Below are positions 1 to 37,515 of a stretch of 37,515 nt of DNA, one piece after another (positions within the stretch are counted from its first letter, which is position 1; each line of letters opens with the position of its first letter). The notes beneath the pieces were generated by a model. That model had not been told where the DNA came from. It worked only from the letters and a program-made list of their open reading frames with translations, and did not search any database. Origin of the DNA: a bacterium (GTDB taxonomy: Bacteria > Arandabacterota > Arandabacteria > Arandabacterales > Arandabacteraceae); contig JALGZP010000028.1 of NCBI GenBank assembly GCA_025774845.1, positions 1 to 37,515 on the forward strand, written 5' to 3'. Both the position numbers and the translations under genes were made by a program.

Positions 1-32
1 TGTGCGGGTGGCAAGGAACTTGAGGTACGCCC

Positions 33-2228
33 ATGACTAAATCCGCGTTGAACCCGGCAGCACTTGTATTGCTCGGGCTGTGCCTTCTGGCGGTCCTGCA
101 CACCGGTTGCAGCGAGAAAGCCGGTGGTTCCAGATTCACCAATCTCCCACCTGAGACAGTTATTTCCTGTAGCCCTGCCGAGGAATCACGAACCTCTTAC
201 GTGATCCAGGCTTACTGGTATGGGGCCGACCCCGACGGGCGTGTCGAAGGATTCGAGGTAGCGGCTCTCAGAGATCTCAAAACGGCTCCAGACGGTGACG
301 TTGTTGGCGATTCGATTGCCTGGGGGTTCACCACTTCGAAGGATAGCATTTTTGTCCTTCCAGCCGACTCGTGTTGCGCCCAGGAGGACAGTGTGTGGCT
401 CGGCCTGTCACGCTGGATTCTGATGGTGAGGGCCATAGACAATGAGGGGACCAGAGACCCTCAGCCCGCTGTGGTGTTCTTTGAGGCGTCCAACCAGATT
501 CCGCAAGTACGGATAACGATTCCGAATCCCGCGATCATAAACCACTCACCGGTGGGGCAGCTCCCACCAAAGTTCTACCTTGAGTGGGAGGGTAAGGATG
601 CCGACGGCAATCCGGGACTCCTGTCCTATAAGTATCTTACTATTCTCGAAGAAGACATTGCCGGGGGCGCGTGGCCACCCGATCACGGTACACCCCTACC
701 CTGGCTGCCCCCACTCCACCGTGACAGTAGTGGCACCGATCACGGGGCTCCGCCTGTGGGCTGGTGGAGTGAGTGGATACCGTCAGACTGCACGTATGTT
801 GGCGATGTGGACCTGTCCGCCTATCTCAACACTGAGCAGACTCTGTTGACACTTGTGACGGCAAGAGATGAAGGTGGGGCTGTCCTACCCGAGTATCTCT
901 TCGAATCGGCGTATCCCTGGGATGCGAACTGGCTCAGGTATGAAGTTGCTGATGTCTCCGGCGGTACTGCGATCATCATAGACGGCGGTATTCTTGGCAC
1001 GAGATGGAGTACTAATGAGCTGGATTACAGAACCAACATAGCCGGGCTTTTCTACCCGAGTGAGGTTCTTTTCACGTTCTGGGCCCGTGAGGGAAGGGCG
1101 AGGGGTAACCTTGCGGAGGCGTACCGTTACTACTATGACAGCCCCGACCATCCGCTCTCGATGTGGAATGACTGGACGCCTGTTGACCCTATCAGGGATA
1201 CATGGGAGAGCCCCGAGTGGGTTGTCACCGTCCCGCCCGACGGTGCGCCGTTTGTCCCGGCGTTAGGCCGGCACGTCCTTGTGGTTGAAGTGAGGGACAG
1301 GAACGAGCTGATAAGCCATTGCGAGTTCCATATAGACGTGCTCGAAGGCCCGCGTGAGAAGAAGATTCTGCTTGTCGATGATGACCACGCCAAGTACCTC
1401 GAGCCGGCCTGGGGACCGTTCGATGAAACCCAGACGGAGCTCTGGGATGATATACTCGACGGGTACAACTGGGAGCGCTTCTATACGGCGAGAGGGGGCC
1501 GGAGCGGCTACGAAGAAGAGGTGCCGCCCAGGCTTGTAGGCTCAGCCTCAACTGTTATCTGGCTTGCTGACGATGAGACAGTCGAAACACCGGTTAGCCA
1601 GCTCTTGAGGGTGTGCACCGAGCAGAGTAGTCTCCTCCACTCCTATGTCAAGGCCGGCGGCAACCTGATAATAATCGGCCGTGATCCTATACGGGCGACC
1701 GCCTACTGGTCAGATTGGAAGGAGAATCGGCCGGGACAACCACATCCTGATAGACGCCAGAACTTCATCCTCCTGAATTTCCACCCCCGGTACCGGGTAA
1801 CACAGGATGACACGCTCTATAACTTCATGTGGGATGTATTCGGAATCGAGCAAATGAGGCTGCCGGTGCCCGAGATTCCCTTCAACACGATCTGGCCCTG
1901 CTTAACCTGCGGGACGGCCTGGGAGGATACGATCCCAGCTGTCTCTCCGGTAGGCCCGTGGGATGGCGAGTTCGAGACGGCATTCTACATAACCGATATC
2001 AGAGCGGCATCCGACGGACGCTCCCCCCTCCACGTCGAGCCTATGTACTCCACGGCCTACGATACATCGGGTGTCACAACTCCTACTGAGGAGTACCTGA
2101 TAGCAGTCTACGTACCCGGAGGCGAAATGAGAGGCCACGCAGCCTACATCGGCTTCCCGGCCGAGTGGTTCGATCATGACAAGATGGAGCTCATGATCAG
2201 GAAACTCCTAGACAAGTTCGGCGAGTAA
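33..2228 (+). CDS. Large lipoprotein with Ig/Fn3-like domains, paralogue A1
   Basis: A 731-residue exported lipoprotein of unknown function. The N-terminus is a short positive region, a hydrophobic stretch and a lipobox ending H-T-G-C, so Cys26 should be lipidated. Residues about 36-150 and 178-300 look like beta-sandwich (Ig/Fn3-like) repeats, with the recurring pattern W-Y-G-A-D-P-D-G-R and W-E-G-K-D-A-D-G. After about residue 444 comes a Rossmann-like C-terminal part that starts ILLVDDD and holds a glycine-rich strand, AGGNLIIIGRD, near 541-551; this resembles the glutamine-amidotransferase-like fold but no catalytic Cys motif is evident. The start is supported by GAGGT six bases upstream. 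It is a clear paralogue of the protein at 4872-7022. Its stop codon is only two bases from that of the convergent subtilase gene. Function is not assigned; surface or periplasmic binding is a guess. Confidence 0.9.
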   Translation: MTKSALNPAALVLLGLCLLAVLHTGCSEKAGGSRFTNLPPETVISCSPAEESRTSYVIQAYWYGADPDGRVEGFEVAALRDLKTAPDGDVVGDSIAWGFTTSKDSIFVLPADSCCAQEDSVWLGLSRWILMVRAIDNEGTRDPQPAVVFFEASNQIPQVRITIPNPAIINHSPVGQLPPKFYLEWEGKDADGNPGLLSYKYLTILEEDIAGGAWPPDHGTPLPWLPPLHRDSSGTDHGAPPVGWWSEWIPSDCTYVGDVDLSAYLNTEQTLLTLVTARDEGGAVLPEYLFESAYPWDANWLRYEVADVSGGTAIIIDGGILGTRWSTNELDYRTNIAGLFYPSEVLFTFWAREGRARGNLAEAYRYYYDSPDHPLSMWNDWTPVDPIRDTWESPEWVVTVPPDGAPFVPALGRHVLVVEVRDRNELISHCEFHIDVLEGPREKKILLVDDDHAKYLEPAWGPFDETQTELWDDILDGYNWERFYTARGGRSGYEEEVPPRLVGSASTVIWLADDETVETPVSQLLRVCTEQSSLLHSYVKAGGNLIIIGRDPIRATAYWSDWKENRPGQPHPDRRQNFILLNFHPRYRVTQDDTLYNFMWDVFGIEQMRLPVPEIPFNTIWPCLTCGTAWEDTIPAVSPVGPWDGEFETAFYITDIRAASDGRSPLHVEPMYSTAYDTSGVTTPTEEYLIAVYVPGGEMRGHAAYIGFPAEWFDHDKMELMIRKLLDKFGE

Positions 2229-2230
2229 TA

Positions 2231-4528
2231 CTACCGAATTACGACCATTCTCCGGGTCCGGGTATAGCCACCGGTGTCTATCCGGTAGAAGTATATCCCG
2301 GGAGATACAGCCGCCCCGTCACCGCTTGTACCGTCCCAGTGGACTATGTGCCTGCCCGCCGTTTTGAGTGGCTCATCGACAAGTGTTTTCACAAGTCTGC
2401 CACGGGCATCATACACGCTTAGTGTCACCGGCGCCGGCTCCGGCAAGTCATACCTGATCAGAGTGAGCACACTGAACGGGTTGGGAGTGCCGGGATGGAG
2501 CTCGTAACTTGATGGTCCTTGATCCGGCCGCTTTATGCTTGAAAGCGGATAGTTGTAGGGAAGCACGAGTGTGTATTCCTGCGGACCCTCAGGGACGGTC
2601 GATCCTTCTACCCGTATCGTCCACCTGCCCTCGGCAGGGCTACTCACCTCAACGACCTCCACATTGTCCAGATCGTTGTAACCCGTGGTGGCAACGGCGG
2701 AAGGACTCGCGGGGTTGAGCTTATATGCGTAGGACCAGGTTCCGCCGGGGCTCTGTACCGTTAGATCGAGGTCGTTGACCAGTGTCTTCCCAGCGCCAAG
2801 AGTCGCTTCAAAGTCGTCCCAGACAAGCGTCACACGCAGTTTGCTGACACCGGCGGGTACAGCCATGTTGTAGGTATCTACTTCGCTGTCGTTCACACTA
2901 TCCACACGTATGAGATCGCCGTCGAGATCGTTGGCGATGATCAGGTCTATGGCGTCCTGAACTTCAAGGTGGCCGTGTCCAAACTGGTAATCGGGTCCCG
3001 CATTACCATGGTCTTCGGCAGACTGAATCAGGACAGCCTTCAAGGTATGAGGCTTCACAGGACTGTAACCCAACTGGTCGAACTGCTGCTTTAAGAGCCC
3101 CACCGATCCTGCTGTGATCGGTGCCGCATACGAAGTTCCGCAACCGCCGCTGGTATAGTCGCTGGGCGGGTACGTGGTCGTCACACCTGCTGACGGCTTG
3201 CAGCCGGGCGCCGCGATATCGGGTTTCACACGGCCGTCCTTGACCGGTCCCCAGCTGCTGAATGATGTCATCGATTTATCGATAGCGTTGCTTGCCCCCA
3301 CCACGATTGTGTTCTTGGCCGTTCCACCCGGACCCGCAACCGTACCGTAGGGGAAGTTGACAAGCGAATCCTGACAGCCGAAACAGTCCTGGTCGTTGCC
3401 TGCAGCAAAGACGACGGTTATAGGGTCGCCCAGCGAACCGCGTATAATCCTGTCATACTCCTGGCTCCAGTCATCGTATTCACCATAGTAACTGCAGTAA
3501 TCGCTGCACAGACCCCAGATCCATGAGTTGTTTGATGATATGGCGCCATAGGTATTGATGGCTCCGGAGGTTTCCGTCTGGAGATTGGATATCGAGGACG
3601 GCCAGTCGTATGAGACGATGTCTGCAGCGGGAGCCATGCCCCTCCACTGGTAAGGCGTGCCCCCCTCCAGCTGACTCAGTGTACCGTCACCGGCCATACA
3701 CCCACCAACGCCCGTACCGTGGTTGCTTGTGGGCGCCCCGTCGGGTATCGTGAGCCTTCCGGTGAAGTCCCCGTGAGTCGCGGCAATCGATCCTGAATCC
3801 CACATCCCGAGCGTCACACCGGTACCATCCAGACTGTAGGGAGGTGCCTGGACGATCTCGACACCGTTGGTGACCCTGCAATCATCAAGTGCTTCCCGCT
3901 TCTCGGGCGGTGCCTGCTCGATCCACTGGACGGCATCCTCGCGTGCAAGTTCACTGATGCTCGCTTCAGACATGTTTATCATGAACGTGTTGTCGTGTGT
4001 GATCGCTTCTGTGACGCTGCCATGCCTGCCGGCAACACCCAAAGCGCTGGACGCACCAACATCCCCGAAGAAGACAACCGCCATTCGAACCGTACCGTCT
4101 TCATTTCTTGCATGCCTGTCCACACCGTGGGTTCTGACATGGGGAGAGATCTTATCATCCGGTCTGATCGCAACAGCGGATCTGAAATCATGCAGGCCCG
4201 CGAGATAGTCCAACTTCGCGTGCGGGACACTCGCAAAATAGGCGCTATTCGGAAGGTAACCTACCAGTTTGATGCCATGTGATTCGAGGTCGTTTACCCG
4301 GGCTGCGTCTGGTATGGTTCGGAACTGGAGTATCATGTGTCTGGTGATCTCGCCATCCAGGGACATCGCAAGCTCCCGGCTCACACCCTCATCCGGTACG
4401 AATCCCCCCGATTTAAGCATGAGCGTATAGTCGGCAACTCTCTCGACCGGTCCATCCGCCGATGCGAACCCCGACAGGATACCAAGCGAAACACCAAGCA
4501 CTATCCCTATCACCGCTACCTTACGCAT
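2231..4528 (-). CDS. Secreted subtilisin-like serine protease (S8, KP-43-like) with FlgD-like C-terminal domain
   Basis: A 765-residue secreted endopeptidase. A signal peptide (about residues 1-24) is followed by a propeptide-like region and an S8 catalytic domain. The triad is visible: Asp244 in G-M-W-D-S-G, His270 in N-H-G-T-G-V-G-G and Ser466 in G-T-S-Y-A-A-P, with oxyanion Asn378 in A-A-G-N. Residues about 555-655 form the beta-sandwich typical of KP-43-type subtilases (LRVTLVW, then LVNDLDL). Residues about 678-765 are a FlgD/T9SS type A-like tail with PNPF, YDARGR, WDG and SPGIYFYR, ending VVIR. The start is fixed by GGAGG eight bases upstream. A divergent promoter and a long inverted repeat precede it. 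Family membership is firm; substrate is unknown, and so is whether a true type IX secretion system exports it. Confidence 0.95.
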   Translation of the reverse strand: MRKVAVIGIVLGVSLGILSGFASADGPVERVADYTLMLKSGGFVPDEGVSRELAMSLDGEITRHMILQFRTIPDAARVNDLESHGIKLVGYLPNSAYFASVPHAKLDYLAGLHDFRSAVAIRPDDKISPHVRTHGVDRHARNEDGTVRMAVVFFGDVGASSALGVAGRHGSVTEAITHDNTFMINMSEASISELAREDAVQWIEQAPPEKREALDDCRVTNGVEIVQAPPYSLDGTGVTLGMWDSGSIAATHGDFTGRLTIPDGAPTSNHGTGVGGCMAGDGTLSQLEGGTPYQWRGMAPAADIVSYDWPSSISNLQTETSGAINTYGAISSNNSWIWGLCSDYCSYYGEYDDWSQEYDRIIRGSLGDPITVVFAAGNDQDCFGCQDSLVNFPYGTVAGPGGTAKNTIVVGASNAIDKSMTSFSSWGPVKDGRVKPDIAAPGCKPSAGVTTTYPPSDYTSGGCGTSYAAPITAGSVGLLKQQFDQLGYSPVKPHTLKAVLIQSAEDHGNAGPDYQFGHGHLEVQDAIDLIIANDLDGDLIRVDSVNDSEVDTYNMAVPAGVSKLRVTLVWDDFEATLGAGKTLVNDLDLTVQSPGGTWSYAYKLNPASPSAVATTGYNDLDNVEVVEVSSPAEGRWTIRVEGSTVPEGPQEYTLVLPYNYPLSSIKRPDQGPSSYELHPGTPNPFSVLTLIRYDLPEPAPVTLSVYDARGRLVKTLVDEPLKTAGRHIVHWDGTSGDGAAVSPGIYFYRIDTGGYTRTRRMVVIR

Positions 4529-4585
4529 CCGGTTAACCTCCCCTTAGATGTGCAAACCTTCCCTTGTTCTTTTGATACATTCAGC

Positions 4586-4660
4586 CCTGATTCGGTGACA
4601 GTTACCAAATTACCACTGAGGTAACTCATGCTTGATTAGTAGATTGTCACCTGATTCAGG
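4586..4660. repeat. Long interrupted inverted repeat in the subtilase leader
   Basis: The outer arm CCTGATTCGGTGACA (4586-4600) pairs with TGTCACCTGATTCAGG (4645-4660) with one bulge and a mismatch. Directly inside the left arm, GTTACC (4601-4606) is the complement of GGTAAC (4620-4625). The whole element would be transcribed at the start of the subtilase mRNA and could fold into a branched hairpin, or serve as a DNA operator between the two divergent promoters. No coding sequence is supported in 4529-4871. Confidence 0.65.
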
Positions 4661-4675
4661 CCCTGTACACCACTT

Positions 4676-4704
4676 ATCATACCACAGATTGGGCTTCCCG
4701 ACAA
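4676..4704 (-). promoter_or_regulatory. Sigma70-like promoter of the subtilase gene
   Basis: On the minus strand, TTGTCG (4704-4699) and TATGAT (4681-4676) are separated by 17 bases. Transcription would start near 4669 and give a leader of about 140 bases that contains the inverted repeat at 4586-4660. Match by eye only. Confidence 0.5.
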
Positions 4705-4740
4705 CCGCTTGGGGCGTGCCGGCGCGCTTAAGTCTGGGCA

Positions 4741-4770
4741 TTGACACGTCTCAAGATGGGTGCGTATAGT
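4741..4770 (+). promoter_or_regulatory. Sigma70-like promoter of lipoprotein gene A2
   Basis: A perfect TTGACA (4741-4746) and TATAGT (4765-4770) are spaced by 18 bases, giving a start near 4777 and a leader of about 95 bases to the ATG at 4872. It is divergent from the subtilase promoter 40 bases away. Confidence 0.6.
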
Positions 4771-4871
4771 GTAGTTGACGTGTACACAGGAATAAGCTTC
4801 GACCCCAATTGAGTTGCGCGCGGGGATTTCCCGAAGTTGAGCGAGGGACGATGAGTGTGTGGAGGTTAATC

Positions 4872-7022
4872 ATGGTCAGAAACGGAAGTGCTCCAGTTGC
4901 CCGTGTGATACTGACGGCCTGTTGTCTGGCGATCCTGGTTGCCGGTTGCAGTGAAAAGGGAGGCGGTTCCCGTTTTGCAAACACCCCGCCTGAGACTTTC
5001 ATCACCTACGGCCCGATCGAGGATTCTCCCAACTTCTACGAGATAGCAGTTCAATGGTACGGGGCCGATACAGACGGCCGTGTTGAGGCTTTCGAGGTCG
5101 TGACCCTTAGAGACGTGACCCAGGATCTTTCCGACACCCTTGACTATGAAACCCTGCCCTGGGTCCTCACAACATCGAATCACGGCGACTTCGTGCTTCC
5201 GGCCGATTCATGCTGCTCACCAGAAGACGACGTATGGTACAGCACCTCGCTCTGGGGCTTGCTTGTAAGGGCAATCGACAACGAGGGAACAAGAGACCCC
5301 GACCCCGCCAGCATCTTTTTCCAGGCCTCCAACCAGGTCCCCAAGGTCACGATAACTGCTCCCTGGGGAACCGTCTGGGGGTATGTCAATCTTCCGCCCC
5401 ACTTTTACCTTGAGTGGGAAGGCGATGATCCTGACGGCAATGAAGCCCTGATGTCATACAAGTATATCGTCATACCTGAAACCGATCTGTTCGCCCGCGC
5501 AATGAGCGAATTGCCCGACAATCCGTGGCCGGGGTTGCCGCCATTTGACACCGACAGCTCGGGGGTGAATCATGGAGCTCCCCCGAACGGCTACTGGAGC
5601 GAGTGGGTACCATCCGATTGCACCTATGTCAGAGACCTGGATCTGTCCGACTATGCCGGCACCGATGAGTTTATCTACATATTCGTGACGGCAATGGATG
5701 AGGCGGGGGCAGTCCTCCCTCCGGCACTTTTTGGAGGTCATTACAACCTCTCCCGGAACCGTATCCGGGTCAAGGTCGGTCGGGAAGACGAAGGAGTTCC
5801 GATTGTAATAGACGGGGCAGTGGCCGGCCGGAGAGCCAGTACCGATCCGGACTTTGAAACCAAGATCACATATCTCTACTCGGGAACCGAGGTTCGATTC
5901 ACGTTCTGGGGACTTGAGGATGAATCACACGGGCAGGCTGCAGAAGCCTTCCGTTTCTACTACGATTTCCCTGACGGTCATACCTGGGACGAGTGGACGC
6001 CGGTGGACCCGCTCAGGCGGACCGATGCCTGGCCGGAGTGGGTAGTCAGGTTTCCGGCGGATCCATTCGCTCCTATGCCCGGCCCGCATGTCTTCGTTGT
6101 TGAGGTGCGTGATCTCGGGGGAACTATCACCCAATGTATGTTTCACCTCGAGGTCCTTGACGATCCCGAGCATAATCCTGAGAGATCCATACTTCTTGTC
6201 GACGACAACGTGGACGACGGCCTCGATCTCCCACCCTCGGAAACCTGGCATGACGAGCTCGAGGACAACATGTGGACTGACATTCTGGCCGGCTACAATT
6301 GGGACGTCTTCGATACCGGGCCTGAGTACGGTGAGAGGGTTTCAGCCGAACTCGTTGGTAGTGCTACTACCGTGATATGGGCTGCAGATAAGGACACGGA
6401 ATTCGATTCACAGCTCTTCAAGATTTCCAAGGAATACGGCAATTACCTCCATTCATATGTCAAGGCCGGGGGCAACCTCATAATCATAGGCCGTGATCCG
6501 ATCTTCGCCCATCTGTTCTGGCCTGACGGCTCCCCTGATCTTGATGTATTGCTGCTCCAGCCCATACACTGCTGGGATTTCAGGCGGAAGACTGGCGACG
6601 ATTCACTTCTCTACCACAACTTCAACTGGGACATCTTCGGTATAAAAGAAATGTGTATACCTTACGACCGGGTGGACTTCAGAACGCTATGGCCATGTAG
6701 AGCCGAGTGGGACACCGTTGAGACCCGCGCTATACCGGAATACAGCGGATGGGATGGTGTCTTTGACAACGCCTTCTTCATCACAGAGGCAAGAACCGAT
6801 ATCGAAGTGCAGCGGCTCTACGGCGTGATACCTCTCGGCGCCGGTGGAGAGCCGGGCATTCCCGATTGTACTAGGTGGCTTGCGGTTTACGTTCCGGGGG
6901 ATGACACAAGAGGGCATGCCGCCTATATCGGCCTCCCGCCATTGCTTTGTGATCAGGATCAGGTTAAGGCAATGGTAACCAGGTTGCTCGGTCTCTTCGG
7001 GGAATACCCCTCAGGTCCGTAG
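4872..7022 (+). CDS. Large lipoprotein with Ig/Fn3-like domains, paralogue A2
   Basis: A 716-residue lipoprotein, paralogue of the protein at 33-2228 over its whole length: same C-S-E-K-x-G-G-S-R-F start after the lipobox, same N-x-P-P-E-T segment, same ILLVDD core and same AGGNLIIIGRD strand. The lipobox is V-A-G-C with Cys26. An in-frame TTG at 4809 and ATG at 4851 would lengthen it. The ATG at 4872 is preferred because GGAGGT lies five bases upstream and because the protein then begins with a compact signal peptide. Its own promoter is at 4741-4770. The gene ends 16 bases from the stop of the convergent beta-propeller gene. The two copies have clearly diverged, so the duplication is not recent. 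Function unknown; outer-surface or periplasmic location inferred from the lipobox. Confidence 0.9.
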   Translation: MVRNGSAPVARVILTACCLAILVAGCSEKGGGSRFANTPPETFITYGPIEDSPNFYEIAVQWYGADTDGRVEAFEVVTLRDVTQDLSDTLDYETLPWVLTTSNHGDFVLPADSCCSPEDDVWYSTSLWGLLVRAIDNEGTRDPDPASIFFQASNQVPKVTITAPWGTVWGYVNLPPHFYLEWEGDDPDGNEALMSYKYIVIPETDLFARAMSELPDNPWPGLPPFDTDSSGVNHGAPPNGYWSEWVPSDCTYVRDLDLSDYAGTDEFIYIFVTAMDEAGAVLPPALFGGHYNLSRNRIRVKVGREDEGVPIVIDGAVAGRRASTDPDFETKITYLYSGTEVRFTFWGLEDESHGQAAEAFRFYYDFPDGHTWDEWTPVDPLRRTDAWPEWVVRFPADPFAPMPGPHVFVVEVRDLGGTITQCMFHLEVLDDPEHNPERSILLVDDNVDDGLDLPPSETWHDELEDNMWTDILAGYNWDVFDTGPEYGERVSAELVGSATTVIWAADKDTEFDSQLFKISKEYGNYLHSYVKAGGNLIIIGRDPIFAHLFWPDGSPDLDVLLLQPIHCWDFRRKTGDDSLLYHNFNWDIFGIKEMCIPYDRVDFRTLWPCRAEWDTVETRAIPEYSGWDGVFDNAFFITEARTDIEVQRLYGVIPLGAGGEPGIPDCTRWLAVYVPGDDTRGHAAYIGLPPLLCDQDQVKAMVTRLLGLFGEYPSGP

Positions 7023-7038
7023 CTCTGAAGACCGTTGT

Positions 7039-9678
7039 CTATCTCACCATATTCACGGTCTTTGTTTTCACACCGGCGTCGGTTTCAAGCCGCATGAAGT
7101 AGACACCGCTTGCGACACGTCTGCCCTGATCGTTCGTGCCGTCCCAGACGAGTTGCTGCCGGCCCAACTCCATATGCCGCGACTCTACCGACTTCACCTT
7201 CCTACCTGCCAGATCATAGACCTCAAGCGTGATTCTGGAGGGCCGTGAAAGCACAAACGAAATAGTCGTTGCATCGCTGAACGGATTCGGATAGTTGGTG
7301 AAGCCGGTGACAATCCCCGGCTCCCGGACATCGACTCCGCTCAAATCGGGAAGCGTCGTAAGATCGTAGGAGTGCATCGATCTGCCATGCGTCCCGGCAA
7401 CCAGCATCCGGGTCGGGTTGTGCAATTTAAGATCGAAGACCGGGACAGCCGGAAGTCCGGTACCAAGCATCGACCAATCAGCACCGGGAACTTCCGTGTA
7501 ATAGCAGCCGACATCTGTCCCCACAAAGAGCCTTGAAGGCATGGCCGGATCTGCGACTATTGTGTTGACCGGAGCGCCGGGCAGGTTCTCGGTGATATCC
7601 GTCCAGGCCGCCCCGTAATTCTCCGTCCGATAGACATAGCCGATATTCTCATCCCACCTGAGACCTGAGAACGTCACATAGGCGATTCCGGGGCTCACGG
7701 GGTCCGCGGCAACACGCGTCACCCAGCGATTCGGGAGTGAAGCGGAGACACTGGTCCAGGTGTCGCCGCCATTCTGGGTTACCCAGACATTGGAGTCATC
7801 AGTCCCTACATAGATCACATCGGGGTCGGCGGGTGAAACCGCAAGTGTCGTAATAGTACCGAAGCCACCGCCATGATCGCCGCCTGTGAGGTCGCCACTT
7901 ATGGGGTCCCACCAGCCGGCTCCGTCTGTGGACTGATAGACCCGGTGGCTTCCGTAATAGAGCGTCAGGTGATCGGATGGATCCATCACCACCGGTGTCA
8001 TCCAGTTTGTCCGATCGCCACTGTCGATCCCGTCCTTGACGTAGTCCCACGAATAGGCGTCATCGATCGACTTGTAGAGATAACCGCCCTGGTACTCGGC
8101 GTAAATTACGTCGGAATCGGTCGGATCCACGATGGTGTAAAAACCGTCACCACCCAGTATGCCTTCCCAATCGGAGGTCCCCCCCGTCGGGGTCCTGAGC
8201 GTACCATTATCCTGCGTGCCGCCGTAAAGCCGTGATGGATTGAGATAGTCGATCTCGATCGCGTAAAACTGATTTGTGGGCTGGTCGTAGAGCTTACTCC
8301 AGGACGTACCCGAGTTCTGCGACAGATAGATACCGCCATCGTTCCCCTCGAAGATCCGTGTGTGGTCGTTGGGATCGAAGATCATGGCGTGATGATCAAC
8401 GTGGTTGCTCGAGCCCACCTCCGACCAGGAGGAGCCACCGTTCCCTGAGCGGTAAAACGGGACACCCAGCGCAAAGACCCGGTCGGAATCGACAGGATCG
8501 ACCCTGACCTGCCCGAAGTACCACCCGAAGGTGCTGTGGATACCCGCAAGGTCTCCGTCATTAGTCCGTGTCCAGGAGTCACCGCCGTTGACCGACTTGT
8601 AGACCCTCGCTTCGGCGGCTGACGGGATGTCGTAGATAGCATAAATCACATTGGGGCTCGATGCGCAAACCGACAGCCCTATCCGGCCGACAGTGGGCCC
8701 GGACGGCAACCCACTCGTGAGCTCCACCCATGTGTCTCCGCCATCGTATGACCTGTAAATGCCGCTAGTGATACCATCCGAATCGCGATAGGTGAGCCCG
8801 CGATGACGCTCCCACATTGCCGCGAAGACAGTATCAGGTTTGGTGGGATCAATCGCGACATCGGTCCCGGCCGTTGAATCGCTGACCGAGAGCACGAGAT
8901 CCCATGAAGATCCCGCATTGAGCGAGCGATAGATACCACGCTCGGGATTGGTGCCAAAGAGACTTCCCGTGCCGGCGACCCAGATCCGGTCGGTGTCCAT
9001 CGGATCGATAACGATTCGGGCGATGTAGCGGGTCGCTTCGAGACCGATATAGCTCCAGTTTGCTCCATTGTCCGTGGACTTATACATGCCCATGCCGAAC
9101 CAGCTGAAACTGTGGGCATTGGCCTCCCCTGTCCCGGCGTAGATAGTATTCGGAGACTGGGGATCAATAGCAATGGCTCCGATGGTGAGGACCGGCAGGT
9201 CATCTGAAATCGGATCCCACGTGCTCCCGCCATTACTGGATATGAAGACACCACCACTCGCCATCGCCGCGTAAAGGATGTTGCTGTTTGTCGGATGAAA
9301 CGCCATGTCGGCAACCCGTGCGCCGATGTTACTCGGGCCCTCCTCCACCCAGCTGCCGGTGAGCGGGGCCAGCCCCTTCTTCGCCTCGAAACGCAGGGCC
9401 TGAGCCTCGGCAACGGCCTGCTTGAGCTGATCGTAATCAATCACATCATAGGGATAGGCACGCTGGTTGTAACCCCAGCCGCTGGGGAACGCACCGGGCT
9501 CATAGCGTTTGCCCTCTGCAGCCAGCTCGTCCTTCATGTCGGCCTTGAGTCGGGCCGCTCTCTGATTGATTTCATCCCGGGTAAGACTGCCGCCCTCCTC
9601 GCCGGGTCTCTGGATGAACCAGAGTGCCGCAGCCGCGACCGTTACGACCAGTACCGTCAGTATCAATCTGCGTTTCAT
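7039..9678 (-). CDS. Secreted Asp-box (BNR/VPS10-like) beta-propeller protein with FlgD-like C-terminal domain
   Basis: An 879-residue exported protein. The N-terminus is a basic region plus one hydrophobic segment (residues about 4-21), a signal peptide or membrane anchor. From about 110 to 775 it carries at least nine Asp-box-like turns of the form S-x-D/N-x-G-x-T/S-W, for example at 147-154, 201-208, 310-317, 362-369, 411-418, 453-460 and 634-641, alternating with IDP and VDP strands. This is the pattern of sialidase/VPS10/photosystem-assembly-type propellers. No sialidase arginine triad could be identified, so a binding role is as likely as glycosidase activity. Residues about 795-879 are a FlgD/T9SS-like tail (NYPNPF, YDLAGRKV, WDGTND, ASGVYFMR). 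GGAG six bases before the ATG supports the start. Confidence 0.9.
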   Translation of the reverse strand: MKRRLILTVLVVTVAAAALWFIQRPGEEGGSLTRDEINQRAARLKADMKDELAAEGKRYEPGAFPSGWGYNQRAYPYDVIDYDQLKQAVAEAQALRFEAKKGLAPLTGSWVEEGPSNIGARVADMAFHPTNSNILYAAMASGGVFISSNGGSTWDPISDDLPVLTIGAIAIDPQSPNTIYAGTGEANAHSFSWFGMGMYKSTDNGANWSYIGLEATRYIARIVIDPMDTDRIWVAGTGSLFGTNPERGIYRSLNAGSSWDLVLSVSDSTAGTDVAIDPTKPDTVFAAMWERHRGLTYRDSDGITSGIYRSYDGGDTWVELTSGLPSGPTVGRIGLSVCASSPNVIYAIYDIPSAAEARVYKSVNGGDSWTRTNDGDLAGIHSTFGWYFGQVRVDPVDSDRVFALGVPFYRSGNGGSSWSEVGSSNHVDHHAMIFDPNDHTRIFEGNDGGIYLSQNSGTSWSKLYDQPTNQFYAIEIDYLNPSRLYGGTQDNGTLRTPTGGTSDWEGILGGDGFYTIVDPTDSDVIYAEYQGGYLYKSIDDAYSWDYVKDGIDSGDRTNWMTPVVMDPSDHLTLYYGSHRVYQSTDGAGWWDPISGDLTGGDHGGGFGTITTLAVSPADPDVIYVGTDDSNVWVTQNGGDTWTSVSASLPNRWVTRVAADPVSPGIAYVTFSGLRWDENIGYVYRTENYGAAWTDITENLPGAPVNTIVADPAMPSRLFVGTDVGCYYTEVPGADWSMLGTGLPAVPVFDLKLHNPTRMLVAGTHGRSMHSYDLTTLPDLSGVDVREPGIVTGFTNYPNPFSDATTISFVLSRPSRITLEVYDLAGRKVKSVESRHMELGRQQLVWDGTNDQGRRVASGVYFMRLETDAGVKTKTVNMVR

Positions 9679-9757
9679 TCATGGCTCCTTTCAGGATCGA
9701 TCCGGGTGAATCGATTCCCCAGTCATCAGGGCGAACCCGCACACGCCCATCTTATCG

Positions 9758-9766
9758 ATTATACCA
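9758..9766 (-). promoter_or_regulatory. Extended -10 promoter of the beta-propeller gene
   Basis: On the minus strand TGG directly precedes a perfect TATAAT (9763-9758), an extended -10 element; the -35 side is weak. The start would be near 9751, giving a leader of about 73 bases. ATCGAT occurs at 9754-9759 overlapping the box and again within palindromes GGATCGATCC (9694-9703) and GAATCGATTC (9708-9717) in the leader. The rest of 9679-9844 shows no gene. Confidence 0.5.
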
Positions 9767-9844
9767 TAGAAAAGCGGCGGTTTCCAGAGTTGGGTTCGGT
9801 ATCCGGGGGTGCTACAAAGGCTTGGGCAGTGGACTGCGATGGTC

Positions 9845-11140
9845 TCAGCTATCTTCCACCTGGTCGGAAGGTTGTGAGGCACCTGCAAGGGTTTCGAAGT
9901 GGTCCCTGAGTATCCCGACGATCTCGCTTTCCCACCTCGGAACGACCATCCAGCGGTCGTCCACTTTCTTAAGACAGACCATGAGCGGACTCACCGGGTA
10001 TTTGAAGGCGATCTCGCGGAGGAACTGCCAGTGCTCCTGGGAATGGACCCGCCGTCCGAGCATAGTCACCTGAGTTGATGCGAGCTTCTCTTCTATGGTT
10101 GAGATGTTCTGTATAATGTCCTTCTCCCTGAGGTCACGGATCAGCCCGAGTATGGAATCCAGGATTCCGGCATCAGTCGATCCCGATCCGGCCATGGACT
10201 TGCCCGCCTCGTCGAGATCCTCCTCCGACTCGAGCAGATGCTCAAGCCTGTCCCTCAGGCGCTTAAACTGCCACGTCTCCAGCAGCTCGTTCACACCCGC
10301 AAATTCCTTAGCCAGACTCCCGGCAGTCCTCTTGAGTTTCTCGAGGCTGTCCCTGCTCTCATCGCTCCCGGGTGAGACCCCTCCCAGGGCCTGCGTGAAC
10401 CCTGCAATCTCTCGCTCTATCCGGCCGAGGCTTTCTTTAAGGTCGTTGATCTCTTTACGCTCGATGTCCTCAAGATCACTGTGGGCTTTCCTGTAGTCAG
10501 TGTAAAACTTGACCGCATCAGGATCCATTTCAAGAGCAACCGGCGGGAGCAGTGCGCGTCTCGTCTCAGGTGAGAGATCCTCTACCACCTTACAGACCCT
10601 CTGACTTGAAAGCAGGTACTTGAGCGCCCCAAGCACCGAAGCCTCACTGCTCGCTCGGGTGACACACTCTTCCGGAGTCCCGGTACAACCCTCATGGAGC
10701 GCTGTACCTGAATACTGAAACAGCGGACTCCCGTCATCAAGATCGAGGTTTGCGGCGACGGCAAGTCCTCTGGCCGCCACGGCCATGTCGCCCGCCTTTA
10801 CGGACTCAAGAGCCCGGGAGATGCGCTTCTCAACATACTGGTCCTTCTCATCGAGGAGATCAAGACAGCGGATCGCCGAAAGAAACTTGCCCCGCTCTAT
10901 GGCGCGGCCAAGTATCGTCCGGATAAGGGTATCGGGCAGGCTGTCCGGGTCGGGTTCGCCGGCCAGTACCTTCTCGACCTCACCGGTTATGTTTGCCGTA
11001 TCACCGTCACCGGCAGTGAGCCCGCTAAAGTCGAGGTCTCTCACATAGGGCGGGAGTTCGTGCGCCAGACTGGCCAGTGCAAGCGATATGTCACCCAGGC
11101 TCACCCCGGCTAAAAGAAGCGCTTTGCGTTCGTCGTTCAT
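9845..11140 (-). CDS. Hypothetical helical/coiled-coil protein, last gene of the NAT-DUF4416-kinase operon
   Basis: A 431-residue cytoplasmic protein with no signal peptide or membrane segment and no family recognised. It reads as almost wholly alpha-helical. Residues about 215-335 are rich in charged heptad-like runs (for example DLEDIERKEINDLKESL, then SLEKLKRTAGSLAKEF), suggesting a coiled coil. The C-terminal part, about 370-420, has aromatic and proline residues (EHWQFLREIAFKYPVSP) and may be a small folded domain. The start ATG follows the stop of the upstream kinase gene by ten bases, and AGGTG overlapping that stop is the likely ribosome binding site. This is strong evidence for co-transcription with the three genes above it. 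Function unknown; a structural or regulatory partner of the kinase is only a guess. Confidence 0.8.
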   Translation of the reverse strand: MNDERKALLLAGVSLGDISLALASLAHELPPYVRDLDFSGLTAGDGDTANITGEVEKVLAGEPDPDSLPDTLIRTILGRAIERGKFLSAIRCLDLLDEKDQYVEKRISRALESVKAGDMAVAARGLAVAANLDLDDGSPLFQYSGTALHEGCTGTPEECVTRASSEASVLGALKYLLSSQRVCKVVEDLSPETRRALLPPVALEMDPDAVKFYTDYRKAHSDLEDIERKEINDLKESLGRIEREIAGFTQALGGVSPGSDESRDSLEKLKRTAGSLAKEFAGVNELLETWQFKRLRDRLEHLLESEEDLDEAGKSMAGSGSTDAGILDSILGLIRDLREKDIIQNISTIEEKLASTQVTMLGRRVHSQEHWQFLREIAFKYPVSPLMVCLKKVDDRWMVVPRWESEIVGILRDHFETLAGASQPSDQVEDS

Positions 11141-11150
11141 AACTGCACAC

Positions 11151-12887
11151 CTAGTACTTGAAAATACTGTCCCCGATAAACTCCCTCAGAATCGAATTCG
11201 GCGGCACTTCCTTCCCCGGGATGGTGAGGAAGTAGGAGAGGAAGCGCAGCAGTCTGCGGGTTTCGGCATACTCTTCCGCATCAAGTTCGATCTTTTTCAG
11301 GAGCTTCTCCGCATAACCCTTGAGCACGCACAGCTCATATACCAGCGAGGAATTGAACATCACATCGGCCTCCTCCTGGTACGGGAATATGTACTGGTCC
11401 TCCCCCCTCCGCACCGACCGCCACCTCGAGAGCGTATCGCGAGCCGTATAACCCCGGAACAGGTTGTCCCTTACGATCCGCCTCAGTTTCCTGATATCCG
11501 TCGTGGGCACCCTGTTGTGGAAATCGATGTTGAGCTGTGACAGCGCGCTCACATAGATCTTGAACTTCATGATCGACGGGATCGATGGCGTCAGTTCCGG
11601 ATTGAGTGCGTGTATGCCCTCAAGTATCAGTGTTTCATCTGCCTCAAGGCTGAACTTGCGTGAACCGCACCGTTTCCCCGATCTAAAACTGAATCTCGGG
11701 ACCTTGACCTCCTTGCCACCGATCAGGTCGAGCAACTGCCGGTTGAGGAGTTCGATGTCTATCGCTTCGGGTGCTTCGAAGTCGTATTCACCCGTTTCGT
11801 CGCGGGGCGTCTCTTCCCGATCGAGGAAGTAGTTATCAAGCGAGAGTGTCGAATTCTTAAGCCCGTTGACGCTCATCTGGGTCGCAAGCCGCTTGGAAAA
11901 AGTGGTCTTCCCCGAACCCGAGGGGCCGGAGACAAGGATCAGTCTCGGTCTCGTAAGTTTTGAGGAGATCGTATCCGCAAGATGTGCGATTTTCTTTTCG
12001 TGCAGAGCCTCGGCCATGCGGACTGTCTGACCGCCCTCACCCGTCTCGACGATCTCATTTATGTCGCCGACCTCGCCGATCCCGAGAATCTGGCCCCACT
12101 GGACGTGTTCCCTGAAGACCTCGGCCATCTTCTTCTGCTCTTCGAATTCAGGGATTCTCATGGGATGTTCGTACCGCGGAAACCGCAGTATGAATCCCGG
12201 CGGGTAGTAGCGCAGTTCAAAGCGACTGACGTAACCCGTACTCGGTGCAAGACACCCGTAGAAGTAGTCTGTGAAATCGCCGAGCTTGTATATGCTTACG
12301 GTGGGCTCGCTCCGGTACTTGAGCACGCCTACCTTATCCATCTGCCCGTCCTGTTCAAATATCGCGACCGCCTCTTTTACACTCACCTCCTGGCGCACAA
12401 ATGGCTCATCGGCATTGACGATCTCTCTCATCCTTGTATGAAGCTTCTCTATGTCCTCGATTTCGAGGTGGCGTCCGAGTCCGATCTCACAGTAGTAACC
12501 CTTGCTGAGGGAATGTCTCACGTAAACCCTGGGGTTCTCGAACACCTCGCGTGCGGCCCGGGTCATAACAAAGGTGAGGCTCCGTCTGTAAACGCTCATC
12601 CCATCGGCGGCGTCGATTGTGACAAACGCCAGTGTCCCGTTCTTTTCGAGGGGTGACTTAAGCTCCCTCACCTTATTGTTATACTTCGTAGCTATCACCG
12701 GATACTCGGTACGCACCTTACTCTTCTTGAGAATCTCAAGCGGGGTCGTACCGGCGGGCACGGTTACATCCCCCACACCCTCAACCGCCACCTTTATCTT
12801 GGTCTCTTTGGTCTTGGATTTTTCAGGCTTTGTCTTTCTAATCTTTGTCTTTCTAGTCTTGGTCTTTTTAGGCTTTGTCTGTTTCAT
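11151..12887 (-). CDS. TGS-domain uridine kinase-like protein (TGS + ThrRS-like SAD + P-loop kinase)
   Basis: A 578-residue protein with three parts. Residues about 31-92 are a TGS domain, as in ThrRS and Obg/RelA proteins. About 98-300 resembles the second additional domain of Thr/Ala-tRNA synthetases. About 314-530 is a uridine kinase/phosphoribulokinase-type P-loop kinase, with Walker A GPSGSGKTT (321-329) and LSLDNYF (Asp351) following. The family is known from Thermotoga and other bacteria as TGS-SAD-kinase fusions; the true substrate is not settled, though a nucleoside is expected. Residues 3-31 form an unusual lysine/threonine repeat tail. The reading frame extends 40 codons upstream into the preceding gene, but the ATG at 12887 leaves a normal 23-base gap and begins at the repeat tail, so it is preferred. 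Confidence 0.9.
   Translation of the reverse strand: MKQTKPKKTKTRKTKIRKTKPEKSKTKETKIKVAVEGVGDVTVPAGTTPLEILKKSKVRTEYPVIATKYNNKVRELKSPLEKNGTLAFVTIDAADGMSVYRRSLTFVMTRAAREVFENPRVYVRHSLSKGYYCEIGLGRHLEIEDIEKLHTRMREIVNADEPFVRQEVSVKEAVAIFEQDGQMDKVGVLKYRSEPTVSIYKLGDFTDYFYGCLAPSTGYVSRFELRYYPPGFILRFPRYEHPMRIPEFEEQKKMAEVFREHVQWGQILGIGEVGDINEIVETGEGGQTVRMAEALHEKKIAHLADTISSKLTRPRLILVSGPSGSGKTTFSKRLATQMSVNGLKNSTLSLDNYFLDREETPRDETGEYDFEAPEAIDIELLNRQLLDLIGGKEVKVPRFSFRSGKRCGSRKFSLEADETLILEGIHALNPELTPSIPSIMKFKIYVSALSQLNIDFHNRVPTTDIRKLRRIVRDNLFRGYTARDTLSRWRSVRRGEDQYIFPYQEEADVMFNSSLVYELCVLKGYAEKLLKKIELDAEEYAETRRLLRFLSYFLTIPGKEVPPNSILREFIGDSIFKY
12795..12881 (-). repeat. Imperfect tandem repeat encoding a Lys/Thr-rich tail
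   Basis: Codons 3-31 of the TGS-kinase gene are an imperfect repeat of short units based on K-T-K, such as RKTKIRKTKPEKSK. On the plus strand this reads as recurring CTTTGTCTTTCTAGTCTTGG-like units. It looks like slipped-strand expansion. Confidence 0.6.
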
Positions 12888-12910
12888 CTGTGCTCTCTCA
12901 CCTGATTTGC

Positions 12911-13441
12911 TCAATGCTCTAGTTCCCTGATCCGGGCCTTGTATGCCGCTCGCACCTGCGTGAAGAACTCGTAGTACGTACCACCCTTGAAATCGGGAAA
13001 ACCCCAATCATAGGGTTTCCATCCCTTATCATAATAGAGTGTAGGATCGGCGTACACCCCTTTTCCAAGATAAATCTTATGGCCTAGAAACTTGCCCGAA
13101 ACAAGTATGAGTTTGTAGAAATCCAGATAGCCGGGATCGATGTTTACGGTTCGATTCCCTTCTGATACGAACGCGTGCTCGATTTCATTAGCAGCCAGTT
13201 TGACATCGACGATCGTCCCGGGATCGATAAGGTCCCTGAAGGCATAGAATATCCGGTTAAGTTTCTTACCCATCTCATCTCTGTAATAACCGGTCGCATC
13301 AAAACCGAAAACCTGTGACTGCAATTCTACCGGTCCAAACCGGCGCTCGAGCTCGGCCTGCAGCGATTCAAGCAGATCGCCCTCGGCAAAGATCACACCG
13401 GCAAAGAGCTTTACGGCCCGGGGTTCGCTTAGTCCACTCAT
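12911..13441 (-). CDS. DUF4416 family protein
   Basis: A 176-residue cytoplasmic protein matching the DUF4416 pattern as I recall it: an N-terminal KLFAGVIF strand, a central FGFDATGYYRDEMG segment (about 46-58), VDVKLAANEIEHAF (about 78-91), NIDPGYLDFYKLIL (about 100-113), and a C-terminal tyrosine-rich part with YLGKGVYADPTL and WGFPDFKGGTYYEFF. Members are sometimes named GTP-binding proteins, but no P-loop is present here, so that name is not supported. The ATG at 13441 overlaps the stop of the upstream gene in an ATGA arrangement, indicating translational coupling. A longer start 16 codons upstream lies inside the upstream gene and is less likely. Biochemical role unknown. Confidence 0.87.
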   Translation of the reverse strand: MSGLSEPRAVKLFAGVIFAEGDLLESLQAELERRFGPVELQSQVFGFDATGYYRDEMGKKLNRIFYAFRDLIDPGTIVDVKLAANEIEHAFVSEGNRTVNIDPGYLDFYKLILVSGKFLGHKIYLGKGVYADPTLYYDKGWKPYDWGFPDFKGGTYYEFFTQVRAAYKARIRELEH

Positions 13442-14259
13442 CTCGCACGTCTTCTTTCTGTCAGCAGTCGCTGTGCCAGGTCCGTCCACTCGCCGCTTAT
13501 ACCGAATTCCTTCCGTATGACATTCTCTATGTCATCCTTAAGCCTACGCTTGTTGACCGTCCGGCGGGAGGTGAACTTGAAGAAGTCCCGTCTGAAGTAG
13601 ATGTGCCCCTGTGGCGTCATCATGGTCAGGCATATGTTGTTGAGTGTGGGCTTTGCGAAAGAATCGATCCAGTGGCCCTCAAAGTCCTCCTCGCTTACCG
13701 GTTTATCGACAAAAACGTAACGCGACTTGCGGCCGGAAGCATCGTCGGTCCACAACCGGAACCGGGCGCACCCCACCCTTTCGACTTCAACCACTGCGTG
13801 GGGAAATGTCACTGTTGTCCTTGCCCCGTCGGGTAGCTCGATCACCTCGTAAAGAGCGTACCCCGGATCGATCATGTACTTTGTGCCGCCTTCCCTCACA
13901 ATCACCAGGCAGTGTACGTTCCGGCCCATATGCATGTCGGCCATCACCTTGTAGCAGTCGAATCCCAGCGTACTCAACATCCGTTCGAGAAGAAAAGTCA
14001 GCGAGAAACACGTGCCGCCGAAATTGCGTCCGATATGATCGTCCACTACCTCAAGCGGAAACCGCATTGATTGATATGGCCCTTCGGAGCCTGCGCTTTT
14101 TATGATCTTGCTTATGTTTTCATAGGGAAACCGCGAGAGATGACGCGCCAGATCCCTCAGGAAAGCAAGGCCATTTGCCCCCCGGGCCATGCCTGTATGA
14201 GACAGAAAAAGGCGGGTGGCCTCATCACCCTTTACGATTTCTATCAAGGCAGCCCCCAT
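13438..14259 (-). CDS. Arylamine N-acetyltransferase-like (NAT) protein
   Basis: A 273-residue protein of the arylamine N-acetyltransferase/transglutaminase-like fold, which normally moves an acetyl group from acetyl-CoA through a cysteine. The catalytic triad can be placed: Cys84 in FGGTCFSL (family motif R-G-G-x-C-F), His116 in RNVHCLVIV and Asp131 in YMIDPGYA. FPYENIS at 44-50 matches the PFENL segment near the family N-terminus. The usual Arg-Gly-Gly is replaced by Phe-Gly-Gly, and the C-terminal 70 residues are divergent, so the acceptor or even the chemistry may differ. The start is uncertain: the ATG at 14259 is chosen, but GTG at 14283 and a TTG slightly inside are possible. It is the first gene of a four-gene minus-strand operon with its own promoter. 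Confidence 0.82.
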   Translation of the reverse strand: MGAALIEIVKGDEATRLFLSHTGMARGANGLAFLRDLARHLSRFPYENISKIIKSAGSEGPYQSMRFPLEVVDDHIGRNFGGTCFSLTFLLERMLSTLGFDCYKVMADMHMGRNVHCLVIVREGGTKYMIDPGYALYEVIELPDGARTTVTFPHAVVEVERVGCARFRLWTDDASGRKSRYVFVDKPVSEEDFEGHWIDSFAKPTLNNICLTMMTPQGHIYFRRDFFKFTSRRTVNKRRLKDDIENVIRKEFGISGEWTDLAQRLLTERRRAR

Positions 14260-14286
14260 TACTTTGAACAAATCGCACAACACCTG

Positions 14287-14314
14287 TTGACACAGCCTAA
14301 TTCTATTATAAAAT
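14287..14314 (+). promoter_or_regulatory. Promoter of the IDH-aconitase-citrate lyase operon
   Basis: A perfect TTGACA (14287-14292) and TAAAAT (14309-14314) are separated by 16 bases. The start would lie near 14321, leaving an 85-base leader that carries two hairpins. It faces and overlaps the NAT-operon promoter. Confidence 0.6.
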
Positions 14315-14327
14315 TACATTGTTTCAA
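14300..14327 (-). promoter_or_regulatory. Promoter of the NAT operon
   Basis: Minus-strand TTGAAA (14327-14322) and TAGAAT (14305-14300) are separated by 16 bases, with a start near 14293 and a leader of about 34 bases. It overlaps the divergent promoter of the citrate operon almost completely. Confidence 0.45.
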
Positions 14328-14337
14328 GCATTCTATG

Positions 14338-14386
14338 GGCAGCCGTCAGGCTGCCTGTCACGGCAATGGTCGTTCAGATACTGAAC
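14338..14386 (+). promoter_or_regulatory. Two-hairpin leader of the citrate operon
   Basis: GGCAGCC (14338-14344) pairs perfectly with GGCTGCC (14349-14355) around the loop GTCA, and GTTCAG (14372-14377) pairs with CTGAAC (14381-14386) around ATA. Neither is followed by a T-run, so these are not terminators. They could be protein-binding or mRNA-stabilising elements. GGAGGT at 14395-14400 then precedes the ATG of the first gene. Confidence 0.5.
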
Positions 14387-14406
14387 CCGAAAGTGGAGGT
14401 TGAGGT

Positions 14407-15588
14407 ATGCCCAAGCGTACGGTGGTTACGATGCCCGGCGATGGCATCGGCAAGAATGTTCTCCAGGAAGATTTGAAGTTGCTGGATGCGGTCGGTTTCG
14501 AGGCCGAGTATGTGTTCGCCGATGTCGGCTGGGAGTTCTGGGTAACCGAGGGGAATCCTCTACCCAAGCGGACGATTGATCTTCTGGAGAAGCACCGGCT
14601 GGGTCTCTTCGGAGCTATTACGTCCAAGCCCAAGGACCAGGCGGCGAATGAACTCGCGCCCGAACTGCAGGGAAAGGGCCATGTCTACTATAGCCCCATC
14701 GTCGGTATGAGACAGTACTTCAATCTCGATCTCTGCATAAGGCCATGCAGAACCTTCAAGGGTAATCCTCTCAACTTCGCAAGAAAGACCCGGGACGGAT
14801 ACGAAGAACCCGCAGTCGACGTTGTGGTGTTCAGGCAGAACACCCAGGGACTTTATGCGGGCGTGGAATGGACAAACCCTCCGCCAGAGGTCAGGCAGGC
14901 ACTTGAGACTCACCCAAAGATGGCCGCTTTCAAGGACGTTCCCGGTGAGGATCTTGCCGTATCGACCAGGATCTATACCCGTGAGGCATGTCACAGGATT
15001 ATCGAAGAGGGCTTTAAGTACGCCAAGAAGTTCGGCTACAAGTCCGTGACCATATGCGAGAAGCCAAACGTGATCCGTGAGACCTCGGGCATGATGCGTG
15101 AGGAAGCGCGGAAGATACAGAAGGACTATCCCGGCATAGCGCTCTGGGAGACCAACATCGATGCCCAGATGATGTGGCTTAACAAGAACCCGGAGGATTA
15201 CGGTGTGATCGTAAGCGGCAACATGTTCGGGGATATCGTATCCGACGCGTTTGCCGGTCTCGTGGGTGGTCTGGGATTCGCATGCAGCGCCAACGTGGGC
15301 AAGGACTGCGCGGTGTTTGAGCCGACACACGGTTCTGCGCCCAAGTACGCGGATCTCGATCCCTCTATCGTAAATCCCATGGCGATGTTCTTAAGCAGCG
15401 CAATGATGCTCGACTACGTCGGTGAAGAGGATAAGGCCAGGCGTATCCGGGACGCTATCGCCGGGGTCGTTGAAGAGGGTAAGGTCCGGGCGTATGACAT
15501 GATGAAGCTTAAAGGCGCACCGGAGGTCTTGGACCAGGGAGCCGCAAGCACAAGTCAGATCACCGATGCTGTGATTGCAAAACTATAA
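14407..15588 (+). CDS. icd: Isocitrate dehydrogenase-family enzyme, NADP-type residues
   Basis: A 393-residue isocitrate/isopropylmalate dehydrogenase-family protein, predicted to interconvert isocitrate and 2-oxoglutarate + CO2. Visible motifs: N-terminal MPGDGIG; substrate segment SPIVGMRQ with Ser96 and Arg102, comparable to SLNVALRQ of E. coli Icd but with Ile in place of Asn; IRP with Arg112; FRQNTQGLYAGVEW (142-155); NIDAQMMW with Asp252; GNMFGDIVSD with Asp276 and Asp280; and EPTHGSAPKYA. Lys313-Tyr314, Tyr363 and Lys367 line up with Lys344, Tyr345, Tyr391 and Arg395 of the NADP-specific E. coli enzyme, whereas NAD enzymes usually have Asp-Ile at the first pair. GGAGGT six bases upstream fixes the start. 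Homoisocitrate or another beta-decarboxylating substrate is the main alternative. Confidence 0.9.
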   Translation: MPKRTVVTMPGDGIGKNVLQEDLKLLDAVGFEAEYVFADVGWEFWVTEGNPLPKRTIDLLEKHRLGLFGAITSKPKDQAANELAPELQGKGHVYYSPIVGMRQYFNLDLCIRPCRTFKGNPLNFARKTRDGYEEPAVDVVVFRQNTQGLYAGVEWTNPPPEVRQALETHPKMAAFKDVPGEDLAVSTRIYTREACHRIIEEGFKYAKKFGYKSVTICEKPNVIRETSGMMREEARKIQKDYPGIALWETNIDAQMMWLNKNPEDYGVIVSGNMFGDIVSDAFAGLVGGLGFACSANVGKDCAVFEPTHGSAPKYADLDPSIVNPMAMFLSSAMMLDYVGEEDKARRIRDAIAGVVEEGKVRAYDMMKLKGAPEVLDQGAASTSQITDAVIAKL

Positions 15589-15608
15589 AGATCTCTTGAG
15601 GAGGAATC

Positions 15609-17414
15609 ATGGGATCAACTCTTATCGAGAAGATAATCTCGAAACACGCCGGTAAACCCGCTAAGGCCGGGGATGTGGTGGACATGGGGATCGATGTCAG
15701 AGTCGCCAGGGACTTCGGCGGAGCGAACGTGGTCAAGAACATCGAGGACCATGGACTCGCCATCGATAGCCCCGAGGACACCTTCTTCACGTTCGATTGT
15801 AATCCCACGGGATCCGACCAGCGTTACGCGGCCAACCAGCAGCGGATCCGACTGTTTGCGGCTAAACATGATATCAAGGTCTATGATATCCCGGAAGGGA
15901 TCGGAACCCACATCGCGGTGGACGAAGGACTGGTGGGTCCGGGCTCGACCGTGGTTTCAACCGACTCCCACGCCAACATCGTGGGTGCCGTCGGGGCCTT
16001 CGGGCAGGGGATGGGTGACCAGGACATAGCCTATGCGTTCGCGAAGGGGCGTGTCTGGTTCAAGGTACCGCCCACCGTAAGAGTAACGATTGAAGGGCGG
16101 AGACCCGAGGGAACGACGGCCAAGGACATCACGCTGGCACTCGTTCAAAAGATCGGGGCGGGTGGACTTCTGGGTTTTGCGGCCGAAGTTTATGGCGAGG
16201 CAGCCGACGCGATGGGTCTTTCTGAAAGAATCACCCTGGCCTCTATGGCTACTGAAATGGCCGGTATCATCATCCTCTTCCCGCCGAACGAAGCGGTGCT
16301 TTCGGAGCTCAAGGCTCTGACGGGAAAGACATACACCGCACAGAGCGCTGACGCCGATGCAACCTACGAGCGCGAGATCAAACTCGATGTGAGCGATCTC
16401 AAGCCCCTGGTATCGCTTCCCGGTAATCCCGAGAACGTCGTTGCTCTGAGTGAGGTCATGGGGACAGGGATCCATTCGGGGTTTATCGGCTCGTGCACCA
16501 ACGGCCGCTACGAGGACATGCTGGAGGCGGCACGGGTGCTCGAAGGACGAAAGGTCGCGCCGGGGGTTGTTCTAAAGATAGTCCCCGCGACCAACCGGAT
16601 CTGGCGCAGGTGCCTTGAAGAGGGGATCATAAAAACGTTTAAGGACGCGGGTGCGCTGGTCGGCAACGCGGGCTGTGCAGGTTGTGCCGCGGGCCAGGTC
16701 GGCCAGAACGGCCCGGGCGAAATTACGGTGAGCACCGGTAACCGGAACTTCCCCGGTAAGCAGGGTCAGGGTAAGGTCTACCTGGCATCACCAGGGGTCG
16801 TTGCGGCATCGGCCGTACGCGGCATGATAGCAACACCCATGACTGTCGATACCGACATAGCCGCGCGTGCCGCCGAGAAGGAGGCCGCTCCCCCACCGAA
16901 GCCTCAGCCAGTTGACAGGCCCGCCGCACCTTTGAAGGTCAAGGGAAGAGTGTGGGTGATCGCCGAGGACAACATAGACACAGACATGATCTACCATAAC
17001 AGGCACCTGGCCGTTACCGAGATCGGTGAGATGGGCAACTACTGCTTCGGTAACCTCGAAGGCTGGAAGGACTTTCCCGCGAAGGTCGAGCCGGGTGATC
17101 TCGTCATAGTCGGCAGCAATTTCGGCTGTGGATCATCCCGGCAGCATGCCGTGGACTGCTTCAAGAGTCTGGGTGTCCAGGCCGTCATCGCCAGATCGTT
17201 CGGCGCCATCTACGAGCGAAATGCAATAAACGCGGGGCTTCCGATTGTGCAGGGAGATCTTGCGGGTCTTAAACTCAAGAACGGTGATGTCATAAGCCTG
17301 GACTTTACGAGTGGCGAAGTAACAAGTGAAGCTACGGGCAAGAAGGCGGATGTGAAGCCTTTCTCGGATGTTCAGCTTGAAATCTACAAGCGCGGTGGCC
17401 TGCTTTCCGGATAG
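15609..17414 (+). CDS. Aconitase-family hydro-lyase, large and swivel domains in one chain
   Basis: A 601-residue [4Fe-4S] dehydratase. Residues 1-415 are a LeuC-type large unit, with STDSHANIVGAVGAFGQG at 117-134 and probable cluster ligands Cys296 (GSCTNGR), Cys356 and Cys359 (GCAGC). An Ala/Pro/Glu-rich linker of about 25 residues (416-441) leads to a LeuD-type swivel domain (about 443-601) with DNIDTDMIY and GSNFGCGSSRQH (502-513). The length is well below the 750-900 residues of AcnA/AcnB and fits the fused LeuC-LeuD-like aconitases of some bacteria. Placed directly after the IDH gene with a GAGGAGG site and a 20-base gap, it is most simply the aconitase converting citrate and isocitrate. 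Substrate is inferred from context only. Confidence 0.9.
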   Translation: MGSTLIEKIISKHAGKPAKAGDVVDMGIDVRVARDFGGANVVKNIEDHGLAIDSPEDTFFTFDCNPTGSDQRYAANQQRIRLFAAKHDIKVYDIPEGIGTHIAVDEGLVGPGSTVVSTDSHANIVGAVGAFGQGMGDQDIAYAFAKGRVWFKVPPTVRVTIEGRRPEGTTAKDITLALVQKIGAGGLLGFAAEVYGEAADAMGLSERITLASMATEMAGIIILFPPNEAVLSELKALTGKTYTAQSADADATYEREIKLDVSDLKPLVSLPGNPENVVALSEVMGTGIHSGFIGSCTNGRYEDMLEAARVLEGRKVAPGVVLKIVPATNRIWRRCLEEGIIKTFKDAGALVGNAGCAGCAAGQVGQNGPGEITVSTGNRNFPGKQGQGKVYLASPGVVAASAVRGMIATPMTVDTDIAARAAEKEAAPPPKPQPVDRPAAPLKVKGRVWVIAEDNIDTDMIYHNRHLAVTEIGEMGNYCFGNLEGWKDFPAKVEPGDLVIVGSNFGCGSSRQHAVDCFKSLGVQAVIARSFGAIYERNAINAGLPIVQGDLAGLKLKNGDVISLDFTSGEVTSEATGKKADVKPFSDVQLEIYKRGGLLSG

Positions 17415-17422
17415 GAGGAAAC

Positions 17423-18688
17423 ATGGGCGAGACATTTGCTCAGAAACTGCTTGCCCTTAAGAGCGGCAAGAAGAGTGTCGATGTGAGTGAGATCGTGACC
17501 GTAAGGCCCGATCATCTCTTAACCCACGACAACACGGCTGCGATAATCTCAAAGATAGGCGATGAGCTCGGCACCTACGGTGTCGCAGACACCGACATCC
17601 CGGTTATCGTTATCGATCACGTCGTACCGGCAAGCAATGAAAAGACGGCCACCAATCATAAGAAGATAAGGGAATTCGTGTCGAAGTTCGGCGTGAAGCA
17701 TTTCTATGACGCGGGCGAGGGCATCTGTCACCAGGTTCTGATCGCGGAAGGCCACGCGCTCCCGGGCTCCCTTATCGTGGGAAGCGATTCACACACGTGT
17801 ACCTACGGGGCTGTCGGGGCATTTGCCACCGGGATAGACAGGACTGAGGCGGCTTCCATCCTCTTAACGGGGCAGACGTGGCTTAAAGTCCCGCAGTCGA
17901 TGAAGATTGAACTCACGGGTAGACTTGCAGGTGCTGCATCCGCCAAGGATCTGATCCTAACGATAATCGGTGACATCAGCGCAAGCGGAGCCAACTACCT
18001 TTCGGTTGAGTTTCACGGTGATACCGCGTCACTCTCGATGGAGGACCGGATGACCATAGCCAACATGGGTGTCGAGATGGGTGCCAAGAACGCCGTCTTC
18101 CCTGTCGACGACGTCACCGAGGAGTTTTTTGAGCAGGCGGGTGTCGGCAAGACCTGGAAATCCGTCTGGGCGGATGAGGATGCGTCATACATAAGAACTT
18201 TATCGTACGACCTCGACAAAATCGTGCCTACGATCGCCAAGCCGCACAGCGTCGATAATTGTGTACCAGTCACCGAATTAGTGGGGCTTAAGGTCGACCA
18301 GTGTTTCATCGGCACATGCACAAACGGCCGGCTTGGTGACCTCCGGACAGCTGCAGCAATTCTTAAAGGGAGAAAAGTCCACAAGGACACCAGGCTTCTT
18401 ATCCTTCCGGCGAGCCGGGAAATCATGCTTGAGGCACTCAAGGAGGGCATACTCCAGACCCTGATCGAATCCGGCGGCATCGTTCTCCCGCCCGGATGCG
18501 GGCCATGCCTGGGAGCACACCAGGGTGCGCTGGCTCCCGGGGAGAAGTGTCTGAGTACGGCAAATCGTAACTTCAAGGGCAGGATGGGTTGTGTGGATGC
18601 TGAGATATACCTGGCAAGTCCCGCAACCGTAGCGGCGAGTGCGATCGAGGGAAGTGTAGTCGATCCCGGGAAGGTGGTAGACCGATGA
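17423..18688 (+). CDS. 3-isopropylmalate dehydratase/homoaconitase-family large subunit (LeuC-like)
   Basis: A 421-residue large subunit of a second aconitase-superfamily hydro-lyase. Typical features are HDNTAAII (35-42), IVIDHVVPASN (62-72), GSDSHTCTYGAVGAFATGID (120-139), and [4Fe-4S] ligands Cys299 in GTCTNGR and Cys359/Cys362 in PPGCGPCLG. The length matches the homoaconitase/IPM isomerase subgroup. The gene starts eight bases after the previous stop with an overlapping AGGAGG site and ends in an ATGA overlap with the small-subunit gene, so the two should form one enzyme. The substrate cannot be read from the sequence: citrate, isopropylmalate, homocitrate or citramalate/mesaconate are all possible. 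Its presence beside a separate one-chain aconitase suggests a distinct substrate. Confidence 0.92.
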   Translation: MGETFAQKLLALKSGKKSVDVSEIVTVRPDHLLTHDNTAAIISKIGDELGTYGVADTDIPVIVIDHVVPASNEKTATNHKKIREFVSKFGVKHFYDAGEGICHQVLIAEGHALPGSLIVGSDSHTCTYGAVGAFATGIDRTEAASILLTGQTWLKVPQSMKIELTGRLAGAASAKDLILTIIGDISASGANYLSVEFHGDTASLSMEDRMTIANMGVEMGAKNAVFPVDDVTEEFFEQAGVGKTWKSVWADEDASYIRTLSYDLDKIVPTIAKPHSVDNCVPVTELVGLKVDQCFIGTCTNGRLGDLRTAAAILKGRKVHKDTRLLILPASREIMLEALKEGILQTLIESGGIVLPPGCGPCLGAHQGALAPGEKCLSTANRNFKGRMGCVDAEIYLASPATVAASAIEGSVVDPGKVVDR

Positions 18689-19176
18689 AGGTATGGAAGT
18701 ATGACGACAACATAAATACCGATATGTTGTTTCCGGGTAAATACACTTATACATGCAGCACCGCCGAGGAGATAAGACCGCACCTGCTTGAGGATCTTGA
18801 TCCGGACTTTGCAAAGCAGGCCCAGGCCGGGGATATCGTGATGGCGGGTGACAACTTCGGCTGTGGGAGCTCGCGTGAACAACCGACGGTGGGGCTCAAG
18901 GCGGTCGGAATCAAGGCAGTCGTGGCCCGGAGCTTTGCAAGGATCTTCTACAGGTCGGCGATAAACCAGGGCCTGATTCTCGTTGAGTGCCCCGAAGCCG
19001 TGGATGCATACAGCGACGGCGATGCGGTTGATGTCGATCCTGAGGGTGGAGTGATAACGGTGGCCGGCAAGGAGTTCAGGTTCCCGAAGCTGCCGCCCCA
19101 GATCATTGCAATCAGAGACGCAGGCGGTCTGCTGGCTTATGTAAGAAAAGAACTCGCGAGGAAAGGGGCGCGGTAA
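18685..19176 (+). CDS. 3-isopropylmalate dehydratase/homoaconitase-family small subunit (LeuD-like)
   Basis: A 163-residue swivel subunit that completes the active site of the preceding LeuC-like protein. It has DDNINTDMLFPGKY at the N-terminus and the signature GDNFGCGSSREQ (55-66), followed by KAVVARSFARIFYRSAINQGL (77-97). The loop after the first motif, K-Y-T-Y-T (residues 19-23), is the region known to select substrate in this family. It is not a pattern I can assign to isopropylmalate or homoaconitate. Translation is coupled on both sides: ATGA overlap with the large subunit and TAATG overlap with the next gene. Confidence 0.92.
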   Translation: MKVWKYDDNINTDMLFPGKYTYTCSTAEEIRPHLLEDLDPDFAKQAQAGDIVMAGDNFGCGSSREQPTVGLKAVGIKAVVARSFARIFYRSAINQGLILVECPEAVDAYSDGDAVDVDPEGGVITVAGKEFRFPKLPPQIIAIRDAGGLLAYVRKELARKGAR

Positions 19177-20387
19177 TGGCAAAAGGCGAAGCCGGGAAGC
19201 GTGGAAAGGGTGTCAGGTCGGATTGCTGGATTTCGATCGAGAAGAAGAAGTCCGGCGGCATCGCGCTCAAGGTGACATCGAAAGTCGAGAGCATGTATGG
19301 TGATTCGATCAGGACAACCATCCAAGAGGGGCTTAAGTTCTTCGGGATTACGGATGCTGCGGTGGAGCTGGAGGACCGGGGGGCTCTGCCTTTCGGGCTG
19401 ATAGCGAGGCTGGAGGCCGCCGTGAGACGGCTCAACCCCGCCGAAGAGAAACAGCTGCTCCCTGAAATGTTCTCGGAATGTACTTATGCTACAACCCGGG
19501 AAAGGATGCGGCGCTCAAGACTCTATCTACCCGGTAACGAACCCAAGTTCGCCGTCAATGCCGGTATACACCACCCGGATGGTATCATTCTAGATCTCGA
19601 AGATAGCGTCCACCCAAGTGAAAAGGATGCGGCGCGTGTGATGGTACGAAATGCGCTCCGGCAGGTCGATTTCATGGGTTCGGAGCGCATGGTGCGAATA
19701 AACCAGGGCGAGATGGGTCTCCTGGATCTCGAGTTCGTGGTACCGCACAACGTCCATATCATTCTGATCCCCAAGTGCGAAAGCGTTGAGGATGTAAAAA
19801 CGGTCGACGCGAAGGTCCAGGAGATAAGAAAACGCGATAGGATCGATTCCGATGTGTTCCTTATGCCGATCGTTGAATCGGCCCTCGGAGCTCTGAGGGC
19901 ATACGACATCGCCGCCGCGTCACCCAATACTGTAGCTCTTACCATAGGCCTTGAAGATTATACCGCCGATATCGGCACACGGCGCACTACCGAGGGACGG
20001 GAAAGTTTCTGGGCCAGGTCGCAGGTCGTAAACGCCGCGCGGGCCGCAAAGGTCCAGCCGATCGATACCGTGTTCTCCGATGTCCAGGACATGGATGGTC
20101 TTCGCGAGAGTGTGATCGAAGCCAAGTCACTCGGTTTCGACGGCAAGGGCTGTATTCACCCGCGACAGATCGGTGTCATCCATGAAGCCTTTGCACCGGC
20201 GGATGCCGAGATCGAACGCGCGAAGCGGATCGTGCTTGCTTTCCAGGATGCGGAATCCAGGGGGCTGGGGGTTGTCTCACTGGGGAGTAAGATGATCGAT
20301 CCTCCGGTCGTAAAGCGAGCCCTGCACACCGTCGACCAAGCGATCGCTACAGGAAAACTCGATGAGGATTGGAGGGACCAGAAATGA
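19176..20387 (+). CDS. citE: Citrate lyase acyl-carrier (CitD) - beta subunit (CitE) fusion protein
   Basis: A 403-residue fusion. Residues 1 to about 90 match CitD, the acyl carrier (gamma) subunit: SKVESMYGDSIRTTI (35-49) and VELEDRGALPFGLIARLEA (63-81) correspond to the conserved SSVEKQFGDAIR and VDDKGALDCVLRARLEA segments. Residues about 108-403 are a full CitE, with RSRLYLPGN (113-121), ILDLEDSVHPSEKDAAR (138-154), VRIN with Arg174, Glu234 in IVESALG, GLEDYTADIG (258-267) and GFDGKGCIHPRQI (320-332). CitE cleaves the citryl thioester to oxaloacetate and acetyl-carrier. The carrier serine in CitD normally sits at about position 14 in an E-S-x-D context; here the text is V-R-S-D with Ser15. 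Separate genes are the rule in classical citrate lyase operons. Confidence 0.92.
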   Translation: MAKGEAGKRGKGVRSDCWISIEKKKSGGIALKVTSKVESMYGDSIRTTIQEGLKFFGITDAAVELEDRGALPFGLIARLEAAVRRLNPAEEKQLLPEMFSECTYATTRERMRRSRLYLPGNEPKFAVNAGIHHPDGIILDLEDSVHPSEKDAARVMVRNALRQVDFMGSERMVRINQGEMGLLDLEFVVPHNVHIILIPKCESVEDVKTVDAKVQEIRKRDRIDSDVFLMPIVESALGALRAYDIAAASPNTVALTIGLEDYTADIGTRRTTEGRESFWARSQVVNAARAAKVQPIDTVFSDVQDMDGLRESVIEAKSLGFDGKGCIHPRQIGVIHEAFAPADAEIERAKRIVLAFQDAESRGLGVVSLGSKMIDPPVVKRALHTVDQAIATGKLDEDWRDQK

Positions 20388-21943
20388 AAACCGATTCCGG
20401 ACTTGTTCGAAATGCAGCCGGAAGGCTGGTCCCGACCGTTTCCAACGGAAAGGAACAGGTCCCTTACAAGGGTGTAGCCAAGTACAAGCCCGAAGGCACG
20501 AAAGTAGCTCCCCCCATCGCATCCTGTAAGGACTACCCGGCCGACGGCAACAAGGTGGTAAAGGATCTAAAAACCGCGCTTAAGGCCGCAGGTCTTAAGG
20601 ACGGGATGACGATATCCACGCATCACCATCTGAGAAACGGTGACCTCGTCGCCAATATGATATTCGACATTGCAGCTGAGATGGGTGTTAAGGACCTGAT
20701 GTGGTTTCCCAGCGCCTCCTTCCCATGCCAGGCCAAGAACATCGATCACATGGATAGCGGTGTGATCCATCACATCGAAGGAAGCATGAACGGGCCGCTG
20801 GGCCGCTATTGCTCCGAAGGAAAGATGAGGGGCATGGGGATGCTCAGATCCCACGGCGGAAGGTACCAGGCCGTTCAGGACGGCGAGGTCCATATCGATA
20901 TTGCCGTGATCGCGGCACCGACGTCCGACTCCTTCGGTAACTCCAACGGTCTTACAGGGCCATCGGCCTGTGGTCTCCTGGGCTTCGCCCTGGCCGATTC
21001 ACAGTACGCGGATAAGGTCATCGTTGTAACCGATAACCTCATTCCCTTCCCATGCATCCCCTGGCAGATACAGGGTAACTATGTCGACCACGTGGTTGTT
21101 GTGGATAAGCTCGGTGATCCGGAGAAGATCATCTCGGGGACGACCCAGATCACCAAGAGCCCCGACCGGCTGCTCATCGCGGAGATGACAGCACAGTTCG
21201 TCAGGGAAGCAGGTCTCATGAAGGAAGGCTTTTCTTTTCAGGCGGGTGCGGGCGGCACATCGCTTGCCTTCGCCATATTCCTCAAGGAAATGATGAAGGA
21301 TGAGGGAATCAAGGCGAGATTCATACGCGCGGGCAGCACCAAGTATCAGGTTGAGATGCTCGAAGAGGGCCTGACCGACTACATTCTCGATGGCCAGACG
21401 TTCGACCTCGAAGGCATTCGGTCGATGCGCGAGAACCCCGGTCATGTGTGGACGAGCCCGTTTACCAGCTACAACTATCACGGTAAGGGTAACTTCGCTT
21501 CGCTCCTGGATATCGTGATCCTCGGCGCCACCGAGGTCGATGTCAATTTCAATGCCAATGTGGTGACACACTCCGACGGGTTGTTACTTCACGGTATCGG
21601 CGGGTGGCAGAACTGCCTGTTCGGTAACTGCGTGATTCTTCCCATCCCATCCTTCAGAGACCGGATACCGGTCCTGGTGGATGAGGTTACGACACTTTGC
21701 GGCCCGGGTGAATTGATCGATGTCATCATAACCGAGCGTGGCATAGCGATAAATCCGCTGCGGAAGGACCTCCTCGATGCCGTCAAGGGCTCGAGCCTTC
21801 CGATAAAGACGATCGAGGAACTCAAGACCGGCGTCGAGAAGCTCTGTGGCGGCGCGCCGCAGAAGCCGAAGTTCAAGGACAAGGTTGTGGCGGGAATCAA
21901 GTGGGTCGACGGAACCCTGATCGACTCCGTACGCCAGGTCTGA
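20384..21943 (+). CDS. citF: Citrate lyase alpha subunit (citrate:acetyl-ACP transferase)
   Basis: A 519-residue CitF. This subunit exchanges citrate for acetate on the carrier thioester, after which CitE cleaves it. Signature segments include STHHHLRNGDLV near residue 77, the SFGNSNG and ACGLLGFA region near 180-200, ADKVIVVTDNLIPFP near 205, and LGDPEKIISGTTQIT near 245. The ATG at 20384 is chosen over an in-frame TTG at 20369: GGAGGG lies seven bases before it and it overlaps the upstream stop as ATGA. It is the last gene of the operon. No citC ligase, citX or citG prosthetic-group gene is present in the window, so maturation enzymes must be elsewhere or absent. Citramalate lyase, which has the same subunit families, is the alternative. 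Confidence 0.93.
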   Translation: MKTDSGLVRNAAGRLVPTVSNGKEQVPYKGVAKYKPEGTKVAPPIASCKDYPADGNKVVKDLKTALKAAGLKDGMTISTHHHLRNGDLVANMIFDIAAEMGVKDLMWFPSASFPCQAKNIDHMDSGVIHHIEGSMNGPLGRYCSEGKMRGMGMLRSHGGRYQAVQDGEVHIDIAVIAAPTSDSFGNSNGLTGPSACGLLGFALADSQYADKVIVVTDNLIPFPCIPWQIQGNYVDHVVVVDKLGDPEKIISGTTQITKSPDRLLIAEMTAQFVREAGLMKEGFSFQAGAGGTSLAFAIFLKEMMKDEGIKARFIRAGSTKYQVEMLEEGLTDYILDGQTFDLEGIRSMRENPGHVWTSPFTSYNYHGKGNFASLLDIVILGATEVDVNFNANVVTHSDGLLLHGIGGWQNCLFGNCVILPIPSFRDRIPVLVDEVTTLCGPGELIDVIITERGIAINPLRKDLLDAVKGSSLPIKTIEELKTGVEKLCGGAPQKPKFKDKVVAGIKWVDGTLIDSVRQV

Positions 21944-21962
21944 AGAACCCACGTAGGGTCAG

Positions 21963-22012
21963 AGCTCGTCGAGGCTGGTTTTGAACCAGTGACCCCTGGG
22001 TCATGAGTGTGC
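21963..22012 (-). other. Partial tRNA 3'-half-like sequence at the island edge
   Basis: Read on the minus strand, CTCATGA resembles a CAT anticodon loop. It is followed by an AGGGGTCA variable-region-like stretch and a T-arm-like hairpin, CTGG-TTCAAAA-CCAG, whose loop fits the T-T-C-R-A consensus. The wording is close to the 3' half of elongator tRNA-Met. The 5' half, the 5' anticodon-stem strand and the acceptor partner are missing, so it is not a working tRNA. On the plus strand the same bases read as two small palindromes (21975-21989 and 21990-22003) without a T-run, so a weak terminator is another reading. The remainder of 21944-22134 shows no gene. Confidence 0.3.
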
Positions 22013-22134
22013 TGAACGGGTGCATCTCACTGCAGTCCTTTGTTTAAACCCTCCCTGACCTTTCGATTATGCTATGCTGTGAGTTAGACATCTGACGCCA
22101 ATGATCTGAATTTTCAAAGAGAGAGTCATTACCT

Positions 22135-24411
22135 ATGCATCAGCTATGTACAGGCATCCTTCGCAATCTTCTGTTTCTAACATGCGCTCTCTCTGTTTCT
22201 TATGTGAGTGCAAGTGCTGAAATGTACGGACTATCCATTCAAACCACCGACAACGTCACGATACGGGGGAATCTATACGATAGAGATAACGATAAGGTTA
22301 TCATTTACTGCCATCGACTCCTCGGTTCTCAAGGCGGGGACGAAATACAGCGGCTCCTGGCGGCATTCATAGATGAATATGACCTGATCACTTTCAATTT
22401 CAGAGGGCATAAATCCAGCGCCCGGATAAGTAGTTCCGGTGGAGATGAAGTTCTCGACCTCCGCGCGCTTACATCTTTTGCCACTGAAAGGGGGTACAGC
22501 AGAATCGTAGTTCTTGGAGCCGGTATGGGAGGGAGTGTGGCGCTTCGAACTGCTGGGATGTTCGGGAATATGGATGCCCTAATTGTTATCAGCCCGTCAG
22601 GGTTTTCACCTGAGCTCCAACCGTTCTTGATCAGAAAGGCATCCCATATAATGCTCGACACAGATTTCGGAAGAGTGCCGTTGAGGATTATTACAAAGAC
22701 CCGCCTTGGGGCAAGATACACTGCTGGTTACCCGATTGACATGATGGGAACTGTTTCTCATATTCCCCTTCTGGTTGTTCAATCGAGGAAAGACAGATTT
22801 GCGAAATTAGACAAGATCCGCAGCGCCTTTGGTCGCATCCTAGCGCCACAGGATTTGATCGTCTTACCCGGCAATCGGCATGCGAACAAACTGCTGGTAG
22901 AAAGCACATTAACCACAATTCGGAAATGGTTGAATGACGTATTCCTCGAAGACGGCTATGACCATACTCTCTTGTGCGGGGAGCGTTCCGTTAATGTCTA
23001 TCCGGATTCTGTCCAGATAGTTTTGACCGGCGACTTGCCAATCCCGGAAAACATGTTACGGCGTGACCTTTATAAAAGGCTGTACGGATCTGCAGGGGCT
23101 TCCTCCCCCACCAGAATAGGAATTGAAAGCGTATTCTCCAACTTAAAAGCCGTGTTGTCTTTCTACGGTTACACTGTTACTTCACTTACCGTATCTGATC
23201 CAGTCGCCCCCTTCAAGATACAGGTTTCGATACCCAGGATCAACTTCGTTTCAATTAACGGTAATCAATGCGTAACGGATGACTATATCCGCTACATACT
23301 GAAATTCGGCGGGGACTACTATAATTCGTACGGACTTGACAAAGCCATAAGACGGCTATCCTCCCAGCCAGCGATTCAAACGGTAACATCAGGTATTGGG
23401 ATGAGAGAGGACGGAAACGTCGACATTCATTTGACCGTTGTCGAGCGACGGCCATACAGGCTGCTTCTTTCCACCAAGTTCACAGACGTTGACAAGTTTG
23501 TGGGTATGGGTTTCACCTGGAATGAGTTTAACCCCTCCGGATTGCAGTTGGAGGGGAAGGCGATGCTTGGGGTGATTGAGCGTGACTTCCTATCCAGTTT
23601 CAGGATAGCCAAGAATCTCTGGCGTAACAACATTCAACTTGGTGCTGGGTATTTCGACATTATCAAAAGCCGGGACGACCTGAAATACGTTTACACACGG
23701 CAGGAGTCCCGTGAGTTGGGCGGAGAGTTCACTGCGGGCTATCGAATCACGTCTACTGTAACCGTTAACCTTGGAGTATTCGGAAAACAATATAAATCGC
23801 CTGGGGCAGAACCTGACACTCTTGTTGAGGAGGGAACCGCAATTGGAAATTCCGTGAAGTTGGATATAAGCGGCAAGTTACCCCTGCATGGCCCCCCCCG
23901 CTTTAACTGGGGACACACTTTCTACTTTCAAAGGACAGGACTTGCCAAGACGGGAGATTTCGATTTCAATACCTTCCAGCTCAATTTCACAGGCGAATTG
24001 AGACTGTGGGGACACCATAGATCTGAAACCTCATTCCACTACGGGTGGCTCTCCGGGGAAGCGCCGCCCCAGGAACACTTCTCACTCGGTGGTATGACCA
24101 CCTTGCCCGGGTACCCTGACGACTCATTCGTAGACACACGCATGATGAGAGCGAGCCAGGCCCTTTATCTGTGCGCCAGCAGCTGGTTTGCAGAAACTTC
24201 CTCGCTTGCACCTTTGCGCGCTATTTTCACTTTCAATGCAGGGACTGTCTGGGGTAGCAGAGACAAGTTCGCGTCGTCCAGTATAAGAATGGATGCGGGA
24301 TTCGAACTCGATTATATGGAGGTCCTGAGGTTGGGAATTGCTGTACCTGTAGGATCTAAACGTCTCAAATCACCTCGGTATTACCTGGGCTGGGAGATAC
24401 ATGTACTCTGA
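22135..24411 (+). CDS. Alpha/beta-hydrolase-like domain fused to POTRA domains and an Omp85-family barrel
   Basis: A 758-residue exported outer-membrane protein. A signal peptide ends A-S-A near residue 28. Residues about 30-272 follow the alpha/beta-hydrolase order: VIIYCHRLLGS (oxyanion region), FNFRGHKSS, the elbow VLGAGMGGS, Asp220 in VVQSRKDRF and His249 in LPGNRHANK. The elbow position that should hold the nucleophilic Ser is Gly130. Residues about 284-365 may be a degenerate POTRA; 370-438 is a clear POTRA (VSINGNQCVTDDYIRYIL to VDIHLTVVERR). Residues about 440-758 form an Omp85-like barrel with the loop-6-like motif LGGMTTLPGYPDDS (651-664) and a C-terminal aromatic strand. The layout recalls type Vd patatin autotransporters such as PlpD, with a different passenger. 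Base composition is lower in GC than the operon upstream. Confidence 0.85.
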   Translation: MHQLCTGILRNLLFLTCALSVSYVSASAEMYGLSIQTTDNVTIRGNLYDRDNDKVIIYCHRLLGSQGGDEIQRLLAAFIDEYDLITFNFRGHKSSARISSSGGDEVLDLRALTSFATERGYSRIVVLGAGMGGSVALRTAGMFGNMDALIVISPSGFSPELQPFLIRKASHIMLDTDFGRVPLRIITKTRLGARYTAGYPIDMMGTVSHIPLLVVQSRKDRFAKLDKIRSAFGRILAPQDLIVLPGNRHANKLLVESTLTTIRKWLNDVFLEDGYDHTLLCGERSVNVYPDSVQIVLTGDLPIPENMLRRDLYKRLYGSAGASSPTRIGIESVFSNLKAVLSFYGYTVTSLTVSDPVAPFKIQVSIPRINFVSINGNQCVTDDYIRYILKFGGDYYNSYGLDKAIRRLSSQPAIQTVTSGIGMREDGNVDIHLTVVERRPYRLLLSTKFTDVDKFVGMGFTWNEFNPSGLQLEGKAMLGVIERDFLSSFRIAKNLWRNNIQLGAGYFDIIKSRDDLKYVYTRQESRELGGEFTAGYRITSTVTVNLGVFGKQYKSPGAEPDTLVEEGTAIGNSVKLDISGKLPLHGPPRFNWGHTFYFQRTGLAKTGDFDFNTFQLNFTGELRLWGHHRSETSFHYGWLSGEAPPQEHFSLGGMTTLPGYPDDSFVDTRMMRASQALYLCASSWFAETSSLAPLRAIFTFNAGTVWGSRDKFASSSIRMDAGFELDYMEVLRLGIAVPVGSKRLKSPRYYLGWEIHVL

Positions 24412-25201
24412 TAAGCTGATCAGATACCTGCTCAACAGGAAGAGGCGGATGGCAATCTCAGCTACTCTGCTGATAGTGGCCTTGCTTCTCATCTCATGCG
24501 GGGGGAAGGGAAAGAGTATCAGCCGATCAACCATCGAATACCACCGGGACGGTGATATTGATCTTTATCGCAGCGCCCTTGCCCTCCGATTTGCCCCCCG
24601 GCTTTATATGCATGATAAGGATTCAACAGAGATCTTTGAGATAATCCCGGTGTTTCACCCGAAACAACCGGTTATTGCGTATCACATATTTCTTGGAGAT
24701 GATGCCCTTTTCGCTGGATGGGGTAAGCCAATCGACCATGAGATTCTGTGGGTTGAATACGATCCAGTCACCTTCAAAGTATCAGATGTAGCAACATACT
24801 GGCACAGGACGGTGCTGAGGACCGATGCCTGTATTGTAGATGCCAAAGCCTCACAACAGCGTCCAAAGGTCTTTGTCCAGTGGGGACAACACGGGCTTCT
24901 TCCTCTTGGGTGGGACAATCTGGCGACAGCGCGCCCAAGGGTTGAACTCCTGGCGCACTACGGCCTTATTACCACATTACCTAGAATACCGGGAGTGCAA
25001 AAGAACGTCGATGCTCCGATTACATTCGATGGCTCGTGGGAGGAATACATCCAGTTCACCAAAGAGGTCGATGTCACTCACTATCTTAAGAATGCGGAGA
25101 TTGTTGTCAGTGAATACCCCGACGACGAATTAAGGTCACTAATCGAACCTGCCTATGGGGAGTTTGGACGTAAGAAAGAATGGCCCTGGTGGTCCCCATG
25201 A
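24401..25201 (+). CDS. Small lipoprotein of unknown function
   Basis: A 266-residue lipoprotein. After a basic stretch (RKRR at 13-16) comes a hydrophobic segment and a lipobox L-I-S-C with Cys33. The body carries LALRFAPRLYMHDKDSTEIFE, HEILWVEYDP, ATYWHRTVLR and RPKVFVQWGQHGLLPLGW. The arrangement faintly recalls VPS62-like proteins (a HP-x-V-Y-V-A-x-G-S-H-A type strand), but this is too weak to name it. The first ATG overlaps the end of the barrel gene by 11 bases and has GGGAG a few bases upstream, so the pair is probably co-translated and may act together in the outer membrane or periplasm. A start at the ATG 24449 would also leave a valid signal peptide. Confidence 0.82.
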   Translation: MYSDKLIRYLLNRKRRMAISATLLIVALLLISCGGKGKSISRSTIEYHRDGDIDLYRSALALRFAPRLYMHDKDSTEIFEIIPVFHPKQPVIAYHIFLGDDALFAGWGKPIDHEILWVEYDPVTFKVSDVATYWHRTVLRTDACIVDAKASQQRPKVFVQWGQHGLLPLGWDNLATARPRVELLAHYGLITTLPRIPGVQKNVDAPITFDGSWEEYIQFTKEVDVTHYLKNAEIVVSEYPDDELRSLIEPAYGEFGRKKEWPWWSP

Positions 25202-25204
25202 GTA

Positions 25205-26092
25205 TTAGCGGATTATAGTGAATCCGACCGTCCACCGCATTCCGCGGTACTGGTTGCGGCCCGCCAGGTCCCCGGCGGTTTCAATGTCCAATCTCATATT
25301 ATGAATTGGCCTCAGAGATACGCCGTAGCCGAGTGTGGCGCGTCTGCCCTCGTGTTCGTAGAAATCCAGATCGTCCCCCTCGAATTCTCCATTCCAGAAG
25401 TTGGTCAGGTCGCCATATACGTAGAATCGCATATCAGGATGAACAAAAAGCTTATGTCCGCCCAGCAACTTGAATTTCAGCTCATCAAAGGGTTTCCAAC
25501 CCTTGTCCTTGAACCGGTACTTGTAGCCGGCGGATAGCTCCGTGTACCAGTATTCCGTTTCGAGATCCACGTAGTAAAGCGGAAAAACATCCACCTGACC
25601 ATCACCGATATGGAGACCGTCCTCCCAATCTCTCTTCTTGGACAGAGGAATTTTAACTCGAAGTGAGGAAGAGGAGAAAAATAGAAACGTCCACCATCTG
25701 TGTTGCACAGTCAGCCAGAGTTCTCTTACCGCGAACCGATGAACCGCATTTTCTCTTAGATCCGGCACCATCTCCTGATAGGTCCACCCCACGGGCACTA
25801 TGATGCCGACGTTCAGCGAATTCGTCAGCCCATATTGCACCTGAAGCGGGACTTCTAAATAGAGGAGACCGGTGACCGTTTCCAGATTCAGGGCTTTTCC
25901 CCGGTCAGAGAAGTAGGCGTTTGTGAAGAATACCTTCGGATAGCACTTGAACAAGAACACCCCTTTTGGCGCCGTCGATGCGCCGAATTCCTGGGCATTG
26001 GTGCCTGCAGGTATGAGGATGAGCAGAAGCACGACGCATACCCTGAACCAAAACACTATCGGCGCTGAAGTACCGTTCCTACGCAAATACAT
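25205..26092 (-). CDS. Outer-membrane beta-barrel protein
   Basis: A 295-residue protein with a signal peptide (hydrophobic residues about 12-30, cleavage near T-N-A) and a mature part made of alternating amphipathic strands with many Tyr, Trp and Phe girdle residues. Examples are GLLYLEVPLQVQYGL, ELWLTVQHRWW and TEYWYTELSAGYKYRF. It ends in a typical last strand, MRWTVGFTIIR. It resembles MetA/phenol-pathway type outer-membrane channels, though this was not verified. Its ATG overlaps the stop region of the upstream phosphodiesterase gene by 14 bases, so the two are translated as a unit. The stop lies three bases from the stop of the convergent lipoprotein gene. Transport or anchoring role unknown. 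Confidence 0.82.
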   Translation of the reverse strand: MYLRRNGTSAPIVFWFRVCVVLLLILIPAGTNAQEFGASTAPKGVFLFKCYPKVFFTNAYFSDRGKALNLETVTGLLYLEVPLQVQYGLTNSLNVGIIVPVGWTYQEMVPDLRENAVHRFAVRELWLTVQHRWWTFLFFSSSSLRVKIPLSKKRDWEDGLHIGDGQVDVFPLYYVDLETEYWYTELSAGYKYRFKDKGWKPFDELKFKLLGGHKLFVHPDMRFYVYGDLTNFWNGEFEGDDLDFYEHEGRRATLGYGVSLRPIHNMRLDIETAGDLAGRNQYRGMRWTVGFTIIR

Positions 26093-27728
26093 TTAGCAAC
26101 ACCCCTTCATAGGTTTTAGTCAGACCGAAATACTCCAGGTAAACAGGAAAAAGATCTACCGTTCTTGCTCGCTCTATAACATGATTCTGTTTAATCGTCG
26201 GGCCGGCGATCACACAAGGCACCATCATTTCAGGCTTCTCCAGACCGCCGTGTCCCGCGTTGCGGATCTCTCCTATTGTCATTATGTCGGAACCACGGCC
26301 CCCGTTCCTGTTTGGTTCCGAGGAGATCACTATATCACCGCATCTGTCGGAATCGAAAAGCTGCGAAATCTGGAAGGGAGCATCCGGATAATCGGTGCCT
26401 GTCGTCGCGGCAAACCACTCGTCCTTATCGTGATGAGTTCCGTCGATGAGCTGATCGCTCTCGGGATTGCCGGCATACCCAAGTGGGTCGTTCCCGTTAA
26501 CCACCGTATATCTGAGATCGCACAGCTCCCGCTCTATTTTGCTTTCACCCTCTTTCGAGAATACCCGGCAAACGTCTCTCGTTTCCTTTGCCATAACCAG
26601 CTTTATGGCAGGCTCGTTCTTGAGAAGTTTGATAAGGTCGATTCTCTCCTTGTCCTCAACCGGGAAATCACGCAGCTCGTCATATTCTACCGGATTCGCC
26701 CAGTCGAAGTACTTGAGGAGTCTATATCTTTTCTTCTTCGCGAAGTAAAGAAGAGCGAAATTGTCTCCGCTTACGGCGCGTGCAGCGTTGTATCTCAGGA
26801 GCGAGTTGTAGCCGTCATTACCCGTGAGGTCTTTCAGGACGTTGAAGCCGTATCCGGTGAGGATATCCCGGATTCTCGTGCTCTTGTCAGGATCGTTATC
26901 GCGGAGGCCATGATCGGCAACCAGTGAGACGATCGTCTTGTCGTAGATCCCCCTTTCTTGCAGTGTCTCCATGATTTGTCCGATCTGCGTGTCGATACCG
27001 TGTGCTCTCTCGCACACCTCGTCGCTTGTCGATCCGCATACATGCGCGAGATGGTCCACCGCAGGCAACCAGACAAGTGTGTACTTCGGAGGAGTCTCTT
27101 CTTTACCGAAAACTCGTTTGAACGTATCAACTGCGTCCTGGTCTATAGCGTCTTTCCAGGCCTTCATATTCTCCGGCGTTGATAATGACAAAAGGACAGC
27201 AGTTTTGATTGGTGGAGCATGATACTCCTTCGCGCCACGGTTGCAGAAGTCGAAAATACATGCCGTTCTCTCATTGCCGAGTATTTCGTAAAGGGTAAGA
27301 TTCGATCTGGGAAAGTCACTATTCAAGAAGAGGCCTTCAGCGGAGGTGTAATCCCTCAACACATTCTGTCTGCGATCGATCCAACGAAGGCCCGGGCAGT
27401 TATTGCTCCCGGGCATACAGCCGTTTATATAGGGCAGGTGCGCCGGCCCGGTGGTGGAAGGAAAAGTCGTGATGCAGTTTTCAACCAATGTCCCTCTATC
27501 GACCAGGTGCTCTTTTATATTCGGCAACTCTCCGGCGTCGAGCATCTCTTTGAACAGATCCGCGCGCCATCCATCAGTCAAAATTGTCAAGCCGTACCTG
27601 TTGGGAAACTTCGAAGGTGGTCGAACCTTGCGGTAGGCGCACCCGCTGAAGAATGAAGCCATGGCCCCTAGATTCGTAAGATTCACTCCCGTGAATGCCA
27701 GCAAACGCAGAGCTTCTCTTCGGTTCAT
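26079..27728 (-). CDS. Tat-type lipoprotein, alkaline phosphatase/nucleotide pyrophosphatase-phosphodiesterase family
   Basis: A 549-residue exported metal-dependent hydrolase of the type I phosphodiesterase (ENPP-like) branch of the alkaline phosphatase superfamily. The N-terminus has an Arg-Arg motif (N-R-R-E-A-L-R-L-L) and a lipobox-like F-S-G-C, so a Tat-exported lipoprotein with Cys30 is predicted. Metal and catalytic residues can be placed: Asp52 (TDGWR), probable nucleophile Thr93 in FPSTTGPAH, Asp224 and His228 (VDHLAHVCG), Asp272-His273 (ADHGL) and His493 (AGHGG). A phosphodiester or pyrophosphate substrate is expected, possibly a lipid head group, but this cannot be read from sequence. 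GGAGGT six bases before the ATG is a strong ribosome site. Sampled lines of this gene are lower in GC (about 42-48%) than the citrate operon (about 57-63%). Confidence 0.9.
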   Translation of the reverse strand: MNRREALRLLAFTGVNLTNLGAMASFFSGCAYRKVRPPSKFPNRYGLTILTDGWRADLFKEMLDAGELPNIKEHLVDRGTLVENCITTFPSTTGPAHLPYINGCMPGSNNCPGLRWIDRRQNVLRDYTSAEGLFLNSDFPRSNLTLYEILGNERTACIFDFCNRGAKEYHAPPIKTAVLLSLSTPENMKAWKDAIDQDAVDTFKRVFGKEETPPKYTLVWLPAVDHLAHVCGSTSDEVCERAHGIDTQIGQIMETLQERGIYDKTIVSLVADHGLRDNDPDKSTRIRDILTGYGFNVLKDLTGNDGYNSLLRYNAARAVSGDNFALLYFAKKKRYRLLKYFDWANPVEYDELRDFPVEDKERIDLIKLLKNEPAIKLVMAKETRDVCRVFSKEGESKIERELCDLRYTVVNGNDPLGYAGNPESDQLIDGTHHDKDEWFAATTGTDYPDAPFQISQLFDSDRCGDIVISSEPNRNGGRGSDIMTIGEIRNAGHGGLEKPEMMVPCVIAGPTIKQNHVIERARTVDLFPVYLEYFGLTKTYEGVLLNVFA

Positions 27729-27842
27729 CCGGCCACCTCCAGGGTATTGCGTTTCATACTCGCATTACGTGCGTTATCTAAGTAGTTCGCGTTTGTGTAA
27801 GGTCCTGTTGCAGCCTGGTGCCGTTATCTTCCCAGCGACGCG

Positions 27843-27871
27843 ATTGTATCATTGGTTTGGCAATATTGCAA
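27843..27871 (-). promoter_or_regulatory. Promoter of the phosphodiesterase-barrel gene pair
   Basis: Minus-strand TTGCAA (27871-27866) and TACAAT (27848-27843) are 17 bases apart, giving a leader of about 108 bases to the ATG at 27728. A perfect palindrome GCAATATTGC (27860-27869) overlaps the -35 box and could be an operator. No gene is supported in 27729-27923. Confidence 0.45.
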
Positions 27872-27923
27872 TGATTGACGCATCTCGAAAGCGATGCCGT
27901 TTAGTCTCGAGCCTTGTCCCCCT

Positions 27924-29036
27924 TCAAGAGGTATAGAAATCTTCGATTTGTTGCATGATGTCGGGGAGGTTGAAGCGTTGGCGGGCGGATTCGCGGGCGC
28001 GTGTTCCGAGGTCCCGTCTGAGCTCCGGGTTTTCAACAAGTGTCTCGATGGCCCGGGCAAGACTCTCCACACTCCTGGGTTCTGCCAGGAGACCGACCCT
28101 GCCGTTTTCCAGAACCTCCGGGGTACCTCCCGCGTCGGTGCCGATGCATGGAAGCCCTGAGAGCATTCCCTCAACAATACAGTTACCAAAGGTTTCCTCG
28201 TAGGTGGGCATGACGAAGATGTCGAGCCCGCTCAAGACCCTGGGGATATCGTCTCTGAAACCTGTGAAGATTACCGTGTCATCCATATTGTATTCAGCAG
28301 TCTTCCGCTTGAGAAACTCAAGATACGGCTGGCCTTCTGCAAAGGTCGGTTCGCCTACTATGAAGAGCATTAGTTTCGAGAAGTGACGTTTCGCCATTCT
28401 GACAGCTTCGATCAGCTCATACTGTCCCTTCTGCTGATCGATCCTGCTTGTGCAGCCGATAGCGAGGTAATCATCGCCTATTCCCAGTTCCCCTCTTACC
28501 TCGCCACGAACGTCATCGGCGAACTCGTAGTTGCCGGGTTCAAACCCGTTAGGTATCACGCGTACCTTCTCAGGGGCGACCCGCGTACCCTCTACGAAGC
28601 ACTTCCTGCCCATCTCCGTCAGCACGATCACACCACTGAGCTTGCTGTAGACTATCCGGTGGAACAGGTCCCGTTTGGTTGTCCCCCTGAAAAGTATCCT
28701 GCTCACATAGAAGAGTCTGGGCCCCTTCCAGCCGGCAAGTGCTGGATAGAGCATCCAGATGTCCTTGGAGTAGTGGGTCTGGATAACATCGATACCGTTT
28801 CGCCTGAGGAAGCCCTTGATCTTGACAGCCGCCCTCGGATCGAAGTACCGGGTCATCCGTGGTACCGTGATCTGCCTGAGACCCCGGTTGCGAGCTTCCT
28901 GGCTGAGGCGGCTTCCCTCGGGCACGATCGTGTGAACCTCGTGTCCCCTGTTTCCAAGGTTCTTAGCCCACCTCAGGGCCGACATCTCCAGGCCGCCCCA
29001 CGAAGTCGAAAGACACACATTGGCGATTTTCAACAT
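27924..29036 (-). CDS. Glycosyltransferase family 4 protein
   Basis: A 370-residue cytoplasmic GT-B enzyme that would move a sugar from a nucleotide donor in envelope polysaccharide or lipopolysaccharide synthesis. The N-terminal domain begins with the TSWGGLE loop (11-17). The donor domain has GCTSRIDQQKGQYELIEA (194-211), MLFIVGE (223-229), VIFTGFRDDIP (255-265) and the E-x7-E motif formed by Glu281 and Glu289 in YEETFGNCIVEGM, followed by GLPCIGTDAGGTPEVL. Length and domain order are typical. The acceptor cannot be told. No Shine-Dalgarno sequence is visible before the ATG; a promoter -10 box sits six bases upstream instead, suggesting a leaderless mRNA. Confidence 0.94.
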   Translation of the reverse strand: MLKIANVCLSTSWGGLEMSALRWAKNLGNRGHEVHTIVPEGSRLSQEARNRGLRQITVPRMTRYFDPRAAVKIKGFLRRNGIDVIQTHYSKDIWMLYPALAGWKGPRLFYVSRILFRGTTKRDLFHRIVYSKLSGVIVLTEMGRKCFVEGTRVAPEKVRVIPNGFEPGNYEFADDVRGEVRGELGIGDDYLAIGCTSRIDQQKGQYELIEAVRMAKRHFSKLMLFIVGEPTFAEGQPYLEFLKRKTAEYNMDDTVIFTGFRDDIPRVLSGLDIFVMPTYEETFGNCIVEGMLSGLPCIGTDAGGTPEVLENGRVGLLAEPRSVESLARAIETLVENPELRRDLGTRARESARQRFNLPDIMQQIEDFYTS

Positions 29037-29042
29037 GGCCGA

Positions 29043-29070
29043 ATCATAACACAGACATCAAACCGGACAA
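29043..29070 (-). promoter_or_regulatory. Promoter of the GT4 gene, probably leaderless
   Basis: Minus-strand TTGTCC (29070-29065) and TATGAT (29048-29043) are 16 bases apart. The predicted transcription start falls at or next to the A of the ATG at 29036. Confidence 0.4.
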
Positions 29071-29092
29071 GCGTGGAATCAGGAATGGATGC

Positions 29093-29944
29093 TCAGCGGG
29101 ACCGGGGCGCGAGGTGATAACTCTTTATGCGGTCGAGGCGGTACACCTTCTCTCTCGCATCCGTATGACAGAACGCCGCCAGATAGACGGTACCACCGTA
29201 ACCCAGGATCGCGCGCGGGGTTATTTCACGTGGCTCCTCACCTTTCGTGCCGCCTTCATAGACCATCACGATCCGGTGCCTATCTCGGATTGCAGCCGCG
29301 AGGTCTTCAAATCCGACGGGGGGTTTCGCCTCATATATGCTGCGTGAGCTCTCAAACACAATGGGTTTGGTGAGGTTACCGAGATCCGCAATCGTCTTTA
29401 CGTTGGGAGCCTTCTCGAGGAGCGTAAGGAATACATCCCGTGTCAATCTTGCATCCGCCAGCGCGCGGTGTTTCTGACCCATCGAAATCCCGAGCATGGT
29501 GGCCAGATTCACAAGACTGTAACTCGGCAGAAGAGGCATCACGGCCTGGGCAAGCAGCTTTGTGTCAAAGATCAGGTGGGTCGGAAACGTAAGCCCGAGC
29601 CGTATCAGATCCACGCCAATAAAGCCAACGTCAAAGGGAGCATTCTGGGCCACGAGGACGGTATCAGGAGATCCGAGGAAGTCGATGAAGCGCGGCATCA
29701 CGGCTTCCACTGTGGGCTGGCCCCGGACCATCTGATCGGTTATGTGATTGACCTGCTGAGCTTCGGGTGGAATATCGCTCTCTGGATCGATCAGTTGCTC
29801 AAACACCGCGATCTCATCCCCACCGGCAGTATAGCGGGTCGCGCCGATCTCGACGAGTCTCGCGGAGACGGGATAGAGTCCCGTCGTTTCCGTGTCAAAC
29901 GCGATGAAGTTGGCCTTGTCAATTCGCAGTTCTGGTGTTGCCAT
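29093..29944 (-). CDS. DEDDh 3'-5' exonuclease (DnaQ-like) fused to a WYL domain
   Basis: A 283-residue two-domain protein. Residues about 10-175 are a DnaQ-type exonuclease with all acidic positions: Asp17 and Glu19 in FDTETTG, Asp105 in NAPFDVGF, His159 and Asp164 in KHRALADAR. Residues about 212-280 match the WYL fold: an AAIRDRHRIVMVYEG start, the ITPRAILGYGGTVYLAAFC core (241-259) and the YRLDRI end (268-273). WYL domains are known ligand- or nucleic-acid-sensing modules, usually attached to HTH regulators and often linked to DNA damage or phage defence. The ATG at 29944 is chosen because GGAG lies eight bases upstream; a TTG codon just before it is less likely. Role unknown: ligand-controlled DNA or RNA trimming is an inference. 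Confidence 0.9.
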   Translation of the reverse strand: MATPELRIDKANFIAFDTETTGLYPVSARLVEIGATRYTAGGDEIAVFEQLIDPESDIPPEAQQVNHITDQMVRGQPTVEAVMPRFIDFLGSPDTVLVAQNAPFDVGFIGVDLIRLGLTFPTHLIFDTKLLAQAVMPLLPSYSLVNLATMLGISMGQKHRALADARLTRDVFLTLLEKAPNVKTIADLGNLTKPIVFESSRSIYEAKPPVGFEDLAAAIRDRHRIVMVYEGGTKGEEPREITPRAILGYGGTVYLAAFCHTDAREKVYRLDRIKSYHLAPRSR

Positions 29945-29976
29945 CAATACATCTCCATGCTGCTATTATGTTACCG

Positions 29977-30007
29977 TGATTATAATCAATCGCGACTATA
30001 CTCTCCA
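29977..30007 (-). promoter_or_regulatory. Promoter of the exonuclease-WYL gene with palindromic -10 region
   Basis: Minus-strand TGGAGA (30007-30002) and a perfect TATAAT (29984-29979) are 17 bases apart. The -10 box lies at the centre of a perfect 12-base palindrome, TGATTATAATCA (29977-29988), a possible repressor site. Confidence 0.45.
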
Positions 30008-30018
30008 GAGCAATATCG

Positions 30019-30786
30019 TCAACCGGTCTTCAGCACTTCGGCTATACGGTCATAAAGGTGCGGGTGGCCGGCCACACCTGCTCCATCAGGATAGGCGATC
30101 CTGCCCCCCGCTTCGGTGACAATGATCTCCCCCGCCGCTACATCCCACAGTTTCGGAGGCCCACCCAGGTTTACATAGCCGTCGTATGCACCACTCGCAC
30201 AGTGGCACAGTCCCCATGAGGCGATACCCACAATCCGGACCCGGAGACAACTGAGAATCAGCTTCTTCATCCTGGCAAGCGCCCTGTCCAGGGCTTCCTC
30301 GGTATCATGACGGGACGGTATCTCAAGGCAGATTAAGGCCTTCTCGAGGTCCGTCTCCCGGCTACACGAGATCTGCTCACCGTTGAGATGAGCGCCGTGG
30401 CCCTTAATGGCCGTGTACAACTCATCGTTTTCCGGGAAATAGACAACACCGAGGCTCAGTTCCCCTGCCGTTCTAAGGGCCACCGATATCCCGTAGAGCG
30501 GAATACCCCGCGCAAAGTGCCTCGTACCGTCAATGGGATCCACGATCCAGACGGAGTCCGCACCGGGGTTCTTTTCACCCGACTCTTCGGATATCACCCC
30601 ATGATCGGGGAATTCCTCCGACAGAAAAGAGACGATCGCGTCATCGACCTGGAGATCGATATCCGTCGTCACTTCACACCTCGGCGAACTGCTGACGACC
30701 TTCGAGCGGCGGAAACCCTGCCGTGCGATTTCACCGGCAGACATGACTGCCGGGATCACCTTGCGAATTATCTCCTCATCCCGCAT
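30019..30786 (-). CDS. Inositol monophosphatase-family phosphatase
   Basis: A 255-residue Mg-dependent sugar or nucleotide phosphatase. Metal-binding motifs are intact: Glu67-Glu68 in SEESG, Asp83 and Asp86 in WIVDPIDGTRHFA (80-92) and Asp215 in LWDVAAGEIIVTEAGG (213-228). Length is normal for the family, which includes inositol-1-phosphatase, HisN-type histidinol phosphatase, fructose-1,6-bisphosphatase IV and PAP phosphatase; the sequence alone does not decide between them. It starts 15 bases after the phosphohexomutase gene, with AGGAAGG overlapping that stop, so the two form an operon, pointing to sugar-phosphate metabolism. Confidence 0.92.
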   Translation of the reverse strand: MRDEEIIRKVIPAVMSAGEIARQGFRRSKVVSSSPRCEVTTDIDLQVDDAIVSFLSEEFPDHGVISEESGEKNPGADSVWIVDPIDGTRHFARGIPLYGISVALRTAGELSLGVVYFPENDELYTAIKGHGAHLNGEQISCSRETDLEKALICLEIPSRHDTEEALDRALARMKKLILSCLRVRIVGIASWGLCHCASGAYDGYVNLGGPPKLWDVAAGEIIVTEAGGRIAYPDGAGVAGHPHLYDRIAEVLKTG

Positions 30787-30801
30787 CGTTAACCGGCCTT
30801 C

Positions 30802-33006
30802 CTATCGCGGTGCACCGACAAGTTCCCGTATGCTGTCTTCAATTCCTCTCGCGGTCCGGTGAAGTTCCCGCTTCTTCTCAAGCAGGTTGTCCTCCGAAAC
30901 CGGGGAATGAAGCTGCGTATGAAAACGCAGCGAGTTGGTCGTACCCGACGGTCTGATCGTCAGGTGATTCAGACGGTCCTCATCGAAATAGAATCGCACA
31001 CCCTCGTCCGGGAACTCAAAGTCCCCGCTCGGTGGATAGATCGCATCATACTTGCCCGTACGGTAGATACAGGTCGACTTGACGGCAAGACCACCAATCT
31101 CCAGCCCCCCCTCCTTCGCGCGCCGGTGAAGGTCGAGCGTCGTCTCGAGAATCGTCTTCTTGATTCTGTCGCCTTTGATCCCGGGATACTCACCATCCAG
31201 GGGGTCGGGCTCGTAGTGGTTCACAAAGAGACCGATATCGGGATCGAGATAAACGTGCTTGTCTATCAGCTCAAACACCGTTGTCCCCTGCTGCCTGGCC
31301 CATTCCGCGACTTCCGCGATCAGCATTGCGGCGAAAGTGCCGTCCTTGTCACGAACATGACCGCCGGTCCCGAGGGAGAACTGATCGGGAGGGGGAGATC
31401 CCAGAATCGAGAAACCGTTGCTCTGTTCCATCGCAGCGGCATTGTGTACGCGCTTGGCGTCCATCCCGACCGTCTCCTGAATGAACGGGTGACACAGGGG
31501 ATCCGAAGGGCTTTTCCTGCCTTCACTAAGCCCCGTGGCGAGTTTACCGTCCCAGGTGTCCCTTACTCCGGCCGATAAGGCGGCAAAGCCCACCCATGTT
31601 TTGACAACACCCAGCCCGTTTTTGAGCGAAAGTCTAACGATGCTGTCACTCGTAGTATGCGACAGCACGACAAAGGCCTTCTCGCGGTCGGCCGCCTTGT
31701 CCTGGTTGAGCCTGAACCAGAGCACAAGTGCCCAGAGGTCATCGGCAGTAAGCAGTGTGTAATCTTTCCCGCCATAGAGAGGCCGTTGCGCTTCGGGTAC
31801 CTTGACGACAACGGCGCATCGATCGGCATCGGGGTCGGTCCCGATCAGGATATCGGTCTCTTCCCACTCACCCGGGTACTCTTCCTTGAAAGCGCTTACG
31901 GCGCGTTCGGCGGCCCTCGGGTCACCCGGGTCGGGTTGCTGTTCTTTACCGGCGTCACTGCAAAAGGACGGAAAGAGCCCGTTGAGCTCGTTGAGTTCGT
32001 TCCGGGTAATGCTGGTCACATGTTTAAACCCGGTCTCCTCCAGCAACCTGGGAACGGCTTTTCTACCCGCGCCATGGAAGGCACAATAGGCAACTCTGAG
32101 TGAGGCCTCCATCCCAGGCTTACCCGCATAGAGCAGGAACGATTTCACATGCTCGCGGTGCGCCTTGTGGACATCAATCAGATCACACCCATGATAGTCG
32201 AAGCCGCCGACCTTATTCCCCCCACCCAGAAAGTAAACCTTGCCCTTGGGCGCATCCGAAATCGGACAGAGTTTGATATCGTCGGTCGTTGCCTTGACTA
32301 TGTATTCCCTGTACATCTCTTCCCGCTCTTCCGGGTCGAACTGCGATCCATTGCCGCATGACAACTTGTAACCGTTGTAGCGGTAGTCGTTGTGACTCGC
32401 GGAAATCAGGATCCCCATGTCGGTCCTAAGATGCGGTATCGCGAATGTCACCTCAGGATAGGGACAGGGCTCGTCAAAAAGGTAGACGGTGTAGCCGAAG
32501 GCAATGAAGAGCTCGGCGATCGTCTCGGCAAAGTCGTGACCCCGGACCCTGCTGTCATATCCGATGACAATCTTGCTGAAACCCTTGCCCACTCCGAACT
32601 TCGCAACCCCCACTGAGGTCTTGAGGAGCACCACGTTATTGAGCGTGTTAGGACCTTTGAGTATGCGTGCGTCAAGGCCGTCTCGAGCAAGCGTCTCAAT
32701 TGACGCCTTATCACACGCCATCAACCCTCTGATACCGCCTGTCCCGAAGCTCATGTGTTTCCGGAAAGCGTTTACGATGTCCTCCCACCTGCCCTTTTCG
32801 ACAGCATCTACTATTCCCGCCTTGAGATTCGGTGATATCCTGTCGATGTTCCCATCCTCCAGCCACTCCCTGAGGTTACAGAGCGTATTCCCGCTGGCGT
32901 CATCGTATAACTGCTGGTCGATGTGCCCTTTCTCCATCTCTGAATCGAGATAGCGGCCGATGCCCTGTTCCGCATCCGAGATCACCTTGTTGATGTCAAA
33001 TGCCAT
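30802..33006 (-). CDS. Alpha-D-phosphohexomutase (phosphoglucomutase/phosphomannomutase family)
   Basis: A 734-residue sugar phosphomutase interconverting 1- and 6-phosphates of a hexose. Motifs in order: FGTGGIRG (87-94), the phosphoserine loop ISASHNDYRYNGYK with catalytic Ser204 (201-214), the metal loop GTDPDADRC (389-397), the sugar-binding part near EGRKSP (495-500) and the phosphate-binding RPSGTTNS (685-692). At over 730 residues it is longer than the usual 450-600; the additions are an N-terminal helical part and insertions around 400-450 and 590-650. Two in-frame starts exist: ATG at 33024 and ATG at 33006. The latter is preferred because GGAGG lies between them, though the spacing is long. 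The partner phosphatase gene follows in the same operon. Confidence 0.92.
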   Translation of the reverse strand: MAFDINKVISDAEQGIGRYLDSEMEKGHIDQQLYDDASGNTLCNLREWLEDGNIDRISPNLKAGIVDAVEKGRWEDIVNAFRKHMSFGTGGIRGLMACDKASIETLARDGLDARILKGPNTLNNVVLLKTSVGVAKFGVGKGFSKIVIGYDSRVRGHDFAETIAELFIAFGYTVYLFDEPCPYPEVTFAIPHLRTDMGILISASHNDYRYNGYKLSCGNGSQFDPEEREEMYREYIVKATTDDIKLCPISDAPKGKVYFLGGGNKVGGFDYHGCDLIDVHKAHREHVKSFLLYAGKPGMEASLRVAYCAFHGAGRKAVPRLLEETGFKHVTSITRNELNELNGLFPSFCSDAGKEQQPDPGDPRAAERAVSAFKEEYPGEWEETDILIGTDPDADRCAVVVKVPEAQRPLYGGKDYTLLTADDLWALVLWFRLNQDKAADREKAFVVLSHTTSDSIVRLSLKNGLGVVKTWVGFAALSAGVRDTWDGKLATGLSEGRKSPSDPLCHPFIQETVGMDAKRVHNAAAMEQSNGFSILGSPPPDQFSLGTGGHVRDKDGTFAAMLIAEVAEWARQQGTTVFELIDKHVYLDPDIGLFVNHYEPDPLDGEYPGIKGDRIKKTILETTLDLHRRAKEGGLEIGGLAVKSTCIYRTGKYDAIYPPSGDFEFPDEGVRFYFDEDRLNHLTIRPSGTTNSLRFHTQLHSPVSEDNLLEKKRELHRTARGIEDSIRELVGAPR

Positions 33007-33064
33007 GTCTCTCAGTTCCTCCATGCTCGTGGTTCATAGCGATCACAATTGTATGCTGCCGGAT

Positions 33065-33093
33065 ATGATAACAGGGTGACACCCACGTTTCAA
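33065..33093 (-). promoter_or_regulatory. Promoter of the phosphohexomutase operon with internal inverted repeat
   Basis: Minus-strand TTGAAA (33093-33088) and TATCAT (33070-33065) are 17 bases apart. A perfect inverted repeat GGGTG-A-CACCC (33074-33084) lies between the boxes, a typical place for a repressor operator. Confidence 0.55.
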
Positions 33094-33107
33094 TCAGTTC
33101 CGAAATA

Positions 33108-33116
33108 TGGTATAAT
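33108..33116 (+). promoter_or_regulatory. Extended -10 promoter of the glycoside hydrolase gene
   Basis: TGG followed by a perfect TATAAT (33111-33116). Seventeen bases upstream is TTTCAA (33088-33093), which is also the -35 box of the divergent phosphohexomutase promoter read on the other strand. The start would be near 33123, a leader of about 11 bases. Confidence 0.5.
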
Positions 33117-33133
33117 CAAACGGAGTGACTACC

Positions 33134-33316
33134 ATGAAGATCTGCATACTCTGCCTTATGCTCCTGGCTGCCTTCCCGGGGATAGCACCCGTCTGCCGCG
33201 CAACCGGTATAACCGCAATCCGGCCTGACACGACTGTTGTCCCGAGATATGGTAAGTTTGAGGTTGAGTTCGACCTATCCATGACGTATTTCAATTTGAT
33301 GCGTGCTTATATGTGA
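33134..33316 (+). pseudogene. N-terminal fragment of a frameshifted secreted glycoside hydrolase
   Basis: This frame begins at ATG 33134, eight bases after GGAG. It encodes a signal peptide (about 22 residues) and the start of a DUF5060-like N-terminal domain, with VVPRYGKFEVEFDLSMTYFN. It should continue with N-P-F/Y-D and the rest of the domain, but after TYFN the frame runs into TGA at 33314. The continuation FDACLYVIPPSGD is present in the next frame from about 33295, so the gene is broken by an indel of one base (mod 3). Confidence 0.75.
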
Positions 33317-35157
33317 TCCCACCCTCCGGAGACACGTTGGCGGTACCTGCGTTCTGGTACCAGGACTATGAAAGATCGAACACCGGTATGGATGAAATCC
33401 TGTCCGTGGTGGGAAGTCCCCGCTGGATGGGGCGCTTCGGGCCGCTTGAGACCGGACAGCACACCTACTTTATAGAGGTCACGGACTCAGCCGGTTACGT
33501 GCGTTCGGATGATTCAACGTTCATCTGCGAGGCATCAACTTCAAGAGGTTTCGTCCGACCTGCACCTTCCAACGCCAGACTCTTCACATTTGATGACGGG
33601 AGCTACTACCTGCCCAACGGACAGAACGTATCCTGGGCGACAAATCTCGGTACGTACGACTATGACATGTACTTCGATGAGATGGAGACAAACGGAGAGA
33701 ACTGGGCAAGAATCTGGATGACACACTTCTACCGCGGCCAGACCCTTGAATGGAATGAAGACCACTGGACCGGGTACTTCCATGGTCTGGGTGTTTACAG
33801 TCTCGAGTGCGCCTGGAAAATCGACTACATCGTGGAGCTGGCCAGAGCGAGGAGCATCTACCTTCAGCTGGTATCTCAGCATCATGGACAGTTCAGCACG
33901 GCGGTCAATCCGGAGTGGGATCAGAATCCGTATAACACCGCAAACGGCGGAATGCTCTCCTCCCCCGAGCAGTTCTTCACCAACACGGCGGCACGGGATC
34001 TATACAGACGCAAGACGCGTTATACCGTGGCACGGTGGGGTTATTCCACGAGTATCCTGTGCTGGGAGTTCTGGAACGAGGTACAGTATACGGATAACTA
34101 CAGTCCAGCCACGGTCGCATCCTGGCACGCCGAAATGGGCCAGTACGTTAGATCGATCGATCCGGCCCGGCACATGCTGACCACAAGCGCCCGGCAGGGA
34201 GATACAGTCATATGGACACTCCCCGAAATCGATTGTACACAGCTTCATCTCTATATCGGTGAGATCACCAACACCATAAGAAACAAGATCATCTCGATGT
34301 GGACTCATGATAAACCCGTGATCGTCGGTGAGTTTGGCTACTATCCCCACGGTACCGGCTGGGCGGACACCGATGGTACGCATATTCACAATGGTATCTG
34401 GTCTGCAGCTATGGCCATGACCGGTGCGATGCCATGGTGGTGGGATAACTACATACATCCCGAAGATCTCTACTACCACTGGGGTGGTCTGAGCAGTTTC
34501 TTCGAGGGGGAGGACCTGAGGTTTCCCATGCTCGATACGGTCCACGTCAACGTGTATGACTCGACCGGTGTTCCCACAGCAGCGCCGAGAGGTTATGCAA
34601 TAGGGGATAGCATCTGTGCCTACATCTGGCTTCAGGACCCCGGTAACACCATAGGAAACACTCCCGATGGCACTTTGAGCGGCATATTGATAGAGATCGT
34701 GGGCATGGCCCACGGTGATCACGACATCGAATACTGGAATACGTTTCCAGGGACCAAGATCGGCGGTGATGTAATCGCCTGCAGCAATGATAGTCTTGCG
34801 ATCCCCATCCCTGATTTCAGTCTGGACATCGCCATCAAGGTCAAGCGGCAGAATGAGGTCGGCATCCTGCCCCCCGGATTCCCTGATACGCCGGCGGTTC
34901 CTCGGCTGCGTGTTTCACCGAGCCCCGTACACCACTCCACCATTCTCCAGATGGAACCGGGCTGCGATGCACAAACGGAGATCAGCATATACGATGTAGC
35001 AGGGAGGCTCGTATGGAAGAGCATATCGGTCGCGGGTGCTCCGGTTGAGTGGGACGGCCGGAATATAGATGGTGATGAACTCCCGTCCGGGATCTACATA
35101 TCCAGGGCAGTCGCACACAATCGGGAATTCACCGGTAAGATCGTCATCCTCAGATGA
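33313..35157 (+). CDS. Secreted glycoside hydrolase (GH-A clan, cellulase-like) with FlgD-like tail; 5' end frameshifted
   Basis: The main reading frame (614 residues from GTG 33313; the true domain continues upstream to about 33295). Residues about 1-75 finish a DUF5060-like beta-sandwich (LAVPAFWYQDYER, RFGPLETGQHTYFIEV). About 85-400 is a TIM-barrel glycosidase: DGSYYLPNGQNVSW, NWARIWMTHF, acid/base Glu256 in LCWEFWNEV and nucleophile Glu340 in VIVGEFGY, as in GH5-like enzymes. A linker and beta domain (about 405-525) lead to a FlgD/T9SS-like tail with SPSP, YDVAGRLVW, WDGRNIDG and SGIYISR, ending IVILR. A beta-linked polysaccharide substrate is likely but not specified by the sequence. 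No ribosome site supports the GTG as a real start; it is the downstream part of a gene starting at 33134. Confidence 0.85.
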   Translation: MIPPSGDTLAVPAFWYQDYERSNTGMDEILSVVGSPRWMGRFGPLETGQHTYFIEVTDSAGYVRSDDSTFICEASTSRGFVRPAPSNARLFTFDDGSYYLPNGQNVSWATNLGTYDYDMYFDEMETNGENWARIWMTHFYRGQTLEWNEDHWTGYFHGLGVYSLECAWKIDYIVELARARSIYLQLVSQHHGQFSTAVNPEWDQNPYNTANGGMLSSPEQFFTNTAARDLYRRKTRYTVARWGYSTSILCWEFWNEVQYTDNYSPATVASWHAEMGQYVRSIDPARHMLTTSARQGDTVIWTLPEIDCTQLHLYIGEITNTIRNKIISMWTHDKPVIVGEFGYYPHGTGWADTDGTHIHNGIWSAAMAMTGAMPWWWDNYIHPEDLYYHWGGLSSFFEGEDLRFPMLDTVHVNVYDSTGVPTAAPRGYAIGDSICAYIWLQDPGNTIGNTPDGTLSGILIEIVGMAHGDHDIEYWNTFPGTKIGGDVIACSNDSLAIPIPDFSLDIAIKVKRQNEVGILPPGFPDTPAVPRLRVSPSPVHHSTILQMEPGCDAQTEISIYDVAGRLVWKSISVAGAPVEWDGRNIDGDELPSGIYISRAVAHNREFTGKIVILR

Positions 35158-35181
35158 TCTGATCTGATTTCAGTTCCGTCT

Positions 35182-37494
35182 CTATCTCACGTGTACGATT
35201 TTCCGCGTAGCCTTCCGGCTGCCTGCATCGACAACGACGAAGTAGATGCCGGAGCCCAAGATCTCCCCGGCGTGACCGGTTCCATCCCAGGTGACCGCAA
35301 ACTCGCCGGCCGGATACTCACTGTCCGCAAGCGACGCAACCTCCCGGCCCCTGACATCGTGGATCGCAATACGTACGTGTGTCCCCGCGGATAACGCCAG
35401 ACGAAGCGTTGTTGTTGCCGTAAAGGGATTCGGTCGCCCCGGGCTCAGCCGGATCACAAGACCTGCGTCCCCTGCCTCCCCCTCACCACCGGTACGATCA
35501 ACACCTGCGTTCGCACCGGCGACCACAAGGGCGGGATCACCAAAGAGGTTGAAGTTATAGAGGTTCATGTATTCGTAGACGCGATCCCAGCCGTAGTTGG
35601 TATGCGCGTCGAACTTGCCGTTATAGAGAGCATCCCCAACCTTATCCCCGTTGGCAATCAAGCAGCGGTTGAAATCAAAACAGATCTGCTCGGTCCCTCC
35701 CGGAGAGGCCTTCCAGTCGCCTGAGATCGCAGCAGGTCGGGATGAGCTCACAATACCCGCCGACGATCCCCAGCCCGGCTTCGTCAGGAGATCGACACCG
35801 CATCTACCGTAGGGATTAGGCTCGGGATAGCCGACGTTACAGGAAATCGCAAACACAATCGACGGGTAATCATCTTCCAGATTGGATGACGCTGCATGAA
35901 TGAACTGGTGGCTCACAAGTTCACCGTTATGCTCGGCCACACTATCACCATCATCCCACTCCCAGACTGTTCTATAAGCCCCGTCCGACCAGCCGTGTCC
36001 CGACCAGTTGACGTGCGCGTATTCACCCGTCCTCCAGGCCGTGTTAAAGGCGGATTCGGTAGTTGCCGGCCAGGGATAGGGCGAGGTCACAAGTCCTGAC
36101 TGCTCGCTCATATGGGTCAGGGTCATACCACCCATCAGTCCCACCTCGATAGAATCCAGACATGTGGTCCCATCGATAAAGGGGTAGCCGCCGTAGTCCT
36201 GGTTTTCGAAGAAGAGTATCGACCCGGCGGTCAGGGCGTTGTTCTTCCATGCACCCGTATCCTGTTCGAAGGTCACAAGTTTGTTGAGGGTATACGTGAT
36301 ACGGTTTGTATTGGTGACCGGAATACGCCCCACAGCGACTTCGGCCAGGAAGTCCGGATCATCTTCACCGTACTCACCGTGGTAGCCGTCACCATCGGAA
36401 TCCCATGAGACCGCATCCGGGAAAGATAGATCGGCGAAGTAATGATCGTTGGGTGTACCGGGCGCCACGAGGCCCACATCATTTGGATCGTAAACGTGGT
36501 AGGCGGGGTCAGGGTAGCAGATACGCATGGGAACGGTGGCATAGTCACCGACAAAGAGCACGTATTCGATTCCCCAGGTCATGTAGTAGGCCATGAGAAA
36601 GTTCCGTATCTGCTCCGCAAGATCGACACCCGGTTGGCTTGTTATCTCGGTGTCTGTCACGAGCACGGTTCTTAAGCTATAGCCCAGGTCGCTTTTCCAG
36701 GTCGGGAAATTCGAAGCCGTGATGGCACCTTCAAGCCCGCTTGTTGTCACGATCACATAGTCGTAGGTCTCGCTCTGCGGCAGGGGTTGGAGCTTGTCGG
36801 ATTGGTAGAGTCCGGCGATTTCCTCATAGTTGGAAAAGAGCCTGGCTGCTCTCTCATCGGCAACACTATCGTGAAGGTGTTGTTCGTCCAAGGGCAGATC
36901 CAAGGTGATTACGACGTCAACTTCGCTATGGTGTTCCAGCCGGCCCGACACGGGGTAATACGTGAACGGGCAGAAGGCAACCGATGCATAAGCGTACTTG
37001 CGGAGCGTACCTCGTTCAGCAAGCCACGCTACGTCACCGGGAAACGGACTATCCGAAAGGTATACAGACTCGTGATTGGCTTCCCATTCCCTCCCCATGC
37101 GTTCCATCGCCTCATCATGCCTCGGTATACCCGGCAGCATCATGATCTGCGGGAAGGGCTCGATCTCGTACACACCGGGAAGTTGAACTGTCTCCGTGGC
37201 CACGACGTCGACCGACAGTGCCCTGGCACCCGGCGGCAGGGCAATCAGGAACCGCTCCATCGGCAGCAGGGGACTCCCCGGCACCATAAGCTGACCGAAG
37301 CCCTCCATCTCGATTCGCGAGCCTTCGGCTCCCTGGCTTATCTCGTAGGCACCGCTACTTAGCGTAACGGCAACATGATCTTCCTCAATCGAAAAACCCT
37401 CAACGTGGGTCTGACCGGCCCCCAATGCGGAAACGGTCCAGGTAATCACCAAGGTAAGAGCAAGCGTCAATGCAGTCGCTGTCAAGCGTCTCAT
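35182..37494 (-). CDS. Secreted gingipain-like cysteine peptidase (family C25) with FlgD-like C-terminal domain
   Basis: A 770-residue exported peptidase. A signal peptide (to about residue 26) is followed by a propeptide-like region (about 30-235) and a C25 catalytic domain (about 243-655). The domain opens YDYVIVTTSGLEG, holds IEYVLFVGDYATVP (309-322) and PNDHYFADL (348-356), and has the catalytic dyad His500 in NWSGHGWSD and Cys552 in FAISCNVGY. LFGDPALVV closes the domain. Residues about 682-770 are a FlgD/T9SS-like tail (RPNPFTATTTL, IHDVRGREV, WDGTGHAG, GSGIYFVV). GGAGG six bases upstream fixes the start near the window edge, so the gene is complete. Gingipain relatives normally cut after Arg or Lys, but specificity here is not known. 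It converges on the glycosidase gene with a 24-base gap. Confidence 0.94.
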   Translation of the reverse strand: MRRLTATALTLALTLVITWTVSALGAGQTHVEGFSIEEDHVAVTLSSGAYEISQGAEGSRIEMEGFGQLMVPGSPLLPMERFLIALPPGARALSVDVVATETVQLPGVYEIEPFPQIMMLPGIPRHDEAMERMGREWEANHESVYLSDSPFPGDVAWLAERGTLRKYAYASVAFCPFTYYPVSGRLEHHSEVDVVITLDLPLDEQHLHDSVADERAARLFSNYEEIAGLYQSDKLQPLPQSETYDYVIVTTSGLEGAITASNFPTWKSDLGYSLRTVLVTDTEITSQPGVDLAEQIRNFLMAYYMTWGIEYVLFVGDYATVPMRICYPDPAYHVYDPNDVGLVAPGTPNDHYFADLSFPDAVSWDSDGDGYHGEYGEDDPDFLAEVAVGRIPVTNTNRITYTLNKLVTFEQDTGAWKNNALTAGSILFFENQDYGGYPFIDGTTCLDSIEVGLMGGMTLTHMSEQSGLVTSPYPWPATTESAFNTAWRTGEYAHVNWSGHGWSDGAYRTVWEWDDGDSVAEHNGELVSHQFIHAASSNLEDDYPSIVFAISCNVGYPEPNPYGRCGVDLLTKPGWGSSAGIVSSSRPAAISGDWKASPGGTEQICFDFNRCLIANGDKVGDALYNGKFDAHTNYGWDRVYEYMNLYNFNLFGDPALVVAGANAGVDRTGGEGEAGDAGLVIRLSPGRPNPFTATTTLRLALSAGTHVRIAIHDVRGREVASLADSEYPAGEFAVTWDGTGHAGEILGSGIYFVVVDAGSRKATRKIVHVR

Positions 37495-37515
37495 CGGATC
37501 CCTCCAATGGTTTTG

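What the first reader, a model, noticed from the sequence alone, without database searches (positions are those of the whole stretch)
22135..24411. Alpha/beta-hydrolase-like passenger fused to POTRA and an Omp85-type barrel: a possible new type V-like architecture
The protein reads signal peptide, alpha/beta-hydrolase-like domain (about 30-272), one weak and one clear POTRA (about 284-438), then a roughly 320-residue Omp85-like barrel with an LPGY loop-6-like motif. Patatin-POTRA-barrel fusions (PlpD, type Vd) are established; an alpha/beta-hydrolase-fold passenger in the same layout is not one I know. It could display or release a lipid-acting or binding module at the cell surface, or act in the periplasm.
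Basis: partly seen in the sequence, partly recalled or inferred. Interest (0 to 1): 0.85.

Follow-up and report, generated by a model that had tools for sequence, protein, structure and literature searches.

The report
Dead-hydrolase Omp85 outer-membrane protein
A rare outer-membrane barrel protein from uncultured bacteria carries a conserved but almost certainly inactive enzyme domain at its inner end; it travels between phyla with three neighbouring cell-envelope genes, which suggests the domain serves for binding rather than for attacking lipids.

Summary
ORF 22135-24411 (758 aa) encodes a signal peptide, an alpha/beta-hydrolase-fold domain (about 30-272), two POTRA-like domains (about 293-366, 367-438) and an Omp85-type barrel (440-758). 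Full-length homologues with the same layout occur in two Neomarinimicrobiota genomes (63% and 47% identity) and in none of the other genomes sampled.

The interpretation changes. The hydrolase is a pseudoenzyme: the nucleophile serine is glycine (Gly130) in all three proteins, the oxyanion HG motif is lost, and one also lost the histidine. All 22 standalone relatives examined keep the serine. The domain is still under purifying selection (dN/dS about 0.16 for one pair). The barrel lacks the Omp85 loop-6 lid-lock (Arg to Pro, strand-13 Asp to Asn701).

The gene overlaps a lipoprotein gene by 11 bp in a four-gene envelope island shared by all three genomes, probably transferred laterally: the window copy is closer to one in another phylum than two copies within that phylum are to each other.

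Type Vd surface display is not supported; PlpD's own N-terminal domain is periplasmic. The most likely role is a periplasmic, non-catalytic docking domain on a specialised Omp85 protein. Function is inferred; no experiment exists.

The parts
22135..24411 (+). Gene for the 758-aa pseudohydrolase-POTRA-POTRA-Omp85 protein (stop codon included)
   Evidence: full-length homologues L002:5275-7563 and L010:1072-3375
22135..22218 (+). Sec-type signal peptide, about residues 1-28 (MHQLCTGILRNLLFLTCALSVSYVSASA)
   Evidence: Read directly from the sequence; single helix 2-28 in the model. No signal-peptide program was available
22222..22950 (+). Alpha/beta-hydrolase-fold domain, residues about 30-272
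   Evidence: Pfam; 5g59 esterase 4e-12; pLDDT mostly 80-96
22522..22524 (+). Gly130 codon at the nucleophile-elbow position (G128-A-G-M-G132), serine in all 22 standalone relatives
22792..22794 (+). Asp220 codon, position of the catalytic acid, kept in all three homologues
22879..22881 (+). His249 codon, position of the catalytic histidine, kept in window and L002, lost in L010
23011..23232 (+). POTRA-like domain 1, residues about 293-366 (weak)
   Evidence: beta-alpha-alpha-beta-beta order in the model, pLDDT about 53-75; no Pfam hit of its own
23233..23448 (+). POTRA domain 2, residues 367-438
   Evidence: PF07244; aligned with the last POTRA of BamA proteins; model
23452..24408 (+). Omp85-type barrel, residues 440-758; 13 strands assigned, 16 inferred
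   Evidence: TIGR03303, PF01103, colinear BamA alignment, model and Foldseek
24103..24114 (+). Loop-6 motif L657-P-G-Y660, in place of (V/I)RG(F/Y); LPAH in L010
24235..24237 (+). Asn701 codon in FxNxG, in place of the strand-13 Asp of the Omp85 lid-lock
   Evidence: motif definition PMC7644211
24401..25201 (+). Partner gene: 266-aa predicted lipoprotein (lipobox LLISC), ATG overlaps the preceding stop by 11 bp in all three genomes
   Evidence: no Pfam or PDB match
25205..26092 (-). Partner gene: 295-aa exported protein, outer-membrane-barrel-like by sequence character; conserved in all three genomes
   Evidence: no Pfam match
26079..27728 (-). Partner gene: 549-aa phosphodiesterase (PF01663) with a twin-arginine-like start and lipobox-like FFSGC
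   Evidence: Pfam 3e-26; 55-56% identical in both other genomes

Best explanation
The protein is an outer-membrane member of the Omp85 superfamily. Its N-terminal alpha/beta-hydrolase domain has lost catalysis and serves as a binding or docking domain in the periplasm, next to the POTRA domains and under the barrel. It probably recruits or holds a client of its own gene island (the overlapping lipoprotein, or the 295-aa barrel-like protein, or a lipid or glycan that they handle) for assembly at, or transfer across, the outer membrane. Shown here: the layout, loss of the nucleophile, purifying selection on the domain, loss of the lid-lock residues, and the conserved four-gene island. Inferred from PlpD: the periplasmic place. 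Inferred only from gene order: the client.
For: All three homologues have Gly at the nucleophile while 22 of 22 standalone relatives have Ser; the oxyanion HG is CHR or CHP in the fusions and HG in most relatives; His is lost in L010. The hydrolase is as conserved as the barrel (66% against 69% identity, window to L002), and dN/dS is about 0.16 (0.22/1.36) for that pair, so it is maintained. Omp85 layout. Four-gene island with the same 11-bp overlap in three genomes whose flanks are unrelated. In PlpD the domain in the same place is periplasmic and packs on the POTRA (PMC11116518). Alpha/beta-hydrolase folds without the active serine serve as binding domains in neuroligins (PMC8526735).
Against: No experiment. 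Placement of the hydrolase against the POTRAs could not be read from the model (pTM 0.47). The lid-lock arginine and aspartate are essential or universal in characterised Omp85 proteins (PMC7644211), so their absence argues that this barrel does not do ordinary BamA-type work. The client is a guess from gene order. Only three sequences are known.
Confidence: 0.5

Rival explanations
1. A type Vd-like autotransporter: the barrel carries the hydrolase-like domain to the cell surface, where it binds an outside ligand.
For: Same order of parts as PlpD and FplA (N-terminal domain, POTRA, Omp85 barrel); the review literature still classes these as secreted (PMC6555100).
Against: PlpD's patatin domain was shown to be periplasmic (PMC11116518). 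A folded hydrolase ahead of two POTRAs would have to cross a narrow 16-strand pore without ATP, as that paper argues. Here there are two POTRA-like domains, not one.
Confidence: 0.12
2. A PlpD-like lipid-homeostasis factor that no longer cuts: the pseudohydrolase binds phospholipid of the inner leaflet and the barrel senses or moves lipid, with the phosphodiesterase and lipoprotein as the enzymes of the pathway.
For: Deleting plpD changes phospholipid levels (PMC11116518). The L002 locus has a diacylglycerol-kinase-like gene and a START-like gene just upstream. The island holds a phosphodiesterase. Relatives of the lipoprotein sit beside inositol-catabolism-like genes in other genomes. The G241 island lies beside a patatin-POTRA protein.
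Against: The upstream lipid genes are not shared by the window or by G241. There is no lipid-binding evidence. Most single features here are common in envelope gene clusters.
Confidence: 0.22
3. An active enzyme with a displaced nucleophile: another residue near the pocket (for example Ser134 or Cys59) takes over, with Asp220 and His249.
For: Asp220 is kept in all three and His249 in two; pocket-lining motifs are strongly conserved.
Against: Cys59 and Ser134 also occur in standalone enzymes that have the normal serine, so they are not replacements. L010 has no histidine at the catalytic position. The oxyanion motif is changed.
Confidence: 0.1
4. A decaying or misassembled gene, or a contig of another organism put into the wrong bin.
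For: All three genomes are metagenome-assembled; the island has lower G+C (0.503) than the rest (0.55-0.57).
Against: Open frame and synteny kept in three independent assemblies; dN/dS about 0.16. Tetranucleotide profiles of the three window thirds correlate 0.59-0.76 with other contigs of the genome against 0.37-0.49 with the two donor-like contigs.
Confidence: 0.03

Closest known systems
PL-Omp85 proteins (type Vd: PlpD of Pseudomonas aeruginosa, FplA of Fusobacterium nucleatum)
   Same: Signal peptide, N-terminal alpha/beta domain of hydrolase type, POTRA, Omp85 barrel in one chain
   Different: Domain is of Abhydrolase/S33 type, not patatin; the catalytic serine is gone where PlpD has an active Ser-Asp dyad; two POTRA-like domains instead of one; no lid-lock arginine
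BamA / TamA and the 'BamA-like' subfamily of Heinz and Lithgow 2014 (PMC4104836)
   Same: POTRA next to a 16-strand-type barrel, colinear alignment with BamA
   Different: Extra folded N-terminal domain; loop-6 Arg and strand-13 Asp replaced; not the housekeeping copy (the genome has a separate BamA, L003)
Omp85 'Metallo' subfamily and other fusions (PMC4104836)
   Same: Omp85 barrel with an unrelated enzyme-type domain at the N-terminus
   Different: Different domain; the 2014 survey of ten subfamilies does not mention a hydrolase
Alpha/beta-hydrolase esterase 5g59 and related S33/Abhydrolase_6 enzymes
   Same: Fold and sequence family of the N-terminal domain
   Different: Active serine and HG oxyanion motif absent here; fused to an outer-membrane barrel
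Neuroligins (cholinesterase-like adhesion proteins)
   Same: Alpha/beta-hydrolase fold without the active serine, used for binding; an analogy of working principle only
   Different: Eukaryotic, single transmembrane helix, no relation to Omp85

Membership tests
Omp85 superfamily | 16-strand barrel of Omp85 type | tested here: inconclusive
   TIGR03303 9e-7 over 369-743, colinear BamA alignment, 50 best PDB matches all Omp85; but first third of the barrel has pLDDT under 50 and only 13 strands were assigned
Omp85 superfamily | At least one POTRA domain before the barrel | tested here: met
   PF07244 at 367-438, 1e-5 in the best orthologue; beta-alpha-alpha-beta-beta in the model
Omp85 superfamily | Loop-6 (V/I)RG(F/Y) with salt bridge to Asp of strand 13 (F/G)xDxG | tested here: not met
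   LPGY or LPAH and FxNxG in all three; 31 of 33 comparison rows have R in loop 6. Other Omp85-like proteins also lack the Arg, e.g. L088 (P) and L095, L115, L116, L118, L121 (N), so this lowers the claim of canonical working, not of descent
Type Vd (PL-Omp85) | Patatin-family N-terminal domain | tested here: not met
   No Patatin hit; Abhydrolase_6, Hydrolase_4 and Abhydrolase_1 instead. A true patatin-POTRA protein in G241 is recognised at 3e-30
Type Vd (PL-Omp85) | Active serine (Ser-Asp dyad) | tested here: not met
   Gly130 in place of Ser in all three homologues
Type Vd (PL-Omp85) | Single POTRA domain | tested here: not met
   Two POTRA-like units, 293-366 (weak) and 367-438
Type Vd (PL-Omp85) | Secretion or surface display of the N-terminal domain | not testable with these tools
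   Disputed even for PlpD (PMC11116518)
Active alpha/beta-hydrolase enzyme | GxSxG nucleophile elbow | tested here: not met
   GAGMGG / GVGMGG / GAGMGG
Active alpha/beta-hydrolase enzyme | Catalytic acid and histidine | tested here: inconclusive
   Asp220 kept in three; His249 kept in two of three
Alpha/beta-hydrolase superfamily (fold) | Sequence and fold match | tested here: met

The most novel reading that the evidence does not exclude
A new, laterally moving kind of Omp85 machine in which both halves have given up their usual chemistry: a pseudohydrolase receptor domain selects a client in the periplasm, and a barrel without the lid-lock passes it across or into the outer membrane, the client being the island's own lipoprotein or barrel protein.
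Probability: 0.2. Interest if true: 0.75.

Novelty: new variant of a known kind. Interest (0 to 1): 0.5.

Why it matters
The Omp85 superfamily is thought of as assembly and secretion machines with POTRAs and, in one class, an active lipase domain. Here a relative kept the hydrolase fold but dropped the chemistry, and also dropped the loop-6 salt bridge described as present in all Omp85 structures. If real in function, it shows the N-terminal domain of such fusions can be a receptor rather than an enzyme, which bears on the open dispute about what PlpD-type proteins do, and it gives a natural test of whether the lid-lock is needed. The small, mobile, four-gene setting makes the client question testable.

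Tried and rejected
First AlphaFold2 run with three sequences failed (mean pLDDT 30.2) and was not used. PDB search with the C-terminal profile alone gave no BamA. Pfam and PDB searches of the lipoprotein and Pfam of the 295-aa protein gave nothing. Scans of viral contigs and of plasmids by protein (only a hydrolase-domain match in Nonomuraea) gave no fusion. Searches for the same layout: 2 of 245 genomes of the Neomarinimicrobiota set, both with the fusion; 1 of 8 in the window's own phylum, itself; none among the other genomes of a 386-genome wide sample, nor in three further phyla of 85, 9 and 7 genomes. Promoter and terminator scan was at chance level. Wrong binning considered and judged unlikely. 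An alternative nucleophile was considered and judged unlikely.

Full report
What is there. The ORF at 22135-24411 on the + strand codes for 758 aa without an internal stop. From the N-terminus it reads: a Sec-type signal peptide (sequence inspection), an alpha/beta-hydrolase-fold domain at about 30-272, two POTRA-like units at about 293-366 and 367-438, and an Omp85-type barrel at 440-758. The hydrolase assignment rests on Pfam, on a three-sequence profile that matches esterase 5g59 at 4e-12 and on a confident model. The second POTRA is weak in the window protein but clear in an orthologue (1e-5). The barrel is below the Pfam cut-off (0.0023), but the BamA model TIGR03303 matches 369-743 colinearly at 9e-7. 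The C-terminal half aligns with a BamA from POTRA to near the C-terminus in one piece.

Structure. A first prediction with three sequences was useless. A second, with 57 rows (three full-length proteins, 21 standalone hydrolases, 33 Omp85 proteins), gave mean pLDDT 69.2 and pTM 0.47. In that alignment the relatives' serine column falls on Gly130 and the loop-6 motif column on LPGY, as a parallel alignment in Python had shown beforehand for 21 of 21 hydrolases and 32 of 33 Omp85 rows. Both POTRA regions have the order beta-alpha-alpha-beta-beta. Thirteen barrel strands were assigned; the stretches 442-449, 485-491 and 749-757 are likely further strands, which would make 16 with loop 6 between strands 11 and 12. 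That count is my inference, because 439-537 and the last 16 residues have pLDDT under 50. The 50 best PDB matches are all Omp85 proteins (BamA, TamA, TOC75), with low TM-scores because domain placement in the model is poor. The input rows included BamA, so this is support, not proof.

Relatives. A full-length homologue at 63% identity lies in a Neomarinimicrobiota genome (L002/G008), and one at 46-47% in a second genome of that phylum (L010/G241). No other fusion was found among the genomes searched. The survey is broad but thin: about one genome per family outside these phyla, and a peptide-pattern scan of 84,980 species that would miss distant members (it missed G241). The statement that it is rare is therefore about what was searched.

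The hydrolase is dead. The nucleophile elbow G-x-S-x-G reads GAGMG, GVGMG and GAGMG. In all 22 standalone relatives aligned with them the residue is serine. The oxyanion motif HG is HR or HP in the fusions. The acid (Asp220) is kept; the histidine (His249) is kept in two and lost in the third. Cys59 and Ser134, the obvious candidates for a replacement, occur also in relatives with a normal serine. Yet the domain is maintained: 66% identity between window and L002 against 69% for the barrel, and Nei-Gojobori dN 0.22 against dS 1.36 for that pair (the other pairs are saturated). A pseudoenzyme kept for its fold is the simplest reading. Neuroligins are a known case of this principle, not relatives (PMC8526735).

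The barrel is odd as well. In Omp85 structures the loop-6 arginine of (V/I)RG(F/Y) makes a salt bridge with the strand-13 aspartate of (F/G)xDxG, an interaction described as seen in all of them (PMC7644211). Here the motif is LPGY (LPAH in L010) and FxNxG, and no glutamate stands at the strand-12 position. The arginine is missing in a few other Omp85-like proteins too: Pro in a PDZ-Omp85 fusion (L088) and Asn in several proteins of another phylum. Loss of the arginine is thus not unique, but loss of both partners was seen only in this family.

The island. Next to the gene, overlapping by 11 bp in all three genomes, is a predicted lipoprotein (24401-25201). Convergent to it lie a 295-aa exported, barrel-like protein (25205-26092) and a phosphodiesterase with a twin-arginine-like, lipobox-like start (26079-27728). 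These four are 46-63% identical between window, L002 and L029, and no other gene of the compared stretches is shared apart from T9SS sorting tails and overlapping antisense frames. BamA of this genome is at most 31% identical to those of the other phylum. The window protein is 65% identical to L002 across phyla while L002 and L010, in one phylum, are 52% identical. The island's G+C is 0.503 against 0.55-0.57 elsewhere in the genome. Together these point to lateral transfer of the four genes as a unit; a tree of more members would be needed to prove it. The lipoprotein has diverged relatives in five further Neomarinimicrobiota genomes; in the two examined they lie beside what look like inositol-catabolism genes, so that partner is not tied to the fusion alone.

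How it probably works. PlpD, with the same order of parts, keeps its N-terminal domain in the periplasm against the POTRA (PMC11116518). By that precedent I place the pseudohydrolase in the periplasm. Without chemistry it most likely binds: a client protein of its island, or a lipid. The first is my best explanation (0.5), the lipid version a close rival (0.22), surface display less likely (0.12), hidden catalysis less likely still (0.1). Which client it is, and whether the barrel inserts, translocates or merely anchors, is not shown by anything here.

Comparison with the known. It belongs to the Omp85 superfamily by descent, with one defining motif tested and not met. It is not a type Vd protein: wrong domain family, no active serine, two POTRAs. 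The 2014 survey of ten Omp85 subfamilies does not mention a hydrolase (PMC4104836), and full-text searches for this architecture found none, though the library is open-access only. Other Omp85 fusions turned up in passing (PDZ, CBM9), so such fusions are a broader theme. Verdict: a real, rare, new variant of a known kind, of moderate interest.

Noticed in passing
L029:7063-9498 (G241): A patatin-POTRA protein of PlpD type (Patatin 3e-30) lies directly beside the four-gene island in one of the three genomes.
   Followed up: partly
L110:6743-7792, L112:7108-8160: Longer relatives of the island's lipoprotein (about 350 aa) sit at the end of what look like inositol-catabolism gene clusters in other Neomarinimicrobiota genomes; the conserved His/Asp pattern suggests a metal site.
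   Followed up: partly
L088:129-2474: A protein with two or more PDZ domains fused to an Omp85/ShlB-type barrel, also with LPGY in loop 6.
   Followed up: partly
L092:1-2820: A CBM9-like carbohydrate-binding domain fused to POTRA and an Omp85 barrel.
   Followed up: partly
L115, L116, L118, L121 and L095 (phylum of G291): Omp85-like proteins with LNGY in loop 6, that is, without the lid-lock arginine, behind an unidentified N-terminal region.
   Followed up: no
window 14407-21943: A run of IDH-like, aconitase-like (one with large and small subunit in one chain, plus a second large subunit) and CitF citrate lyase alpha-subunit genes, perhaps a citrate-cleavage or reductive TCA module.
   Followed up: no
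window 2231-4528, 7039-9678, 33313-35157, 35182-37494: Four proteins with T9SS type A sorting tails (TIGR04183), so the host has a type IX secretion system.
   Followed up: no
window 11151-13007: 618-aa protein with a threonyl-tRNA-synthetase-like part (143-265) ahead of a uridine-kinase-like domain.
   Followed up: no
window 30802-33024: 740-aa protein in which only residues about 115-241 match phosphoglucosamine mutase models strongly; the rest is unassigned.
   Followed up: no

Follow-up and report, generated by a model that had tools for sequence, protein, structure and literature searches.

DEDDh enzymes carry out 3′-5′ hydrolysis by means of two metals, and the exonucleases of DinG are described as degrading single-stranded DNA (ssDNA) in the 3′-5′ direction. 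Exonuclease I, an ssDNA-specific and processive enzyme, is built of an exonuclease domain followed by an SH3-like domain (PMC4319927). WYL domains are most familiar from transcription factors, in which they form the half that senses ssDNA or a ligand. One such factor, PafBC, has an HTH plus a C-terminal WCX extension (PMC6789036). Alanines introduced together at R211/R214 of PafB and R201/R204 of PafC abolish ssDNA binding and ssDNA-driven activation; this loss is reported to be due to the PafB pair alone, with binding near normal when only the PafC pair is changed (PMC11804915). The WYL domain of the Thermotoga elfii Pif1 helicase binds ssDNA and is required for helicase activity (PMC9964779).

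A single sentence of Makarova et al. (2014; PMC4012209) lists a "3′->5′ exoRNase" among the enzymes with which WYL is combined. In a 2019 survey of WYL architectures, the word exonuclease is absent from the main text (PMC6789036), and we found no characterized exonuclease-WYL member by title or abstract in the open-licence literature. The architecture is thus already in print; as far as we have searched, the extent of the family, the conservation of its residues, its phage members, and its nondefense context appear to be new. Here, we describe such a protein, with its WYL domain on a nuclease, from a 37,515-nucleotide stretch of bacterial DNA, which we refer to throughout as the window.

Gene and domain structure

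The features of the locus, all on the minus strand, are as follows:

29093..29944, minus strand: exonuclease-WYL gene, 283 aa (open frame and translation; stop codon 29093-29095)

29429..29905, minus strand: DEDDh 3′-5′ exonuclease domain, residues 14-172 (Pfam RNase_T; PolC exonuclease 9qpc, Z 25.4)

29117..29311, minus strand: WYL domain, Sm-like barrel, residues 212-276 (Pfam WYL; PafBC/CapW/BrxR/DriD folds)

29129..29140, minus strand: R269-L-D-R272, arginine pair at the position of R201/R204 in M. smegmatis PafC (profile alignment to 7p5x_AX)

29979..30022, minus strand: two overlapping promoter-like sites 5′ of the gene, 10/12 matches each (consensus scan alone; not evidence of function)

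The gene starts at an ATG at 29944, with a TTG at 29947 as a possible alternative. A 74-base gap separates it from the preceding inositol monophosphatase gene (stop at 30019), and the promoter-like sites lie in or beside this gap; the consensus scan gave five such sites in the region, compared with 1.9 expected. In Pfam, RNase_T matches the protein with 109.6 bits (cut-off 24; E 3e-31), and in the same place in the genome-wide scan, while WYL matches with 49.4 bits (cut-off 21.8; E 4.5e-13). A second route leads to the same WYL assignment: a sequence match to PafBC (E 1.5e-8) with the window stretch alone as the query. Pfam gives no HTH match in the protein, whose N terminus is the exonuclease and which ends just after the WYL domain. 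PADLOC assigns it generic DEDDh, WYL, and exonuclease-effector models, with PDC-S48 over the exonuclease part. Since the same two-domain protein recurs in two more genomes from the phylum and in at least 33 of 386 genomes overall, the joint between exonuclease and WYL is not an assembly accident.

An earlier note, made from the letters of the window, had read the gene as a DnaQ-like exonuclease fused to a C-terminal WYL domain. Pfam, the PafBC sequence match, and the fold of residues 202-283 all agree with this reading. The note had also called the DEDDh residues complete, and D17, E19, D105, H159, and D164 are indeed all present; likewise, the absence of an HTH is borne out by Pfam. Its gene start, gene end, and C-terminal domain limits were right; it gave no strand, and the gene lies on the minus one.

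Distribution and origin of the family

Three of the eight genomes covered from the window's phylum carry the gene, and its WYL domain is the sole one over the cut-off in each of those three. Searching a sample of 386 genomes from across the domain with the window protein, we obtained 10 matches at E ≤ 1e-36, all 10 of which aligned through WYL. A profile of those 10 detects full-length fusions in at least 33 of the 386 genomes, representing at least 26 family-level groups and at least 37 genes. That there are 37 genes in 33 genomes is due to two genomes of one genus with three exonuclease-WYL paralogues each (L133, L140, and L141 in G386; L136, L139, and L150 in G120). In an independent Pfam scan, the WYL domain of the fusion passes the cut-off in 32 of the 33 genomes (the exception is G400). 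The fusion carries the sole WYL found by that scan in 17 of the 33, which means that there is no relay to a second known WYL protein in those genomes. At the strict limit, the fusion was not found among 296 genomes of a Treponema genome's phylum, where all nine matches were exonuclease-only.

Two IMG/VR contigs (L169 and L177) carry a fusion gene in which both Pfam domains pass their cut-offs, amid genes with PHROG matches; the genes upstream mostly match PHROGs of unknown function. These are the sole viral fusions by WYL profile among 158 loci (155 from the viral and genome contig scans), and a later WYL-profile scan of 104 loci yielded nothing beyond them and their copies (L245 and L262). 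When plasmid and phage collections were queried with the window protein, most best matches covered the exonuclease alone. Four candidate fusions, taken from the longer alignments, were rejected: an Acidovorax plasmid gene, with no Pfam WYL and with QSregVF_b as its further Pfam match; a Turneriella plasmid gene, with no WYL in Pfam; and an uncultured phage clone and an Alicyclobacillus plasmid stretch, with no match to the WYL profile.

In a tree of the exonuclease domain (111 rows: 37 fusions and 74 others), the fusions cluster: the label needs five changes, where shuffles need 31 on average. The bootstrap range is three to six changes, a constraint that keeps the fusions together has p-AU 0.045, and the tree contains long branches. 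The exonuclease tree does not discriminate between one origin of the fusion and several.

The exonuclease domain

The catalytic residues D17, E19, D105, H159, and D164 are kept in all 37 family members. Residue 100 (window 29645-29647), within an H-N-x-x-F-D motif, is Q in the window protein and H in 36 of the 37 members; Q100 is not among the five DEDDh residues.

By NCBIfam models, the domain falls with the PolC, DEDD, and DinG exonucleases. It misses the equivalog cut-offs for epsilon/DnaQ (TIGR01406, 88.4 vs. 222.7 bits; PRK05711, 84.6 vs. 196 bits), and the subfamily_domain model TIGR00573 is the sole DnaQ/epsilon model to be passed (102.7 vs. 71.5 bits). The nearest sequences are the DNA exonucleases PolC (2p1j, E 8e-25), DnaQ, and DinG, and not RNase T or oligoribonuclease. 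A whole-protein model, predicted from the window sequence and 25 related rows, has a mean pLDDT of 89.1 and a pTM of 0.77, with the WYL part folded as one helix and five strands. The modeled exonuclease matches PolC 9qpc with Z 25.4 (1.7 Å over 189 residues), and epsilon/DnaQ, DinG, ExoX, ExoI, and TREX are further fold matches. ExoI is ranked seventh and eighth by Foldseek, and RNase T appears from rank 28. The RNA-acting enzymes RNase T, ERI3, and 3′hExo are also near the exonuclease in the fold search, which counts against an ssDNA substrate.

The C-terminal domain of exonuclease I (Exonuc_X-T_C, PF08411) has no Pfam match in the window protein or in the whole window genome. We rejected the idea that the fusion replaces exonuclease I: PF08411 is present in one of the 33 fusion genomes, and the contrast is uninformative since the domain is found in just four of the 386 genomes overall.

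The WYL domain

The closest relatives of the WYL domain by profile are, in order, PafBC (E 3.3e-24), the WYL end of a Pif1 helicase (8bnv, 5e-14), PafC, CapW, and BrxR. The motif RFDR, residues 201-204 of M. smegmatis PafC (7p5x_AX; numbers counted from the alignment), aligns on the RLDR of the family. Both R269 and R272 are kept in 26 of the 37 members, including the window protein and its three nearest relatives. The full pair is absent in the other 11, and this counts against the domain acting on ssDNA, as does the fact that the window alignment reaches the PafC pair, whereas the functional weight in PafBC lies with the equivalent pair of PafB. By eye, the phage fusions (L169:3995-4783 and L177:3920-4753) keep the second arginine of the pair alone, a further point against ssDNA. 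The alignment of the WYL part is too variable for a pattern scan.

Because the phage WYL segments aligned badly with that of the window, the domain (residues 202-283) was folded by itself from the single sequence. The best of the five models has a mean pLDDT of 78.8, and two of the five exceed 70. The best 30 Foldseek rows for this model are exclusively chains of PafBC, CapW, BrxR, and DriD. In VIA-align, PafBC scores Z 10.3 (2.7 Å over 76), BrxR 10.1, CapW 9.3, and ssDNA-bound DriD 8.8, so that CapW and DriD in its ssDNA-bound form are among the nearest folds. Hfq is interleaved in the list at Z 8.8 and below; the Hfq/Sm proteins bind RNA, and their presence counts against the ssDNA reading.

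Relation to polymerase proofreading

In an RNase_T scan of 15 genomes, the fusion is the sole RNase_T protein in six (G000, G005, G006, G109, G151, and G172) and stands beside others, three or four in all, in four. The same scan found no RNase_T protein in five genomes of the window's phylum (G001-G004 and G007); the genomes are drafts in which single absences are weak evidence, the window genome being 87% complete and two of these five relatives 96% complete. The DnaE of the window genome is 1157 aa long and has an N-terminal PHP domain, the metal-site motif of which (HLHVHSDYSLLDG) we take to be intact. Since five of the eight genomes in the phylum lack the fusion, and since the polymerase of the window genome probably proofreads for itself, the fusion probably does not serve as an essential epsilon subunit. 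Members of the family thus do not look uniformly like housekeeping polymerase subunits, an outcome that the earlier note had named as fatal to its proposal, and the window protein is probably not the proofreading subunit.

Gene neighborhoods

The neighbors of the window gene encode an inositol monophosphatase, a glycosyltransferase, a phosphodiesterase, and a phosphomannomutase; the glycosyltransferase and the phosphodiesterase-like protein are downstream on the same strand as the fusion. Further along, 33313-35157 encodes a large secreted-looking protein with an end that, by eye, resembles a FlgD-type Ig-like sorting tail. The neighbors differ between the members of the window's subgroup (the window, G005, G006, and G109): G005 and G006 have a beta-lactamase-fold protein and an ABC-class ATPase with MRB1590_C, and G109 has DUF362 together with a beta-lactamase-fold protein. 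The ATPase genes (ABC_N, ABC_ATPase, and MRB1590_C; L079:5601-7373 and L080:3302-5029) are divergent from the fusion and are absent at the window locus. MRB1590_C is an RNA-linked domain.

After the removal of eight near-duplicates, 29 loci contributed genes within two places of the fusion (close set) and at four to six places (far set). The close set comprises 104 genes (109 listed, six dropped by hand, one added) and the far set 108 (125 listed, 17 dropped by hand); the frames dropped from either set were short, long, cut, or doubtful, and four miscalled genes of L080 were replaced. No PADLOC system part recurs among the 104 close neighbors (one model, mad2, in two proteins), and the same holds among the 108 far ones. 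The suggestion in the earlier note that the fusion is a defense enzyme is therefore unsupported. Across the set we also found no conserved partner family or operon, and no conserved neighbor that ties the fusion to DNA repair, in a check based on the first gene caller, which is poorer in GC-rich loci than the later one.

Signaling families are present among the 104 close neighbors (GGDEF, four; PAS, five; Response_reg, three; HATPase_c, three), and none of them is among the 25 families listed for the 108 far neighbors. In a post hoc comparison, a signaling gene lies within two genes in four out of nine lineages without the arginine pair and in three out of 20 with it. At L142:4945-7872 and L146:7075-9975 (clearest cases, G260 and G388), the fusion is flanked by a response-regulator-GGDEF gene and a GAF-GGDEF gene, all three overlapping on a single strand; the WYL domains of these two fusions lack the full arginine pair. 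A GAF-GGDEF gene (L162:113-1345) and a histidine kinase gene (L155:8927-9805) are located upstream of pair-less fusions on the same strand. These GGDEF genes adjoin some distant relatives and not the window gene, and cyclic-nucleotide control, which had also been raised, finds no support here.

Discussion

The explanation that we favor, and to which we give about an even chance, is that the protein serves genome maintenance in an accessory role, as a 3′-5′ ssDNA exonuclease of the DnaQ type (DEDDh, two-metal) with its C-terminal WYL domain as an ssDNA-gripping arm. In such an enzyme, the arginines R239, R269, and R272 of the WYL domain would hold the backbone of a single strand, and the 3′ end of the held strand would enter the exonuclease site. 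The grip would limit degradation to gaps, overhangs, and unwound ends. It might also lend the enzyme processivity, as does the multidomain build of exonuclease I; alternatively, the WYL domain may switch the enzyme on when ssDNA is present. That the domain binds ssDNA we infer from the arginine pair, the likeness to PafBC, DriD, and CapW, and the precedent of Pif1; that it keeps hold of the strand during trimming of the 3′ end is suggested by analogy with exonuclease I. On the favored reading, DNA rather than RNA would be the substrate, and the domain a tether rather than a switch. The sequence cannot tell tether from gate, and simple holding of the substrate by the WYL domain, the role proposed for Pif1-WYL, would explain the data as well as gating would. 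The earlier note had proposed a ligand- or nucleic-acid-controlled enzyme. We favor the nucleic-acid half, with the WYL domain directed to nucleic acid beside the nuclease, because R269 and R272 sit on the arginine pair that is tied to ssDNA binding in PafBC.

An ssDNA-gated nuclease, in which the WYL sensor would keep the exonuclease off until damage-derived ssDNA binds, would be a catalytic counterpart of PafBC and DriD. The WYL type and the arginine pair, common to ssDNA-activated regulators, speak for it, as do the 17 of 33 genomes with no other WYL found. However, PafBC has an HTH and the C-terminal WCX extension, whereas the window protein has no HTH and ends just after its WYL domain; moreover, with ssDNA as both ligand and substrate, a gate would add little, and we consider this reading unlikely. 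Less probable than gating is an RNase T-like exonuclease for RNA 3′-end processing or decay, with the WYL domain as an Sm-like RNA-binding part. The name "exoRNase" given to the partner in 2014 (PMC4012209), the place of RNase T, ERI3, and 3′hExo among the fold matches, the Hfq-like fold of WYL, and the MRB1590_C ATPase that adjoins the fusion in two relatives all point that way, but the sequence relatives are PolC, DnaQ, and DinG rather than RNase T or oligoribonuclease, the arginine pair resembles the one with which PafBC binds ssDNA, and the window locus is without the MRB1590-type neighbor.

We are more doubtful still about a broader proposal, in which the fusions would form a family of self-contained ssDNA-licensed nucleases, with DNA-damage sensor and effector in one chain, and in which some pair-less lineages, in an apparent diguanylate-cyclase operon (L142/L146), would have had their WYL domain retuned to another nucleotide ligand. 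An epsilon-like proofreading subunit of DNA polymerase III is improbable even beside that proposal: the exonuclease is PolC/DnaQ-like, and the fusion is the sole RNase_T protein found in six genomes, but five relatives (two of them 96% complete) have no RNase_T protein at all, the DnaE of the window genome carries an N-terminal PHP domain with an apparently intact motif, four of the 15 genomes hold the fusion alongside other RNase_T proteins, and the equivalog models fall below their cut-offs. To an anti-phage effector under the control of a WYL ligand we assign the lowest probability of all. Makarova et al. suggested that WYL-enzyme fusions serve defense systems (PMC4012209), and there are CRISPR accessory models for both WYL and DEDDh; against this, no defense gene recurs close by, the close set being equal to the far set in this respect, the genes around the window fusion are those of inositol monophosphatase, glycosyltransferase, phosphodiesterase, and phosphomannomutase, and two family members are phage genes. 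The fusion looks like a gene of genome upkeep rather than of defense.

The WYL module, with the PafBC-type arginine pair in 26 of the 37 members, is joined to a nuclease in at least 26 bacterial family-level groups and also in phages. If the ssDNA reading is true, WYL would be a general ssDNA-handling part that is used directly by enzymes, a nuclease as well as the Pif1 helicase. In the window genome the fusion is both the sole WYL and the sole RNase_T protein found, and a knock-out or in vitro assay in the family would therefore be unusually clean.

Comparison with known systems

The protein has the same combination of WYL and 3′-5′ exonuclease as that mentioned by Makarova et al. (2014; PMC4012209), whose passages on the exoRNase-WYL combination give no member, mechanism, alignment, or context; the label there is RNase, whereas the sequence relatives of the window exonuclease are DNA exonucleases. 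The exonuclease domains of PolC and DinG are its best matches in sequence and in fold but sit inside a polymerase or ahead of a helicase, unlike here. Exonuclease I (SbcB) has a like plan, a DEDDh exonuclease and then an SH3-like domain (PMC4319927), and is a fold match to the window exonuclease; it also has a C-terminal helical domain (479 aa in PMC4319927) that the 283-aa window protein lacks, and the window protein has WYL in place of the SH3-like domain of exonuclease I. PafBC, DriD, CapW, and BrxR share the WYL fold, and PafBC the arginine pair as well, but these are transcription factors, whereas the window protein is without an HTH and its output is a nuclease. Pif1 (Thermotoga elfii and Deferribacter; PMC9964779, 8bnv) likewise carries a C-terminal WYL domain, close in sequence (5e-14), on a nucleic-acid enzyme, which is a helicase there and a predicted nuclease here.
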